Source: Todiramphus chloris collaris
Taxonomy: Eukaryota > Chordata > Aves > Coraciiformes > Alcedinidae
Assembly (NCBI GenBank): GCA_025345505.1
Contig: JANVCC010000012.1
Coordinates: 382,013-446,012 of the forward strand
Reading direction: 5' to 3'
DNA: 64,000 bases
Numbering within the stretch: position 1 is the first letter of the stretch; every line of letters begins with the position of its first letter. A program made the translations under genes and the position numbers. This document shows positions 1-64,000 of this stretch, piece after piece. Below the pieces are notes generated by a model that worked only from the letters and a program-made list of their open reading frames with translations, had not been told where the DNA came from and searched no databases.

Positions 1-77
1 GAGGAAAAGAGTCTACCAAACCAGAGGTGTGATGCTGAGCCCACCACTGTGTCCACCTCCCCAGTCCCTGGTGTTAC

Positions 78-291
78 CCAGCTTCTTCTTGGCATCCTCG
101 AGGGCTTGCTCAAAACTGAGCCGGGCGTCAGGGTTGGGGAACTCAAAGATGAAGGACTCAGTGCCATCAGCTTTGGTAGTGCTGAGCTCCACCTTGTTGG
201 GAGGGAATGCCATGCTGAAGGACAGGGATTGCTTCTCTGCCAGCTCCCGGTGGATGGCAGCCATCAGGTCCTTGATCACATCGTCCAGGTT
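78..291 (-). CDS. ARHGEF17: ARHGEF17 exon 11 (last exon inside the window)
   Basis: The exon has 214 bp, starting [20 protein letters not shown] and ending [22 protein letters not shown]. Acceptor CCCCAG|AAC; donor CTGG|GTAACA leaves phase 1. The reading frame must continue in exons to the left of base 1, which would encode the C-terminal propeller-like region. Confidence 0.95.
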
Positions 292-3200
292 CTGGGGATG
301 GAGACAAAACTTCAGCTTTCAAGGATAGGCCACCACCAGCCGTATATGTTATGCTGACCCCATCCATCCCCAAGCATAGTTCAGAGTCTGCCCCAGCCCT
401 CCTGTGTCTTTGAGGCTGGTGGCATCTGGGCTCTTTGAGGACATTCATGGCCACCAGCCCTTCCACAGGTTCTCCCTTCCACAGAGAACGTCTTGGTCAG
501 TCCTACAGGGAAGGTGTCCACCCGGGAGACAGCATCAGGACCACCATCCCCATACCTGGTGGGGGAAGCTGAGGGTCTCTGACAGCTTGCTGACTTGCCC
601 CAATGTGCTGAGGTCTTCATCCAGGCGGCAGATGCTTTTCTGGATGCTCTCCCGGTTGGTGGCTTGCGAGGCACCTGTGTGGGGACATGTGCGTGGTGTC
701 AACCCCTTCCTCCCTGGCACTACACAGGGGAACCTTCTCCCCACCAGCCAGGGGTGAGCGATGGCTTTTGCGGTGGGATGGGACACTACAGCAGGCAGTG
801 ACAGACCTTTGACAATGTCCACATCCTCCAGTGGCAGCTTCCAGAGCAGTTTGTACTTGCTGGCAGTGTCAATCACGCTGGCAGCCGTGTACCTGTGAAG
901 TTGGGCAGGCTGAGCTGAACCCATGTCCCCAGCACCCTAGAGCCAGTCCAGCCAGCGAGGACAACCCTAATGACATGGGTGTCCCCCAGGTGGTACTCAC
1001 AGGCTCATGGAGCTGCGACGGAGGGAGCCTGACTTGCGCTTCAACGTGGTGCACACCAGCAGGTCCGTGAAGAGGAAGAAGGAGCGGTCCTTCTTCCCAC
1101 CCACTGCTTTCTGTGGAGCAGTGGGAGATACCAAGGGGTTAGCATCCAGCATCCCCACTACCAGCACTGGGAGTGGCCCCTGCCTCGGTTTCCCCACACA
1201 TGACTTTGGCATAGAGAGGCTTTGGGGTGGGAGGGTTCCTCACGAGGTTAGAAGGGAACATGGGTGCTATGGCCATGCAAGCAAAACCACAAGGTCCCAC
1301 TCACAGGGAAGCATCAGGATCAAGGGAACGCCAGAACCCCCTTGGTCTCCACCTCCAGCCTCCCCACCCACCCCTGGTCTGGGGCTGCTGTGGTTTCTTC
1401 TGGCCTCCTGCCTTCTCCTGAACCAATCTTATTTTTCTCCACAAACTTGGGGAATTTTATATTGTCCCCATCAATCTGTAATCCATCCATCCATCCATTC
1501 ATCCATCCATCCATCCATAGCCTCCCATGGGTACACAGGCATCCCACCACCCACAGTCATAGCCACCCACTGCCCCATCCAGGGTATGGTCCCATGACAG
1601 CAAGGGACCACCCTGCTCTTACCACTTCCACGACCATCTCCTGGCGCAGGAACCTGCGGAGCGGGGCCTGGAGCTGTGAGGACAAGGAGACTTCTGAGTT
1701 GGGAGCCCCAGGGGGGGTGAACTGCATGGGCTTTGTCCCTGCTCCTATGCCCCTCCCCCTCAGAAATGGCACCCCAGCCCCTTCTCAAATCCTCAGGAGC
1801 CCACCAAGGCTAAGTGATGATGCACCCGGAGGAGAAAATAAGGGGCCCAACCTGATGTGACCCAGAAAGAGTAAAAGTTGTTGAGTTTTGGAAAGAAGGA
1901 AAGACAAACTCCGTGTAAAGACCCCCATACGTACGTCCTCCATCCCTTCAATGTGGGACTCAATCTCCTGCACAATCCGGGCATTCCTTTCCACCTCCTC
2001 TGCGCTCTTCATGCCCTTGTTGATCCTCTCGGCCACTTGCTTGATGTTGCGCTGAGCGTCGATGAGGAAAGGGTGGTCGGGATGGTCCTCTGGTGTGTGT
2101 TTCAGCAGGTCCTAACATGGGAACACAGCTGGGATGTTACCATGGGCAAAGCCTGGGCATCGGTGATGCCATAACACCCCCAAACAAAAGCCCCTAATGT
2201 GCTCTTGCTCCTGGAGATGGAAACAAGCTCTGTGCAGGAAAGGTTTTGCAAAAAAACCCAAAGCCTTGAGCTTTGGCCACCACTGGCCTGGTCTTTTCCA
2301 CCACGAAAGAGGCTACTAGCTCCTGAGTGTACATCATCACCTTGCATGGATACATGAAACTCATCACTGGAAATGTTCAAGACCAGGTTGGATGGGGCTT
2401 TCAGCAACCTGATCTAGTGGAATATGTCCCCGCTCACGGCAGAGATGTTGGACTAGATGATCTTATAAGGTCTCTTCCAGCCCAAACCATCCTGTGATTC
2501 TGTGAAAGCTCACTCCACCAGCCTCAGAGCCAAGGAAAGTGACCCTGGCATGGGGAAACTGAGGCACAGAGGGTGGCAGTGTGACTAGTCTCAAAATGGC
2601 ACTGTGATGTCCAACCTCCTAGCAGAATGGTAGAGCAGAAGGGAACTGCACACCCATAGGGACATGCTGGGGGTGACAACACAGTGACAGTCCTCAAAGT
2701 GACCATCCCTGGGAGGGGATCACTGCGTCAAGGGATGGGAAAAGGGGCCTGGAAAGACATGAGACTCCTAAAAGCTCCTGTTACATGGAGGCGAGGAGGA
2801 GTTGTCTCACCTGCTCATGACACAGCACAGATGCCCTCCTGCCTGCAGCCTCCTGCCCGCACCTACCTTCACCAGCAGCTCATATCGTGGGATCCTCTGC
2901 ACTGGTTTGATCATCAGGTCGGACAGAGCCTGCTTCTCCTTGTTCTCCCGCATGCTTTGCTGCAAAACACCAGAGAGGGACAAGGACGGCCCTGTTAGGT
3001 GGGACACACCAACACAGGACCTGCAGCAACACCCATTTAGGTTTGGGGTGACTCCTTTTTACACCATTCAGAGAGACTCCAGTTCATCCCAACCTGGCCT
3101 CTTTGCAATAAAACCGAGAAGAAGGTGGGGGGGAAAAATCCCATCTGACCACAGACTACCAGTTTATTCACTTTAACCCCACCCTGCCCCTCCAGCAGAC

Positions 3201-6200
3201 TGTGGACCTTGGCCAGCATCTATGCAGAGAGGAACCAGGACCCACCTCCAGGAACTTCATGAATGCCGGCCGGGCTTCCTTGGCGATCCTGACAGCATCC
3301 TTGGCATTGAGGAAGTTATCGATGTAGGCAGAGTAGATGTTCACCAGCACGTCCTTGGAGAACTGGGAGGGGAAAGGAGAAAAGGGGGATAGGTCCAACA
3401 TAGACCCCACGGGTAAGCCTGGGAGAAGCTGGCCCAAGGGTTAATCCTGGCTCTGGGCGGGCGTGGGGAGGATTCACCCACCCCCCTCTATTTTTCAGCC
3501 CTGACATTTCTGCTCCTGAGGCAGAAACGCCGAGCTGCAGACCTGACCGGTCACCGCAACACTCCGCCGTTACGCTAAGCAGACGGCGGGCCTGGAGATC
3601 GTCTCCTGTTCTCCATCCCAGGCGTGCTTGGCCCACGTTTTAATCACTCCCCTGTCTCCTGTTTCAAAACTTCTCTTGCTGGGGCTGTGCCCAAGAGCGG
3701 GAACACCTGGGTTCCCCAGGGGAAATCCACCCTGCGAGGACCTACCGACTGCACGAGGAGGTCGCCCACTTTCTGCTTCTCATGCCAGTTCTGCACGCAG
3801 TCGTGGATCTGCTCCAGGAACTGCTCGTGGTGCTCCAGCAGCTCAGGGATCTGGTCGAAGATCTCATCCACCAGCGATGGGTCACACAGCAGCGAGTTCT
3901 CTGGCTGCTTCAGTGGCTTCATGTAACCCTGTGGGGAAGGTACCGGGGTTCCTGGAGGTTTCTTTTCCCATCCCCTGCCCCCCAGTATTAATTTTCCCAT
4001 CCCCCCCCCCCCCCCCCCCAGTATGAATTTTTCAACCCAGGTCAATATGGAGATCGGTGGCATCCTGCAGCAGGGGGTTCCCCTAGTGAACGTTGGGTTG
4101 TGGGAACCACTGGAAGGACCAGACGGCACCATGTCCCTGCAGCTTTTGCACCCCAGCATACCTGGGTCCCATCCCTCCTGGTGCATCCCTCTGGCAGTGT
4201 GGGGGGTGGGACAGGTCTGCAAGAGGAACCCTAAAATGATGGCATCCTCTGTCCCCCAACCACAGCTTTCAGAGGCTCCAAATCTTTGATGGCATGAGCC
4301 ATGGTCACCTCCATCTGCTGCAGAACATGACCTAGGTGGGAAATCATGGCAGCGCAACCCTGGGATCAAAAAGTTGGTGCATTGCCAGCGGGATTTAGGG
4401 TGTTTGGGATCAGGAGGATCTGGAGCCAGCAGGGTGGATGCACTGGATGAAGCCCTGGACCATTCTCCCCAGCAGCCTCTCTCGGGCATTGGCTGGTAAG
4501 TGATGCTCAGGGCCAGCAGGAAAAGCAGGTCCTCTGCAAGGCTGGCTCTGCTACAAAACCCTTCTCCCATCGAAAGGGGAGGGGAAGTACCCTCAGAAAC
4601 AGGAGAGCTGGATTTGCAAGGGATGCAGGATGAGGAAGATCATCTCAAGCCTTGCCACCTCCTCAGTCTGACAGGTATGGGGTGCTGGTGTCTTTCAGGA
4701 TGTTGGGAGGACCATGGAGCTGAGTGGTGAGAACAGGACCCACCTCAAGCAACTTCAGACTTCTCAATCCAAGTTGGCGAAGGAGGAGTCATCCCCCAAG
4801 AATGAGGGTCCTCAAGCTGATGGTGGGCATCTCATGGAAACCACAGTTAGAAGGGCCAACACTTTTCCGAAGCACAACACCTTCCCGAAGCACCTACCCC
4901 ACTCCATATGCCCTACTGTGGCCAACATCTCCAGCAGAAGGTGGGTTGGGCTGTGCTATGAATCCCACCCATCATGAAACTGAGGGAGCAAGGACCAGAT
5001 GGCAATGAAAAGCACTGAAGACAGACCCCACCTCAGCACACCGGGAGAGCAGGCAGGGCTTGCCCATGCACCATCTGGCTTTACTGGAAGATGATGCTCC
5101 AAGAGGGTCCTTGTCCCTGGTAGTCACCATGCTACCTGCCACCAGGCCAAGTCATGGATCCAAGATCCTTGTCCCAGCTGAGATGGGGAGCTGGGGGCAT
5201 CTGGAGCCCTACGACCTATCCCCCAGAAAGCCATGTCCCACTGGTTACGCTGTGCCAGGATGTGTTCCATGGGCAAGAGTTCAGGCATTAACACCTCGCA
5301 GCTCCCACTTGCGTCCAACCAGTTCCTCCAGTCTGGAACTGGTGAGCCCCAGCAAGGCTGTTCTCTCCAACCACCCTCCTGTCCCACTTTAGAGGAAAGC
5401 ACAGCCCACGGGACAGCCTCCATCCATGCCAAGACCAGCATGGACACCACCTGACCCTGAACCCCATATGGCTTCCCCCAAAATAGGTCTCAGAGCCAAG
5501 GTCCTCTCACACCTCCAAGTCAACACCTGCACTAGAGGCAGCCTCAAAGGGTCCTTCCCTCCTGCAGCAACATCTGGCAGAACACATCCGGGTGCACCAT
5601 GGGGGCATCCTCACAGGGGATTTACAGGAAAAGCCCGGTGGATGTTGAGATGATGTCTGCCCCATGCCCTTGTGGCAACGCCCAGCAGATGTCCTACAGG
5701 CACTGCTTTATATTGCAGAGAGCAGAGCTCTGACTTTTTTTTGGTGTTTCTACCTGCAGCGATGTGGTTGGACAACCCACACCTACACCAGCCTAGTGAC
5801 CTAGTCTCCAGGGCGTTGACCACCATTAACCTTCATTAACATCTGAAACGTGGGGTGGACCCTCCGGCCAGGCTGCTCCAGGGGGGTTGGAACCAGCTCA
5901 GTAAAAAAGGGACTGAGAAAAAACCCTTAGCCCATGGTGCAGGTGATGACACTGAGTAGAAAATGGGGGGTCACAGGACGGGGGATGTAAGGGGTCCCCC
6001 ATCATGGGATGGCCACCAGCAACAGCCCAGGCAATGGGGTGCAACATGAGGAAGAGACAAGTATGGGACAAGTATGGGGAGGAGCTTCAGGACATGATAC
6101 CTGCAAGGTGACAACCCACCAGGAACATTACAGGCTTGATCTGGGAGACAGAGGTGGCCCCCACACCCTCTTCTTGACACTATTGCTACACTGCTGCCAC

Positions 6201-9200
6201 CTCTGGTCCCACCGTCCCCAACATCCCCGCTGTCACCCGTCCTCAATCCACCCCGTGCCACATCGGTACTGGCAGAGCACCCGTAGCTGGGGGTCTGACC
6301 TGGGGTCCCAGGGACAGTGACAAGCAAGGGACAGTTACGCTGTGACGTGGCTTGGGGCGTCACGTCCCCGGCCGTGCCGCGTTACCTGCATCAAGGTGCG
6401 CAAGGACTCCACATAGGACTGCTCCGTGTCCAGCAGCGTCATGATGACGTGTTTCCTCATGTCCTGCCCGGGTGGAAAGAAAGACAAGGTGAGTTTTTTG
6501 GGGGTGACACGATGGAGGGGAGCTACGCGGTGGGTGTTGTTGCCGGCGTGGGGGCTCAGCGGGGAGGCTGAACGCCGGAGGAGCCCGGCTGGCGTCCAGC
6601 TCCCCTCCGCTCCCTCTCCACCCCGATGGAGGAATCTGGGAGGATTAGGAAGTACATGACACCGAGCGTACAGAGACGCCTGGTTTCCTCCTCGGCCGCG
6701 TCAGGAGCCCGCCCTGGATCTCACAGCCCTACATGGGTCGGTCCCGACGCCCTCCGTCTCTCCCGCAGCTCCGCTCAGAGCAGTCCCGTAGGAATTCACC
6801 TCCCGCCCAGCACCCCGGGCACCCCGGCGCTGGGCTGTGGCCCCACAGGATGGGGATTAATGGGGTGGTGAGCAGCACAGGAAGGTGGTGGCGTGGGATG
6901 GTCCGTCAGCCTTGGGAAGCAGATGGGTCGAGGTCTTCTTGGTTGTGGGGCTCAGAGACCCCCCCTTACATACAGCACCTGAGGGGATGCCCCTGCAGCT
7001 CAGTCTGGGGGTGAGGTGCTCCAGAACCCAGGGTGCGAGACACCCCAAAAAGCTTTGAGTGCAGAGATGCTCCAATGGCTCTGAGTTCAGAGGCACCCCA
7101 AAAGTTTTGGGTGCAAGATGCTCCAAGGGTCCCGAGTGAGATGATAGCCCAAATGTTTTGGGTGCAGACATGTTCCACAGATGCAGAGATATCCCCATTT
7201 TTTTTTGTGGGGATACACTCCAGAGACTCTTAAGTGCGAGATACCCCAAAAGTTTGGGGCAAAGAGATGCTCCAGACCGTGAATGTGAGATACCCCGGAA
7301 GTGTTGACTGTAGAAATGATCCAATGGTCCTGGGGGCAGAGATACCTCAAAAGTTTTGCATGTAGAGGTGATCCGGAGATACTGGGTCCAAAGATACTCC
7401 AAAAGTTCTAGGTGCAGAGATGCTCCAAGTGCCCTGGCTGCATAGCTATCCCAAAAGTTTTGCATGCATAGAAGAGACCCTGGATGTGAGGCACCCCAAA
7501 TGTTTTGAGTGTGGAGACCCTCTTCTGGCCCTAGAAAAGGAGATGCTCCAAGGTACTGGGTATGGGGACTGCAATGGTCCTGTTCATCCAAAGGCCCCTG
7601 GTGAAGAGACACTCCAAGCTGTGGGTGCAGGGACACCCCCTGCAGAGACACCCCAAGCCGTGGGTGCAGGGACACCCCAAAGTCCCAGGGTGCCTAGACA
7701 CCCCTAAGACACATTTGGACACCCCAAATGCTGTGGGTGCAGGGATGATCCAAAGGCCCCAAGGAAAGGGATCCTCTAAAGGTCCTGAGTGCTCAGACAC
7801 CCCAACAACCACGGGTGCAGAGCTGTCCCACCTGGCCACCACAGCACACTGGGACAAGATGCAGAGATGACCCAAAGGCCCTGGGTGTGAAGATCTTGCA
7901 GTGGACCTGGGCTTACTAAAAGGGTCCTGTTAATGGTGACAATCCAAAGGCCAGGGGTGCAGGGACACCTCGAATGCTGCAGGTGCACAGATGCCCCAAA
8001 GCCCTGTAGACAAAGGCCCTCCACAGGTCCTGGGTGCTAAGTCACCCCAACAGTCCTGGGTGCAGAGATGTCCCACCTGACCACCACAGCACACTCCTGG
8101 CCTGCTGCTGCTCCAGGGGCTGCTGGACACACCAAACCTCTGTGTTACCCATCTCCTTGTGGGATGTGCCCATGTCCCCCAGCCACATGGGGCTGTGGGG
8201 GGACACATGTGGGGACACATGTGCTGTGAAGCTGCAATGCAATCACAGAAAGAAGCTTTAGCCCAACCATCCTTACCACGGATGGAGGCCACCATCTCCC
8301 TGGTAGTCTCCAGGGAGCAATAAGAAGGGATCCTGGCCAGATCCTGCTCAGCACTCGAGAACAGAGCTGTTCCTGAGTTAACCCACTCGCCCCCCAAGCT
8401 GACCCTGGTCTTTTCATCCAAGCAAACTGATGCATACAGCCAAATATCACGGTGATGAGTCCAAGACCCCCAGGAAATCTGCCCCCTAAAACACAGCGAT
8501 GCTGGGGGATACTGGCTGAGACCTCCCCACTTTGTTCCAGCCTGGAGGTTTATTAACACTCTCACTGCTATATTAATTTGTTGTGATTACGGGTGGAAGG
8601 GTGCCCACCAGACAATGGGCTTTAGGGCTACAAAGCTTCTGATGCCCCCCCCACCCTGCCTCAGTTTCCCCAACCCTCACACAGCCTGTAGATCCCCATC
8701 TCAACATAATGCCCCCAGCATTTTCTGGAGCTCTCCCAGCTCAGGACCAAAGGAAAAGGCTGGATTGCTGAGATGAACAGGCTCAGCACCACATGCCGCA
8801 CCGCTGGCTGGGGATTTGCAGCAGTTGGGAGACGCAGGATGAGGCCCAACTGTTGACCAGGGGATTTTTTTCCCACTGCTACAGCAGTGATATTATTCTG
8901 GCAGGGGGACATTCCTGCTGGGATGAGCAGGACCTGGGGGTAATGCACCATCCTGGTAGGGAAAAGCAGTACTCAGGCGTGGGCAGGATGCGTCCCACCG
9001 CATCCCTCACCCCAGCAAAGCCTCTCCCCCGCTGGGCTGATGCTGCCTCCCACTTCAGTCTCCACCTGCTCTCCTTGAGGACCCCCCACTGCACCTTGGC
9101 CTCATCCTGCCTCCCCTGAGATGCACAGCACCCTCGGGATCAGCCCCCACCATGATGGGAATTGAGGTATTTCCTCACACCGGCAGAACCCTCCATGGTG

Positions 9201-10178
9201 TAAATCAGCACTGGGGGGGAGGGGGGGGTCAGCAATGCCTTCAGCTCCACCATCACACTCTCCGGGTGGCAGCATCCCCCCCTCCCCGCGATCCAGAGAA
9301 CCCGAGGTGGGTCGGCAGGCTGAGGATGAGGATGGAAGCACCGTTGCCACGGCAATCATGGTCTAGACCCCGCAGGTGCCAGGTTCTGCTGGGCGCACAC
9401 GTGTCCAAACATGACGCATCCATGCACCCCCCCCTAGAGAACACCCCCCTCCCCCCATTACCCCACCAGACCCCCCTCCACCGCACCTCTCCAATTCCCA
9501 GGACATCCCACCCCACCCCCCCCACCCCGGTCTCCATCATCCCTTTGCGCATCACCTCGGTACCACCGCGACTGCCGCAACCCTTCTCCGGCAGCTCCTC
9601 GGCCACCCCGCCGAGCCCGGAGGTGGCGAAGGCCGCGTCGATGCCGTCCCCGATGTCTCGCATGTCCTCCAGCGCGATGGTGAACTGCGCCAGAGTCCTC
9701 ACCATCTGCAGCATGCGGGTCCCGGGGGTCGGTCCGTCCCACGCGGCCCAAGGAATCCAAAAAATTTTATATATATATATATATATATATATGTATGGAG
9801 AGAGAGATACCCCCCAGGTGCCCCCCCCTTTTAAAAGAGCCGGAACGCCGCGTTGGGATGCAGCGAGAAGGGAAATAAAATCGAGGAGCTATTTATATCA
9901 ATAGGGTTTCTCTGTGTGTCAGTGTGCATATATATATATATATATAAATAAAGCCCTCCTGCAGAGCGGCTGCAGGGTGCGTGCGCTTGCGTCCGTGGCG
10001 GCACACGGGTCCCCGGCCCCGGGTTCTACCGAGGCGCGGGCAGGCGAGAGCAATAATCGGGAGATGGAGGCAGAGCCTTGCCCACACACACAGAGACACG
10101 CGCGGATGCAGGCAGGGACGGATCCTGCTGAGGGGATGCTGGTGCTGGAGAAGCTTTGCCCAGGAGGATGCTGTATTG

Positions 10179-10212
<34 letters not shown>

Positions 10213-13200
10213 GATGTTTTCTTAGGGCATGTGATTTTGGGGGAGGGAGGGGTATAGATGATGCTGTCTTGGGGTGCTCAGCATCCTTGGGGTCTCCATC
10301 CCTATCGAATGTCCCCCTCCCTGACCCTGCAGACAAGAGAAACTGAGGCATGGAGCAAACCTTCTCCCTCCCCCCACAACATTATCACCTTGGCACCCAC
10401 ATCCCTGCTCGCCGGGTGATGCACCCTGCCCGGATCCATTTGTAACACTCCCCCCCTGCTTCGTTAATTAAATCTAATTAGCCGCTCACCCTGTTTCCAC
10501 AGCAACGGCGTGCAGCAGGGCTGCATCCTCCCATTGCAGCCAGGAAATTTCCTTTTGGTAATGAGGATGATGAGCATCTCACCCTGGGGAAAGTGCTGGG
10601 CTGGGGGGGGTGGGGTGGGATGGGTGCATCCCAGTCCCCTCAGCACCCTCGCTGGGGTGCATGGCAGAGAACAGCCAACTTGATGCATGTAATGAGAGAG
10701 GAGCTGCAGCAGCCTTAAATACACCCCAAGACTGGGATCAGGGAGGAGGGAATGGCAGCACCCACCATGGGCATGATGGGTGCCTGAGCTGCACCCGGTA
10801 CTGCTAATTGCATTAGTGGTAATGAAGCTGTTCGCAAAGGCAACAGCTCCTGGAACTTCTTCTACAGTACCAGGGTCATCCCAGACCCATTTCTGTTGCA
10901 ATCTCAGACCTGTCTGGATTGCAATCCTGGACCCATTTGCGTTGCAATCCCAGATCCATTTAGGTTGCAATGCTGGTCCCATCTGGGTTGCAGTCCTGAT
11001 CTTTTCTGGGATCCAATTCCAGGCCCATTTCTGTTGTAATCCCAGATCCATTCTAGTTTGCAAACCCAGACCCACACGGGCTGCAACCTTGGGCTCATCT
11101 GTGCTGCAACCCCAGATCCATATGGGTTGCAGTCCTGGGCCATGCTGGGTTCCAATCCTAAACCCATTTGGGCTGCGATTCTAAACCTATCTCAGCTGCA
11201 ATCCCAGGTCCATGTGCATTGCAATCCTAGACTCATCTAGGTTGCAATCCCAGGTTTTTCTGGGATCCAATCCCAGGCCCATTTCAATTGCAATCCCTCT
11301 TTTATTTGGGTTGCAATCCCAGACACATTTCTCTTGCAATCCCAGACCCACCTGGGTTGCAATCCCAGACCCACTTGGGCTGCAACCCCAGGCTCATCTG
11401 TGTTGCAATCTCCAGACCCATTTCTGTTGTAGTCCTGGGTCCACTGGGGTTGCAACCCCAATCCATTTGGGTTTCAATGCTAGGCCTATTTGGGCTGCAG
11501 CCCCAGGCCCAGGCATTGCAGTTTTAGATCCTTCTGTGTCTAGACTCCAGATCCACTTCTATTGCAATCCCAGCCCCGTGTGGATTGCAGAACTGGTCCC
11601 ATTTGCGTTGCAATCCCAGATCCATTTGGGTTGCAATGCTGGTCCCATCTGGGTTGCAATCCTGATCATTTCTGCGATCCAATCCCAGGCCCATTTCTGT
11701 TGGAATCCCAGATCCGTTTAGGTTGCAAACCCAGACCCACGTGGGCTGCAATCCTGGGTCCATCTGTCTTGCAGTCTCAGGCTCATTTGGGTTCCAATCC
11801 TAGACCCATCTGGCTGCAATCCCCGACCCATCAGGGCTGCAATCCCAAACCCATTTGGTTGCAATCCTGGGCAACCCTAAACTGCATGTTTGGACCCATT
11901 TGGGCTATAACTCCTGAGCCATGTGGGTTGCAAAACCAGGCCCACTCAGTCTGCAATCCCGAATCCATATGTATTGCAACCACGGGCTCACTGGGGTTCC
12001 AACCCCTGATCCACTCAGGCTGCAATCCCAAACCCATTCCTGTTATAATCCCAGCACCATCTGGGTTGCAATTGTGGGTCTGGCTGCACTGCAATCCCAG
12101 GCTCATCCAGTTGCAATCCTGGGCCCAGTTTGGTTGCAGTTCTGGACCCATCTGAGCTGTAACCCCAGAGCCATCCGGGTTGCAATCTCAGCCCCGCTTG
12201 GTTTGCAGTCCCAGGCTCATCTGGGTTCCAATCCCAGACCCATCTGGCTGCAATCCCAAACCCATTCCTCCTGCAATAATCCCGAACCCATTCCTCCTGC
12301 GATCCCTGCCTCGTTTAAGGTGCAACCCCATCCCCAGCCGGCCTGCGACGCGGTGACGCTGCGACGCCGGAGCCCCGGCCGCTCCGCCTGCAGCAACGCC
12401 CCCCGGCCCTCCCCCGACATCGCGGGAGGGGGATCCCTGCCTTTGCAGAGGGTCTTTCCCCCCCATCCTGGAATCAATCCCGTCACGGAACGCCGCGCAG
12501 GAGCGGTGTGAGTAGGTTAACTCCGCCGGCTACCCCTGAGCGTTGGGGTGATGGGTTTAAGAAACCGTCCTCAACCCCCCACCCCAGGTTCTCCAGATGA
12601 TATCGGGGAGGAAGGATGAATGGATGGATGGATGGATGGATGGATGGATGGATGGATGGATGGATGGAGAAGGGTTAAGCCCGTCGCTGCCCAGACCGGG
12701 GATGGAGCCAGGCTGGATCCCGCTGTGCATTCAGGGGCCCAGCGGAGGTCATCTCGCCATCACCCAGGGAAGAAGAAAGCCGGAGCGATAGCGGCCCCGC
12801 CGGCCGCCGAGCCCGGACCCCCCTGTGCGCGGCCCGCAGCCCACAGGAAATTCCTGGGAGTGTTTGGCCGCTCCAGCAGCGCTGCCTATTTTTAGGGCCG
12901 TCTAAAATATGAGCCGGTTATTTTTAGCAGCACGGCTCTTTGTAAACACCTTTACATTTCCTTTCGGACCGGCCTTTTTCTTTTTTCTTTTTTTTTTTTT
13001 TCTTTTTTTCATTTTTTTTCCCCTCAAACTGGGCATTCCCTTCCCCGGAAAACCCCAAACCCTCCCAGGAAAAGCATCCTGATCCCTTGGGATGAAGCCA
13101 AGGGGTTCATCCCCTATCCCAAAGGCTTGTGCCAGTGTTGTGCTGATGCTCCCAAAATCCCAGAGACAGAGCAGATCCAGCACTGGGGATTTTGGGGGGT

Positions 13201-16200
13201 GACATGGCCACACCCCAAATCTAGGATGGGGGGCTCCGAGAGGGTGTTTTCCCTCTTTTTTTTTTTCCTCCAGCATTAAAAACCAGAAACATCAACGTTG
13301 TTTGGCCTCCCACCAAGGGACAGAAGCTCCCCTAGGCTGCTCTATTTTATTTTTTAATTAAAAATCCAGGTGTGAATCCAACATTTTGGTTTTTCTCACC
13401 TGGGAGTAGTGCTGTAGGAGGAGCTTGAGCACCCCTGGGGATTTTAAAACATCTTAAAATATTAAAAAAAAAAAAAAGTTTAAAAAAGGCCCTGTCAAAT
13501 TGTGTCCTGCCTTCACCCCCTGCAAACAAAGAAACAGTGATAGAGGAAAGTCCTAAAAACTTCATTTTTTAAAGAGAAATTAGTATTTTAGGGGAAAGGG
13601 AGATCAGGAATGTACATCTATGAGGAATTTCAGCCATCAAGGTACCCTCTAGCCTTGAGCCCAGGCTGAGACCGTGCACAGATCAGTGCATGTAATGATG
13701 CCACTTGCCTCTGAGGACTTCCCCCCTCCGCCCTCAAATCCTGCTGCTAGCAGGAACTGGGTTGCTGGAGCCAGGGACGTGGGGACAGGTGTCACACATG
13801 CTGTCATCACCCAGCTGGGATGCTAAAATCACATCCCATGGCACGGGGGAATCTCCGTATCCTCAGAGACACCATTTCACCCTTCCGGAACCGCAACGCA
13901 CAGTGTTTCTCTGAGGTCAGCGGTGTAATGAGTTGTGTCAGGGCTCGGCCATGCCCTAGGGGAGCTGCAGTGGGGATTTTGACTCAGAGACTTCAATTTG
14001 ACGAAGAAAAACTATGGCTTTGGGAAAAATCTGGAGTGTTTTGGATCAGTCTGGGAGTGGGATTTGCCACTCTGGGCCTTGCTGGATCATCCCACAACTG
14101 CTGAAGGAGGAGCTAGCACTGCTTCAACCAATGTTATTCCCACCCCTCGAAACTGTGCCAAAATTTTAAATATAAATAAATACAACTTGTTTCCCCCCCA
14201 TTACAGCTTGTCCCCGCTGTTGGCTCCTGATGTTCCACACTGCTGGGGGCTGGGGATTCTCTAGGGTCTTGTAGTAGAGTTGTTCTAGGAGCAGCCTGAA
14301 ACTCAGCAGCTCCTTGAGACTCCCATTCCCAGTTTGGAAGGACGTCAGGGAGCTGGGATTTCTGCACCTTTTCTTACCCCAGATGTTTCTTTCCCAGGTC
14401 AGATCCCACTAGAGGGAGCTGGGACATAGTGGGAACCACTGTCCCGTGGGGAGAGTCCCCTGCCCCAGGGAGCTTGCTGTGCATGGCAAACTCCCAAGCT
14501 TAACAACTTTAACGCACCCTTGGCTTTATTTCTACCAATACCCTGGAAAAAAAGGCTTGGAAACAAAACTGGACCCAATTCCATCCCTTCCAACATGTCA
14601 AACAAACACATCTGCAGCAAATGGCATCATCCTGACACGTAAAACTTGCTCGCGCAGCTGGAAAAGCCCCTGGCTGGCACCATCATCCAAAATAGGATGA
14701 TGTGATGTGTGATGCCATTACTTCCAATTCTGTATTTCCTCAATTGCTTGGTTTCTGGCAGGAATATCGCTTGTAAAAACCACATTATCTCCTCTCGGGA
14801 TGTTCTTAAGCAGGAAGTTTGATTGGGATTTTTAGGGCTTTCAAGGGAAACCCATCCAACCTTGACCTCAGGATAAATGATGCTCATCCGTGTCTGTGCC
14901 ACGTGGGCAGCCACCAGACAGGGGAAGACCTTACTTTGCTGGGTACCAGCCACTGCGATCCCTGGGTACCAACCCCTTTCATCCTTGGGTACCAATCTCC
15001 TCCACCCCTGTGCATCAGTAACTCCTATCCCTGGTATTTGTCTTCCCCATCCCTGATTACCAGTAACCGCATTGCTGGGCATGGCAATCTATTCCTGGGT
15101 ACCAGTCACCCCATCCACGGCACCAGCCACAACCATCCCTGGGCATCAGTCAACGAATTCCTGGGTGCCAGTCTCCTCATCCCTGGGTACCAGCCACTGT
15201 CACACCAGGGTACTGGTCATTTCCATCCCTGGTATCAGCCACCACCATTCCTGGTACTGCCATCCCTGGGTACCAGCCATCTCCACCACTGGTACCATCC
15301 CTCTCCATCCCTGGACAACAGTCACCTCCATCTCTGGGTACCAGCCACCTCCATCCTTGGGTACGAGTTAATCTATTCCTGAGTACCAGTCACCTCCACC
15401 ACTGATACCAGCCACCATCATCCNNNNNNNNNNTCCTGAGTACCAGTCACCTCCACCACTGATACCAGCCACCATCATCCTTGGGTAGCCAGTCACCTCT
15501 ATCCCTGGTATCAGCTACTGCCATTCGTAGGTATCACTCACCTCCATCCCCTAGGCACCAGTGAGCACCACCTCTGGGTACCGGTCACCCCATCCCTGGG
15601 TACCAGCCACATCCATCCTTGGGTACCAGCCACCTCCTTCCTGAAGCATGTCACCATATCCATGGGTACCAGTCACCTCCATCCCCGAGTACCAGCCAAC
15701 ACCATCCTTGTGTACCAGTCCACTCCTTCCCAGGGCATGTCACCCCAATCCCTGGGTACCAATCACCTCCATCCCTGGTACCCATCTCCTCATCCCTGAA
15801 TACCAGTCATCCCATCCCTAGGTCCTAGCCCCTTCCCTCCCCGGGGCCACCAGGCCCCATGTCCTGAAGAAACCACCCTCCACATCCAAGGGCAACACCC
15901 CAGGGGAGCACGAGGACCTGTGCCACAGAAGCGGGACCGTGCCCGAGCCAAGCCGACGCCGCACAGTATTACGTCTCAGGCTACATTCCCTCCCCGCCCA
16001 GCCACTCGCTCTTCTCCCACGGGTAAGAAAAGCCAGCACTGTTTTCCGAAGCGTAACTTCTTGAAAGGAAATAAGAGCATAAATCAGCAGCTCTGATTCA
16101 GCTCTGCTTCGGTTACTAATAATACTCTTGTGTTTATTCACAGTCCTGGGGCTGGAGATGTTTGCTTTTCCCTCGGTCGTGGCTTTTCCCAGGCTCCCAG

Positions 16201-19200
16201 CTTGCTGAGAAGCCTTGATTTGTTCAGGGATGCTGCCATGGAGCAATCCGACAGCAAAACTGCCTCCGGGATGGGGAGGAAGAGGAGGAGGAGGAGGAAG
16301 AGGAGGAGGAGAAGGAGGGTGGCTTTGGCCCCAAACCGACATGCTGCGAATTCAGTTGTTTTCCCTTCTTTGACTTCTCGGCTGCAGTGATTCAGCCGGG
16401 GAGGACACAACCTGGCTGTAATTCTGCTTTGTAAGTGTGAGAAAAAGCCAGGATTCAAAATTAAAGGAGTTGGAGAAATTTTTTCAGGAGGGTGGAAGGT
16501 TCCCAAACATCCTAGTGCCATCCGAGGAGTGGTGCTGGTGGGGTGGGAAGCAGGGAGACAGCAGGAGGTTCATTTCCCGAAGCAACAAAAAATTCATCCT
16601 CTAAGTGCGCTGCGAGGCTTTTCCCATGGGATTTTCACTTGAAATCAGGGTTTGCATCACTGGCGCCGAGGTCCAAGGAGTTCCCTGCCCCCCTTTGCAA
16701 AATACGAGGTTCGGAGTCATGCTGGTGCATCTCAGGGCATGCCCCCTCCTCCACTGGCAGCACCTCATGGGTCTCCCCTCCCCATGCCCCTTTCCTACCC
16801 AATCTGTGATGCTCACCCCAATTTACTGCCCACTGTCCCCTTCTACCATCCATCCCCCAGCACATCTGCAGAGCCCTTGGAAAACTCGTGTTGCCACGGC
16901 TCAGGGCGCTGCGGGGGGCTCGCCGGCCCCCCGTTTCCAGCCAGTCTTTGCCGTGTCCCAGAGCAGCTTTCACCAAATATGGAAGGTTTTTTTGGCCTCC
17001 GGTTTTCGGCACGCAGGCCGCGGCCCAAGAGCACAGCTTTCCAGATGCTGAGGTCAGCCACGCTCTTCTCCCCCCCTCCTCCCTCTCTGTCACCTCTCAG
17101 TGAGCTTGGCCCTGCAACCACCAGGCAAGGGGTACCACTGCCCTCCAACTTGCCAGCACCCCTGGGTCCCCCAGCAGCTGCTGGCACCCCACATCCCGCA
17201 GCACCCCAAAGCAGTATCTATTGAGATTTTTTGCTGGGGGGAGAAGGAAGCTGTGGAGGAGAAGGATGCCCAATGCTGGCATCCCTTAGTATCGTCTCTG
17301 GGTGCTAGCCCTGCACATGTGGGTAAGAGGTGCCCCAGGTGCCTGGTGACATGGGGCGTGGATCCAGGTGGGGAGGGTGCAAGTAAACTTGGGGTAACCA
17401 GGAAGGTGCTGGCCTGGCACCCAGGGTTTGATGGACACCAGGAGCCATTTGGCACCAGGAGCTCATGAGCACCCAAGAGCCAATGGTTACCAGGAGCCAA
17501 TGGGCACCGAAGAGTCAAAGGGAACCCATGGGCAACAGGAGATGGTGAGCACCCAGGAGTTGATAGACACCATGGAGTTGATGGGCATCAGGAGATGATG
17601 GGCACCAGAAGCCAATGGGCAGCTGAGAACCAAAAGGCACCCAGAAGCCACCTGACATCAGGAGCCAGTGGGCACCAGGAGCTGATTGGCACCCAGGAGC
17701 TGATGGGGCCAGGAGCCAATACACATTCGAGAGTCAAAGGGCATCCACAAACTAGTGGTCACCTAGAAGCCAATGGGCATCAATAGCTGACAGGCACCAG
17801 GAACATACAGGCATGTGACAGACAAAAGGCATTCAGGAGGCACTGGTCACCCACAAGACAGCTGGCACCAGAAGTCACTGGGCACCAGGGGCTGATCGGC
17901 ACCCAGGAACTGATGGGGGCCAGGAGCCAATGGGGATCCACACTTCAAAGGGCACCCAGGAGCCCATAGCTATCCAAAGAGCACCTGGGAGCTGATGGGC
18001 ACCCAGCAGCCATTGGGCATCAGGAGCTGATGGGCATCCGGGCCTCCATGTGGAACCAAAATTCCAGGAGCACTAGAAGCTAAGAGGTATCCAGAAGCCA
18101 AAGGACACCCAAGAGTTGATGGATGCTCAGAAGCTGATAGATGCATAGGAGCTAACCCTGTAGTCCATGAGCATCCAGGAGCAGACAGGCACCAGGAACT
18201 GGCAGCATCAAGGAACTTATGGGTGAGCTGTTGGGCACCCAGAAACCAATAGACACCCAGGAGTCCATGGGCACCCAGAAACCAATGGGGATCCCATGGG
18301 CACCCAGGAGCTGATGACTGCCCAGGATCTAATAGGTTACCAGGAGTCCATGGGCACCCATCAGTCAATGAGCACAAAGAAAAGGATAGACACCCAGGAG
18401 CCAACAGACACCCAAGAGCTCATGGGCACCCAGAGTCCATGGGCACCCACGAACTGACGGATGGCCAACATCCAACAGGTACCCAAGAGTCCATGGACAC
18501 ACACAAATCCACATGCAACCGGGAGATGACGGGCACCCAGGAACCAACAGGTACCTAGGAGTCTGTGGGCACCCACAAATCCACAAGCAACCACAGTATG
18601 ACAGGCACCCAGGAGCTGATGGATGCTCAGGATCCAACAGGTATCAGGAGCCCACGGGCATCCAGAAATCTTCAAGCACCCAGGAGCTCACAGACATGCA
18701 GGAGCTGATGAGCACCCAGGATCCAACAGGTACTAGCAGTCCATGGGAACCCACTAATCATGAGCACGCACGAGCTGATGGACATTCAAGAGCTGACATT
18801 CAGGAGTCCATGCACACCTAGGAGCCAATGGGCACTCAGAGGCCAACAAGTACCAGGAGTCCCTGGGCACCCACAAATCCACAAACATCCAGGAGCTGAT
18901 AGACACACAGAAATTGATGGGAACCCAGGAGCTGATGGACAAACAGAATCCATAAGCCCTGAACAGCCTATGCCATGCCCCTGCCCTGGTCCTTCTCATG
19001 CCCCCCCCCCAGCATCAATCCATGCCCTTCTCAGCATCTTGGGTGCAACCACCAGAAGAAGACCAACTTTGTGCCCATGCCAGCCTCCATTCCCAGTGTC
19101 ACCCATGCCCCACAGACACCCACCCCATGCTTGGTGGGTCCCCTTGCCCAGCACAGCTGCAACAGGCAGGAGGGAGGTGTGGGGGGTGGGGGGTGGAGAT

Positions 19201-22200
19201 GGGACGATGGACCTCACCAGGAGCACCCACATCACATGTCACATCACAGTGAGGCAAGAGGTGATGCCTTCCCTGACATGTCATTGTCATGGCAGCGCCC
19301 TGGGGTGGGGGGCACAAAAAAAGGGTGTTTCAGCATCTACTGACCTGTGCCGGGTTCGGAAGACCAAGGGATGAGTCCCCTCTCCGCTTACTGAGGCTCT
19401 GAGCCATCTACATCCCATCTCACCAGGGTTTTGGGGAACCCAAAGAAACAAAATACAGGACCAAAACTGGTCCCCTACTGCTAGCGACGGCGTTTCTGCT
19501 GAGGGGTCAGGATGAAACCCTTTCAAAGAAAAAAAAAAAAAAAAAAAGGCAAGAAGAAGGATGCCAAATCAGGGCAGGCCGACGAGTCTGCTGCTACTCC
19601 AGCTAAAAAAAGCAGGAAACCATATCCTGGGCTTGGAGATGCCAATCTTCAAATGCAAACAACTCCCTTCTTGTTTTTTTTGGAGAGTACCGGAGGGCCC
19701 GGGAACAGGCGGTCACAAATAGCAACTTCACAGCACCACCAAGGAAACATTCTCCAGCCCCAGGGACCATGCGGAGATGCTGGAGTGGTTCCTCTAGAGT
19801 GCATCTGGTGGTGGCTGTCCCTGTGTCAGGATGGGCACTTCTCTGGAGGACACCTTGTGGTGGCAGTCCCCTGTTGGGATGATGTCTTCTCCAGGGGTCC
19901 TGGTGGTGGTGATCCCTACGTCAGGATGGTGGCTTCTTCAGAGTGCTGTTCCCATGTGGGGATAGTGAATCCTTCAGGGGGAACCTGATGGTGGATGTCC
20001 CCATGTGGGGATAGTGATTCCTCCAGGGGTGACCTGGTTGTGGCTAGCCCCAGGTAGGGATGATGACTCCTTGAGGGGGAACTTGGTGATGGTTGTCCCC
20101 TCATTGGGATGGTGACTCCTCCAGGGGCAACCTGGTGATGGTCGTTCCTGTGTTGGGATGCTGGCTTTTCCTCCAGAGGAAACCTGGTGGTGGACAGTAC
20201 CACAGATGTCCTTCTCCCAACACATCCACGCAGAGATCTCCTAGTGGGATTCATTCATGTCTTGGATATCACTGGTGCAGTGGAAGGTGGTGATGGCCTT
20301 CCCCTGGTTCCCAAAAAGGGACATGCCATGGGGCTCTGGGACATCACAGGACATGAGGGTCGCACAAGTCCAACTGCCATTAACCCTCCCACTTCTCTAA
20401 TTAACGGGATTCAACCTAAAATAATCTACATAAGGCACAAGGGAACACACAGTTTGGGGACAACCCCCATCTGCAACCAGCAATAGTGGTCATGGAGCAA
20501 CTGATACCAGTGCAAGCAGGAGCTGGACAGACTGGGAGTAGCGCCCTGTCCCCCGGAAGCTGAGCAGCTCTGACGGGATTTTGCACAAAGAGCGAGTTAC
20601 TTGAGTATTTTTACCCAGATGCTGATTTTCATTCTCCCTCCCATTGGCCAGGCCACAGTTCCCAAAGACCCAAAAGCAAACACGCTATTTTTAGAGAAGA
20701 GTTCATTTACTGGAGCCATTCCCTTTGAAATTCCTCATCCATCCTCTCCATGGAAACCAAGGGAGCCCAGAGAAACAGCCCCATGGGGACCAACCATCAG
20801 AGTTTTAAAAAGAGCAATGTTGAGGGAGAGGGGGTGGAAGTGGCTGATTTTTCTTCTCTGGACACATCCTAGCCTGAAAACACCATGGTGGGAATTGAAA
20901 CATATCTGCTTTAGTGGGTTCTACCTGTGAAAGCTGGGCTTGAGGCCTTCAGGAAAAGATGTCCTAGAAGGTGGACCATGCCCACTCTAAAAATCCTGCC
21001 TGTATAGCCAGTGAGGCCTGTTGTGTTGGATGGGCAGATGGAGATGAATGGAGATGGATGGATGGATGGATGGATGGATGGATGGATGGATGGATGGATG
21101 GCAGGCAGTCTCCTCCTCTGTTTTCCAGGGGAAAGCCCCAGGAGAAGGGGAAGAAATTCTGTTCACATCAAACCTCACTGCTGCCATGCTACATCTTCCC
21201 TTCACGTGACACAGCACCACCTTCTCCATCCTGAATTTAGAAGTTCCTACTGCAGCTCTGAAGCTGAGTGAACTGCCCTATCGAGACCTGCCCGTACCAC
21301 ATAGGTGATGGAGCTCAGAAACAAAGTCACAGTGAGGGGAGACATCAGCACATCACCTCTCTGGTTCCACCCGCCACATGGGGATCAGCATCCGTGGGAA
21401 ACCTCCCACTTCAGAAATATCCCTGGGAAAGGCTCTAACATCCCATAATGCAATGATGGCCTAACACCACAGAAACAAGACCCAGGTAGCTCTGATCCTC
21501 CGCCCCAGCAGAGTTTGGCAAGAGGCTACCAACGATGCACGTGCACACCTCACAGATACCGACTTCCTGCGTGCCCTGCAAAAGCAGATTGGAGAACGAG
21601 GCCACCTCCTCCGAGCAGAAGCTTTGGAGGCGTGTGATGTTGCACAGAAGAACTGATGTCTCTGAGCACCCCAGATCTATCCCTGAACTCCCACATGTAC
21701 ACCCCAGGACCAGGGATCTCCCCATGCATCCCTCCTCATGTACCACTACACCAGGGTCCTCTCCGTGCACCCCCACGCAGGCACCCCAGCACCAGGAACC
21801 TCTCCGTGCACACCAGCACTACAGACCTTCCTGTACAGGGATGCACATGAAGCACAGCACCATGGATCTCCCCGTGTCCCCCTTGCACCTCTTGCACCCC
21901 AACACCAGGGACCTCCCCATGCACCACCACACAAGGAACCTCTCCATACATCTCTGCATGTGAACCCTCAGATCAGGAATCTCCCTGTGTACCCCTGCAT
22001 GGGTACCCCAGCACCAAAGATCTCTCTGTGCACCCTTGCACTTAGACCCCAGCACCAGGGACCTCCTTGTGCACCCCTGCATGGGCACCTCTGCAACCAG
22101 GGATCTCCTGTACACGCAACCCTGCACAAAGGACCTCTCCATGCACCCCTGCATGGGCACGCCTGGACCAGGGACCTCTCCACGCACCGCTGGCCAGGCA

Positions 22201-25200
22201 CCCCATCACCCCTGCAGGGACACGAGTCTCTCCACAGCCCTCCAACAAAGCTCGTGCCGAGTCTGTCCCAACCTCCCACCATTGCTGCAGCCCTGGCACC
22301 CTGCCAAGAGCCTGACCTTTGGGCCACGCAGCCTCCGGGCCAAGGCCAGCCCCGGGTACTGAGCTCAGCCCAGCGCTAACCCTCTCAGTCCAGGGACACA
22401 TCCTGCCCCATGGCCCCCACTGCAGGGCACCCCCCAACCCAGGGGGTGCTACCATGAGGGTGTTTGGGCTGAAAGGATATGCCCATCCCAGGTGGTTCAT
22501 CCCCTCTGTCGTGGTTTGCTACCTAATTAATTAGAGGTTTTGAACTAAAGCAGGGGCAGGAGCTGGGGATAAGGGACAAGGAGCAATGGGGACGGCTCTG
22601 AGTGACACCGGGTATGTCCTCTGCATCACACAAGGGTGCTAAAAACTCTGGAAGCAGGGAAGGGAAAGGGCAAAAAATGGGCAGAATTAAGGAGGTTTTT
22701 GAACTGTGGTAAAAAAGAGTAAAAAATGGGAAGAATTAATAGGATTTTGGAATCAGAGAAGGAAAGGGGCAAAAATGGGCAGAGTTAAGAGGATTTTGGC
22801 AACAGAGAAGGGGTCAAAATGGGCAGAGTTAAGGGGATTTTGGCACCAGGGAGAGGAAGGCACCAAAATGGGCAGAGTTAAGGGGATTTGGGTTGGTTCA
22901 CCCCCTCGCTGTGCTGCTTGGCCCTGTGCTGGTGGTCCCGGTGTCAGTCCATGCCACTGAAAGGTAGCATCACCTGCAGGTCGCCCCGATGTCAGCCAAC
23001 ATCTCCTTGCTCCATCCCACCCTCAACCTCCCTCTGAAGGGTGGTCTGCCTGCATGCCTCAGTTTCCCCCCACCCCAGAGTTTCGCTGAGCGTGGCAGAG
23101 CCAGGGACGCAAAAACTGTGCAAACCATCGTCGCGAGCACTGGGAGAGGAAAGCCAAGACTCATCTGTCCCCATCCTCCCCCCTCAGTGGCGTTAATTAC
23201 AGATTTCCAGTAACACCAAGACATGAGAAATCTCCCAGCCATGGCCCAAAACCTGGTTTCTGTGGTGATTTACAGAAAGGGAATGGAGGGATAAACAGGT
23301 CCAAAGATGCCAAACTTTGGCCAAAGAACATATGGATCATAGATCCAGCCATTGGATCATGGCCATGGTTGGCCATGGATCCAGCCCTTGAGCTGTCCCA
23401 AAACTGAGGAGGAGCTTCTGGAGGCAAGCTCAGAGAGAGGATGCTCAGGAGGGATGGGGGGGGGATGTGTTACGCAAGCGTCTCTGGGAACATGACCCTG
23501 ATGTTTCCCTCCAGGGATTCCCCCTCCATCCTCGGTGACTTTTCTGGGGTGTGCCTGCCCTGCTCAGGGAGCAGCAGGTGGGGAAGGCAGCGGCCGGGGC
23601 GCTGGGGGCCATGTTCCCACGACTTCTCCGCTCCCGCGAGGTGCTATATTTAAATCAATATTTTCCTGTTTAATCCGACTGCTGTTAAGTCAACAAACAG
23701 AGCAGAGCAGAGAACATACCTCATTTTCCATCCCGTGCTGGATTCAGCCATAGGAGAAAAAAAGATTCAAGGGGTTTCTAGCCTGGCATCCTGCTCATAC
23801 CTTCACTGAGCAGCAAATGGACTCCAAATCCACCCCAAATCCACCCTAAACACACCCTTGCTTGGTGTTGGGCTGCTGCACATGCACGTGCATGGATGTT
23901 CACGTGTATGCTGCCCATCCCGGTGGTTCACGGGATGCTGGAGGCAGAAAAACTTCTCTATCTCCATTTTTTTTTTTTTTTTGGTTTGTTGTTTGTTGGG
24001 GTTTTTTTGCTTTCTTGAAAGCATCCTTTCTTCCAGCAGTCTTCATGCTGTGCGCCAGAGCGGGACACACTGCTAATGGCTCCCAGGGAATTAAAAGCCT
24101 CATGCCCAGCATCATTCACAGGGCGAAGGAGTTCTGCACCCAGGACGGCTTGGCCAGCTCCAGCCCCATGGAGGATCTCTGGAAAGCACCCAGGACAAAC
24201 AGTCCTGTCGACGAGGGAGAACAGCACGTTACCTCTCCCAGTTGGGATGCGCCAGGCAGCTGAACGCGGCAAACAGCCGGCTCACCACCGCCAAAGTCAC
24301 TGCCAAACCATGGGGTCTTGGAAAATATCCTGGGAGGATCCTGCTGCAGGGATGCTGGATCCGAGGAGAATATACTGGGGGGAAAACGCTGAAGGGATGC
24401 TGGTCCCCAGGAGAATATCTCCGGGGAGTGATGCTGCAGAGATGCCAGACCCCAGGAGAATACCTTGGGGGAAAACTGCTGCAGGGATGCTGGATCCCAG
24501 GAGAATATCTTGAGGGGGAATGATGCTGCAGGAATACCCAGCCACAAGAGAATATCTTGGGGGAGCAAGATGTATTTTGGGAAATAATATTTTGGGGAAG
24601 TGTCACCACACACCCATTGTTTATCCTTTCCCATCACCGTTTGCTGGAGAGGGACACCTGGATGAACGGACCATCACCATGATGTGGGATGGATGCCCTG
24701 ACACCCCCAAATCCCCAAGCAGTGATGACCATCTCCCCAAGCAGATGACCGACATGGTGACGCCAGCCCTCTCCATTGAGTTAGGGAGGGGAAAAATAAA
24801 AATAATAAAAAATTAAAGCTTATTTCTTTGCTGTTGGTCAGGGAGCACATAAATCTCTGCTCCCAGCCAGCCGTGCCGGTGCCAAGTTATATCCGGTCCT
24901 TGATGCTCTTGCCTATAATTAAAGCAACTCCCTTGCATGGCTTGGTCCCCCTCCACCCCCCCAGCCAAAGCTGGTGCCATCTGAAATAAAACATCCCAGC
25001 TCCACTATATAATAAATCAAAAAGAGAAATAAAAATCCTGGTTCCAGTTATGCTATGGCTGCAGCACAAAGAAATTCAAAGGCAGGAGGGAGATTTGAAG
25101 ATACAGCTGCAGTGTTGCCCTTAAAAGGGAAAATTCGCACCCTCTTCACCACAGACAGTAGGTTCAAGCAAGGTGAGGAGCAACATCCCAGGGGTCTGGC

Positions 25201-28200
25201 CCCCTGGGGTGGTCCGTGTCCCTGAGGTGATGCTTGGCCAAACCAGGGTCCCAGCTTCCAGACCCCAACTCTGGAGTCAGTAAAAATCCCTTTGAAATGA
25301 CCCCAAAGTGACAAGAGTTGGGGGGTGTATCTGGGTATGGGGTCAGCAGAGTGTCCCTGAGACTGTGGCCATCACGGCGTGGGCACCATCCCTGGGGCAC
25401 TGCAGAGACCTGCCTGAATAAGAAGTATCTCTTTATAAATTAGTAATATAAGCTACACATTATGTAAACTTAACATATGAATAATTTAGCAAGAGATACT
25501 TCTTTATAAAGAGATGCTGCTGGGTGCAGTACCTCGCCTTAGGGACCTGTTGATGTCCCAAAGGTGCTGCCAGCCATGGTTCTGGGAGGTTCCTTGTTAT
25601 CCTGTTTAATTATAATCCTTGATGCTTCAATAGCACTTTTCACCCTGAGGTCAGAGAGGAAAAGTGCCTTGCTCTAAACTGGTAAACAATGCTGCAAAAT
25701 TCACTCAAAATTGTTTCCAAGGATGTTTTACAGAGGAGCCACGAGCTCTCTGTTTTTGGCTACCAATGGCTGTTGTCCAACAGTGGGGACAACAGCCAGA
25801 GAAGGAACTGGATGGGTGGCAAAGCTCCCCAGGAGAATATTCTGGGGGGATGCTGCTGCAGAGATGCCAGACCCCAGGAGAATGAATACCTTGTGGGGAG
25901 AATGTTGCAGGGATGCTGGACCCCAAGAGAGTATCTTGGGGAAAGGTGCCTGACCTTATGAGAATATTCTGGGGGAATGATGCTGCAGGGATCTAGATTT
26001 CAGAAGCGTGCAAAGAAAAACACCCCTGCTCCACACAGCTCTGCCCCGGCCAGCAAGGGTTACACAGCTGGGCTCAGCCCCGGGGACTTCACGCTTGGCT
26101 GCTGGCGGCTGTTGGAAGGGAACAGTCCAGACCGAACTCTTAAATCGGCATCAAAGCAGGGCGAGAGAGCCCTGCCAGCACCGTTCCCGCAAACTCTCGG
26201 CTCATCCCCCGCGGGAACGGGTATTTCTGGGCTTTGCCCGGAGCTATTAAAAGCCCTGTAGGTGCCAGCACTGCTGTGCCGCAGGAGGAGGTGACGCTTC
26301 CAAGCGTTTCCCAGCTCAAACACTTGGAGCCCAAGTCCATCTTCAAACAACAGGAGAGGGGCCAGCAAAGCCAAAAACCCACCCCAGGAAAGACCCCAAA
26401 GCACACAGTCGTGCCTCAGGGTGAGCAAACCGCCTTTGCATCTCCCAGAACCGTTCATTCTTCCACAGATGGGATAAAACTTCACCCATGGATAAAATAC
26501 TCAGGGCATGCACAAGAATATTTCCTCCTGTTTTCCCACGCCACTGGCACGGCAAAGCCCATGGTCCTGGGTGGAGGGATAGTGATTTTCTGGGGGGGGA
26601 ATTGCCAGTTTGCTCAATAAGCAGTCTGAGATGTGAAATCCCAAGCAAAAAGATCATTTAGTCCCTCCCTGACAAGGAAAAGGTAATTTTTGGTTCAGCA
26701 TCTCAGGCCCGGACAGGAGCACCCCCGTTCACTGGGACTATGTATAGCATTGCCGGGAGATGCTGTATTTATATATAGCATGAAACATATATCTATAAAA
26801 CCACCTTCCACCAAAATTTGGTGCCATTTAACTTGAAAAGTGCTATTTCCCACCCAAAAATCACTGTTTTATTGGGGGATTTGCTCCTACAAACAAGAGC
26901 TCATCCCCTTGGGACCATCAGAAAGGGCTGGGAAGGCTCTTGGCCGCCCGGCAGCCCATCCGTGGATGGGAATTTGTCCCCAGTGAGATACGTGATGGAC
27001 CCCCAAAGTCACCAACACTTTGGGGAAGTCACGTAGCCCATGGAACGAAGGTGTTTTTAGGATGGATGGGCACTTACCACCTGTGGCTTGGTCCTGGGGC
27101 TGTGTTCATCACGTGGCCGAGGGCACAGGGGCAGACGGGGTGGTGGGGCAGCGGGCGGAGAGCGAGGTCCATCCCCAGGACCGGGGGATGCATCACCTGA
27201 GTTGAGGGCCAGCATGTACCGCTTGGTGACATCCTCCAGCGAAGGAGGTTGGAGGGCTGAGAAGGATTTGCTGGGTGAGCGGCTGGCAGGCAGTGCAGGG
27301 ACGTGGCTGTGGTGGCTGGAGGGCACAAGCGGCTCAGGGACAGTGATGGGGACAAAGGTGGCAGGCTCACTGGTGTGACGGATGTGTTTGGTGGCCGGGT
27401 GGCTCTTGGCAAGGACGGCAGGTGCTGGAGGTGGCTGGTTTTCCTGGTGAGCTGCACGGTTGGAACGCTTCTTGGAGCTGCGCCGGGCGATGCGAGGGGA
27501 CAACACATCAGCCAACTTGGGGTCAAATCCATAGCCGCGGCCAGTACCTGGTGCTGTTGGTTGTGCTGAGAGGATGGGTTCACTGCTGGACGGTGGGATG
27601 CTGGGCTCCAGCTCACTGATGGCCTCACCAGGACCTTCGAAGGCACCGGCTGGCAGCTCACTGCGGCGGCTGGGGTCGCTCAGCGACTTCTTCTTGATGG
27701 TCTTGCCGTTGCCCTTCTCATCAATGAGCTTAGCCATGGCACCAGGCTGGCTGACGATGGTTCGGATGAGGCTGTTGTAGTCTCGTGGCCCATCGCTGCT
27801 GAGCGACAGGTCACTGCCTGCGCTGCCTGCACTGCCTGCAATGGCTGCGGGTTGGGGGATGCCCACCTTGGTGCTCAGCGAGCCCAAGAGGTTGCTGTCA
27901 ACAGAGAACTTCTTTGACTCCTCCGCCACTGAGCATCTCCGGTGGGGCATGGGGTCGCTTAGGGAGCGGTAGGTCTCGGTACCACCCTCACTGCCACCCT
28001 CCATCCCATTGGCACCCGCTGAGGGAAACTTACGTCGGCGTCTCAAGCTGCCAGGGGTGCTCGGTGTCTCGGATTTGCCAGCTGGAAGGTCTTCAACCAC
28101 TGTTGCTGGGTGAGCGGGCAGTGGTGTTTCAGTGTCGCCGGCTGCCAGACCAGCACTGGGTATTGTCCAGGCATCCATGGCTTCGTGCAGGTCTTGGAAG

Positions 28201-30008
28201 CACATCCCCACGGGTTCTGGCTCCGTGACGATACCCTCATCCATGACACTCGACTCGTGACCTGACAGCTCCTCCACAGATCCCCTGCGAGCGAGATTCT
28301 CCTCCGACTCTGCTTCCTTCAAGCATCGTGTGCTCTCCGCCTGTCCCTGAAGGGTCACGTCCGTCGTCCCTGTTGGTGCCATCACCTCAGCACCCTCCAC
28401 ACCTCCATTGTCCTTCTGCTCAGCTGTGAAGCCATAGTCCTGCTGGGAACCCATCCTGCTGATCTTCTCAAAGACCTGCCTCGCCTCCTGGATGTACTGG
28501 TCCTGGATGACCATGGGGAGAGATTCCTCATCCCCCCGCTGTCCCTCATCCGAAACCAGCCGGTCCTGGCTGTCAGCAGTAGCCAGGAGGAGCTCAGAGG
28601 AGCTCTGCTTCATGGTGCTTTGTAGGAAAAGTCGCCGTGTGCCTGATTTTTCAGAGCAGGTGAAAGACTTGGCACGACGCAAAGTGGCCGTCAAGTCCTT
28701 GAGTGTTGGCCGCTCGCCCGGTGCCCAGCGGCTGGGAGGCTGAGCAGCACTGTGGCTACCTGTGGAGGGGTTGGCGATACTGGAGCAGCTGTCAGAGCCC
28801 GCATCAAGGCCGATCCTCACCCCTTTCTTCTTCACCTTCAGCTCTGAGAGGTCTGATTTGAGGAAGCTGAGGAGTGTCAGGGTCTCAGTGGCAATGTCAG
28901 GGTTGGACAATGACTTGCGGTGCTTGGCCCGTTCCCCTTCCAGCTCCGGCTGGTGCAGGCTCTCATTCCCAAAGTCCGGTTTCGCTTTGGCCGTGCCCTG
29001 CGGCAGCTTGGGACGGACACGGACCACCGGCTGTCCCCATGCCAGGCCATCAGTAGTCCCAAAACTGGGTGATCGATAGACACCGTAACTTGCCTGGACA
29101 GTCCGTCCTTGGTTGGGCCAACAAAACCCAAACTGTTCCTCTTCCTTCAGCGTCTCTGTGCTGGAATAACGACTGCTGCTCCGCGACCCTCCGGGACTGC
29201 CAAAGGGCAGGATGTTCACCTTGGAGAACCGGGCCACCATGGGCAAGGGATGACGGGGGGGTACCACCCTCGCACAGCCTTCGGCCTCGGCATCGCCGCC
29301 ATCCGCCGGGCTCTCCCAACCACCGCTCTCCTTCTTCTTCTTCCGGGCGGCGCAGTGACGGTGAGCACCGGTTTGCCCTTCGCCTTCGCTGCCCGACGAA
29401 GCGCGGGGAGAACGGGATGCCGTTGCTTCATCTTCCCCGTTGGAGCGGGGTGATGGGGAGGAGGAGGGTGGTTGCGGTCGAGTCGAGTTATGCCAGGAAT
29501 GCGGGCCGGGCTCCGGCGGAGCTCCGCGGGGAGAACGAAGAGCCGGGTGCGGGACGCGGCTGCGGGGTGGAGGTGGTGGGGGAGCTCCCCGACCGCTCCC
29601 GCTCCCGGTCCCGCTCCCGGTCCCAGCCCCGTTCCCGTTCTCTATGGCGGTCCCAGCCCCGTTCCCATTCCCGGTTCCCCCCGTAGGCTGCCGGCAGCTT
29701 TCCCCGAAGAGTTTCCGCATCGCCGGGACGCTGGGCCAACGCGGCGGCGGCTCCGCGTTTAACCCCGGGCCCGGCGGCGACGACGACGGCGGCGGCGGCG
29801 ACGGTGGAACCGGGGACGGTGTTTGAACCCCGGCATGAACCGGGCCCGTTGGCTCCGGCTCGGTAAAACGAAGAGAAAGCTGCCGTACCGAAGGGGCCAG
29901 GCTGCCAAAAGCCCGGCCCGGTTGTTGCTCCGCGATCGACGCTGAAACTTTCCTACCCGGGAAGAAGAAGAAGGAGGAGGAGGAGGAGGAGGAGGAGGAG
30001 GAGGAGGA
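78..30008 (-). CDS. ARHGEF17: ARHGEF17 (TEM4 / p164-RhoGEF), partial, 11 exons visible
   Basis: This is a Rho guanine nucleotide exchange factor of the Dbl family. From family knowledge it activates RhoA-type GTPases at actin structures and cell junctions. The reading frame joins 27078-30008, 6386-6463, 3746-3928, 3246-3362, 2867-2959, 1935-2111, 1623-1673, 1001-1110, 807-892, 556-674 and 78-291, all on the minus strand. Every intron has GT-AG ends and the phases agree throughout. Exon 1 encodes the long serine-rich N-terminal region; exons 2-6 encode the DH domain, with [12 protein letters not shown] and the signature [20 protein letters not shown]; exons 7-11 encode the PH-like module ([20 protein letters not shown]). 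About 1,386 codons are visible, against roughly 2,060 in the human protein. The start codon is hidden in the 30009-30408 gap and the C-terminal propeller-like part lies beyond base 1. P2RY6 directly upstream in the same orientation supports orthology. Confidence 0.97.
556..674 (-). CDS. ARHGEF17: ARHGEF17 exon 10
   Basis: The exon has 119 bp. It encodes [20 protein letters not shown] and [19 protein letters not shown]. Exons 8 to 10 together make 315 bp, exactly 105 codons, which supports all three boundaries. Acceptor CACACAG|GTG, donor CAG|GTATGG, ending in phase 0. Confidence 0.95.
807..892 (-). CDS. ARHGEF17: ARHGEF17 exon 9 (PH-like module)
   Basis: The exon has 86 bp, [20 protein letters not shown] then LEDVDIVK. 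It completes the split leucine codon of exon 8 and ends in phase 1 (AAAG|GTCTGT). Acceptor TTCACAG|GTA. Confidence 0.95.
1001..1110 (-). CDS. ARHGEF17: ARHGEF17 exon 8 (PH-like module)
   Basis: The exon has 110 bp, beginning [20 protein letters not shown] and ending SLRRSSMSL, with the last codon split (CT|G). The FLFTDLLVC strand pair followed by a basic loop is typical of PH domains behind DH domains. Donor CT|GTGAGT, phase 2. Confidence 0.96.
1481..1519. repeat. (ATCC)n microsatellite
   Basis: About nine ATCC units with one interruption (ATTC), within intron 7 of ARHGEF17. The same tetranucleotide family recurs in opposite orientation at 12615 and 21050. Confidence 0.95.
1623..1673 (-). 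CDS. ARHGEF17: ARHGEF17 exon 7 (DH-PH linker)
   Basis: A 51-bp micro-exon, 17 codons, [17 protein letters not shown]. This is the link from the DH domain into the first PH strand. Acceptor CTCACAG|CTC, donor GTG|GTAAGA, phase 0. Confidence 0.96.
1935..2111 (-). CDS. ARHGEF17: ARHGEF17 exon 6 (end of DH domain)
   Basis: The exon has 177 bp, 59 codons, from [20 protein letters not shown] to [10 protein letters not shown]. It completes the last DH helix. The acceptor is the less common TTAG|GAC with only a moderate pyrimidine tract; the donor is GAC|GTACGT. Phase 0. Confidence 0.96.
2355..2505 (+). mobile_element. CR1 LINE 3' tail fragment
   Basis: The phrase order GAAATGTTCAAGACCAGGTT, GGGGCTTTCAGCAACCTGAT, GTTGGACTAGATGATCTTAT and CATCCTGTGATTCTGTGA is the classic CR1 3' end. 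It sits in ARHGEF17 intron 5, antisense to the gene, severely 5'-truncated. Confidence 0.9.
2867..2959 (-). CDS. ARHGEF17: ARHGEF17 exon 5 (DH signature)
   Basis: The exon has 93 bp, 31 codons. It holds the most diagnostic Dbl-homology stretch, [20 protein letters not shown], which forms the main GTPase-binding helix (CR3) in the family. Acceptor TTTTGCAG|CAA, donor AAG|GTAGGT, phase 0. Confidence 0.98.
3246..3362 (-). CDS. ARHGEF17: ARHGEF17 exon 4 (DH domain)
   Basis: The exon has 117 bp, 39 codons. It encodes [20 protein letters not shown] followed by [21 protein letters not shown] helices that are nearly invariant in ARHGEF17. Acceptor CTCCCAG|TTC, donor GAG|GTGGGT, phase 0. Confidence 0.97.
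3746..3928 (-). CDS. ARHGEF17: ARHGEF17 exon 3 (DH domain)
   Basis: The exon has 183 bp, 61 codons, starting [20 protein letters not shown] and containing [19 protein letters not shown] and KVGDLLVQS. This is the middle of the DH helical bundle. Acceptor CCCCACAG|GGT, donor TCG|GTAGGT, phase 0 at both ends. Confidence 0.97.
3929..6385 (-). other. ARHGEF17 intron 2, no gene seen
   Basis: This is 2.46 kb of intron with no coding exon or repeat family that I recognise. It holds an uninterrupted 19-C tract at 4001-4019. The tract is flanked by two similar copies of a short CAGTATNAATTTT sequence, a small local duplication around the homopolymer. Confidence 0.7.
4001..4019. repeat. Homopolymer, 19 C
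   Basis: An uninterrupted C run on the + strand, so G19 in the ARHGEF17 transcript. Length in the assembly may not be exact. Confidence 0.9.
6386..6463 (-). CDS. ARHGEF17: ARHGEF17 exon 2 (start of DH domain)
   Basis: The exon has 78 bp, 26 codons, beginning [20 protein letters not shown]. It carries the first conserved DH helix; the glutamate in the TEQSYV segment is the residue that contacts the GTPase switch I region in Dbl proteins. The acceptor is GGGCAG|GAC and the donor CAG|GTAACG, both phase 0. It follows a 20.6-kb intron, so any alternative first exon that ends in phase 0 could splice here. Confidence 0.97.
7015..8095. repeat. Minisatellite A, unit about 26 bp (52-bp dimer)
   Basis: Two alternating half-units, GAGATGCTCCAA...GGTCCTGAGTG and GAGACACCCCAAAAGTTTTGGG, repeat for 1.1 kb with strong divergence. 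Starts measured in the first 130 bases are 25-27 bp apart. It lies in ARHGEF17 intron 1. A long minus-strand frame across it is a by-product of repeats that happen to lack stop codons. Confidence 0.85.
9556..9714 (-). CDS. Candidate alternative first exon of ARHGEF17 (53 codons)
   Basis: A minus-strand ORF starts at ATG 9714 with [20 protein letters not shown] and ends GSRGGTE exactly at a GAG|GTGATG donor (9556/9555), phase 0. Exon 2 of ARHGEF17 begins in phase 0, so splicing would give an open frame into the DH domain. The ATG is the first one after a TATAAATAG box 175-183 bases upstream. The segment is GC- and CpG-rich, unlike most of intron 1. The peptide has an amphipathic, acidic-basic alternation that looks coding, but I do not recognise it. 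The Kozak context is weak (C at -3, C at +4). No transcript evidence is available here, so this stays an inference. Confidence 0.45.
9765..9792. repeat. (TA)n microsatellite
   Basis: A TATATA run directly next to the candidate alternative first exon. A second run of the same kind lies at about 9929-9946. Confidence 0.9.
9820..9897 (-). promoter_or_regulatory. Candidate TATA promoter inside ARHGEF17 intron 1
   Basis: On the minus strand TATAAATAG lies at 9897-9889 and a second TATA-like CTTTTAAAAG lies about 65 bases downstream. Between them is CpG-bearing sequence (AACGCGGCGTTCCGG). No ATG occurs from the first TATA box to the candidate start at 9714. A (TA)n run at about 9766-9792 lies in the presumed 5' leader. 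Confidence 0.4.
10182..10211. repeat. Homopolymer, 30 G
   Basis: Thirty consecutive G on the + strand, preceded by GGGA. It lies about 285 bases upstream of the candidate internal TATA box. Such tracts are often miscounted in assemblies. Confidence 0.9.
10464..10481. promoter_or_regulatory. Paired palindromic TAAT (homeodomain-type) sites
   Basis: TTAATTAA (10464-10471) and CTAATTAG (10474-10481) stand side by side, one helical turn apart centre to centre. They lie in otherwise GC-rich DNA about 570 bases upstream of the candidate internal TATA box. Further TAAT cores occur at about 10804-10822. The motifs are seen directly; function is inferred. Confidence 0.3.
10880..12330. repeat. Minisatellite B, unit 23 bp, about 60 copies
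   Basis: The unit is close to TTGCAATCCCAGACCCATT-TGGG, repeated with a regular 23-bp spacing (GCAAT at 10921, 10944, 10967). A higher-order copy exists: about 10880-11100 resembles 11546-11765 at an offset of 665-666 bp, 29 units. The variant units GGGATCCAAT recur in register. Confidence 0.9.
12615..12668. repeat. (GGAT)n microsatellite
   Basis: About 13 GGAT units with one initial GAAT variant, in intron 1 beside the MEF2-containing CpG-rich block. Confidence 0.95.
12886..12927. promoter_or_regulatory. Two MEF2-type motifs in a GC-rich element
   Basis: CTATTTTTAG (12886-12895) and TTATTTTTAG (12918-12927) both fit the MEF2 consensus YTAWWWWTAR. They are separated by a TATA-like CTAAAATATG. 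The flanking 12340-12880 is CpG-rich. This looks like a muscle-type enhancer or promoter, about 3 kb upstream of the candidate internal promoter. Confidence 0.4.
13000..14934. other. Intron 1 segment, no gene or array
   Basis: A pyrimidine-rich run (about 12977-13020) and an A-rich run (about 13464-13478) are present. The rest is unique-looking intron without an exon I can support. Confidence 0.6.
14935..15840. repeat. Minisatellite C, unit about 23 bp
   Basis: Units of the form GGGTACCAGYCACCTCCATCC repeat every 22-23 bp for about 0.9 kb. The array is broken by a 10-N assembly gap at 15424-15433. Confidence 0.9.
15424..15433. other. Assembly gap (10 N) between identical 47-bp ends
   Basis: The 47 bases before the gap (15377-15423) are identical to the 47 bases after it (15434-15480). 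The gap is therefore probably an unmerged contig overlap rather than missing DNA. Confidence 0.85.
15841..17430. other. Intron 1 segment with unique sequence
   Basis: No exon is supported. It holds a CpG-bearing unique stretch (about 15920-16140) that could be a conserved non-coding element and a (GGA)n-like purine run at about 16275-16318. Confidence 0.5.
17431..18955. repeat. Minisatellite D, unit 17-18 bp
   Basis: Units such as GGGCACCCAGGAGCTGAT and GGGCACCCAGAAGCCAAT repeat for 1.5 kb. Many units are 18 bp, so several frames stay open on the minus strand; these are not taken as genes. Confidence 0.9.
19795..20200. repeat. Minisatellite E, unit 48-49 bp
   Basis: About eight copies of a unit built around CCTGGTGGTGG, TGTCCCCATGTGGGGATGGTGA and CTCCAGGGG. 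ACCTG or ACTTG starts at 19983, 20032 and 20080. Confidence 0.85.
20570..20725. promoter_or_regulatory. Candidate intronic enhancer with MEF2 motif
   Basis: Unique, non-repetitive sequence between minisatellites. It contains CTATTTTTAG at 20685-20694, an inverted CCAAT box (CCATTGG at about 20641) and an E-box CAGATG at about 20616. The motif match is direct; enhancer activity is inferred. Confidence 0.25.
21050..21101. repeat. (GGAT)n microsatellite
   Basis: About 12 units, same orientation as the run at 12615. Confidence 0.95.
21690..22215. repeat. Minisatellite F, unit about 41 bp
   Basis: Units GCACCAGGGACCTCYCTGTG...CACCCCTGCATGGG repeat at 41-bp spacing (22011, 22052, 22093), degenerating towards the left end. 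Confidence 0.8.
22523..22534. promoter_or_regulatory. Palindromic CTAATTAATTAG site
   Basis: A 12-bp perfect palindrome made of overlapping homeodomain TAAT cores, in unique intron 1 sequence between two arrays. The motif is seen directly; function unknown. Confidence 0.2.
22670..22893. repeat. Minisatellite G, unit 44-49 bp, five copies
   Basis: The unit AAAATGGGCAGAGTTAAGGG plus GATTTTGGCACCAGAGAAGG repeats five times, becoming more uniform to the right. Confidence 0.9.
23584..23700. promoter_or_regulatory. CpG-rich element followed by MEF2-like CTATATTTAA
   Basis: A GC/CpG-rich block (23584-23640) changes sharply into an AT-rich block with CTATATTTAA at 23644-23653, which fits YTAWWWWTAR. 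The abrupt composition change and absence of repeats suggest a conserved non-coding element; this is inferred only. Confidence 0.25.
24335..24590. repeat. Minisatellite H, unit 45 bp
   Basis: Five to six copies of GATGCTGCAGGGATGCTGGA followed by CCCCAGGAGAATATCTTGGG. GGAGAATAT cores are spaced 45 bp. Because 45 is a multiple of three, a 15-residue periodic frame stays open on both strands. Confidence 0.9.
25420..25504. ncRNA. 85-nt AT-rich hairpin, possible pre-miRNA-like element
   Basis: The first 14 bases (25420-25433, AAGAAGTATCTCTT) are the exact reverse complement of the last 14 (25491-25504). The next 16 (25434-25449) pair 12 of 16 with 25475-25490. Inside the 25-nt remainder TACA and TGTA can pair around CATTA. 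The size and single dominant stem resemble a microRNA precursor, but a small inverted-repeat transposon or a chance palindrome remain possible. Both strands can fold. It lies in ARHGEF17 intron 1 in GC-rich surroundings. A 10-bp direct repeat TCTTTATAAA occurs at 25430 and 25501. Confidence 0.4.
25825..25995. repeat. Minisatellite H2, second array of the 45-bp unit
   Basis: Three to four copies of the same unit as array H (CCCCAGGAGAATATTCTGGG, GATGCTGCAGGGATC), 1.2 kb away from it, in the same orientation. The hairpin at 25420 lies between the two arrays. Confidence 0.85.
26000..27077. other. 5' part of ARHGEF17 intron 1, unique sequence
   Basis: No repeat or additional exon recognised. The segment 26090-26260 is unique and moderately CpG-bearing and may be a conserved element. 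The exon 1 donor GTAAGTG lies at 27077-27071. Confidence 0.5.
27078..30008 (-). CDS. ARHGEF17: ARHGEF17 exon 1 (N-terminal region, 5' end in gap)
   Basis: About 977 codons stay open on the minus strand. Islands that recur in vertebrate ARHGEF17 appear in order: [152 protein letters not shown] and [12 protein letters not shown]. Between them the sequence is low-complexity, rich in S, P and G, and looks disordered, with many SxP/RxxS-type candidate phosphosites. The donor reads GTG|GTAAGTG at 27078/27077, phase 0. The visible 5' end is a (TCC)n serine run that enters the N gap, so the true start is not known. There is no recognised catalytic domain in this exon; in the family this region is reported to bind actin. 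Confidence 0.95.
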
Positions 30009-30408
30009 NNNNNNNNNNNNNNNNNNNNNNNNNNNNNNNNNNNNNNNNNNNNNNNNNNNNNNNNNNNNNNNNNNNNNNNNNNNNNNNNNNNNNNNNNNNN
30101 NNNNNNNNNNNNNNNNNNNNNNNNNNNNNNNNNNNNNNNNNNNNNNNNNNNNNNNNNNNNNNNNNNNNNNNNNNNNNNNNNNNNNNNNNNNNNNNNNNNN
30201 NNNNNNNNNNNNNNNNNNNNNNNNNNNNNNNNNNNNNNNNNNNNNNNNNNNNNNNNNNNNNNNNNNNNNNNNNNNNNNNNNNNNNNNNNNNNNNNNNNNN
30301 NNNNNNNNNNNNNNNNNNNNNNNNNNNNNNNNNNNNNNNNNNNNNNNNNNNNNNNNNNNNNNNNNNNNNNNNNNNNNNNNNNNNNNNNNNNNNNNNNNNN
30401 NNNNNNNN
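30009..30408. other. Assembly gap (400 N) hiding the ARHGEF17 start
   Basis: The gap begins directly after a (GGA)n run (serine codons on the minus strand). The sequence beyond it (30409 on) is AT-rich and not promoter-like. The ARHGEF17 start codon, any CpG island and the transcription start should therefore lie in the missing DNA. The round length suggests a size estimate rather than a measurement. Confidence 0.9.
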
Positions 30409-32235
30409 ATCTTCTCCCAGCTTTTTTTTTTTTCTTTTCTGGCAAAAACAGGATAAATAACCAAATATTTGGGTGCCAGCAAGAGATCCTTCCCTTTGCT
30501 GTGGATTTCTCTGGCCCCTGCTTTGCAACTCCTCTCCAGGAAGGCAAAAACACCTTGTTCCTAACTTGCGAAGAGCTCCAGCGACGCACTGCCTGCGCAA
30601 ACAGACTTCCTCGTGGTTTTTTAGCATCGCTTGTCAGCACTTGCTATTTCCAACTCATAACCACCTTTTTCCCCAAGACAGCAAATTTATCACTGGGATG
30701 TGAAAAATTAAGAAGGTGGGACATTGGTGGGAAGGTTGATGGGTGAATCTGGGGCCTTGGCAGTGTGGATGGGGCTGGAGAGGTGTGTCCTGGACATTGC
30801 TGCCTCTGTCCCAAGGGCACAAAAAAACTGGTGGTGATTAAAAAAGTATCCACACCCCATAAATTAATTTTTCAGGACCTAAAAAGTGCCTCCAGCTGTT
30901 CTGTGAGATTCACTGCCCAGGCAGATATTCCTTCTCAGGCTCTCTCTTCCCTCCATCCACCCTCCTCCCCTGGTTCCCCCAGGGCTGGCTGTCTCCCGGC
31001 TGTAAGGATGATGTCCCCATGATGTCCCTGTGGCCACCTGGTGCTCAGGATGTGATTTTGGGAAGAGACACACATTTCATCCCCTCTCAGTGTTGTAGGA
31101 GCTGGTCCTCAGGTTGCTGGTGTCGAGAAACTCACAAGCAAATGTTCTCAAGTGCCCACCCCATCTCTAAAGTGCCCGATTGTGCCCATCACCCTGGCAT
31201 CTAGGCCTGCTGGTACCAAGTGAACTCCTGATAGGATCCCAAGGCTAGGCAGGACATGGTCATACCAAAAGCGAGCCTCATGGGCCTCCTACCCTTAAAA
31301 ACACCCAAAATTAATGATTCCGCAATCAGGACTGTCATTGGGGCGTCCTGGGGCCACTGGATGTCACCACAGACCATGCTGTCCCTGCAGCCACCACCAG
31401 CCTTTTTGGGAGATGTTTCTTTTTTTCCCCTCAAAGCTTTATTGTGGTTAAATTTCAGCCGGCCACCTCCTCCCTATGGGTGCTATCCAGCCATGAGGTG
31501 GTGTGATGGAGCAGGACTCCTCCATCCCTCCCTGGAGCAGAGTGGGCACCCACAGACCCAGCTGGATTTCTCCAAATCTAAATATTTTGCGCCCTCTCCT
31601 GGGTCTGGACGGTGTGGCCTGGTGTCTCCTACCCTGTCACCTTTCTTTTCTCTGTGAAGAAATGGTGACACCAGGCTGGGATTGTCCCACCGACCACCGC
31701 TCTCACAGTCCCCCAGTACTTTGCCCTTCCATTGCAGGATCCCAAAAATACGTGGGAGGAGATTTTGGCATGAATGAGCTCTGGCCAAAGGAAAGCCCAG
31801 AGCTGGCTTTGTCTCCTCCATCACATGCTGTGCCCCAAACCAAAGTCATTGTCATAATGCATGGTCCTCCTCATTAGGACACTGCCACTGCTCCCGTGAA
31901 AGCAGGTGGTTTGAACTAACACCATTGCAGGATCCGTCTCTGTTCCAGACCACCATGATGCTGAGATCTTTGAGCAACATCTAAGATCTCATGACCATCC
32001 TGGACACCCTCCTTATCCTGCCAACAGCAAGGACCCACACTGGGACCACCAACCCTGGATGCTGGCAAGGTCCTTGGATGTCCGGGTACCCGAGGAAGAT
32101 GCCATGTACTTGCAGGGAGCAAGCTGGGATGAATTTGTCTGCAGGCAGCCAAACTGGAGGGATGTTGGTCCCTGGAGATTTGAAGCTAATTGCTTAAATC
32201 AACTTAGATGTGATTATTACACACAGAAAACCTGC
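30409..32235. other. Intergenic segment between ARHGEF17 and P2RY6
   Basis: No exon, promoter-like GC block or repeat that I can name. ARHGEF17 and P2RY6 are head-to-tail and only about 3.8 kb apart. Confidence 0.6.
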
Positions 32236-33176
32236 AAGAAAAGTGGTGATATCTTCATCAATGACATGAACAGTGGGATCAAGTACATCCTCAGCAAGTT
32301 TGCAGATGACACCAAGCTGAGTGGTGCAGTCAACATGCTGAAGGGATGGGATGTCAACCAGAGGCACGTGGACAAGCTGGAGAAGTGGGACCATATAAAT
32401 CTCATGAGGTTCGACAAGGCCAAGTGCAATGTCCTGCACCAGGGTTGGGGCACCTCCCAGTATCAACATAGGCTGGGGAGGATGAAGGGATGGAGAGCAG
32501 TCTTGTGGAGAAGGACTGCAGGGTGCTGGGGGGTGAAAAGCTGGACTTGAGCCGGCAACGTGCACTCACAGCCCCGAAGCCAATGGCATCCTGGGCTGCA
32601 CCCAGAGCAGTGTGGGCAGCAGGTCAGGGAGGGAATTCTGCCCCTCTGCTCTGCTCTGGGGAGACCCCCCTGCAGTGCTGGGTCCAGCTCTGGAGTCCTC
32701 AGCACAGGAGAGACAGGGACCTGTTGGAGCAGGGCCAGAAGAGGCCACAGCAATGCTGAGAGGGCTGGAACCCCTCTGCTGGGAGGCCAGGCTGAGAGAG
32801 CTGGGGCTGTTCAGCCTGGAGAAGAGAAGGCTGCAGGGAGACCTTCTTGTGGACTTTCAGTATTTAAAGGGGCCTGTCAGGAAGATGGGGACAGTTTTTA
32901 GCAGGGCCTGTTGTGACAGGACAAGAGGTGATGGTTTTAAACTAAAAGATGGAGATTCAGATTCCAGAGAAGGAAGACATTTTTGATACTGAGGGTGATG
33001 AAACCCTGGCCCAGGTTGCCCAGAGAGGTGGTCAATGCCCCGTCCCTGGAAACATTCCAGGTGAGGTTGGCTGGGGCTCTGAGCAACCTGCTCTAGCTGC
33101 AGATGTCCCTGCTCCCTGTGGGGGGGTTGGACTGGATGAGCTTGAAGGTCCCTTCCAACCATTCTGTGATTCCATG
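32236..33176 (+). mobile_element. CR1 LINE, 3' part including end of reverse transcriptase
   Basis: The longest CR1 copy in the window. It starts in the reverse transcriptase region, with the catalytic box FADDTKLSG encoded at about 32299-32325. It then continues through the usual CR1 phrases (TGGGCAGCAGGTCAGGGAGG, GACCCCCCTGCAGTGCTGGG) to the terminal CCATTCTGTGATTCCATGATTC. The frame is degraded by indels and stops, so it is a dead copy. Confidence 0.92.
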
Positions 33177-34200
33177 ATTCTCTGTGTGTATCCTATATAC
33201 ACATACATACACTGTATAGATACAGAGTATTCAGGGCAGAGAATATCAACACTGCATAGCCTGTGCTGGGCTACAAACCTTCCCCTGCTTGCATGTTTTG
33301 AATGCATGTACATATTGGGGCTGTACGTACACATACACGTCCATCTGAAAAAGGCAGGGAGGTTTATTCTATACATCCTATATGTTAAAGAAATCTCACA
33401 GAGCTATTAGTGGTACATTCACCCCGCGCTATGTAAGCGAATCCTGCTTTCCTGGGAGGAAGCAGCATCCTGACTGGAGGCTGCGTGGAGCAAAGCTCAA
33501 GCCCCAACCCAGTGTGAAGGCAGTGGAGAGGTCCAGCCAACATTGGGATGTCCGGTAACAGAGCTGAGGACACCAAGTAGCTTGGTGGTGTGGACTTCCC
33601 AGTTCTCAACATTGTGTCTGGATGTCCTGGCACTGGTTTTGGTGGATTGTAGTTACGTGACAGCAGGGTGGCAAGGATGCCAGGATAGGCCAGATATGGG
33701 GTGCTGGGCCTGGAACAGATCTGAATCCAGATGATGCTGAAGGTCCCCAGGCAGGTGACAACACTGCTGGCTTGTGTCTAACCCAGCCCATGGTCATCAC
33801 TTGGGTGGGAAATCCAGCTTGGGTGTCCCAATTGCCCTTATGTCATCCTCCTCAGTTCCCACTCTGTCCAGCGGTGCTCTCCCACCATTTTGCAGTACCA
33901 GTTGTACCAGTGGGCCTGTGTCTCTTACTGGTCTGACCACAATGTAGGGACTGAGGCATAAGGATGTCCCACTATTACCCAAAAAAATGTCTGCGATACT
34001 GATCTTGAGATGGAGAAACACACCCCCCTGTGTTCCCCAGACAGGTACGAGATGAACTAAACCCTCACCAGCCTTTGCATGTCCACATCAGAGAATCTTT
34101 AAAGGAGAAGGGGGAGAAATCATCCCCCAGCAGCTCGCCCAGAGGCAGTCACCATGTCCTCCATGGTCCCACTGTGTTCTTCATGGTCCCACCAGTGGTT
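33177..34200. other. Intergenic segment downstream of P2RY6
   Basis: Nothing recognised except a short TA/CA-rich stretch at about 33185-33235 directly after the CR1 end. Confidence 0.6.
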
Positions 34201-34206
34201 TTTATT
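34201..34206 (-). terminator. P2RY6: Polyadenylation signal AATAAA for P2RY6
   Basis: AATAAA on the minus strand, 271 bases past the P2RY6 stop codon. It gives a short 3' UTR of about 0.3 kb if used. Confidence 0.6.
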
Positions 34207-34476
34207 GTATTGGTGATTTGGCCACCAAGGAAACCTGATGGTAGTCTGCTCAAACTGAGTAGCTGAGCCAAAGAGGACACTAGATCTGTGCCATGTTGGG
34301 GTTAATACTGTGCCATTGAAGGCTGGAGATGGGATAAAAGTGCTGAAAGCTTAGGAGATGCCATCTGCTTGTCCTCTAGCATGTCCCCAGCTGAAGCCAT
34401 CTCTGCTTTGTGGAGCTTAAAGCCAAAACTGCTCCATGCCTGGTCTCATTGACCCTGAGGTGCCTGTTGTCCTCAC

Positions 34477-35469
34477 CTAGGAGCCATAGGTAATGCAATG
34501 GTCATTCCGCCACTTGGAGCTCATTTTGTCGAGGAGGTAACGGGTGCTCTCACGAAACTTGCGTTGTGTGAAGTAGAAGAGGATGGGGTCGAGGACACTG
34601 TTCATGCTGGCAAAGGGGCGCGTGCACTTGTAGGCAATGGCAAATGCCTGTAGAGCTGGGCAAGGCAGACTGGGTGAAGAACGGACAATCAGGTAGATGG
34701 TCTTGGTGAGGTGGAAAGGGAAGAAACTGATGGAGAAGACAATGACCACGATGATGATCATACGCACGGCTTTGTCCTTTCTCTTGTGCACTGCCAAGCC
34801 AATCAGCTCATCCCTCTGGCACAGGATCCGTGCCATGCTACAATAGCAGGCAAGGATGGCCACAAAGGGCAGCAGGAATCCGGTGACGGTGAGGGTGATT
34901 CCATAGGGGAAGTAGGCAGCAGAGCGATCTGGTGGGCTCAGGTCATAGCAGACAGTACGGTTCCTCTGGGTGCCCGTGGAAGCAAAGACAAAGGTGGGCA
35001 GGCACTGGGCGATGACAATAAACCACACCGCAGCACACACCAGCCATGTCAGCTTCTTCCCCTTCTTCTTGTGCCATGAAGCCAAAGGGTGGCAGATGCC
35101 CAGGTACCGCTGCACACTGATGCAGGTGAGGAAGAGGATGCTGCCGTGTAGGTTGGTGTAGAACTGGAAGCGAACAAATTTGCAGGTGAAGTCCCCAAAA
35201 GGCCAATAATCCTTCTGGGTGTAGTTGTAGATGAGGAGTGGGAGGGAGCAGACATAGAGTAGGTCAGCCATGGCCAGGTTCAGCATGTAGATCATGGTGC
35301 GGCTGAGTGCCTTACGGGCCAACCAGATCTGCCCGATGACTACTGCATTCAAGGGCAATCCCACCATGAACACCACTGAGTAGACCAGGGGCAACAAGAC
35401 CTGCTTGAACTCCTCGTGGAAAGTGCATGAGTTCCTCCTGGCACCCATGAGGGCCGTCAAGTTGTCCAT
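34477..35469 (-). CDS. P2RY6: P2Y6-type (bird P2Y3) nucleotide receptor, complete
   Basis: A 330-residue class A GPCR with an intact frame in one exon. From family knowledge it is a plasma-membrane receptor that prefers UDP and signals through Gq and phospholipase C. Visible features: N-glycosylation sites at N3 (NLT) and N170 (NRT); seven hydrophobic segments; the TM3-ECL2 cysteine pair C96/C174; the second P2Y pair C15/C270; a QRY in place of DRY (residues 120-122); the nucleotide-binding HxxK motif in TM6 (H253, K256); R284 in TM7; and DPILFYF (294-300). The stretch QRNRTVCYDLSPP is shared with mammalian P2Y6. The ATG at 35469 has a strong context (GCCATGG) and follows a good acceptor 61 bases upstream. 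Bird P2Y3 is generally treated as the P2Y6 counterpart, and the location next to ARHGEF17 agrees. Confidence 0.95.
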   Translation of the reverse strand: MDNLTALMGARRNSCTFHEEFKQVLLPLVYSVVFMVGLPLNAVVIGQIWLARKALSRTMIYMLNLAMADLLYVCSLPLLIYNYTQKDYWPFGDFTCKFVRFQFYTNLHGSILFLTCISVQRYLGICHPLASWHKKKGKKLTWLVCAAVWFIVIAQCLPTFVFASTGTQRNRTVCYDLSPPDRSAAYFPYGITLTVTGFLLPFVAILACYCSMARILCQRDELIGLAVHKRKDKAVRMIIIVVIVFSISFFPFHLTKTIYLIVRSSPSLPCPALQAFAIAYKCTRPFASMNSVLDPILFYFTQRKFRESTRYLLDKMSSKWRNDHCITYGS

Positions 35470-35530
35470 GGCAATGGTCCTCCCTGTTGATGTCCTCTGT
35501 GCTGTTGTGGTTCCTCAGCAGTGCCTGCAA
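35470..35530 (-). other. P2RY6: P2RY6 5' UTR part of the coding exon, with acceptor
   Basis: On the minus strand CCTCTTTTTCAG|TTGCAGG gives a pyrimidine-rich acceptor, placing the exon start at 35530. A second AG seven bases further (TTGCAG) could act as an alternative. The 61-base leader contains no upstream ATG. Confidence 0.7.
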
Positions 35531-35639
35531 CTGAAAAAGAGGATGGTTGGTGATTTGGCCATGTGGTACCACATCCACCCTAGCAGGATGAACGTGAACT
35601 GGTGTGTGTGACCTCATAGCCCCATACTTCTGGGTTGGG

Positions 35640-36220
35640 GCAATCCCCAGTATCAGTCCAGTCTGGGGGATGAAAGGATGCAGAGCGGCCCTGTGGAGAA
35701 GGACTTCAAGGTGCTGGGGGCTGAAAAGCTGGACATGAGCCAGCAACGTGTGCTCACAGCCCAGAAGCCAGTGGCATCCTGGGCTGCATCCAGAGCAGCG
35801 TGGGCAGCAGGTCAGGGAGGGGATTCTGCCCCTCTGCTCTGCTCTGGGGAGACCCCCCTGCAGTGCTGGGTCCAGCTCTGGAGTCCTCAGCACAGGAGAG
35901 ACAGGGACCTGTTGGAGCGGGGCCAGAAGAGGCCACAGTAATGCTGGGAGGGCTGGAAGCCCTCTACTCTGAGCAAGGTTTCAAACTGGAAGTTGAGATT
36001 TAGATTATAGAGAAGAAAGATATTTTTTCCAATGAAGGTGGTGAGACCCTGGCCCAGGTTGCCCAGAGAGGTGGTCAATGCCCCATCCCTGGAAACATTC
36101 CAGGTGAGTTTGATGGGGGCTCTGAGCAACCTGCTCTAGTTGCAGATGTCCCTGCTCCCTGCAGGGGGTTGGAGTTGGAGTGGATGAGCTTCCCAGCCAA
36201 ACCTTTCTTTGATTCTAAAC
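35640..36220 (+). mobile_element. CR1 LINE fragment in the P2RY6 5' intron
   Basis: CR1 phrases GGGTGCTGGGGGCTGAAAAG, GGGCAGCAGGTCAGGGAGGG and CCCCATCCCTGGAAACATTC appear in order. A deletion at about 35970 joins two distant parts of the consensus. It is antisense to P2RY6 and starts only about 110 bases from the coding exon's acceptor. Confidence 0.9.
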
Positions 36221-39200
36221 CACAATGTTAGATTTAAGGTTCCATCAGGAAGGTCAAAGTGGAGAGATTGAGACTGTGTGGGGTTGTGGCACATGAGACA
36301 GTGTGGTGGCCATGATCACCACCACCTCAGCTCCGCTTCCACCGACGCTTCCACCGCATAGAAACCTTTGCACAAGGGCAAACCTCCCTCATCCCAGTGC
36401 GGGGGAGGAAATTGCAGCCCAGCGAGTCGTTAGCCACCAGCGCGGCTTACTCCTCCTCTGCAGGGGGTGCCAAAGCCCTGTGTCCAGTCATCTGAGCAGC
36501 TGCATCCCCTAAGTTTCGGGAGATGCCACCTGCATGGAGACCAGCACAACTCACAGGTGTTTTGTGGTTATTTTTACCCAGAAACGGGGACTGGTGACGC
36601 TCTGGTCCCAGAGATTTTTGGTTTTGTGGGCTAAGAGAGCCCATCCACGTGGGCCCTGAGCTGCTCTGAGCTGGGGAAGAGACCCTTTGCTTTTCTTTGA
36701 GGCAGAGGCTAGTGCAAAAGATGTGGTCCTGCAGCTCAAAGAGACCTCTGACCCTAGCCATGTCACTTGGACAAATCCCTCACCATGTCACCCATGGGTG
36801 CCACACGCTCCAGGGTTGTAGCATCTTGGTGGCATGAGAAGAGCTGCTTCTGCTTCCTCCTCTTGCTTCCTCCGTTGCCTGGAGACCTGTCTGCAACCCA
36901 GGCTGGTGGTGTGGGGCCAGCATCCACTTCCCCTGCATGCCCCGGCAGTAGCCCCAGTGCCTGGCAAGGTTAAGCATGCCTGGAAATGGCATGGCCAGTG
37001 TCCAAACACTGTCTGGGAAGGGAAACTGAGTCAAGAAGGGGGCTGGCCAAGCTCTGGCCAGGTACATGAGGCAGAGGGGACTAGAATGGGACACACAAGT
37101 CCAGAGTCTACCCCCTTAGCTCCCATCACCGTGGTGGCCTTGCTTTGGGGATCTGCTAGCCCCAGAGCACAGCCCAGCCATGGGGTCAGGCACTTGGGGC
37201 AAGTGTTGGGGACACATACAAGGCTCCCCCATTTTTGGGGGTGCTCTGGGCTTGTAGATCTGTCACCCCCACCCTCCCTGCTGACACACATGCCTCCTAC
37301 CCCTCCAGCACCCTGCAGAGCCCTCTGCACCCCACTGTGCCCCACTGTACCCACTGTCACCCAGCTCCAGGCAGTCCCAGCACCCACTGCTGTCGCCTAC
37401 CTGCAAGTCGATAAGAGCCCTGGGGCTGTGAACTGCCCTATCCCCTGGGTCCCCCCCAAGCCTCGCTGGGACCCAAAGCTGGTGCAGCACCCAGCCAGTG
37501 CCCACCCTCGGCACATACAGAAACCTCTGACATCCCATGTGTGCTCACAGGAACCCACTGTGACTCTGGGGACAAGGTGGCTGGCAAGAGAGATCTTGGG
37601 GGCCCTAGAAGTGCTTCTTACCTGCTGGGGTGCCATGGGGTGCCACAGGGTGCCAGGGGGTGCCACAGGGTGCCAGGACCTGCTGCTCTGCCCAGCAACT
37701 GGGCACATCTGAAGCCCTGGGGTGCTATGTTTGCCCTGTTGAGCAATGCTTCCGTTTTCCACCCAGCAGCAGCACCCCAGGGCAATGAGGAACAGAAAGC
37801 TGAGTGGGCACCATGTTGTGTGGCACAGCAGCATGGGAACCATATGTCATGGCATGGCGGGCACCACTTGGCACAGCATGGCAGGGTGGGCACTGCACCA
37901 CATGGCACTCTACAACTCTGCATGGTCGCATGGGTATGGCACAGCATGGCACAGCCTACGCCAGCATCTCATCGCAGGTCTACACCACGAGCATATGTCC
38001 CCATCCCCTACACGCGTCCATGGACCCCCTATAGACACATATACAGCCTCCCTACACACACAGACATACGTGTGCACGCCCTACACGTGTGCCCAGACAT
38101 GCACCCCCCCCGTGCACCCACATTGCACCCCCAAAAGAGCGCTACCAGAACACCAAGGGACATCCAGGGCTGGCAAACATGACTTGGGGAGGAGTCATGT
38201 TCCAGACCTGTCTCAGGGATTCCAGAATGCATCTGGCTGAGGCCATCAGCTGTGTCATCACACACATAAATTTTGGGGTGTTTTCCCCTGTTTCAGAGTC
38301 CTTCCAAGGATGGACATCTGGGGCAGATGATAGGGACAGGCAGGTAACCTTGCATAGTGGCACCAAGAGGAGAATGCTCCGGTTGCCTTGTCCCTTCTTG
38401 TTGAAGTCACACAAAGTAAACTGAGGCACGGGTGCTGGCTCACACCCCATTTTAACAGAATTTCTCCACAAAACACCCCTTGGAAGGATATTTGTGGGGG
38501 GTTGCTAAGGGGCATGCCCAAGGCTACACAGTCCATTAGTGGCAGAGGACATCTGCAGCCAGAGATGCAAAACTACAACGAGCAGCCAAAAAACAAGTAC
38601 CCCTTCACACCTCACCAAAAATAGCAAATCAGCAAAAAAAACCTCTTTGTAAGTGGGAAACGGGGCACTGAGACCCAGTGCTGCTGGGCTGGAAGGGATA
38701 GGAAAACTGGAGGAGAGAAGGAAAATCCCTCCCAATCCCAGGAAAAACACAGCTGCAGGATGTGTCAAGCACAACCTTTCTATTAGATACCCGAGAATCC
38801 CCACCACAACTGTACCCACTGCCTGCAACCACCCGTGACCCCGCAATCACAGCCTGTCGTCGCTTATTTTTTGCCACCATTTCCCATTAAAGAAACCACA
38901 TCAAGACACTTGGTCTCATCCTTCTGCCATGCCCATGTCATGTCCCCAGCTCATGCTCTGTCCTGGCAGATTATCCTAAAAGTCTCTTTTTTCACCAAAA
39001 AAAAAAAACCCATCATAAGAATCTCTGCCAGCCCTTGAGGTGATGGGGTAGGGGCAGGCCACACTCGGCCTCCCCTAAAATGGGATTACAGAGACCCAGT
39101 CCTTGTGCCCTGACACCACAGTGATGGGCACCAGGGAGCTGCTCATCATGAAATGATACCAGCAGGGGGGAAAAAGGTGTTGGGGTGCTCTGTAGGGTGG

Positions 39201-39940
39201 GCCACACTTACCTTATGGGTTTAAGGTGTCTGAGAAGGAGAAATGGGGTTAAGAAAGAGAAGTGCTTTCAAGCCATCTATATGGGCGATGGCTTCCTCCC
39301 TTGGAAACCTTCCTCCTTGGTTTGTCCTGCCCTGGGAGGAGACTGTGGTGGGGACGTTTTAGTGGCTTTGATGGCAGAGCTGGGATGACAGGGCTGGGAT
39401 GGCAGAGATGGAAGTGAAAGCTCCAGCTCAGCAGATTTGAAAGAGGATGAAAGGAAGATGCTCCTGCCCCATGTGTCCCTTGGCTGAAGTCACAATGTCC
39501 CTGTCCCTAAATATCTCCTGGCTTGTCCTAAAACATCTTCAGGTGTCCATGGACATGTCCCATCTACCCCAGGGAAGCTGGGGACCAAGGCTTGGGTGTT
39601 TTAAGAGAAATCTCCATTTATCAAAGCCCAAAGGCATAATGATGTGGCCAAACTGGGTCAGAGTGGCATTTTTGGGTGCTTAACATAGACCTGAGGGGAC
39701 AGGGTGGAGGGACAGTCCCTTCAGAGATGCTGGGTGGCTCTGTCACCAACATACTCTGTCCTCAGGTGACTCCCTTCACGTCCCCACGCTTTGGTGCCCC
39801 ACCTCTGAAACAAATCAACACCTCAGGGATGCTCTGAGCAACCTGGGCAGCATTTTCCTGCTGGAAATGGGAGATGCTGGGCATGGAGAAGGTGCAGTGA
39901 GTTGGCCCGTTTTCAGCTGGCTGTGCTGCTGCTCTGACTG
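36221..39940. other. P2RY6 5' intron, low-complexity stretches only
   Basis: No coding exon supported. Small tandem runs occur: GGGTGCCA(C/T) units of 11-12 bp at about 37628-37676, and a degenerate GGCACAGCATGG-like run at about 37800-37960. The long open plus-strand frame over 36834-37712 has no family resemblance. Confidence 0.6.
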
Positions 39941-39944
39941 GGCT

Positions 39945-40320
39945 TATATAAACCCATACATATAGACACACAAATATATAGGCACATACATAGCCACACT
40001 TTCACCCACATGTACACACATATGCAAAAACATTTATACACAAGCATATAGACTTCTCCAGATAAATATACCTCTGTACTTATATACAAACATATATATG
40101 GCTCTGCACAGATGTATACACACACATACATTTCTCTGTACCTATATACACAAATCTGTATCTTCAAGCGGATGGACACACACACGTATATACATAACTC
40201 TACACATATATACACAAATATATTTATGCTTCTATACACACATCTTTTCACACACGCTTATATATACAATCGTATTTATGCCTTTGTATGTGTATATGTA
40301 CAAAATACATATAATACAGA
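39945..40320. repeat. (TA/CA)-rich microsatellite-like region
   Basis: About 0.37 kb made of TATACACA- and ACATATAT-type words without a clean unit, in the P2RY6 5' intron. Confidence 0.8.
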
Positions 40321-40599
40321 TACATTCAAAAGCAGAGGACATGCTTCTGGCATGGGGCTGATCCGTATGGATGCCCTGGGAGATGCAGGCACATCCTGCA
40401 TGCACCCCAGGCTGTGCGAGCAGAGGCACCACTGAGGGAAACCCACCCTGCTGAGCTCTGCACCAGTCCTGCTGATTGAGGAGATCACGGTGCGATTTTA
40501 AGTCCCGCTCCGTTGTAAAAGCTGCTAAGCCTTCCTAAAAGCAAAGTCCAGCACATTTGGGGTGGTTTGCCCCAAAGCCCAACCGAAGCACAGACACTG

Positions 40600-41090
40600 T
40601 CTGGTCATAACCCAATGCTCTCTGGGTCTGACCCCATCCCCTCCAGCTCTCTGTCTCATCCCTGCCCAGTTCTATCTGATCTGCTCGGGTCCAGTCCTGC
40701 CCTGGTCCAGTCTCACCCACTTGCATCCAATCCTTCCCAGTCTGGCCTCATCCTGCCCGGTGAGGTCTGACCCTCTCGGATCCCATCCTGCCTGGTTCAG
40801 TCTTACCCTGTCGGGTCCCATCCTGCGTGGCTCAGTTTGATCCTCGCGTCTCATCCTGACCCGGTTTTATCTGACACACTCGGACCCGACCCCGCCCGGT
40901 CTGGTCCCATTCTGCCTCGTCCGGTCTGACCCTTTTGGGTCTGATCCTGCTCGGTTCAGTCTGACCCCTTCGGGTCCCACGCTGCCCGGTTCGGTTTGAC
41001 ACTCTCGGGTCCTATCCTACCCGGTCCAGCCCCAACCTGCCTGCTTCGGCCTGACCCTGCCGGGTCCGATCCGATCCCGCCCCGGTTCTG
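40600..41090. repeat. Minisatellite K, unit 34-35 bp, next to P2RY6 promoter
   Basis: Units like CGGGTCCCATCCTGCCCGGTTC-AGTCTGACCCT repeat up to the edge of the P2RY6 first exon. CpG content rises towards the promoter side, so the array merges into the CpG island. Confidence 0.85.
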
Positions 41091-41124
41091 CTGGTCCCGT
41101 TCCTCTCCCGTGCGCGGCACTTAC

Positions 41125-41200
41125 CGGCAGCGGGACGCGCCAGGGCTGCAGCAGCGAGCGCTCAGAGCCCGGGGCCGCCCCGCTGCCGCCCGCCGCTGGT
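41125..41200 (-). other. P2RY6: P2RY6 non-coding first exon (5' end approximate)
   Basis: On the minus strand the GC-rich block ends in CTGCCG|GTAAGTG, a near-perfect donor at 41125/41124, followed by a 5.6-kb intron to the acceptor at 35530. P2Y genes commonly have their coding frame in the last exon behind non-coding ones. Pairing of this donor with P2RY6 is inferred from orientation and proximity; the transcription start is uncertain. Confidence 0.55.
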
Positions 41201-41265
41201 CCCGCTCCGCCCCGGGGCCGCCCCGCTCCGCCCCGCTCAGCTCCGGGCCCCGGCACCTGTGGGAG
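41130..41265 (-). promoter_or_regulatory. P2RY6: CpG/GC-box promoter, probably of P2RY6
   Basis: Four GGGGCGG-type Sp1 boxes on the minus strand (41175-41181, 41207-41213, 41218-41224, 41228-41234) sit in a short, very CpG-rich island. No TATA box is seen. Transcription start sites are probably within or just below the cluster. Confidence 0.6.
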
Positions 41266-41789
41266 GGACCCAGAGAGGACTGCAGAAGAGTCACATCTGG
41301 ATTGGGGCGGGGGGGTGGTGGGGAACAGCTGGGCTGGGGGATCGACAGCTGTATGGGGGGGGGATGCCATGCAAACATCTGGCTTGGGGTATCATGGGCA
41401 AACATCTGTCCCAAATAGGGTGTTGGGGGGATTCCGACAATGCCGAAAGAGAGATTTACAGGGTGGGATGATGCTCATGCACCAGCCAACATCTGGATTG
41501 TCCTGGCCAGAGGTTGGGAGCCCTTGGTGAGTGCCTGGGTGTTGGGGACAAGGTCTACCCTCAGCACCAGCTCTCAGCCGAAGGAGATTGTGGCTTTGGC
41601 ACTCATTAACCAGGAGGTCAAGCCTCTGTGCTTCCTGAGAAGGGCTATTAAAGAGCAATAAGAAAAGCAACCCTGGGGGCATGTGTTGGGTATGAAAGAT
41701 CCAATGCATGAACAGTTCAGGGATGCTGGGATTATGTGGGATGACAGGGTTTGGCCCTTCCTTTCCCTGGGAGCCTGGTTTGCCCTCCA

Positions 41790-42110
41790 AAATTCATAGA
41801 ATCATAGAATGTTTCGGGTTGGAAGGGACATTTCAAGGTCATCTAGTCCAAACCCCCTGCAGGGAGCAGGGACATCTGCAACTAGAGCAGGTTGCTCAGA
41901 GCCCCATCCAACCTCATCTGGAATGTTCCCATGGATGGGGCATCAACCACCTCTTTGGGGAAATTGGGCCTGGGTCTAACCACTTTCAGCATAAAAAATT
42001 TCTTCCTTATATCTTGTCTAAATCTACCCTTAAAATTAGTCCCCTCCTTCTTTTCTAGAGGCTTGTGGGAGGTCTCAATAGTGATGGAGGTTACGGACGT
42101 CCCGACCAGC
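41790..42110 (-). mobile_element. CR1 LINE 3' tail
   Basis: Reading on the plus strand, TTCATAGAATCATAGAATG, GGTTGGAAGGGAC, CATCTAGTCCAAACCCCCTG and GCAGGTTGCTCAGAGCCCC form the reverse of a CR1 3' end. It is 5'-truncated at about 42.1 kb. Confidence 0.93.
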
Positions 42111-45100
42111 ATCACCTGGATGATGAAGTGTCACGCTGGGGGCTCCTCAGTGTCACCTCATTGAATGACACACCCACAGAGATGGAGCTCAAATATGAGA
42201 TATATGAGATCAAGGGTATTTGGGCAGGGACTCGGCGTTACGATGCGGGAAGGGGAGGTGGAATGAGGTGCCGCAGACCATCTGGATCCTGCTGGCACCT
42301 GCACTACAGCGGACAACAGCGAGCTTTCATCGATCCTGGCATGAGCCCACAGCCAAGCTGGGTAGTGGGGCCACGGGGGATATGGGCTCTGGCAGGAGCA
42401 GCCGTGAGTATCTGCAACCACAGTCAGGCTGGAGCCATCATCCTCATCCCGGGGCTGTCCAGGCTTGTGGGGTTGGGTTGGCGATGGCTCAGTGCCCTTG
42501 TGAAATTCCCCACTCCCTCAGCTGCCAACAGGGAGATGGGAACTGGGGGGGGGGGGGAAGTGTCTTTCCCCGGCCTAAAGCAGAAAACATGCCTTGTGCA
42601 AACAAGCCCAGCATCCTGCAATGGGGAGCCCAGGGCTTTCCGCAAGCATCCGGGGAACGCAGCTGAGAAAGGACACAATTCACTCCACCAGTGAGCCACC
42701 AACAAAAACACTTCTCCCACCTCCAGTGTTCCCAATGCTTTCAGGGCAAGCTCCAAGCTGGTGACAAAGAGCTGGTGATGTCCTCCCTCCTGGCACAGCG
42801 GGTGTCCTTGCAGGTCCCCAAGGTGAACACCTCATACTCAGCTGTCCTGCTGTGGGGACACTGTAAATAGTGGAGGGAAAGTTGAAAAAAAAACAAAATA
42901 AAATAACGTCTCTTGGCTGCCTGCCAGCCCCAACTGCCTCCACTGAGCCTGACAGTCAGACCTGTAGCCTCAAGCCCAGCCCCATGGCACCTGGAATAAA
43001 TGGGACACCCCCACCCCACAAAAAATGACATTCTGGGGGTCGACTAGGGATGGGAGATGCAAAATTGGAGGCTAAAAAAAGAGATTTAAAGCAAAGCACT
43101 GTTTTTACATATTTTTTTTTCATCCACACAAAGGCAGACAAAGCTTGCTGGTAAAAAATATTTGGAGAAAGGGAACAGCCTGGGTTTGTCTTGGAATGTC
43201 ACCGATTGAATTAATCCTTGGCATAAAGGCCTGGTGCAGTGGCTGGGTTTGTCCTCAAAAGGCTCTTTGGCCTCCTGGTTTCTGTTCCTCGGGCTGGATG
43301 CTGCCAGTAATCACGTTAGCGGCGGATTGCAGGTGACCTTTGACGCTGCTGCCCAGGGTAATTGCATCATCCCCCCAGGCTCCTGGTTTCCAGTCGCAGG
43401 CAGGTCGCAGGATGGTGCAGATGGAGAAAGGAGCATCTGTGGTCGAGGAGCTGGGCCTGTGCTCCTCCAACAGATGCAAACTCATGTTGAAGGCAGAAAA
43501 GTATCATTTGTTAAATGCTGAAGCTTTGCAAAAGTTTCAGGGATGGGTTTTCCCCACCACCAGACGCTGGGCATCTGCATGGGGAGGGTCCTACAGGGCT
43601 TTCAGGTTCTCCCCCAACACAGACATAGCAGGGATGCAGGATGGATTCCTGCTGCCTCAGGCTTTGACATGGCTCACCAGACCAGAGATGTCTTGCATGA
43701 AAAATTTCATTACATCTAAAAACTATTTATAATGGAAATTGAGTTAATTTATTATCTTCCGACAACATCAGCCTGCCCGGATGGTGGACTTGGTTGAGCT
43801 TGCTCATAAGGAGATGACATTTGATGGCAACTTTTGCTTTTTTAACCAGCTCAGAGGAGGTGGTCACCCTGGGCTCACCCACAGACATCTGCTACCCCAG
43901 CACCTGCCTTTGAGCCCCCATATTTTGGGCAGAGAATGTGTTTCATGGAGAAATTGTCATCCCTTGAGATCCATTCTGATGCTGCCCTCCATCGTCTTGC
44001 TGCAATCAGTGTCCACTGCTGTCAAACAAGTGCAGTTACCTGGGGTGAAAGTCCCAACAGAAGACAAGTCTTGCTGCTGGAATTCTGCATTGGAGAAACT
44101 GGTCAACCCCCATAGCTGTGATTGTTCCCAGGCCCATGTTTCTGGCCATCCAGCCCAAATTTCCTTCTGGACGTGACAAAGTCCCAGCAGCAGCCTATGA
44201 GCCCAACACACCCCTTCTTGCCAGGGCTCTGTGGGAGTGCTGGGAAACCTTAGTTTTGCTGGGAATTCAGACAAAAAAAAATCCTTGGCTTTGCTCCAAG
44301 TGGGAGCTGACCCTATGCCTCAGTGTTTCTCAAGAAATATGTTTCAGCTCATTTTCCTCTCCAACCTGTTTTCCTAGAGCCTTGGGGATGGCAGCAGGAG
44401 AGGAAGGGGTTGCTGAGCCTCTCCTCCCCCAGCACAGAGATGATTAATGCCTTGCTCTTCACAGGCTTCCTTTCCTCTCATTAGCATGTCCTGATGTGCC
44501 TCAGGGACTCACGGTTACTTCCACTCATCGCTTTTCTTTGCTCAGGAATCCTTCAGGAGCAGTGTGGAGCTTCTATTCCCATAGAAGCAAGGGTGATGTC
44601 TTAGGCTCCAGTATCATCCATGACTTCAACGTGATCAGTGTTTGGAAGGTGGCTTGACTACAGGGGACTTTGTCTGCCCGATGTTGAAGCAGGTTGGAAA
44701 GGAAGATTTTGGGACTCATATCTGTGAGTCTTTGCATGCAATAAGTCCCAGGGCTTGGGTCATGTGAGGATCTTGTGATGGAGGTTTCCGAGGCAGACCT
44801 TAACATTTTGGGCCACCTTTGTGAGGTCTTCTCCACTGCCATTGCTAGGAGGCTCTCCAAAGAGGAAGGTTATTGGTTCTCACTGCCTCATCCTCACAAA
44901 TAATTGCACTTTCTCCCTTTGAGGACAGAGCTGAGGTCTGGGATGGGGACATCTCTGAACTTTTCATGGTTAAGTGGAAATCAATCATCTCCAGGTTGGC
45001 CACAATCCAGCTCCTTTGCCTCCCTCACACGACAGCAGATCACCCATCACTTTTGTGTTTTCATGCCCCCGTGGCTCTTCCCATCCTGGGAGAGCTCTGA

Positions 45101-48100
45101 ACTCCTGAGGCTTAGCACAGCAATGGCCGTTTCAGTCTTCTCACTAACATGTCTCTTCATAAACCCACATATTCCTCCTCCACCACAGTGGGAGACCATG
45201 GTATGAAGCAGAGGTCCAACCCAGCATGGAGCTCCCCAATCACTGTGCTAGGAAAACAGGGTCTGTCTGCAGCCCCAGGGATGGGTCCAGGTATCAGGTG
45301 TTAATAAACGGGTGTCCAAAACCAGGCTCAGAATCCCATGGGGACCTGCAGAATCTGTCCATGATGTCAGATGCCCAGGGGGAGATGGAGGAGCAAGCTA
45401 TGTCCCTTTGCCTCACCACCTCCAGGCTCTTCTGCTTTCTGGATCATGTCCACAGGGAGGAATAAAGGGGGTCAAAGTGCACAAGACCTGCAGGTAACTT
45501 TGGTATTACCCATCCAGTAAAGATTTAAAACAACTTCCCTGAACTCGTTGCTGTTTCCTCGATGGCTTGTTTGCTTTGGCTGACAGATCAGACAAAAGCA
45601 GTTCTCCAGCAGGAGAGTTTTCTCTGGGAAATGATTGCCCCTACAGTTACAACAAGGGACAAAGGGTAGAAACGGTTACGGAATTGCCTACTTTTGGTGT
45701 ACCACCATCCTAGCAGGACAACACACCTAGGCATATTTTTAAGGTGAAAATAGGTATTTAAAGTTTTTAAACCAGCATCTCAGGTGTGAGACAACACTAG
45801 GGGCTCCATGACCACGGTCCATCACTATAAACCAGGGCCAAACACAAGTGTCCCACCATGTGCTGCTGCAGGAGCACAGGTTGTCACCTGCCTGGTGGCC
45901 ACCCAACTCTTGGATCTTATGGAAGGGTTGAAGCAGCACAAGCAAATTTCTCACACAACTGGCTGTGAATCACCAAAAACGTAGCAATTTTGTGTTCCTC
46001 AAACAATGTTTTGCATTAAAAACTACTTGTTGGTGCAACTTCTTGTTGCTTCTTCTGGAACCCCATGCTCTGTTCTGCTGCTCCTGCAGCAAGCAATAAG
46101 GGATTTTGCATGTGATGAGTTCACTTGGGACTTCCAGGCCATGTCTCAAATCTCCCAGCTGGATGGATGTGCAATCTTTAGTCTGTGAAAATGTTGTTTT
46201 CTGATTCTCTTTTTGCTCGTTAACACCATTAAATGCCATGCTATTGACTCAGGATATCCATTCCCTCACCAAGGGCTCTGAGGATGCAGTGGGGACCTTG
46301 AGGATTCTTGAGCAGCCAAAATGACATCCAGGCATGATGCATCTCCCAGAGGGTGCAAAACTTTCCAGGAATTAAGAGCATGGGCCATTTACTTCCTAGG
46401 AGCACACAGGGATTCGTTCAACTCTTGGGCTGGTTCTTCTTCAGGTGGGTCCATCCTACCCAGCCATAATTAAGCCACAGTGTCCTGTTTCTTCCATGAC
46501 AAAGGTGACCAAACTGGACATTTATTTTTGGGAAAAAAACCCCATCTGTTTCATATCCGGCATCATTGACAGTATTTTCCATGTGGAGCGACTCACGTGT
46601 CCTCGCTTCTCCCTTTCAGTTCTGCTTCTCAGAAGATCACGCCATGCCCTTGAAGAGACCAAAAGAGGAAGCTGTGTCCTGAATGTGGTTTTTGTTTAAT
46701 TCCAAGAATTTGCCTCTTTCTTATACGAAAGCAAATGCTTCTTTTTTTTTTTTTTTTCTTCCAGAAAAGAGCAGAGTTACAGAAACAAGGTGAAATTTAG
46801 ACCCAAGTTTTCTTTTCTGCCACTTAAAAAAAAAAAAAAACAGTGCTTGAGGTTTCTACTCAGCTACACTAAATGTGATGGTAACATTATATAGGAAGAT
46901 TTTGGAGCTATCCCTGATATTAATGATAGCCTTCTGAAGCCCTTGATTTATGGATAGCACATTATTCTGTGCTGCTTGCTGGGAAATTGAACCATGACTT
47001 GTGGGAGGCTTTGCCAGGAGCATCCCCACAGACGGACCATTTCATGTCTTCCATCCTCAAACAGGGATGATTCCCATCCTTTTGTCCCCACCTAATCCAT
47101 CAAAAAGACACTCACATCCCTTTTTCTGCAAGCAGAGAATGGTTTGAAGGTCCAGTAAACCCACTTGCGGCTTGCTATAGGGTTTCCTTAGGGTTATGGG
47201 CAACATTACCCCTATAGAAGCAAGAATTAGGGATTCGGAGCCAGCTCACTGCCCAAGATAAGGAGTGAGACAGGAATAGCTTCCAGAGATGGACTTGATT
47301 TTTGCTGGGACATGGTCCTCATGCAACAGTGCTGGAAGCAGTGTTACCCTTGGCAGCATTTTCTAAACAAACCTCAGAGCAGAGCTGGTGCCCAGATGTT
47401 TTGTACAAACACTGGGGTGAAACTATAACAAGGAAAATACAACCCTGGGGGGTCCTGACCATCAGTTGTCTGGGTTTGGGCAAAACTGAGCATGGTTGCT
47501 GCACCTTCTCTTTCAACTTGGTGGTTTGCACACATTTGGGGTTTTGGGTGCTGCAGGGAGCAAGTGTGATATTTGGCTGCCTGTCTAACAGAGGAGCATG
47601 GCCAGGAGATGCTCACGGATTCTTACGAGATGCTGATGTGGAGGTGCATCCCTGGGGGCGGGGTGGTTGTAAGACCACCCTTAGAAAGGACATCTGCACC
47701 CATCATTGCTGGGAGTGTGAAGGTAGACCAAGGAGCTCCTGGGGCAATGCTGTGATGACCCCAATCTGTGCCTCTGTTTCCCCACTTGTACAAAAGAGTG
47801 AATGCCCAGCTTTCAGCTAACACCTAGAAAACACTCTGGGACCCCCAAATGGGAGGTTGTCCCCCATATCTGCTAGGGGCAAAGCCTTCTAGATCAGCAG
47901 GCAGGGCCCTCCTGCCCTCAACCTGCCTGTCCTGCACCACCCAGGACACCTGAGACCTGCCCAACCCAAAAGTATTCAAGCAGGTCCATCCCGTTGGGGA
48001 TGTGTTGCAAAACCAAGGTGGCAGTGAAAGTTCTGTGTATCCACAGGGAGGGAGGAGGGGAATTGGATAGAAAACAAGATCAGCTTGTTCCCCTTGTGCT

Positions 48101-48360
48101 TACGTGTGCCAGCAGGCAGCACAGGCAGCAGTGGGTGACTTAATTCACAGCACTGTTCCAGCATGCTCTGAGTTACCTTGTCTGAAGGGTATAAGCCTCT
48201 CTAATGTGTGTATTTTTTTACCTTTCTTCCTTCAAGTAAGGCTTGTTTTTATTTTACTTTATTATTGGTTTTATTATTTTATTTTAATTTAATTTTTTTT
48301 TTCTTTTATTCCTATTCTATTCTACTTCTATTTCTTTTGTTTTGCCATGTGGACACTGCC
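42111..48360. other. Intergenic sequence, no gene supported
   Basis: About 6.2 kb with no recognised protein, RNA gene or named repeat. Notable only are an 11-13 G run near 42546, T-rich and A-rich homopolymers at 46742-46758 and 46827-46840, and a low CpG content. Open frames here do not resemble any family I know. Confidence 0.6.
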
Positions 48361-48365
48361 CAACA

Positions 48366-48690
48366 TAGTATCATAGAACCATATAATCATGGAATGTTTT
48401 GGTTTGGAAGGGACCTTTCAAGGGAGCAGAGAGACCTGCAACTAGATCACGTTGCTCAGAGCCCTGGCCAACCTCACTTGGAATGCTTCCAGGGATGGGG
48501 CAACAACCACCTCTGGGCAACCTGGGACAGGGTCTCATCACCCTCAGTGTAAAACATTTCCTTATTCTCTTGTGTCTAAATCTTTCCTCTTTTAGTTTAA
48601 AACCATCACTCCTTGTCCTATCACAACAGGCCCTGCTAAAAAGATTGTCCCCATCTTACAGGCCCCTATGAATCTCCTCAGAGGGGGGAG
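48366..48690 (-). mobile_element. CR1 LINE 3' tail
   Basis: Begins with ATCATAGAACCATATAATCATGG and GGTTTGGAAGGGACC, then the reverse complement of the CR1 tail including AACCATCACTCCTTGTCC and ACAACAGGCCCTGCT. Confidence 0.93.
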
Positions 48691-49174
48691 ATGAGGGTGC
48701 TGTGTTGCCTTCAAGAGAGATTAGACCCAGTTTGAGGCTTAGGGACAGACAGACATACATAATTTTGAACCCCTTTGTTCAGGCTGGGAGCTGCCAGTGG
48801 CTGGGTGCCCCTCTTTCCACTCATGTCAAACTGAGAGCCCTGATCTCAGCAGGGTGGCAGCTGCTCTGACGTAAACTTTGGGGTTAAAGGCTCAGACGAG
48901 TGTTTTGCATAAACAGAAGAAACCCTGTGAAATAGGTTTAATTTAACACATCCAGTAATCCTAGGTATTCTCACTTCCTTCCTGTTATTATCTGATATGA
49001 TTTGCTATTCTTGGATATCAAAAAAATGTATTCAAGGGAAAACTGAACAATAACAAACATGAGACTAAAATAAGATCATAAAAATAATGGGAATAATGAA
49101 TGAGAATCTGGTTGGGCTTCCAGGAAGGTTCGAGGAGAATGTCCCGCACGGGGATGTGACTGTTCCATGCTTTG

Positions 49175-49895
49175 AATCTCCACTGGAGATGAACCCCAGG
49201 CAACGCTACAGACTTGGGACAGAGAGGCTGGAAAGCTGCTTGTCAGAAAGGGACCAGGGGGTGTTGATTGATAAGCAGCTGAACATGAGCCAGCGGTGTG
49301 GCCACGTGGCCAAGAAGGTCGATGGCATCCTGGCCTGTGTCAGGAATAGTGTGGCCAGCAGGGCTAGAGAAGTGATTGTCCCACTGGTGAGGTCACACCT
49401 TGAGTACTGTGTTCAGTTTTGGGTGCTGCAGTGTAAGAAAGACATTGAAGTGATGGAGTGGGTGTGGAGAAAGGCAACAAAGCTGGGGAAGAGTCTTGAG
49501 AACAAGTCTTCTGAGAGTGACTGAGAGAGCTGGGGTGATTTAGTCTGAAAAAAAGGAGGCTGAGGGGAGACCTTATTACTCTATACAGCTACCCGAAAGG
49601 AGGGCGTAGAGATGTTGGTGTTGATCTTTTCTCACAGGTCACAACTGACAGGACAAGAGGAAATAGCATCAAGTTATGCTAGGGGAGGATTAGGTTAAAT
49701 ATTAGGAAAAACTTCTATACCGAAAGGGTTATCAAAGATTGGAACAGGGAACAAGGAATTGCCATCCCTGGGTATATTTAAAAGCCATCTAGATATGTTG
49801 CTTAAGGATATGGTGAAGTAGTGGCACTGGTACAGCTAGATAACAGTTGGACTTCATGATTTTAAAGGTCTGTTCCAACCACAGCGATTCTGTGA
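49175..49895 (+). mobile_element. CR1 LINE 3' part, older subfamily
   Basis: Phrases GATAAGCAGCTGAACATGAG, AAGGTCGATGGCATCCTGG, ACACCTTGAGTACTGTGTTC and the terminal TTCCAACCACAGCGATTCTG are in CR1 order, more diverged than the copy at 32.2 kb. Confidence 0.9.
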
Positions 49896-52875
49896 CAAAG
49901 GTGCTATGTTACCTTCAAGGCCAACTGCAGTTTCAGCATCTGGTGGGCTTGAACATTTTTAGTTCAAAATGGCTCACCTCTGCCGGGTGGTTGGAGAAAG
50001 AGCCAAGGGATCTTCTCCAAAATGTTTTGTGGTGGACTCATCCCTGAGATACATGGCTCTGAACACAAAATATTAGCAGTCAACAGGACCTTGCCTTCCA
50101 GAGGCCGAGGGGACTGGCAGTGATCAGGCAGCTGCAATTAAGCATGTCATTAAATCTCTTTTTTCCAGGCATCTCAACATCTGTTTTTTAACACTGACAT
50201 AAGAGGAAATGCCGCTTTCCTCCACCAGGAGAAGAGCAGGTGCAAACAACTGTTGGCTAACCAAGGCTCTTGGGCATGACGCACCTCGTGGTCTCATCTC
50301 ATCCTGGCACATCTGGACTTGCTTCTGCTCAGTCCCAGTGTAAGGGCTGAGCTGCAACCCATGGATCTCCCAGTGGAGTGTCCAAATGCCCTAATCTCCA
50401 GTATTTTTAAGGTATCACATGGCCCATGAGTCAACACATGAGTGATCTGTTTTGGACATTCCCACATTGGTAGTTCACAGCTTTCAGAGACAACGCTTAC
50501 CTCTGTAGTGTTCCTGTGTACACAAGATTTTTATGTCTGCAAACAACCAGGAGAGCTCAAGGGCTTGGCTCCTACCCTCACAGCTCCTGGACATGTTCCT
50601 CTGTTGGCTCTTCTCCTTCTTCCTTGCTCTGCATTTCAGCACACTGGACTCACTCCTCCATCCTCTGCATGCCCATTGTTTGCCAGGCATCCATACACGA
50701 GAGCTCCCAGGTATCAGAGATGTCACCAACTTGCTCTTCAGGGCGTTGGAACCTGCGTGCAGACAGGTCGATTTCTCTGGGCGTCTTCCAAGCAGATGTT
50801 GCCAGTGGGTTGGGTTCCTTCCTTACCTCCCTGAAAAGTCTTTGTAGGTATCATGCAGGGCCTGGAGAGGACAATAATGTCCATGTAGGTCTTGGGACTG
50901 TCACATCAGTCCTTAGGAATGTCGCATCACCCCAGGATTTGAGTGAGGAAGATGTGTTCACAGCAGCAGGCAATGTTAAAGAGCTCACTGGTGTGGCGGT
51001 GACATCAAACTGGCTGGTTTCTCCTTCTCTTCTTCTACTTCATCCTCCTCCTCCTCCTCCTCAGGCAGTTAATATTGATTTGGCTTATGAATTAACTTCT
51101 CTCTTAGAGATCCGATAGATCTGGAATTGGTACATTAAACAAACAGCAAGTGGTTTATGACTCACATGATGGCCCTGTGCCAAGGCAAGCACAAAAGCAG
51201 AGGTCTCAGCCAAGCTTTGGGAATTGCTCAGTGCTAAAATCCACATGGTCCTGGAGATGACACCTGGAAAGGTTTCCTCTCTAAATACAGCTGAAGCAGG
51301 TGAAATACTTCTCCCCTCTCCAGTTCTGGTGTTCCTCAAGCACAGTGGAGTCAGCAGTACATCACTGCTGTGGAGGGGTGCCACTGAGAAGAAACACCTT
51401 GTCCCTGAAAGGCGTATGAGTAGCACAGGGACACAGACACCATCGCAGATTTGGGAAGGTCCCTCTTCCACATAACACACATCTTGCCTGCTCTGGCACG
51501 TGATTCTGTAACCCTCTCTGGAAGACTCCCAGAGGTCTCTATTTTCAAGTGAAATGAGTAAGAATTGATTGTTCTTTTGGGTAGGAATGATTCAGGAAGT
51601 TTTAAATAGCAAAACTGTCCTTTTCTATAGTTATTTCCCTCTTTATTCCCGCTCCTGGCTGCTGGGCGGTTTGTATATAGTTATTAAAATCTGCTTTGAC
51701 ATCTCTCGCCGAGTATTTCCTTTTGGCTGGCTTCTTACACACTTGTTTCCATCCAAATTCCCATACAAGGACAATGGGGAATAAAAAAGCTTTCATCCCT
51801 CGTAGCCTGCCCAGAACCCTCCCAAGTGTCATGGCTGGAGATCAGACAGGGTGAGACCACCCCAAGGTCCCGGCTGAGCTCTTCTCTCTGATGGTGCTGA
51901 TCACGCGCTAAGGAGGGGAAGTATCTCTCATGCCTGTTTGTAAGATAAAGATCTAAGGACAATGGAAAATCCCTAGGATAAACCAGACCTCCATCACCTT
52001 GGGCCACAGAGTCTTTTTGCATGAAGCCATTCTCATCTCAGCTGAAGCTAGTATTGTGGGAGGAGAGAACCTGACACAAAGCCTCTGTGAAACTTTCCAT
52101 GGCCCAAACCAGGAGGGAAATTATTTTCTTGACCCCCTCAACCACTCAGCTGTTACGATCTTGAGCAGATGACCAACGCTCATCAGACAAGTCTTCAAGA
52201 GATTGGCACCATGTCCATGTCCTCATCCATCCTGTGTGCTCACTCCTCCTTGTGATCAGTCCTGGCCATTTGAGAGAGAAGAGAGAAATGTTGGGGGTCT
52301 GAGGACACTAATTCACTTTAATTTCCTTGCCCTGCCTCCCCTGGGGCCTCTGCCCACCCTGTCCATGGGCCCAGGACCCCCATTTTAGCTCAGCTCAAGG
52401 CCATCAGTTCCTGCCCCAGAGATGCTGCAGACATCTCCAGCCTCACCAGGGCCTTGCTTGGCCATGGGCTCCTATAGACTGATACTCTGGCTTGGCCTCA
52501 AACCTACCTCATCACCATGAACTTGCTTGGAGCTGTGAGCTTCCCCTGGCTGTCCCCTCCCCAGGTCTGCCCTAGTCACCTCTCTTGGAGATGGTGGGAT
52601 GGGTCCTGGCTGGAACATTCCCTGCCCTACCAGCCCAGGGTCACTGTCCTTTAAGAAGCCCTGACACAGGGAAAGGTGATATGAAACTGGGATGAGTCGC
52701 TGATATACCTGATGAACATGCTGCCATCCAGAGGGACCTGTCCAAGTGTTAAGAAAGGGACAGAGAGGAACTCCATGGAGGTCACACAGTGGAAATGGAA
52801 AAGAAGCTGAAAAGAAGCTCTGCAGAGCAGGACTTGAGTGTTCTGATAGTCTTCTGGGGCTCCCCAGCATAAGGA
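49896..52875. other. Intergenic sequence, no gene supported
   Basis: About 3 kb, nothing recognised apart from a short (TCC)n run at about 51044-51061. The 200-codon plus-strand frame at 50516-51118 has a composition typical of chance. Confidence 0.6.
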
Positions 52876-52879
52876 AGAC

Positions 52880-53340
52880 ATGAGCTTACTGGAGTGAGTC
52901 CAATGAATGGCCATGAAGATTAAGAAGGGACTGGAGCATCTTTTGTATGAAGAAAGACTGAGAGAGCAGGGACTGTTCAGCCTGGACATGAGAAGGTTCA
53001 GGCAGGATCTTATCATGTATATAAATATCTGAAGGGGCAGGAATAAATAAAATACAGACAGGCTCTTCTGACTGGTGCCCAGGGATGGGACAGGAGGCAA
53101 TGGGCACAAACTAGAACACAAGAAATGCTGTTTACATGGGAAAAAACTATTTTGCTACTGTGAGGATGGTCAAGCACTGGCATAAGATGCCTGTTGAGGT
53201 TGTGTAGCTTCTACCCTTGAAACAGCCAAAATGCAACTTGATGTGGCTCAGGGCAACCTGCTCCCAGTCACCCTGTTTGAGCATGCAGTTGGACTAGATG
53301 GTCTCCAGAGGTCCCTGATGGCCTCAGCCATTCTGTGGAA
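52880..53340 (+). mobile_element. CR1 LINE 3' part, strongly diverged
   Basis: GAAAGACTGAGAGAGCAGGG, CTGTTCAGCCTGGACATGAG and GTTGGACTAGATGGTCTCCA are CR1 landmarks in order, ending CAGCCATTCTGTGG. Divergence suggests an old insertion; the 5' edge may lie up to 100 bases further left. Confidence 0.8.
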
Positions 53341-55145
53341 GGGAATGGAGGAGAGGACACCCTTAGGAAATAAAACCTGTCCACTTCTGTGGGAAGGTGG
53401 GGAGGCTTTCCTGTGCCCAGGAGGTGACCAGGAAAGTCTTTGAAGCCACAGTTTGGTGTAATGAGGACATGCCTGTCCTGGGCTCTGTCTGCTCCTTTGC
53501 AAGGTGGAGGGGCTGCTCCTTCTCAAGCAACCTCAGTGCACATTGGAGCTGCAGGCAGGGCCACTTTGCCCTGTGCAGTGTCCCTGTGAGGACATGGTGT
53601 GCTTGTCACCCTCCTCCTCCCCCCCCAGTAAATCCCAGCCAGCCCCCAGATGCACTGTGGAGGATGAGCAACATGTGTTTGTCATTAGCTCACAGAGAAA
53701 AGCTCTGGCTGAAACGGATGAACTTCTGTCTTCTGAAGAGAGTGCTCCTGCGTAAGAGCAAAGCAGAGATGTTAGCACAGCTGGCAGAAATGTCAGTGCT
53801 CTCATGAGGCGAGCAAGGGGGCTGCTCCTGGAGAAACATCTGAGCACAGTGCTGCTCAACCTGCTTTACTTGGAGCTGGGGAACTTTCCAGCTGGTTTGG
53901 AGAGGCAGCACAGGCACAGCAGGAGATGAACAACTCTGGGAAGCGCCTACATCCCTCCTGGCAGAGAGTCTGGGTAGATACACAGGGCGGACATCTACCA
54001 TAGATGCCCAATTTTGGTTTGATGAGTCCAGATGTGTTTTTAAAGGTCCATTTTTTGAGTCTTAAGGCTGCTTCTGTAGACCATGGGGAGAACCAGCTAC
54101 CTCCAGAGGACAACTCACCTTGGATGGCATCCGCTGTATTTTGGAACTATCCTCCACTCTGATGCTAGACACTCCTTTCACACTCCCACAGCTGAAATTT
54201 CCCCTGCAGAAACCAGGACAGATGAACCCCTTTTCCCTCAGAAGAGGCAACCACACTAATCCAGGTTCTCTGACAAGCCAGGTTCACCATTCTTATCACC
54301 TTAAAGATGTTCTCTAGTCTGTGGAAAACATCAACTTTGAGGCTTTTGAGAGAGTTAGATCCCAATTCCTATAACGATTGCTCTGGAGAATGTTCACTCA
54401 GAACATCTCACACTCACAGAAAGTAAGATGAGGATGACGATGGAGTTGGAAGGGTGGGTGTGGTACATGGATCTGTACACACCACAGAAATGCCTCTCAT
54501 GCCTATTTCACTTCAGATATTTCTCCAGGCTATGGCACATCTGTGGCTACTGCCATTGATGGTAATTGTCTTCTTGGTTGGACCAAGGTAACCCCCGAGT
54601 TTGGAGACTGGTGGCTTAACTGAAAGGCTGAGCACAAAGAGTCAGTATCATGTGTGGTCTGGAGGAAAAGCAAGTGAAATAGTAGGCTGGTGAGAAACTA
54701 CTCAGTTAAGTGAAGGTTGGAGAAGGATTTGTGGCATGAAGGAGCGCCTATTTGCTGCCCCAATTTCTACTTCTGGTCCCATAAAGGCATCTAGCACCTC
54801 AGCAACATCATGGATGTGTAGTGAAGAAGGGAGCAGGGCAGGGAAGGTTGCTCTGGGTGGCAGTGTCAAAGGACTCAAGCTCAGTGCTTTCCTGGGAGTT
54901 GTTCAGAGGAGGTGTGATGGTCATAAGCCACATGGCTCTGGGCACAAAATGCCACTGGTGCTAGAACACTGATGCTTTGCTGGGGCTGAGGCAGTTTTGG
55001 AGGATGCAGAAACCCACCAGTCACCTAGTTCCCAAAGAGCATTGCTGACCAAGGCCTGGAGAGGGTCTCAGGCAATCACAAATGTGTAAAATCTCCAGAA
55101 ATCACAGCCAAAATGGATGCTGGGCTGCTTGACCTCAGCACTTGG
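53341..55145. other. Intergenic sequence, nothing recognised
   Basis: Unique-looking, moderate GC, no coding exon or repeat family supported. Confidence 0.6.
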
Positions 55146-55149
55146 AAGG

Positions 55150-55246
55150 TGTCCCTACTCACAGTGGGGAGGCTGGAACTAGATGATCTTTAAAGTCCCT
55201 TCTAACCCAAACCATCCTGTTATTCTATGGTTCTGTGTTTCTGTGA
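55150..55246 (+). mobile_element. CR1 LINE 3' terminal fragment
   Basis: GGCTGGAACTAGATGATCTT, AAAGTCCCTTCTAACCCAAA and TTATTCTATGGTTCTGTG give the last ~100 bases of CR1. Confidence 0.88.
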
Positions 55247-55249
55247 TTT

Positions 55250-56880
55250 CTCTGGGTCGGAGTGAGTCCCATGTGTGGCAGGATGCCCAAGCCAGCTCCT
55301 CTACTCCAGCTCCTCACCCTTGCTGCTGCAGTGAGGTCGGCATTCTGAGGGCCTTGAGCAGCTCTAATCAGCCTCTCCCTTAGCCCAAACAGTCCCGTTA
55401 CCACAGGTCACTGGCTCCAGCCTGTGCTTGCCCTCTAGGGCTGCTTGGCTCAGCACCTTTGGGGGCACCATGCACCTTTCACCCATTGCAGATAAGGGAG
55501 ACAGACACCAAGCACTGTATCGCTCTGTGGATGGGGGGCTGAAGGTCCCTTTCCTCCAGCAATACCTCCCAGCACACGTCTCTTACCTCTCCCAGTGCAT
55601 CCAGGCTGAGGCAAGCTGACTCCTGGTACAATGGAAAGAGAAAAGGAAAAAAAAAAAGAGGAAAAATGGGTGCAACCACATATTTACTGCCTCAAATCTC
55701 CTTTTCATGTCACTGTGCTCACCCAGTCTGCAAAAACTGGCAGGGAAAGGATGTTCTCCCTGTCTAGGAGTGCTTCCAGTTTATAAGCACAGGGAGAATG
55801 TCTGGGGGCAGATAAGGGCTGGACAGACTGAAGGAGCTGGGCTGAGATAACGTGCAGGAGAACAGCCATCAGCAAACCCCTGCCAGGCTGCAAAGCATGA
55901 AAAGGTTTCAGCTCCGTGGAGCTGCCTCCAGGGCCAAACAATCCTGCACTGCACCAGAGATAGGAGAGGGACACATGCTGCCAGCCTTCAGGCATGGACA
56001 CATCCTTCCCCTCTGGGAAAAGGTCCAAAATCATGTATGTTCAAACTAGATTGCTTTGTTCTGCTGCCCTTTGCAACCCTGAGGTTAAAAATCACTGCTA
56101 AAAATAACTATGAGTGAGCATCCACCAGCACCTTCATCCAGGAAGGCTGCAGGAGCTGGTGGCAATTAGGATCAAGTGGTGTAAAGAGGTCAGAAAGGGT
56201 AAAAATGACCCCTCAGCAGGGTTGGATGCTTTTCCAAGCAGGCCAGCAGCTCATGTAGGACCTGCCATGTCTTGCACGCTCACAATGATCCACCCAGACA
56301 TAGGGACTGTAGCTCTCATATGGGTCCTACTAATTCTGTGGTGCTGGGAACAAAGTGCATCACAGGACAGAAGAGGTCTCCTTGGATGAAGTCACCAGGC
56401 TATACAAGCATCACAGCTGGACAAAAATCCATCCATGGAACAGAAAGAGCTCCCTAGCCCTCATCTAAAAAAGGGATGCAAGTGGTCACTGCTCTAAACA
56501 GTGGATGTAGAATGTGTCCATGACATGAGATGGTTGTTAAATCTCTGTGTTTGAATGTGCACAGGTGGGCAGGAGAGACCAATGCAGCTCTGCCCCTTCC
56601 TCTGAGGGATCCAGGTTTTGACTCCTTTTCTGTTTCCCCATGGCACTGTGGTTGGATGCAGTGTCATGCTCAGGATTGTTTCCTGTGGGAAATCACCTTG
56701 GAACTGGGTGTTTCTTTTCCCTTGTCCTTTCCCTTGGCGCTTGGAGGTCAGCTGCCCCAGGTCCTTCTGCTTGGTCCAACATGATACAAACATTTCTCCT
56801 CCTTCCCCATGTCTTTTGATTTCAACATTTCTCTTTGCATCTTGATCAACGTGCACTGAGCAAGTCTAAGCATTTCTGAG
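55250..56880. other. Intergenic sequence, nothing recognised
   Basis: No gene or named repeat supported; one A-rich run at about 55647-55658. Confidence 0.6.
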
Positions 56881-56884
56881 GAGG

Positions 56885-57405
56885 TGGGACCCCCCTGCAG
56901 TGTTGGGTCCAGCTCTGGAGTCCTCAGCACAGGAGAGACAGGGACCTGTTGGAGCGGGGCCAGAGGAGGCCACAGCAATGCTGGGAGGGCTGGAACCCCT
57001 CTGCTGGGAGGCCAGGCTGAGAGAGCTGGGGTTGTTCAGCCTGGAGAAGAGAAGGGCACAGGGAGATCTTCTTGTGGCCTTTCAGGATTTAAAGGGGCCT
57101 GTCAGAAAGATGGGGGCAATCTTTTTAGCAGGGCCTGTTGTGTCAGGACAAGGGGTGATGGTTTTAAACTAGAAGAGGGGAGATTCACATTTAAAAGAAG
57201 GAAGACATTTTTGATGCTGAGGGTGATGAGACCCTGTCCCAGGTTGCCCAGAGAGGTGGTCGATGCCCCATCCCTGGAAACATTCCAGGTGAGGTTGGCT
57301 GGGGCTCTGAGAAACCTTCTCTAGCTGCAGATGTCCCTGCTCCCTGCATGGGATTTGGACTAGGTGACCTTTAAAGGTACCTTCCAACCTAAGTTATTCT
57401 ATGAT
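56885..57405 (+). mobile_element. CR1 LINE 3' part, young-looking
   Basis: Starts within the phrase GACCCCCCTGCAGTGTTGGG and runs without large gaps to TTATTCTATGATTTG. It is closely similar to the copies at 32.7-33.2 kb and 35.8 kb, so the same subfamily. Confidence 0.93.
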
Positions 57406-60400
57406 TTGCCTGGTTCCCTTTCCCTTCAGCTCAGGAAGGATCTTGTTTGGTTCAACCATTCACCCAGTGCTGAGCCTTGTTTTCAAAGGACAACACAAGC
57501 ACTTAATGCCACAAAGGGCATCAGCTGGCGATTTCTGAATGTTTGGGGACAAGGGTTGGGATTATGCAGAGCTCTTTGCTGCCTACCGCTGAATTACAGT
57601 GACCTCCCACGATCGGCGATGGTGGGAGCACTGGGGAAATACCAGTGCCTTAGAAATAGTGCACACAAGTACACAAACAACACATGCAAAGCCAAGTATT
57701 TGTCCTTTCATGCTGCCCTGAGGAGAGTTTCTCCTGCAGATAGTGGAGCTCTCCTGGCCCTAAAGTGGGGTGAAGGGGAGGGGAAAAGGCAGAGGGGAAG
57801 AGAGGCTGGAAGGCAGCAGGCTGCCTGGGAAATAACAACAGGAGCAAACAACCAGCACCAGCATTTTAACCAGATCCTGAACACTGAACTCAGCTACTCC
57901 TCGTGATGTTTCCTAGGACACCAAGTCTTCTTCCTTGCTGGTTTTAATGGACTATTTTAATCAAGCATTAATGTGTGTTTGCTGATAGCTGCCACCTTTC
58001 TAACCGCAGCCAGTGGCAATGTAGTTGGGATATTTCAGTGTGCTTGCACTTGGGACATGATGCCAGTGAAGAACAAGAAATGGTAGTGGAATGTGGATCA
58101 AAATCCCCACTGTGCCCACCAAGGAGCCTGGAAAGAAGCAAAGGTGGTGCTTCACTGGCATCGCTAACAATGGGTATCCATCCAGTGGGTGGAGGGGAGC
58201 TGCTGGATTTGTTGATCTTGTCCCACTTTGCAAACTGGGAAGTGCTGAAGTTTCAGCTTTCTGGCCTCTGTGAGGACAAGGAATGCCTAGAAAATACTGG
58301 AGAAACTCTGGGATGAGAATATTAAATAGAGAAACAAATAACAGAACATGTATTAAAAGCTCTTGTGTTCTTGAAGGCAGCTGTATTTGATTTTGGAGAG
58401 GTCTGATGTTGGCTTTTGTAAGAAAATGGGTGCTCATCAGCACACTAGAGAGTTTCTGTGCAATGAATTACTTCTGAGCCTGTCAGTCCATTTGACCTGG
58501 AGGGAGGTGGAAATCTTAGAGGTAGTGATGCTCCCACCAGCATGTGGAAGTGGAAGGAGACAGACCCTGAATGAACTCTCCATGGGAGACAAGGCAGGGA
58601 GAAACCCCTATTAGATATCAGAGAATCCACTTGTGATGAAGCTTACAGCTTCTCCAGCTCCACAGGGAGCACATGAACTGGGCATTGCTGTAAGGCGTAT
58701 GGCTACCTGTCCCCTGTGTCCCTGCCAGCACAGCTAGAGATCCCACATTCCTTGTTTTCCTTCTCCTAGTTCCCTACAGTCTTGATCTTATAAGATGCTG
58801 GATCAGGGACTTAGGGTCTCATTCTGACTCTGCAACTCTACGACCTCAGGCACACCACTTCTGCCCCTTTCCACTTCTGCATCTGTGGTGACCTCGCTTG
58901 AGGAACAAAGCCTGGTAAGATGTGACCTCCCAGGTCAACCTGCCCTGGACTTCCTGTCCTGGTGGTCCCTGAGGCTTCCCAGCTGGCACAGCCCAGGCTG
59001 CCTGGTCCACAGCCAGGCAGAAGGACACACCTCATAATTGCCACGAGATCAGAAACCATTCCCTCTACATCCTCCTTCCTTCTGTGCCCTGGGGAATTTC
59101 CAGTTTTGCTTTCTCTCTGGAATACATTCAAAACCTCAGGGCACACAGAACAACAGCAAAGAGAAAGGCTCAAGGAAGGGGACAATATTTAGGGGAGAAA
59201 GGAAATGTTCCCATCTTCTGTTCTCCATGAAGTCAGAAAGCTGAGTGATTAGGAAAGGGGTTCATCTCTGAGGACTCCCAAGACATCCACATGGGATTTT
59301 TATCTCTTGAGGTGTGCTCAGCCAGGCAAGGAGTTCTCCATGGAAAAAAGAGGTCTGTCTGCATATCGGGGGCATCTGTAGGTCTCCATAACATTTTTGC
59401 ACCAAAAAAAGGGGCAATAACTTGGCTTAGGGGTGCAGAAATACCATCAAGCCAAATCATTTTGTACAGTTTTGCAACACAAGAAGTTGAGGCTGCTTCT
59501 CCTTATCTTTTCCTCTTCTTCTGTAGCTGCCATGCACAAGCTCCTGGTGCTGCTGCTGAGCTCTGAGCAGCCAAGTTGTGATGAACAGGGTCAGGGCAAG
59601 GTATTTGCTGTGCTGCGACAGTCTGACCGGCGACTCTCTGGGGCTCAGGCTGGGGAGTTAAAATGTCCTGGCCCACAGCCAGTTGCTCCAGGCAAAGCCA
59701 GAACAAATATTCCTCTTAGACTAATTAGACTGAGGCTATGTGTCAGGAAAGTCACTTTCTGCCCAGAGTCTGCTGGCTGGAACAGAGGTCCAGAGAGGTT
59801 GTCCCTGGAGGAGTGTGGTCAGAGGCCACTGTCATCCCTAAGCAGGGTGACCACACTGTCTCTACTGGGCAAAAATCCAAGCCCCAAGCTAGAAATGTAC
59901 ACAGAAACATGCTCCTTTCTGAGGAACCCTTCGGTTCCCTCCAACTCTGGTTGTTCCAGAACCTTGTATATGTCCCCTAGGATGACCAGTTCAGCCAGGC
60001 TCTCACTATCTCCACCAGCCTTGCCCTGGGAAGATGCTGATAATGGTGATATCTCCTTGACCCTGGCCTAGATCATGATGTATCTGAAAGGCCACTTTCT
60101 GCAACAACATTTCTTTTGAAACAATATAATGTCCTGTCTTGTGTTGAGACAGTCACAAGCAGAGCTGGTCCACTGGATGCATCTGCTGCAAAACGCTCTG
60201 GGCTTTTCCCTGAGGGGGTCCACAACAGTTCAACCTCTGTAAAAGCCTTTAAAGCTCACAGGTCCTGATATCCCTCCCGATATAGCCCCAAATTTTGTGA
60301 ATTGTCCTTGGAAAGGACAACTGCATGGCCAATCTATAGTGTTGTCTGTGCTTGGGCTTTATTTTGATGGGTTTGAGTTGGTGCAGGCTAAACCCTGCCT

Positions 60401-63400
60401 AGCCATGGTTAGCAAGTAGTATGGATTTAGCAGAGGAGATTGATTCAGTGACCATAAAGTATTTGCAGAATAGAAAAAAAACCCCAAACTCCTACTGCAA
60501 TGTTTAAGTGCAAAAAGGGAAATTACAGAGAAATCAGGAAGCTCCTCAAAATAAAGCAACTGAGCACAAGGATGAAATGTTTTCAGATGGAGTAGAAGTG
60601 GTCTGAGGATGCAGACACAAAGCACTCATTCAAAAAAGCTGTAAAAATGTTCCCCAGGGCAGTCAGAGTTAAGCAGCAGGGTGAAAAACGTCATTAGAAG
60701 AACAACAAAAAAAAAAAATCTCATGCAGAAGGTCTATGCCGTATTCAAAGGGGGAGGCACAGAGGAGGTCATGAACATGGCAAGATGAACGCAAAAACCC
60801 ATGCACTTGAGTGTGCATGGAAGATTTTAGAGAACAACTCACTAAAAGCTGAAAAATGAGGTAACAGGAACCAAAGCCCACAGTGAAGAGCTGCAGAGCT
60901 TCATGGTGTTGAATAAAATTCATTGTGCTGAATTGCATGGTGCCAGGGAGGTGCCAGCATCTCCTGTAAGCAGTCCCTGTCCTGCTGTCCCATAGGAAGA
61001 TGGGGTGGAACTGTGATGAGCCCCAAGGGGGGATTAAGATCTCCCCTGGTAATTATTCAGCTCTTTGTAGTTGTAAAAGATCTGTCCAAGACCCAAACTG
61101 CCATCACCAAGAGATGGAGCAGGGGGTGATGGCTGCTGTGCCTCATCCTCCATCACCCACCTGGTGTCCTACCTAGAGGAGGCAGGGCAATGCGTGGAGG
61201 TTATAAAAGTGGGAAAGTTTCCAAAGGCAGAGAATTTTTCCGGAGATTATGACATCAACCCCACCTCCATCTCACAAAGTCCTGTAGCCACAAAAGCAGG
61301 GTGTGATTCAGAGCAGGTATCATGTTGCTCATTCCTTACCACTGTCCCTTTTCCCAGCGGCCTCTGCCAGCAATGGGTCATTGGCGTTTATGTAAATATA
61401 TGTATAGAAAAAAAATGCACAACACGTTTAAAAGGAAATAAATATATATAACACATGTATTGCAACACATTGAAAAAGTATTACTGCTGTTACCAGGATA
61501 TCTTCAGATACCTGTAGGAAATCCCCCAGCAGGTAGGACATCTCTGGATGACAGGCTGTGAAATACAAAAGAGGCCCTTTGCGGTGGTATTAAACCATGT
61601 CGTTAAACCTGAGATTACCTGGGGTCAGTTTACATGGTGCAGGGTAAACATTTGCTCTTACTGGAAAAGGATTTCTTTATCTTTCCCTGCTTTGGTGAAT
61701 GCTTTATCTGCGGCAGAATGAAGTAACAAAGTCTTTCTCTTGCTTTTTTCCTCCTAAATCGGGTTTCTTACAGACGTCTAACTGATTCCTCCTCCCACAC
61801 AGGGTCGACGTCAAGCATGCATCCACCAGTTTCACAATAATCCCATTAACTCGCAACCGGACAAAACCCACAAATCCGGCTCAAGCGGCGAGGCTGGGGC
61901 AGGAGGTATTTTTCAACTGGGTGCTTGAACCAAAATTTGGGAGGAAAACATGATTCCGGTCAAAAGGAGGTCAAAGTGAATAGTTTCTGTTGGGGTTTTT
62001 TAACCCTTGCATATTTTTGTTCACTTACTTTAAAAAAAAGGTAAGCGGTTCTTTTTTTGAAAAAGTGTCTTTTTGAAATGAAAAGTCAAGTGCTTGGTAT
62101 CAGAAGAGGGGGAAGGGAAATACTTCTGTGCCTTCTGAACAAACAGAACTTCTGGAGTGCCATTTAAGAAGAAAATAACAAAAATCTCCAAAAATTATGA
62201 CATGTTCTAGGAGTTGAGTTATTACCCTCAGATATTTCCATCCTGAACTACTGTTGGTCTCTGAGCAGCAGAACAACTCTTCAGGGGAAATCTTTCTCTC
62301 CATCAAACCCTGGTTCTCTGCAGTTCTCATCTGGCATGACACAGCCTCCTTGGACATTGTTGGCTTGATCCAAGTCCCTGGGCTGTGAATGTGCAGTGAA
62401 TTATTGCACCATCGCTGGTATGGTTTGGACCTGGAATCCTTCAAAGCAGCTCTTTTTTGGGGTGCTCACCAGTGGGTTGGATGTGGCCACTTGTATCAGG
62501 GTGGTGAGGGAGTTACCCTATGGGATATGCACCCAGAAGATGGGTCCTGGACTGTCTCATGGACCAGAACAGCATAGCTAGGAGGGTAAGTATTTGCTTA
62601 TCCTGGCACCATTGCTTGTCCTAGGGCCAGGGTTCATGAAGCATCTTGAGCATCTCAAGAGTGCACATGAGCTCCCGGAGGGACCATCTCTTCCTTGGGT
62701 AGCAGGACCTTGTGCAGGTCATGGCCAACATTTTTCCAAGGACAGGCACCTAAACCAAGCACCTGATGGGCCAAAGCAGGCAGGAGGAGGGCCCCAAAAC
62801 ACCACACAACCTCATCAACCAGATCATCGAAGGACGGAACCTGAAGGGGTGAAGCTCTCTCCCTCCATCTACAGGCAACCAGGAGGAAGAACACCTGCTG
62901 CAAATTAATTTTTACATCAGCAGCTGCTTTCTGGAGGTGCCTGAGGAATTACTATAACTCAGGAGTCCTTTGCCAATAGGGACAAAAAAGGGAAATCATT
63001 TGGAGATGGGGAGGATTTCAACGCTACAAAGGGCTGTCATAAAGTGCTGCTTTTCCTCCAGGCTTCACACTGTAGAGAGGAGTCTTGCATCACCAGCCAG
63101 ATGCCAAAACACAGTGATGGGTTGCAACATCTGGGTAGTATTGCCTGGGAAGGCATGATGAATTTCTAGGAAGTGATCTGAGAAAGTCTGGATGAAGCTC
63201 AGGGCAGTGGGGTATTAATCACCATCTGGAACTAAGGCCAAGGGACACGGGCACTCACTGCTGCCCACAGCCCTGGCTGGAAGCATCATCCATATGGATG
63301 CCAGTCAATTCAGGCCCACAATCCCGAAAATTTCACCCCCACCAGAACTGTCATTACTCCCCACTCCTGACACATCACTCCAGGAGCTGACCACAGAGAG

Positions 63401-63890
63401 GTCCCCAAGACCAGACCACCCAGCCAGGAGCCCACAGCTCATTTGTGTAACGAAGAGCAGATGGGGAGGCATCAGCAGGGAGGCTGCTCCAGGGCTTTTG
63501 ATACTTCCTTGGCAAACCGCGGTGGTTTCTTGGATGCCTTCACAAAGCCGTAGTGTTCCAGACGGGATTTGCAGACAGCATCGGCGTGCAGATGGGTTTG
63601 GGAAAGATGACGTCAGTGATGGTGCAGTGAGAGAGATTCCCACCTACCTGCTGCCCCCATCGCGTTATTTTTAAGTCTCAGCCATGTGAGCTAATCCTGG
63701 GAGGATGCTGGAGGGGTGAGACATTGGCATACTGGCATCTTGCTGAGCACAGGGCCCCCGCCAGTGCTGTAGCGGCTTTTTGAGGGCAATTTGTGTCATT
63801 TAACAACTCCCAGATGGCTGGCCAGGATTTCTTGATCCCCACTAGAGAGGAAAAGGCATTTTTGGGTTATCCATCCATTGACTACCCTGA
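57406..63890. other. Intergenic sequence, no gene supported
   Basis: About 6.5 kb. No recognised gene. CpG-bearing patches occur at about 61780-61900 and 63520-63620; the second holds a perfect cAMP-response-type palindrome TGACGTCA at 63608-63615. The plus-strand frame at 59433-60071 has no family resemblance. Confidence 0.55.
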
Positions 63891-63894
63891 GATG

Positions 63895-64000
63895 CAGCTC
63901 TGGGGGGCATTGAGTCATGTCCAGGATGCTCTGAATATGCAGATAACCCTGTTCTGAGCAGGGGGTTGGACCTAAAGCCTCCGTGAATCCCTTTCCTAAT
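63895..64000 (+). mobile_element. CR1 LINE 3' fragment, cut by window end
   Basis: GTTCTGAGCAGGGGGTTGGA followed by CTAAAGCCTCCGTGAATCCC matches the diverged CR1 tail just before its end. Confidence 0.6.

Follow-up and report, generated by a model that had tools for sequence, protein, structure and literature searches.

Intron 1 of the RhoGEF gene in the window (the whole 64,000-nucleotide stretch of DNA that was analysed; contig C3, 382013–446012, of a 1.17-Gb assembly) contains a 53-codon open stretch with strong coding character, situated inside a CpG island and in phase with exon 2. The gene lies on the minus strand, and we take it to be ARHGEF17 from the human sequence and the gene order. 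Judging from the sequence features described below, a second ARHGEF17 start within intron 1 is probably real, and we hold with somewhat better than even confidence that 9556–9714 truly serves the gene as an alternative first exon with coding content, under a CpG-island promoter. An internal promoter with an alternative first exon had been proposed at this place by the first-pass annotation. Our analysis adds the coding character and the CpG island to that proposal, whereas use as an exon, the role of the TATA-type motif and the exact donor are parts that we infer.

The features of the locus are listed in Table 1. Canonical exon 1 ends with ACCAAGCCACAGGTG, followed by GTAAGT, at 27078 (peptide ...KPQV, phase 0), and the border of exon 2 at 6463 reads CCGGGCAG/GACATG. 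A 400-base N gap (30009–30408) lies on the 5' side of the exon 1 frame, and given this gap the N-terminal coding sequence of ARHGEF17 is probably incomplete in the window. The Pfam RhoGEF domain was detected in two of the three DH-region frames scanned, in one of them below the curated cut-off, and a Pfam scan of the own frames of exons 1 and 2 gave no match. The best PDB match of the exon at 3928–3746 was the breakpoint cluster region protein. A P2Y-type receptor gene is present at 34480–35514, upstream of ARHGEF17. Intron 1 also contains long degenerate minisatellite arrays (10878–12306, 15098–15830, 17431–18939 and 24320–24564). A plus-strand open frame at 31915–32550 includes a FADDTKLSG stretch, which resembles a CR1-type LINE reverse transcriptase; Pfam returned nothing for this frame, although a single window in it reaches the laxer G+C coding cut described below.

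Table 1. Positions of the candidate exon, its surroundings and the flanking ARHGEF17 exons in the window.
Feature	Positions	Strand	Remarks
ARHGEF17 exon 2	6386–6463	-	DMRKHV...TLMQ, phase 0; regarded as the beginning of the DH domain
Intronic CpG island, proposed to act as promoter region	9351–10250	.	maximum CpG o/e 1.06
Candidate donor GTGATG, phase 0	9550–9555	-	PWM 6.34; G-run-rich intron start
Candidate alternative first exon, 53-codon coding part	9556–9714	-	ends ...GGTE; GC1/2/3 0.68/0.49/0.89
Competing phase-0 donor GTGAGG, following codon 4	9697–9702	-	PWM 9.21
Candidate 5' leader without ATG	9715–9866	-	putative start, assumed ~30 nt past the TATA box
Candidate TATA box TATAAATAG, flanked by two (TA)n runs	9889–9897	-	putative function
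ARHGEF17 canonical exon 1 (part)	27078–30008	-	long open frame; donor GTG/GTAAGT, score 9.73

The succession of motifs from which the candidate had been drawn up was recovered in full. The TATA-type motif TATAAATAG is found at 9897–9889 on the minus strand, and occurs twice on that strand of the window and not at all on the plus strand. The 183 nt between this motif and the ATG form the CpG-bearing leader that had been described, with 12 CpG, no ATG and a (TA)n run at 9768–9796. The first ATG, at 9714, opens 53 codons that run to 9556 on the minus strand, and the donor GAG/GTGATG leaves phase 0, matching exon 2 at 6463. The candidate exon is therefore on the ARHGEF17 strand, upstream of exon 2 and in phase with it. 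The nearest in-frame stop upstream of the ATG is a TAG at 9891, and the context of the ATG is poor (C at −3, C at +4).

Such a succession is not in all its parts rare. A TATAWAWR match, followed within 300 nt by a first ATG, at least 40 open codons and a donor scoring at least 6, was found at this single place on the two strands, and the same chain arose in 2 of 60 shuffles of intron 1. An ATG with at least 53 codons and a phase-0 donor is common by itself: for donors of at least 6.3, the minus strand of intron 1 holds 6 distinct ones, and the mean in shuffles was 3.3 (n = 30). The latter counts favour the view that the frame is unused: it would have arisen by chance, or be what is left of a former coding sequence, in a CpG-rich part of the intron where a TATA-like motif lies among (TA)n runs and a GT of moderate strength ends the frame. 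In line with that view, the frame stayed open in 7,494 of 20,000 dinucleotide shuffles. The pattern of G+C by codon position stands against it, and we regard an unused frame as doubtful.

This pattern was examined in every 159-nt open frame, of either strand, that lies outside the masked exons (1–5000, 6386–6463, 27078–30408 and 34477–35515). Under a strict test (GC3−GC2 of at least 0.377 and GC3 of at least 0.85), with a cut that was taken from the candidate frame and thus favours it, 24 of the 22,553 open frames scanned passed, and all 24 are in the candidate frame, spanning 9514–9753; no other locus of the window outside the masked exons passes at this cut. Relaxing the cut gave 52 frames in four loci, with 41 of them at the candidate locus, all in frame; the other loci are two in the minisatellite region and the plus-strand open frame near 32.4 kb. 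When the 159 nt were shuffled with dinucleotides preserved, a value as extreme was reached once in 20,000 trials in the same frame, and twice in 20,000 in any open frame of the six. The pooled coding pieces from exon 2 onward have a similar pattern (0.57/0.31/0.81). The sensitivity of the test is modest, since it passes 87 of 307 windows of 53 codons from exon 2 onward, 0 of 842 in exon 1 and 2 of 278 in the P2Y gene, and it therefore counts as evidence by its specificity. Coding periodicity is the feature of the locus that lies well beyond chance.

A codon-usage score was equivocal. The candidate frame scored 23.7, a value reached or exceeded by 137 of 25,139 open frames and thus not unique to the candidate, which agrees with an unused frame. 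The training set of the model comprised the P2Y gene and, as its larger part, exon 1, of which 24% is proline or serine. Antisense frames scored 26.2 (same stretch) and 32.1 (9503–9661); despite these higher scores, a plus-strand reading was rejected, as it fails even the laxer GC3 cut and has no Pfam match. Among the coding tests we gave most weight to G+C periodicity, because the shuffles remove the effects of composition and of dinucleotides.

The periodicity also bears on where the exon begins and ends. The 14 codons before the ATG have GC1/2/3 of 0.64/0.86/0.79, and codons 1–43 have 0.70/0.42/0.95, so that the signal sets in sharply and coding-type sequence begins at ATG 9714. The final 10 codons ahead of 9556 lack the coding pattern (0.60/0.80/0.60), which comes back in weaker form in the 23 codons past the donor (9555–9487; 0.70/0.43/0.78). 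The 3' border is consequently not supported by the coding signal.

Donors were scored with a textbook vertebrate matrix. The score of 6.34 at 9556 is equalled or exceeded by 4.65% of the 3,314 minus-strand GTs, and compares with 9.73 and 7.39 for the donors of exons 1 and 2, respectively. Two other donors outscore it, namely 9703 (ATG/GTGAGG, 9.21), inside the frame, and 9487 (7.07, phase 0). Together with the pattern that returns as far as 9487, they suggest that the stretch could be an ARHGEF17 coding exon with other boundaries, either a first exon cut at 9703, which would leave MLQM only, or at 9487, or an in-frame cassette exon. With an acceptor at 9705, 9684 or 9666, the cassette would measure 150, 129 or 111 nt, respectively, and fit between phase-0 exons, but the pyrimidine content upstream of these AGs (0.53, 0.41 and 0.59) is below that of exon 2 (0.76). 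Further points against other boundaries are that the coding signal begins at the ATG and continues past 9703, that the CpG island points to a promoter, and that the sequence past 9556 is rich in G runs, with 19 GGG starts in 100 nt against an intron 99th percentile of 14. G runs near donors can act as splicing enhancers. Taken together, we think other boundaries unlikely. An internal exon from an acceptor at 9827 was also considered and rejected: at 272 nt it puts the frame out, and a stop is met.

CpG islands were defined as merged 300-nt windows with GC above 0.55 and CpG o/e above 0.6. The 53-codon stretch sits inside the island at 9351–10250, whose maximum o/e of 1.06 compares with a median of 0.17 over 1,261 windows and is surpassed only by the island of exon 1 (28901–30000, 1.19). 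This setting suggests a promoter, and thus an alternative first exon, with promoter activity as the predicted element. Scattered start sites are usual for CpG islands. At the locus, 17 of the 18 TATAWAWR matches derive from the two (TA)n runs, and we consider a scattered-start CpG-island promoter and a TATA-directed one equally likely. A sigma-70 promoter scan is inapplicable to vertebrate DNA. Two further CpG islands, at 12101–13000 and 40701–41400, are without coding periodicity at the laxer cut and are possibly promoters.

An intronic CpG island could serve any transcript, and phase alone ties the donor at 9556 to 6463; the stretch might accordingly be the first exon of something else within the intron, either a small gene of its own or a noncoding transcript, that is not joined to exon 2. 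Several results speak against this. Neither the peptide nor its longer frame has a Pfam match, 6000–31000 contains no Rfam match, and the candidate frame fits exon 2. Moreover, the lax test, whose reach is limited to open stretches of at least 53 codons, picks up no further locus on the minus strand from 9496 to 6464. A nested gene is highly improbable in our estimation.

The peptide had been said to belong to no recognized family, and searches of Pfam and PDB were likewise without match. Comparison with viral contigs (IMG/VR) and prokaryote genomes (GTDB) returned 43 and 520 short-pattern stretches, respectively, and no confirmed relatives, although collections of this kind have little bearing on a vertebrate peptide. 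A search for the peptide in paper text found no match. The lack of relatives in Pfam, PDB, IMG/VR and GTDB is what an unused frame would give. Against a relic, no parent copy of the peptide was found elsewhere: in the 1.17-Gb assembly it was detected, up to E 10, in one place, on contigs C2 and C3 (a loose first look, in which 2 candidates were scored). AlphaFold2 run on the single sequence predicted one helix, residues 2–31, with a mean pLDDT of 69.6. The heptad a/d positions are hydrophobic in 8 of 9 cases, a result equalled in 56 of 20,000 shuffles, and the hydrophobic moment of residues 1–31 is unremarkable, being matched or exceeded by 7,716 of 20,000 shuffles. A fair guess from the predicted model is that the peptide forms a short coiled-coil or packing helix in front of the DH domain.

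The region is also present on contig C2 (14.12 Mb), 99.75% identical over 25.3 kb to that of C3 (14.12 Mb). C2 probably represents the second haplotype, even though the assembly totals no more than 1.17 Gb. The two contigs have no differences in 9343–10150, and their 53 residues are identical. With 42 SNPs in 25.3 kb, about one would be expected in this stretch, so that the two-contig comparison is low in power and constraint is unprovable from it.

If 9556–9714 is the alternative first exon that we favour, promoter activity, splicing, protein and function of a short ARHGEF17 may be pictured as follows. Minus-strand transcription would begin upstream of 9714, either from the TATA box or from scattered sites, and the 53-codon exon would be spliced from 9556 to 6463. 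The ~1,000-residue N-terminal region would thereby be replaced by a short, probably helical peptide immediately ahead of the DH-PH-propeller part, and the product would be without the actin-binding domain and the N-terminal inhibitory contact. Such a form would be diffuse and off at rest, with the C-terminal part still covering DH-PH, and G-beta-gamma would switch it on away from stress fibres.

These expectations draw on published work on ARHGEF17/TEM4. In PMC8703085, the N- and C-terminal parts of ARHGEF17 are each described as inhibiting DH-PH, and G-beta-gamma as freeing a DHPH-C construct. PMC3404065 reports that the TEM4 N-terminus bears an actin-binding domain (residues 81–135 in human), and that removal of the N-terminus leaves TEM4 diffuse, with a much lower activity on RhoC. 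From what the two papers report, a peptide-DH-PH-C isoform should be diffuse, quiet at rest and responsive to G-beta-gamma. We tentatively propose, as a reading that the sequence makes possible but less than even in our judgement, that an internal ARHGEF17 promoter, so far undescribed, is present in birds and perhaps in sauropsids generally, which would exchange the actin-anchored autoinhibitory N-terminus for a heptad-patterned helix and yield a RhoGEF uncoupled from actin, held by its C-terminus only and gated by G-beta-gamma. The activity of ARHGEF17 hangs on two things, its location at actin and inhibition by both of its ends (PMC3404065, PMC8703085); if real, an isoform that lacks the N-terminal end would be a natural separation of these controls. 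A further consequence would be that a short form of ARHGEF17, represented in mammals by p164, whose cDNA was judged truncated, may have come about in another lineage in a different way.

A short ARHGEF17 isoform of this kind was not found in the open literature, as covered by titles and the openings of abstracts. ARHGEF17 is named as a predicted target gene of the chicken lncRNA MSTRG.30304.1, with nothing on the candidate exon in the available part of that paper (PMC8141850). The word "isoform" is absent from PMC9249204, and the isoform passages in the accessible part of PMC13215057 concern other proteins.

Full-length ARHGEF17/TEM4 would share with the short form identical exons from exon 2 onward, and with them DH-PH and the propeller; it differs in starting in exon 1 and carrying the actin-binding domain. 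According to PMC3404065, only full-length TEM4 was seen in multiple human and rodent lines, which argues against a broad short form in mammals; birds are outside that sample. A shorter ARHGEF17 product was likewise once proposed in p164-RhoGEF (KIAA0337), of 1510 residues. The same paper treats it as an N-terminal truncation of the full-length sequence, not as the product of an alternative promoter (PMC3404065), and with its length of 1510 residues p164 would still include some of what exon 1 encodes.

The closest likeness among RhoGEF genes is with the delta-Kalirin isoforms of KALRN, in which, as given in PMC3048553, a separate promoter produces isoforms minus N-terminal parts, with loss of the Sec14p domain and four of the nine spectrin-like repeats. 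There, the use of the promoter was measured at the RNA level, and Western blots detected the isoforms, whereas the ARHGEF17 candidate is known from sequence features. Unlike delta-Kalirin as described there, the ARHGEF17 candidate would gain as its new N-terminus a 53-residue peptide without known family. A RhoGEF isoform from a second promoter is thus of a kind already known, for example in KALRN (PMC3048553).
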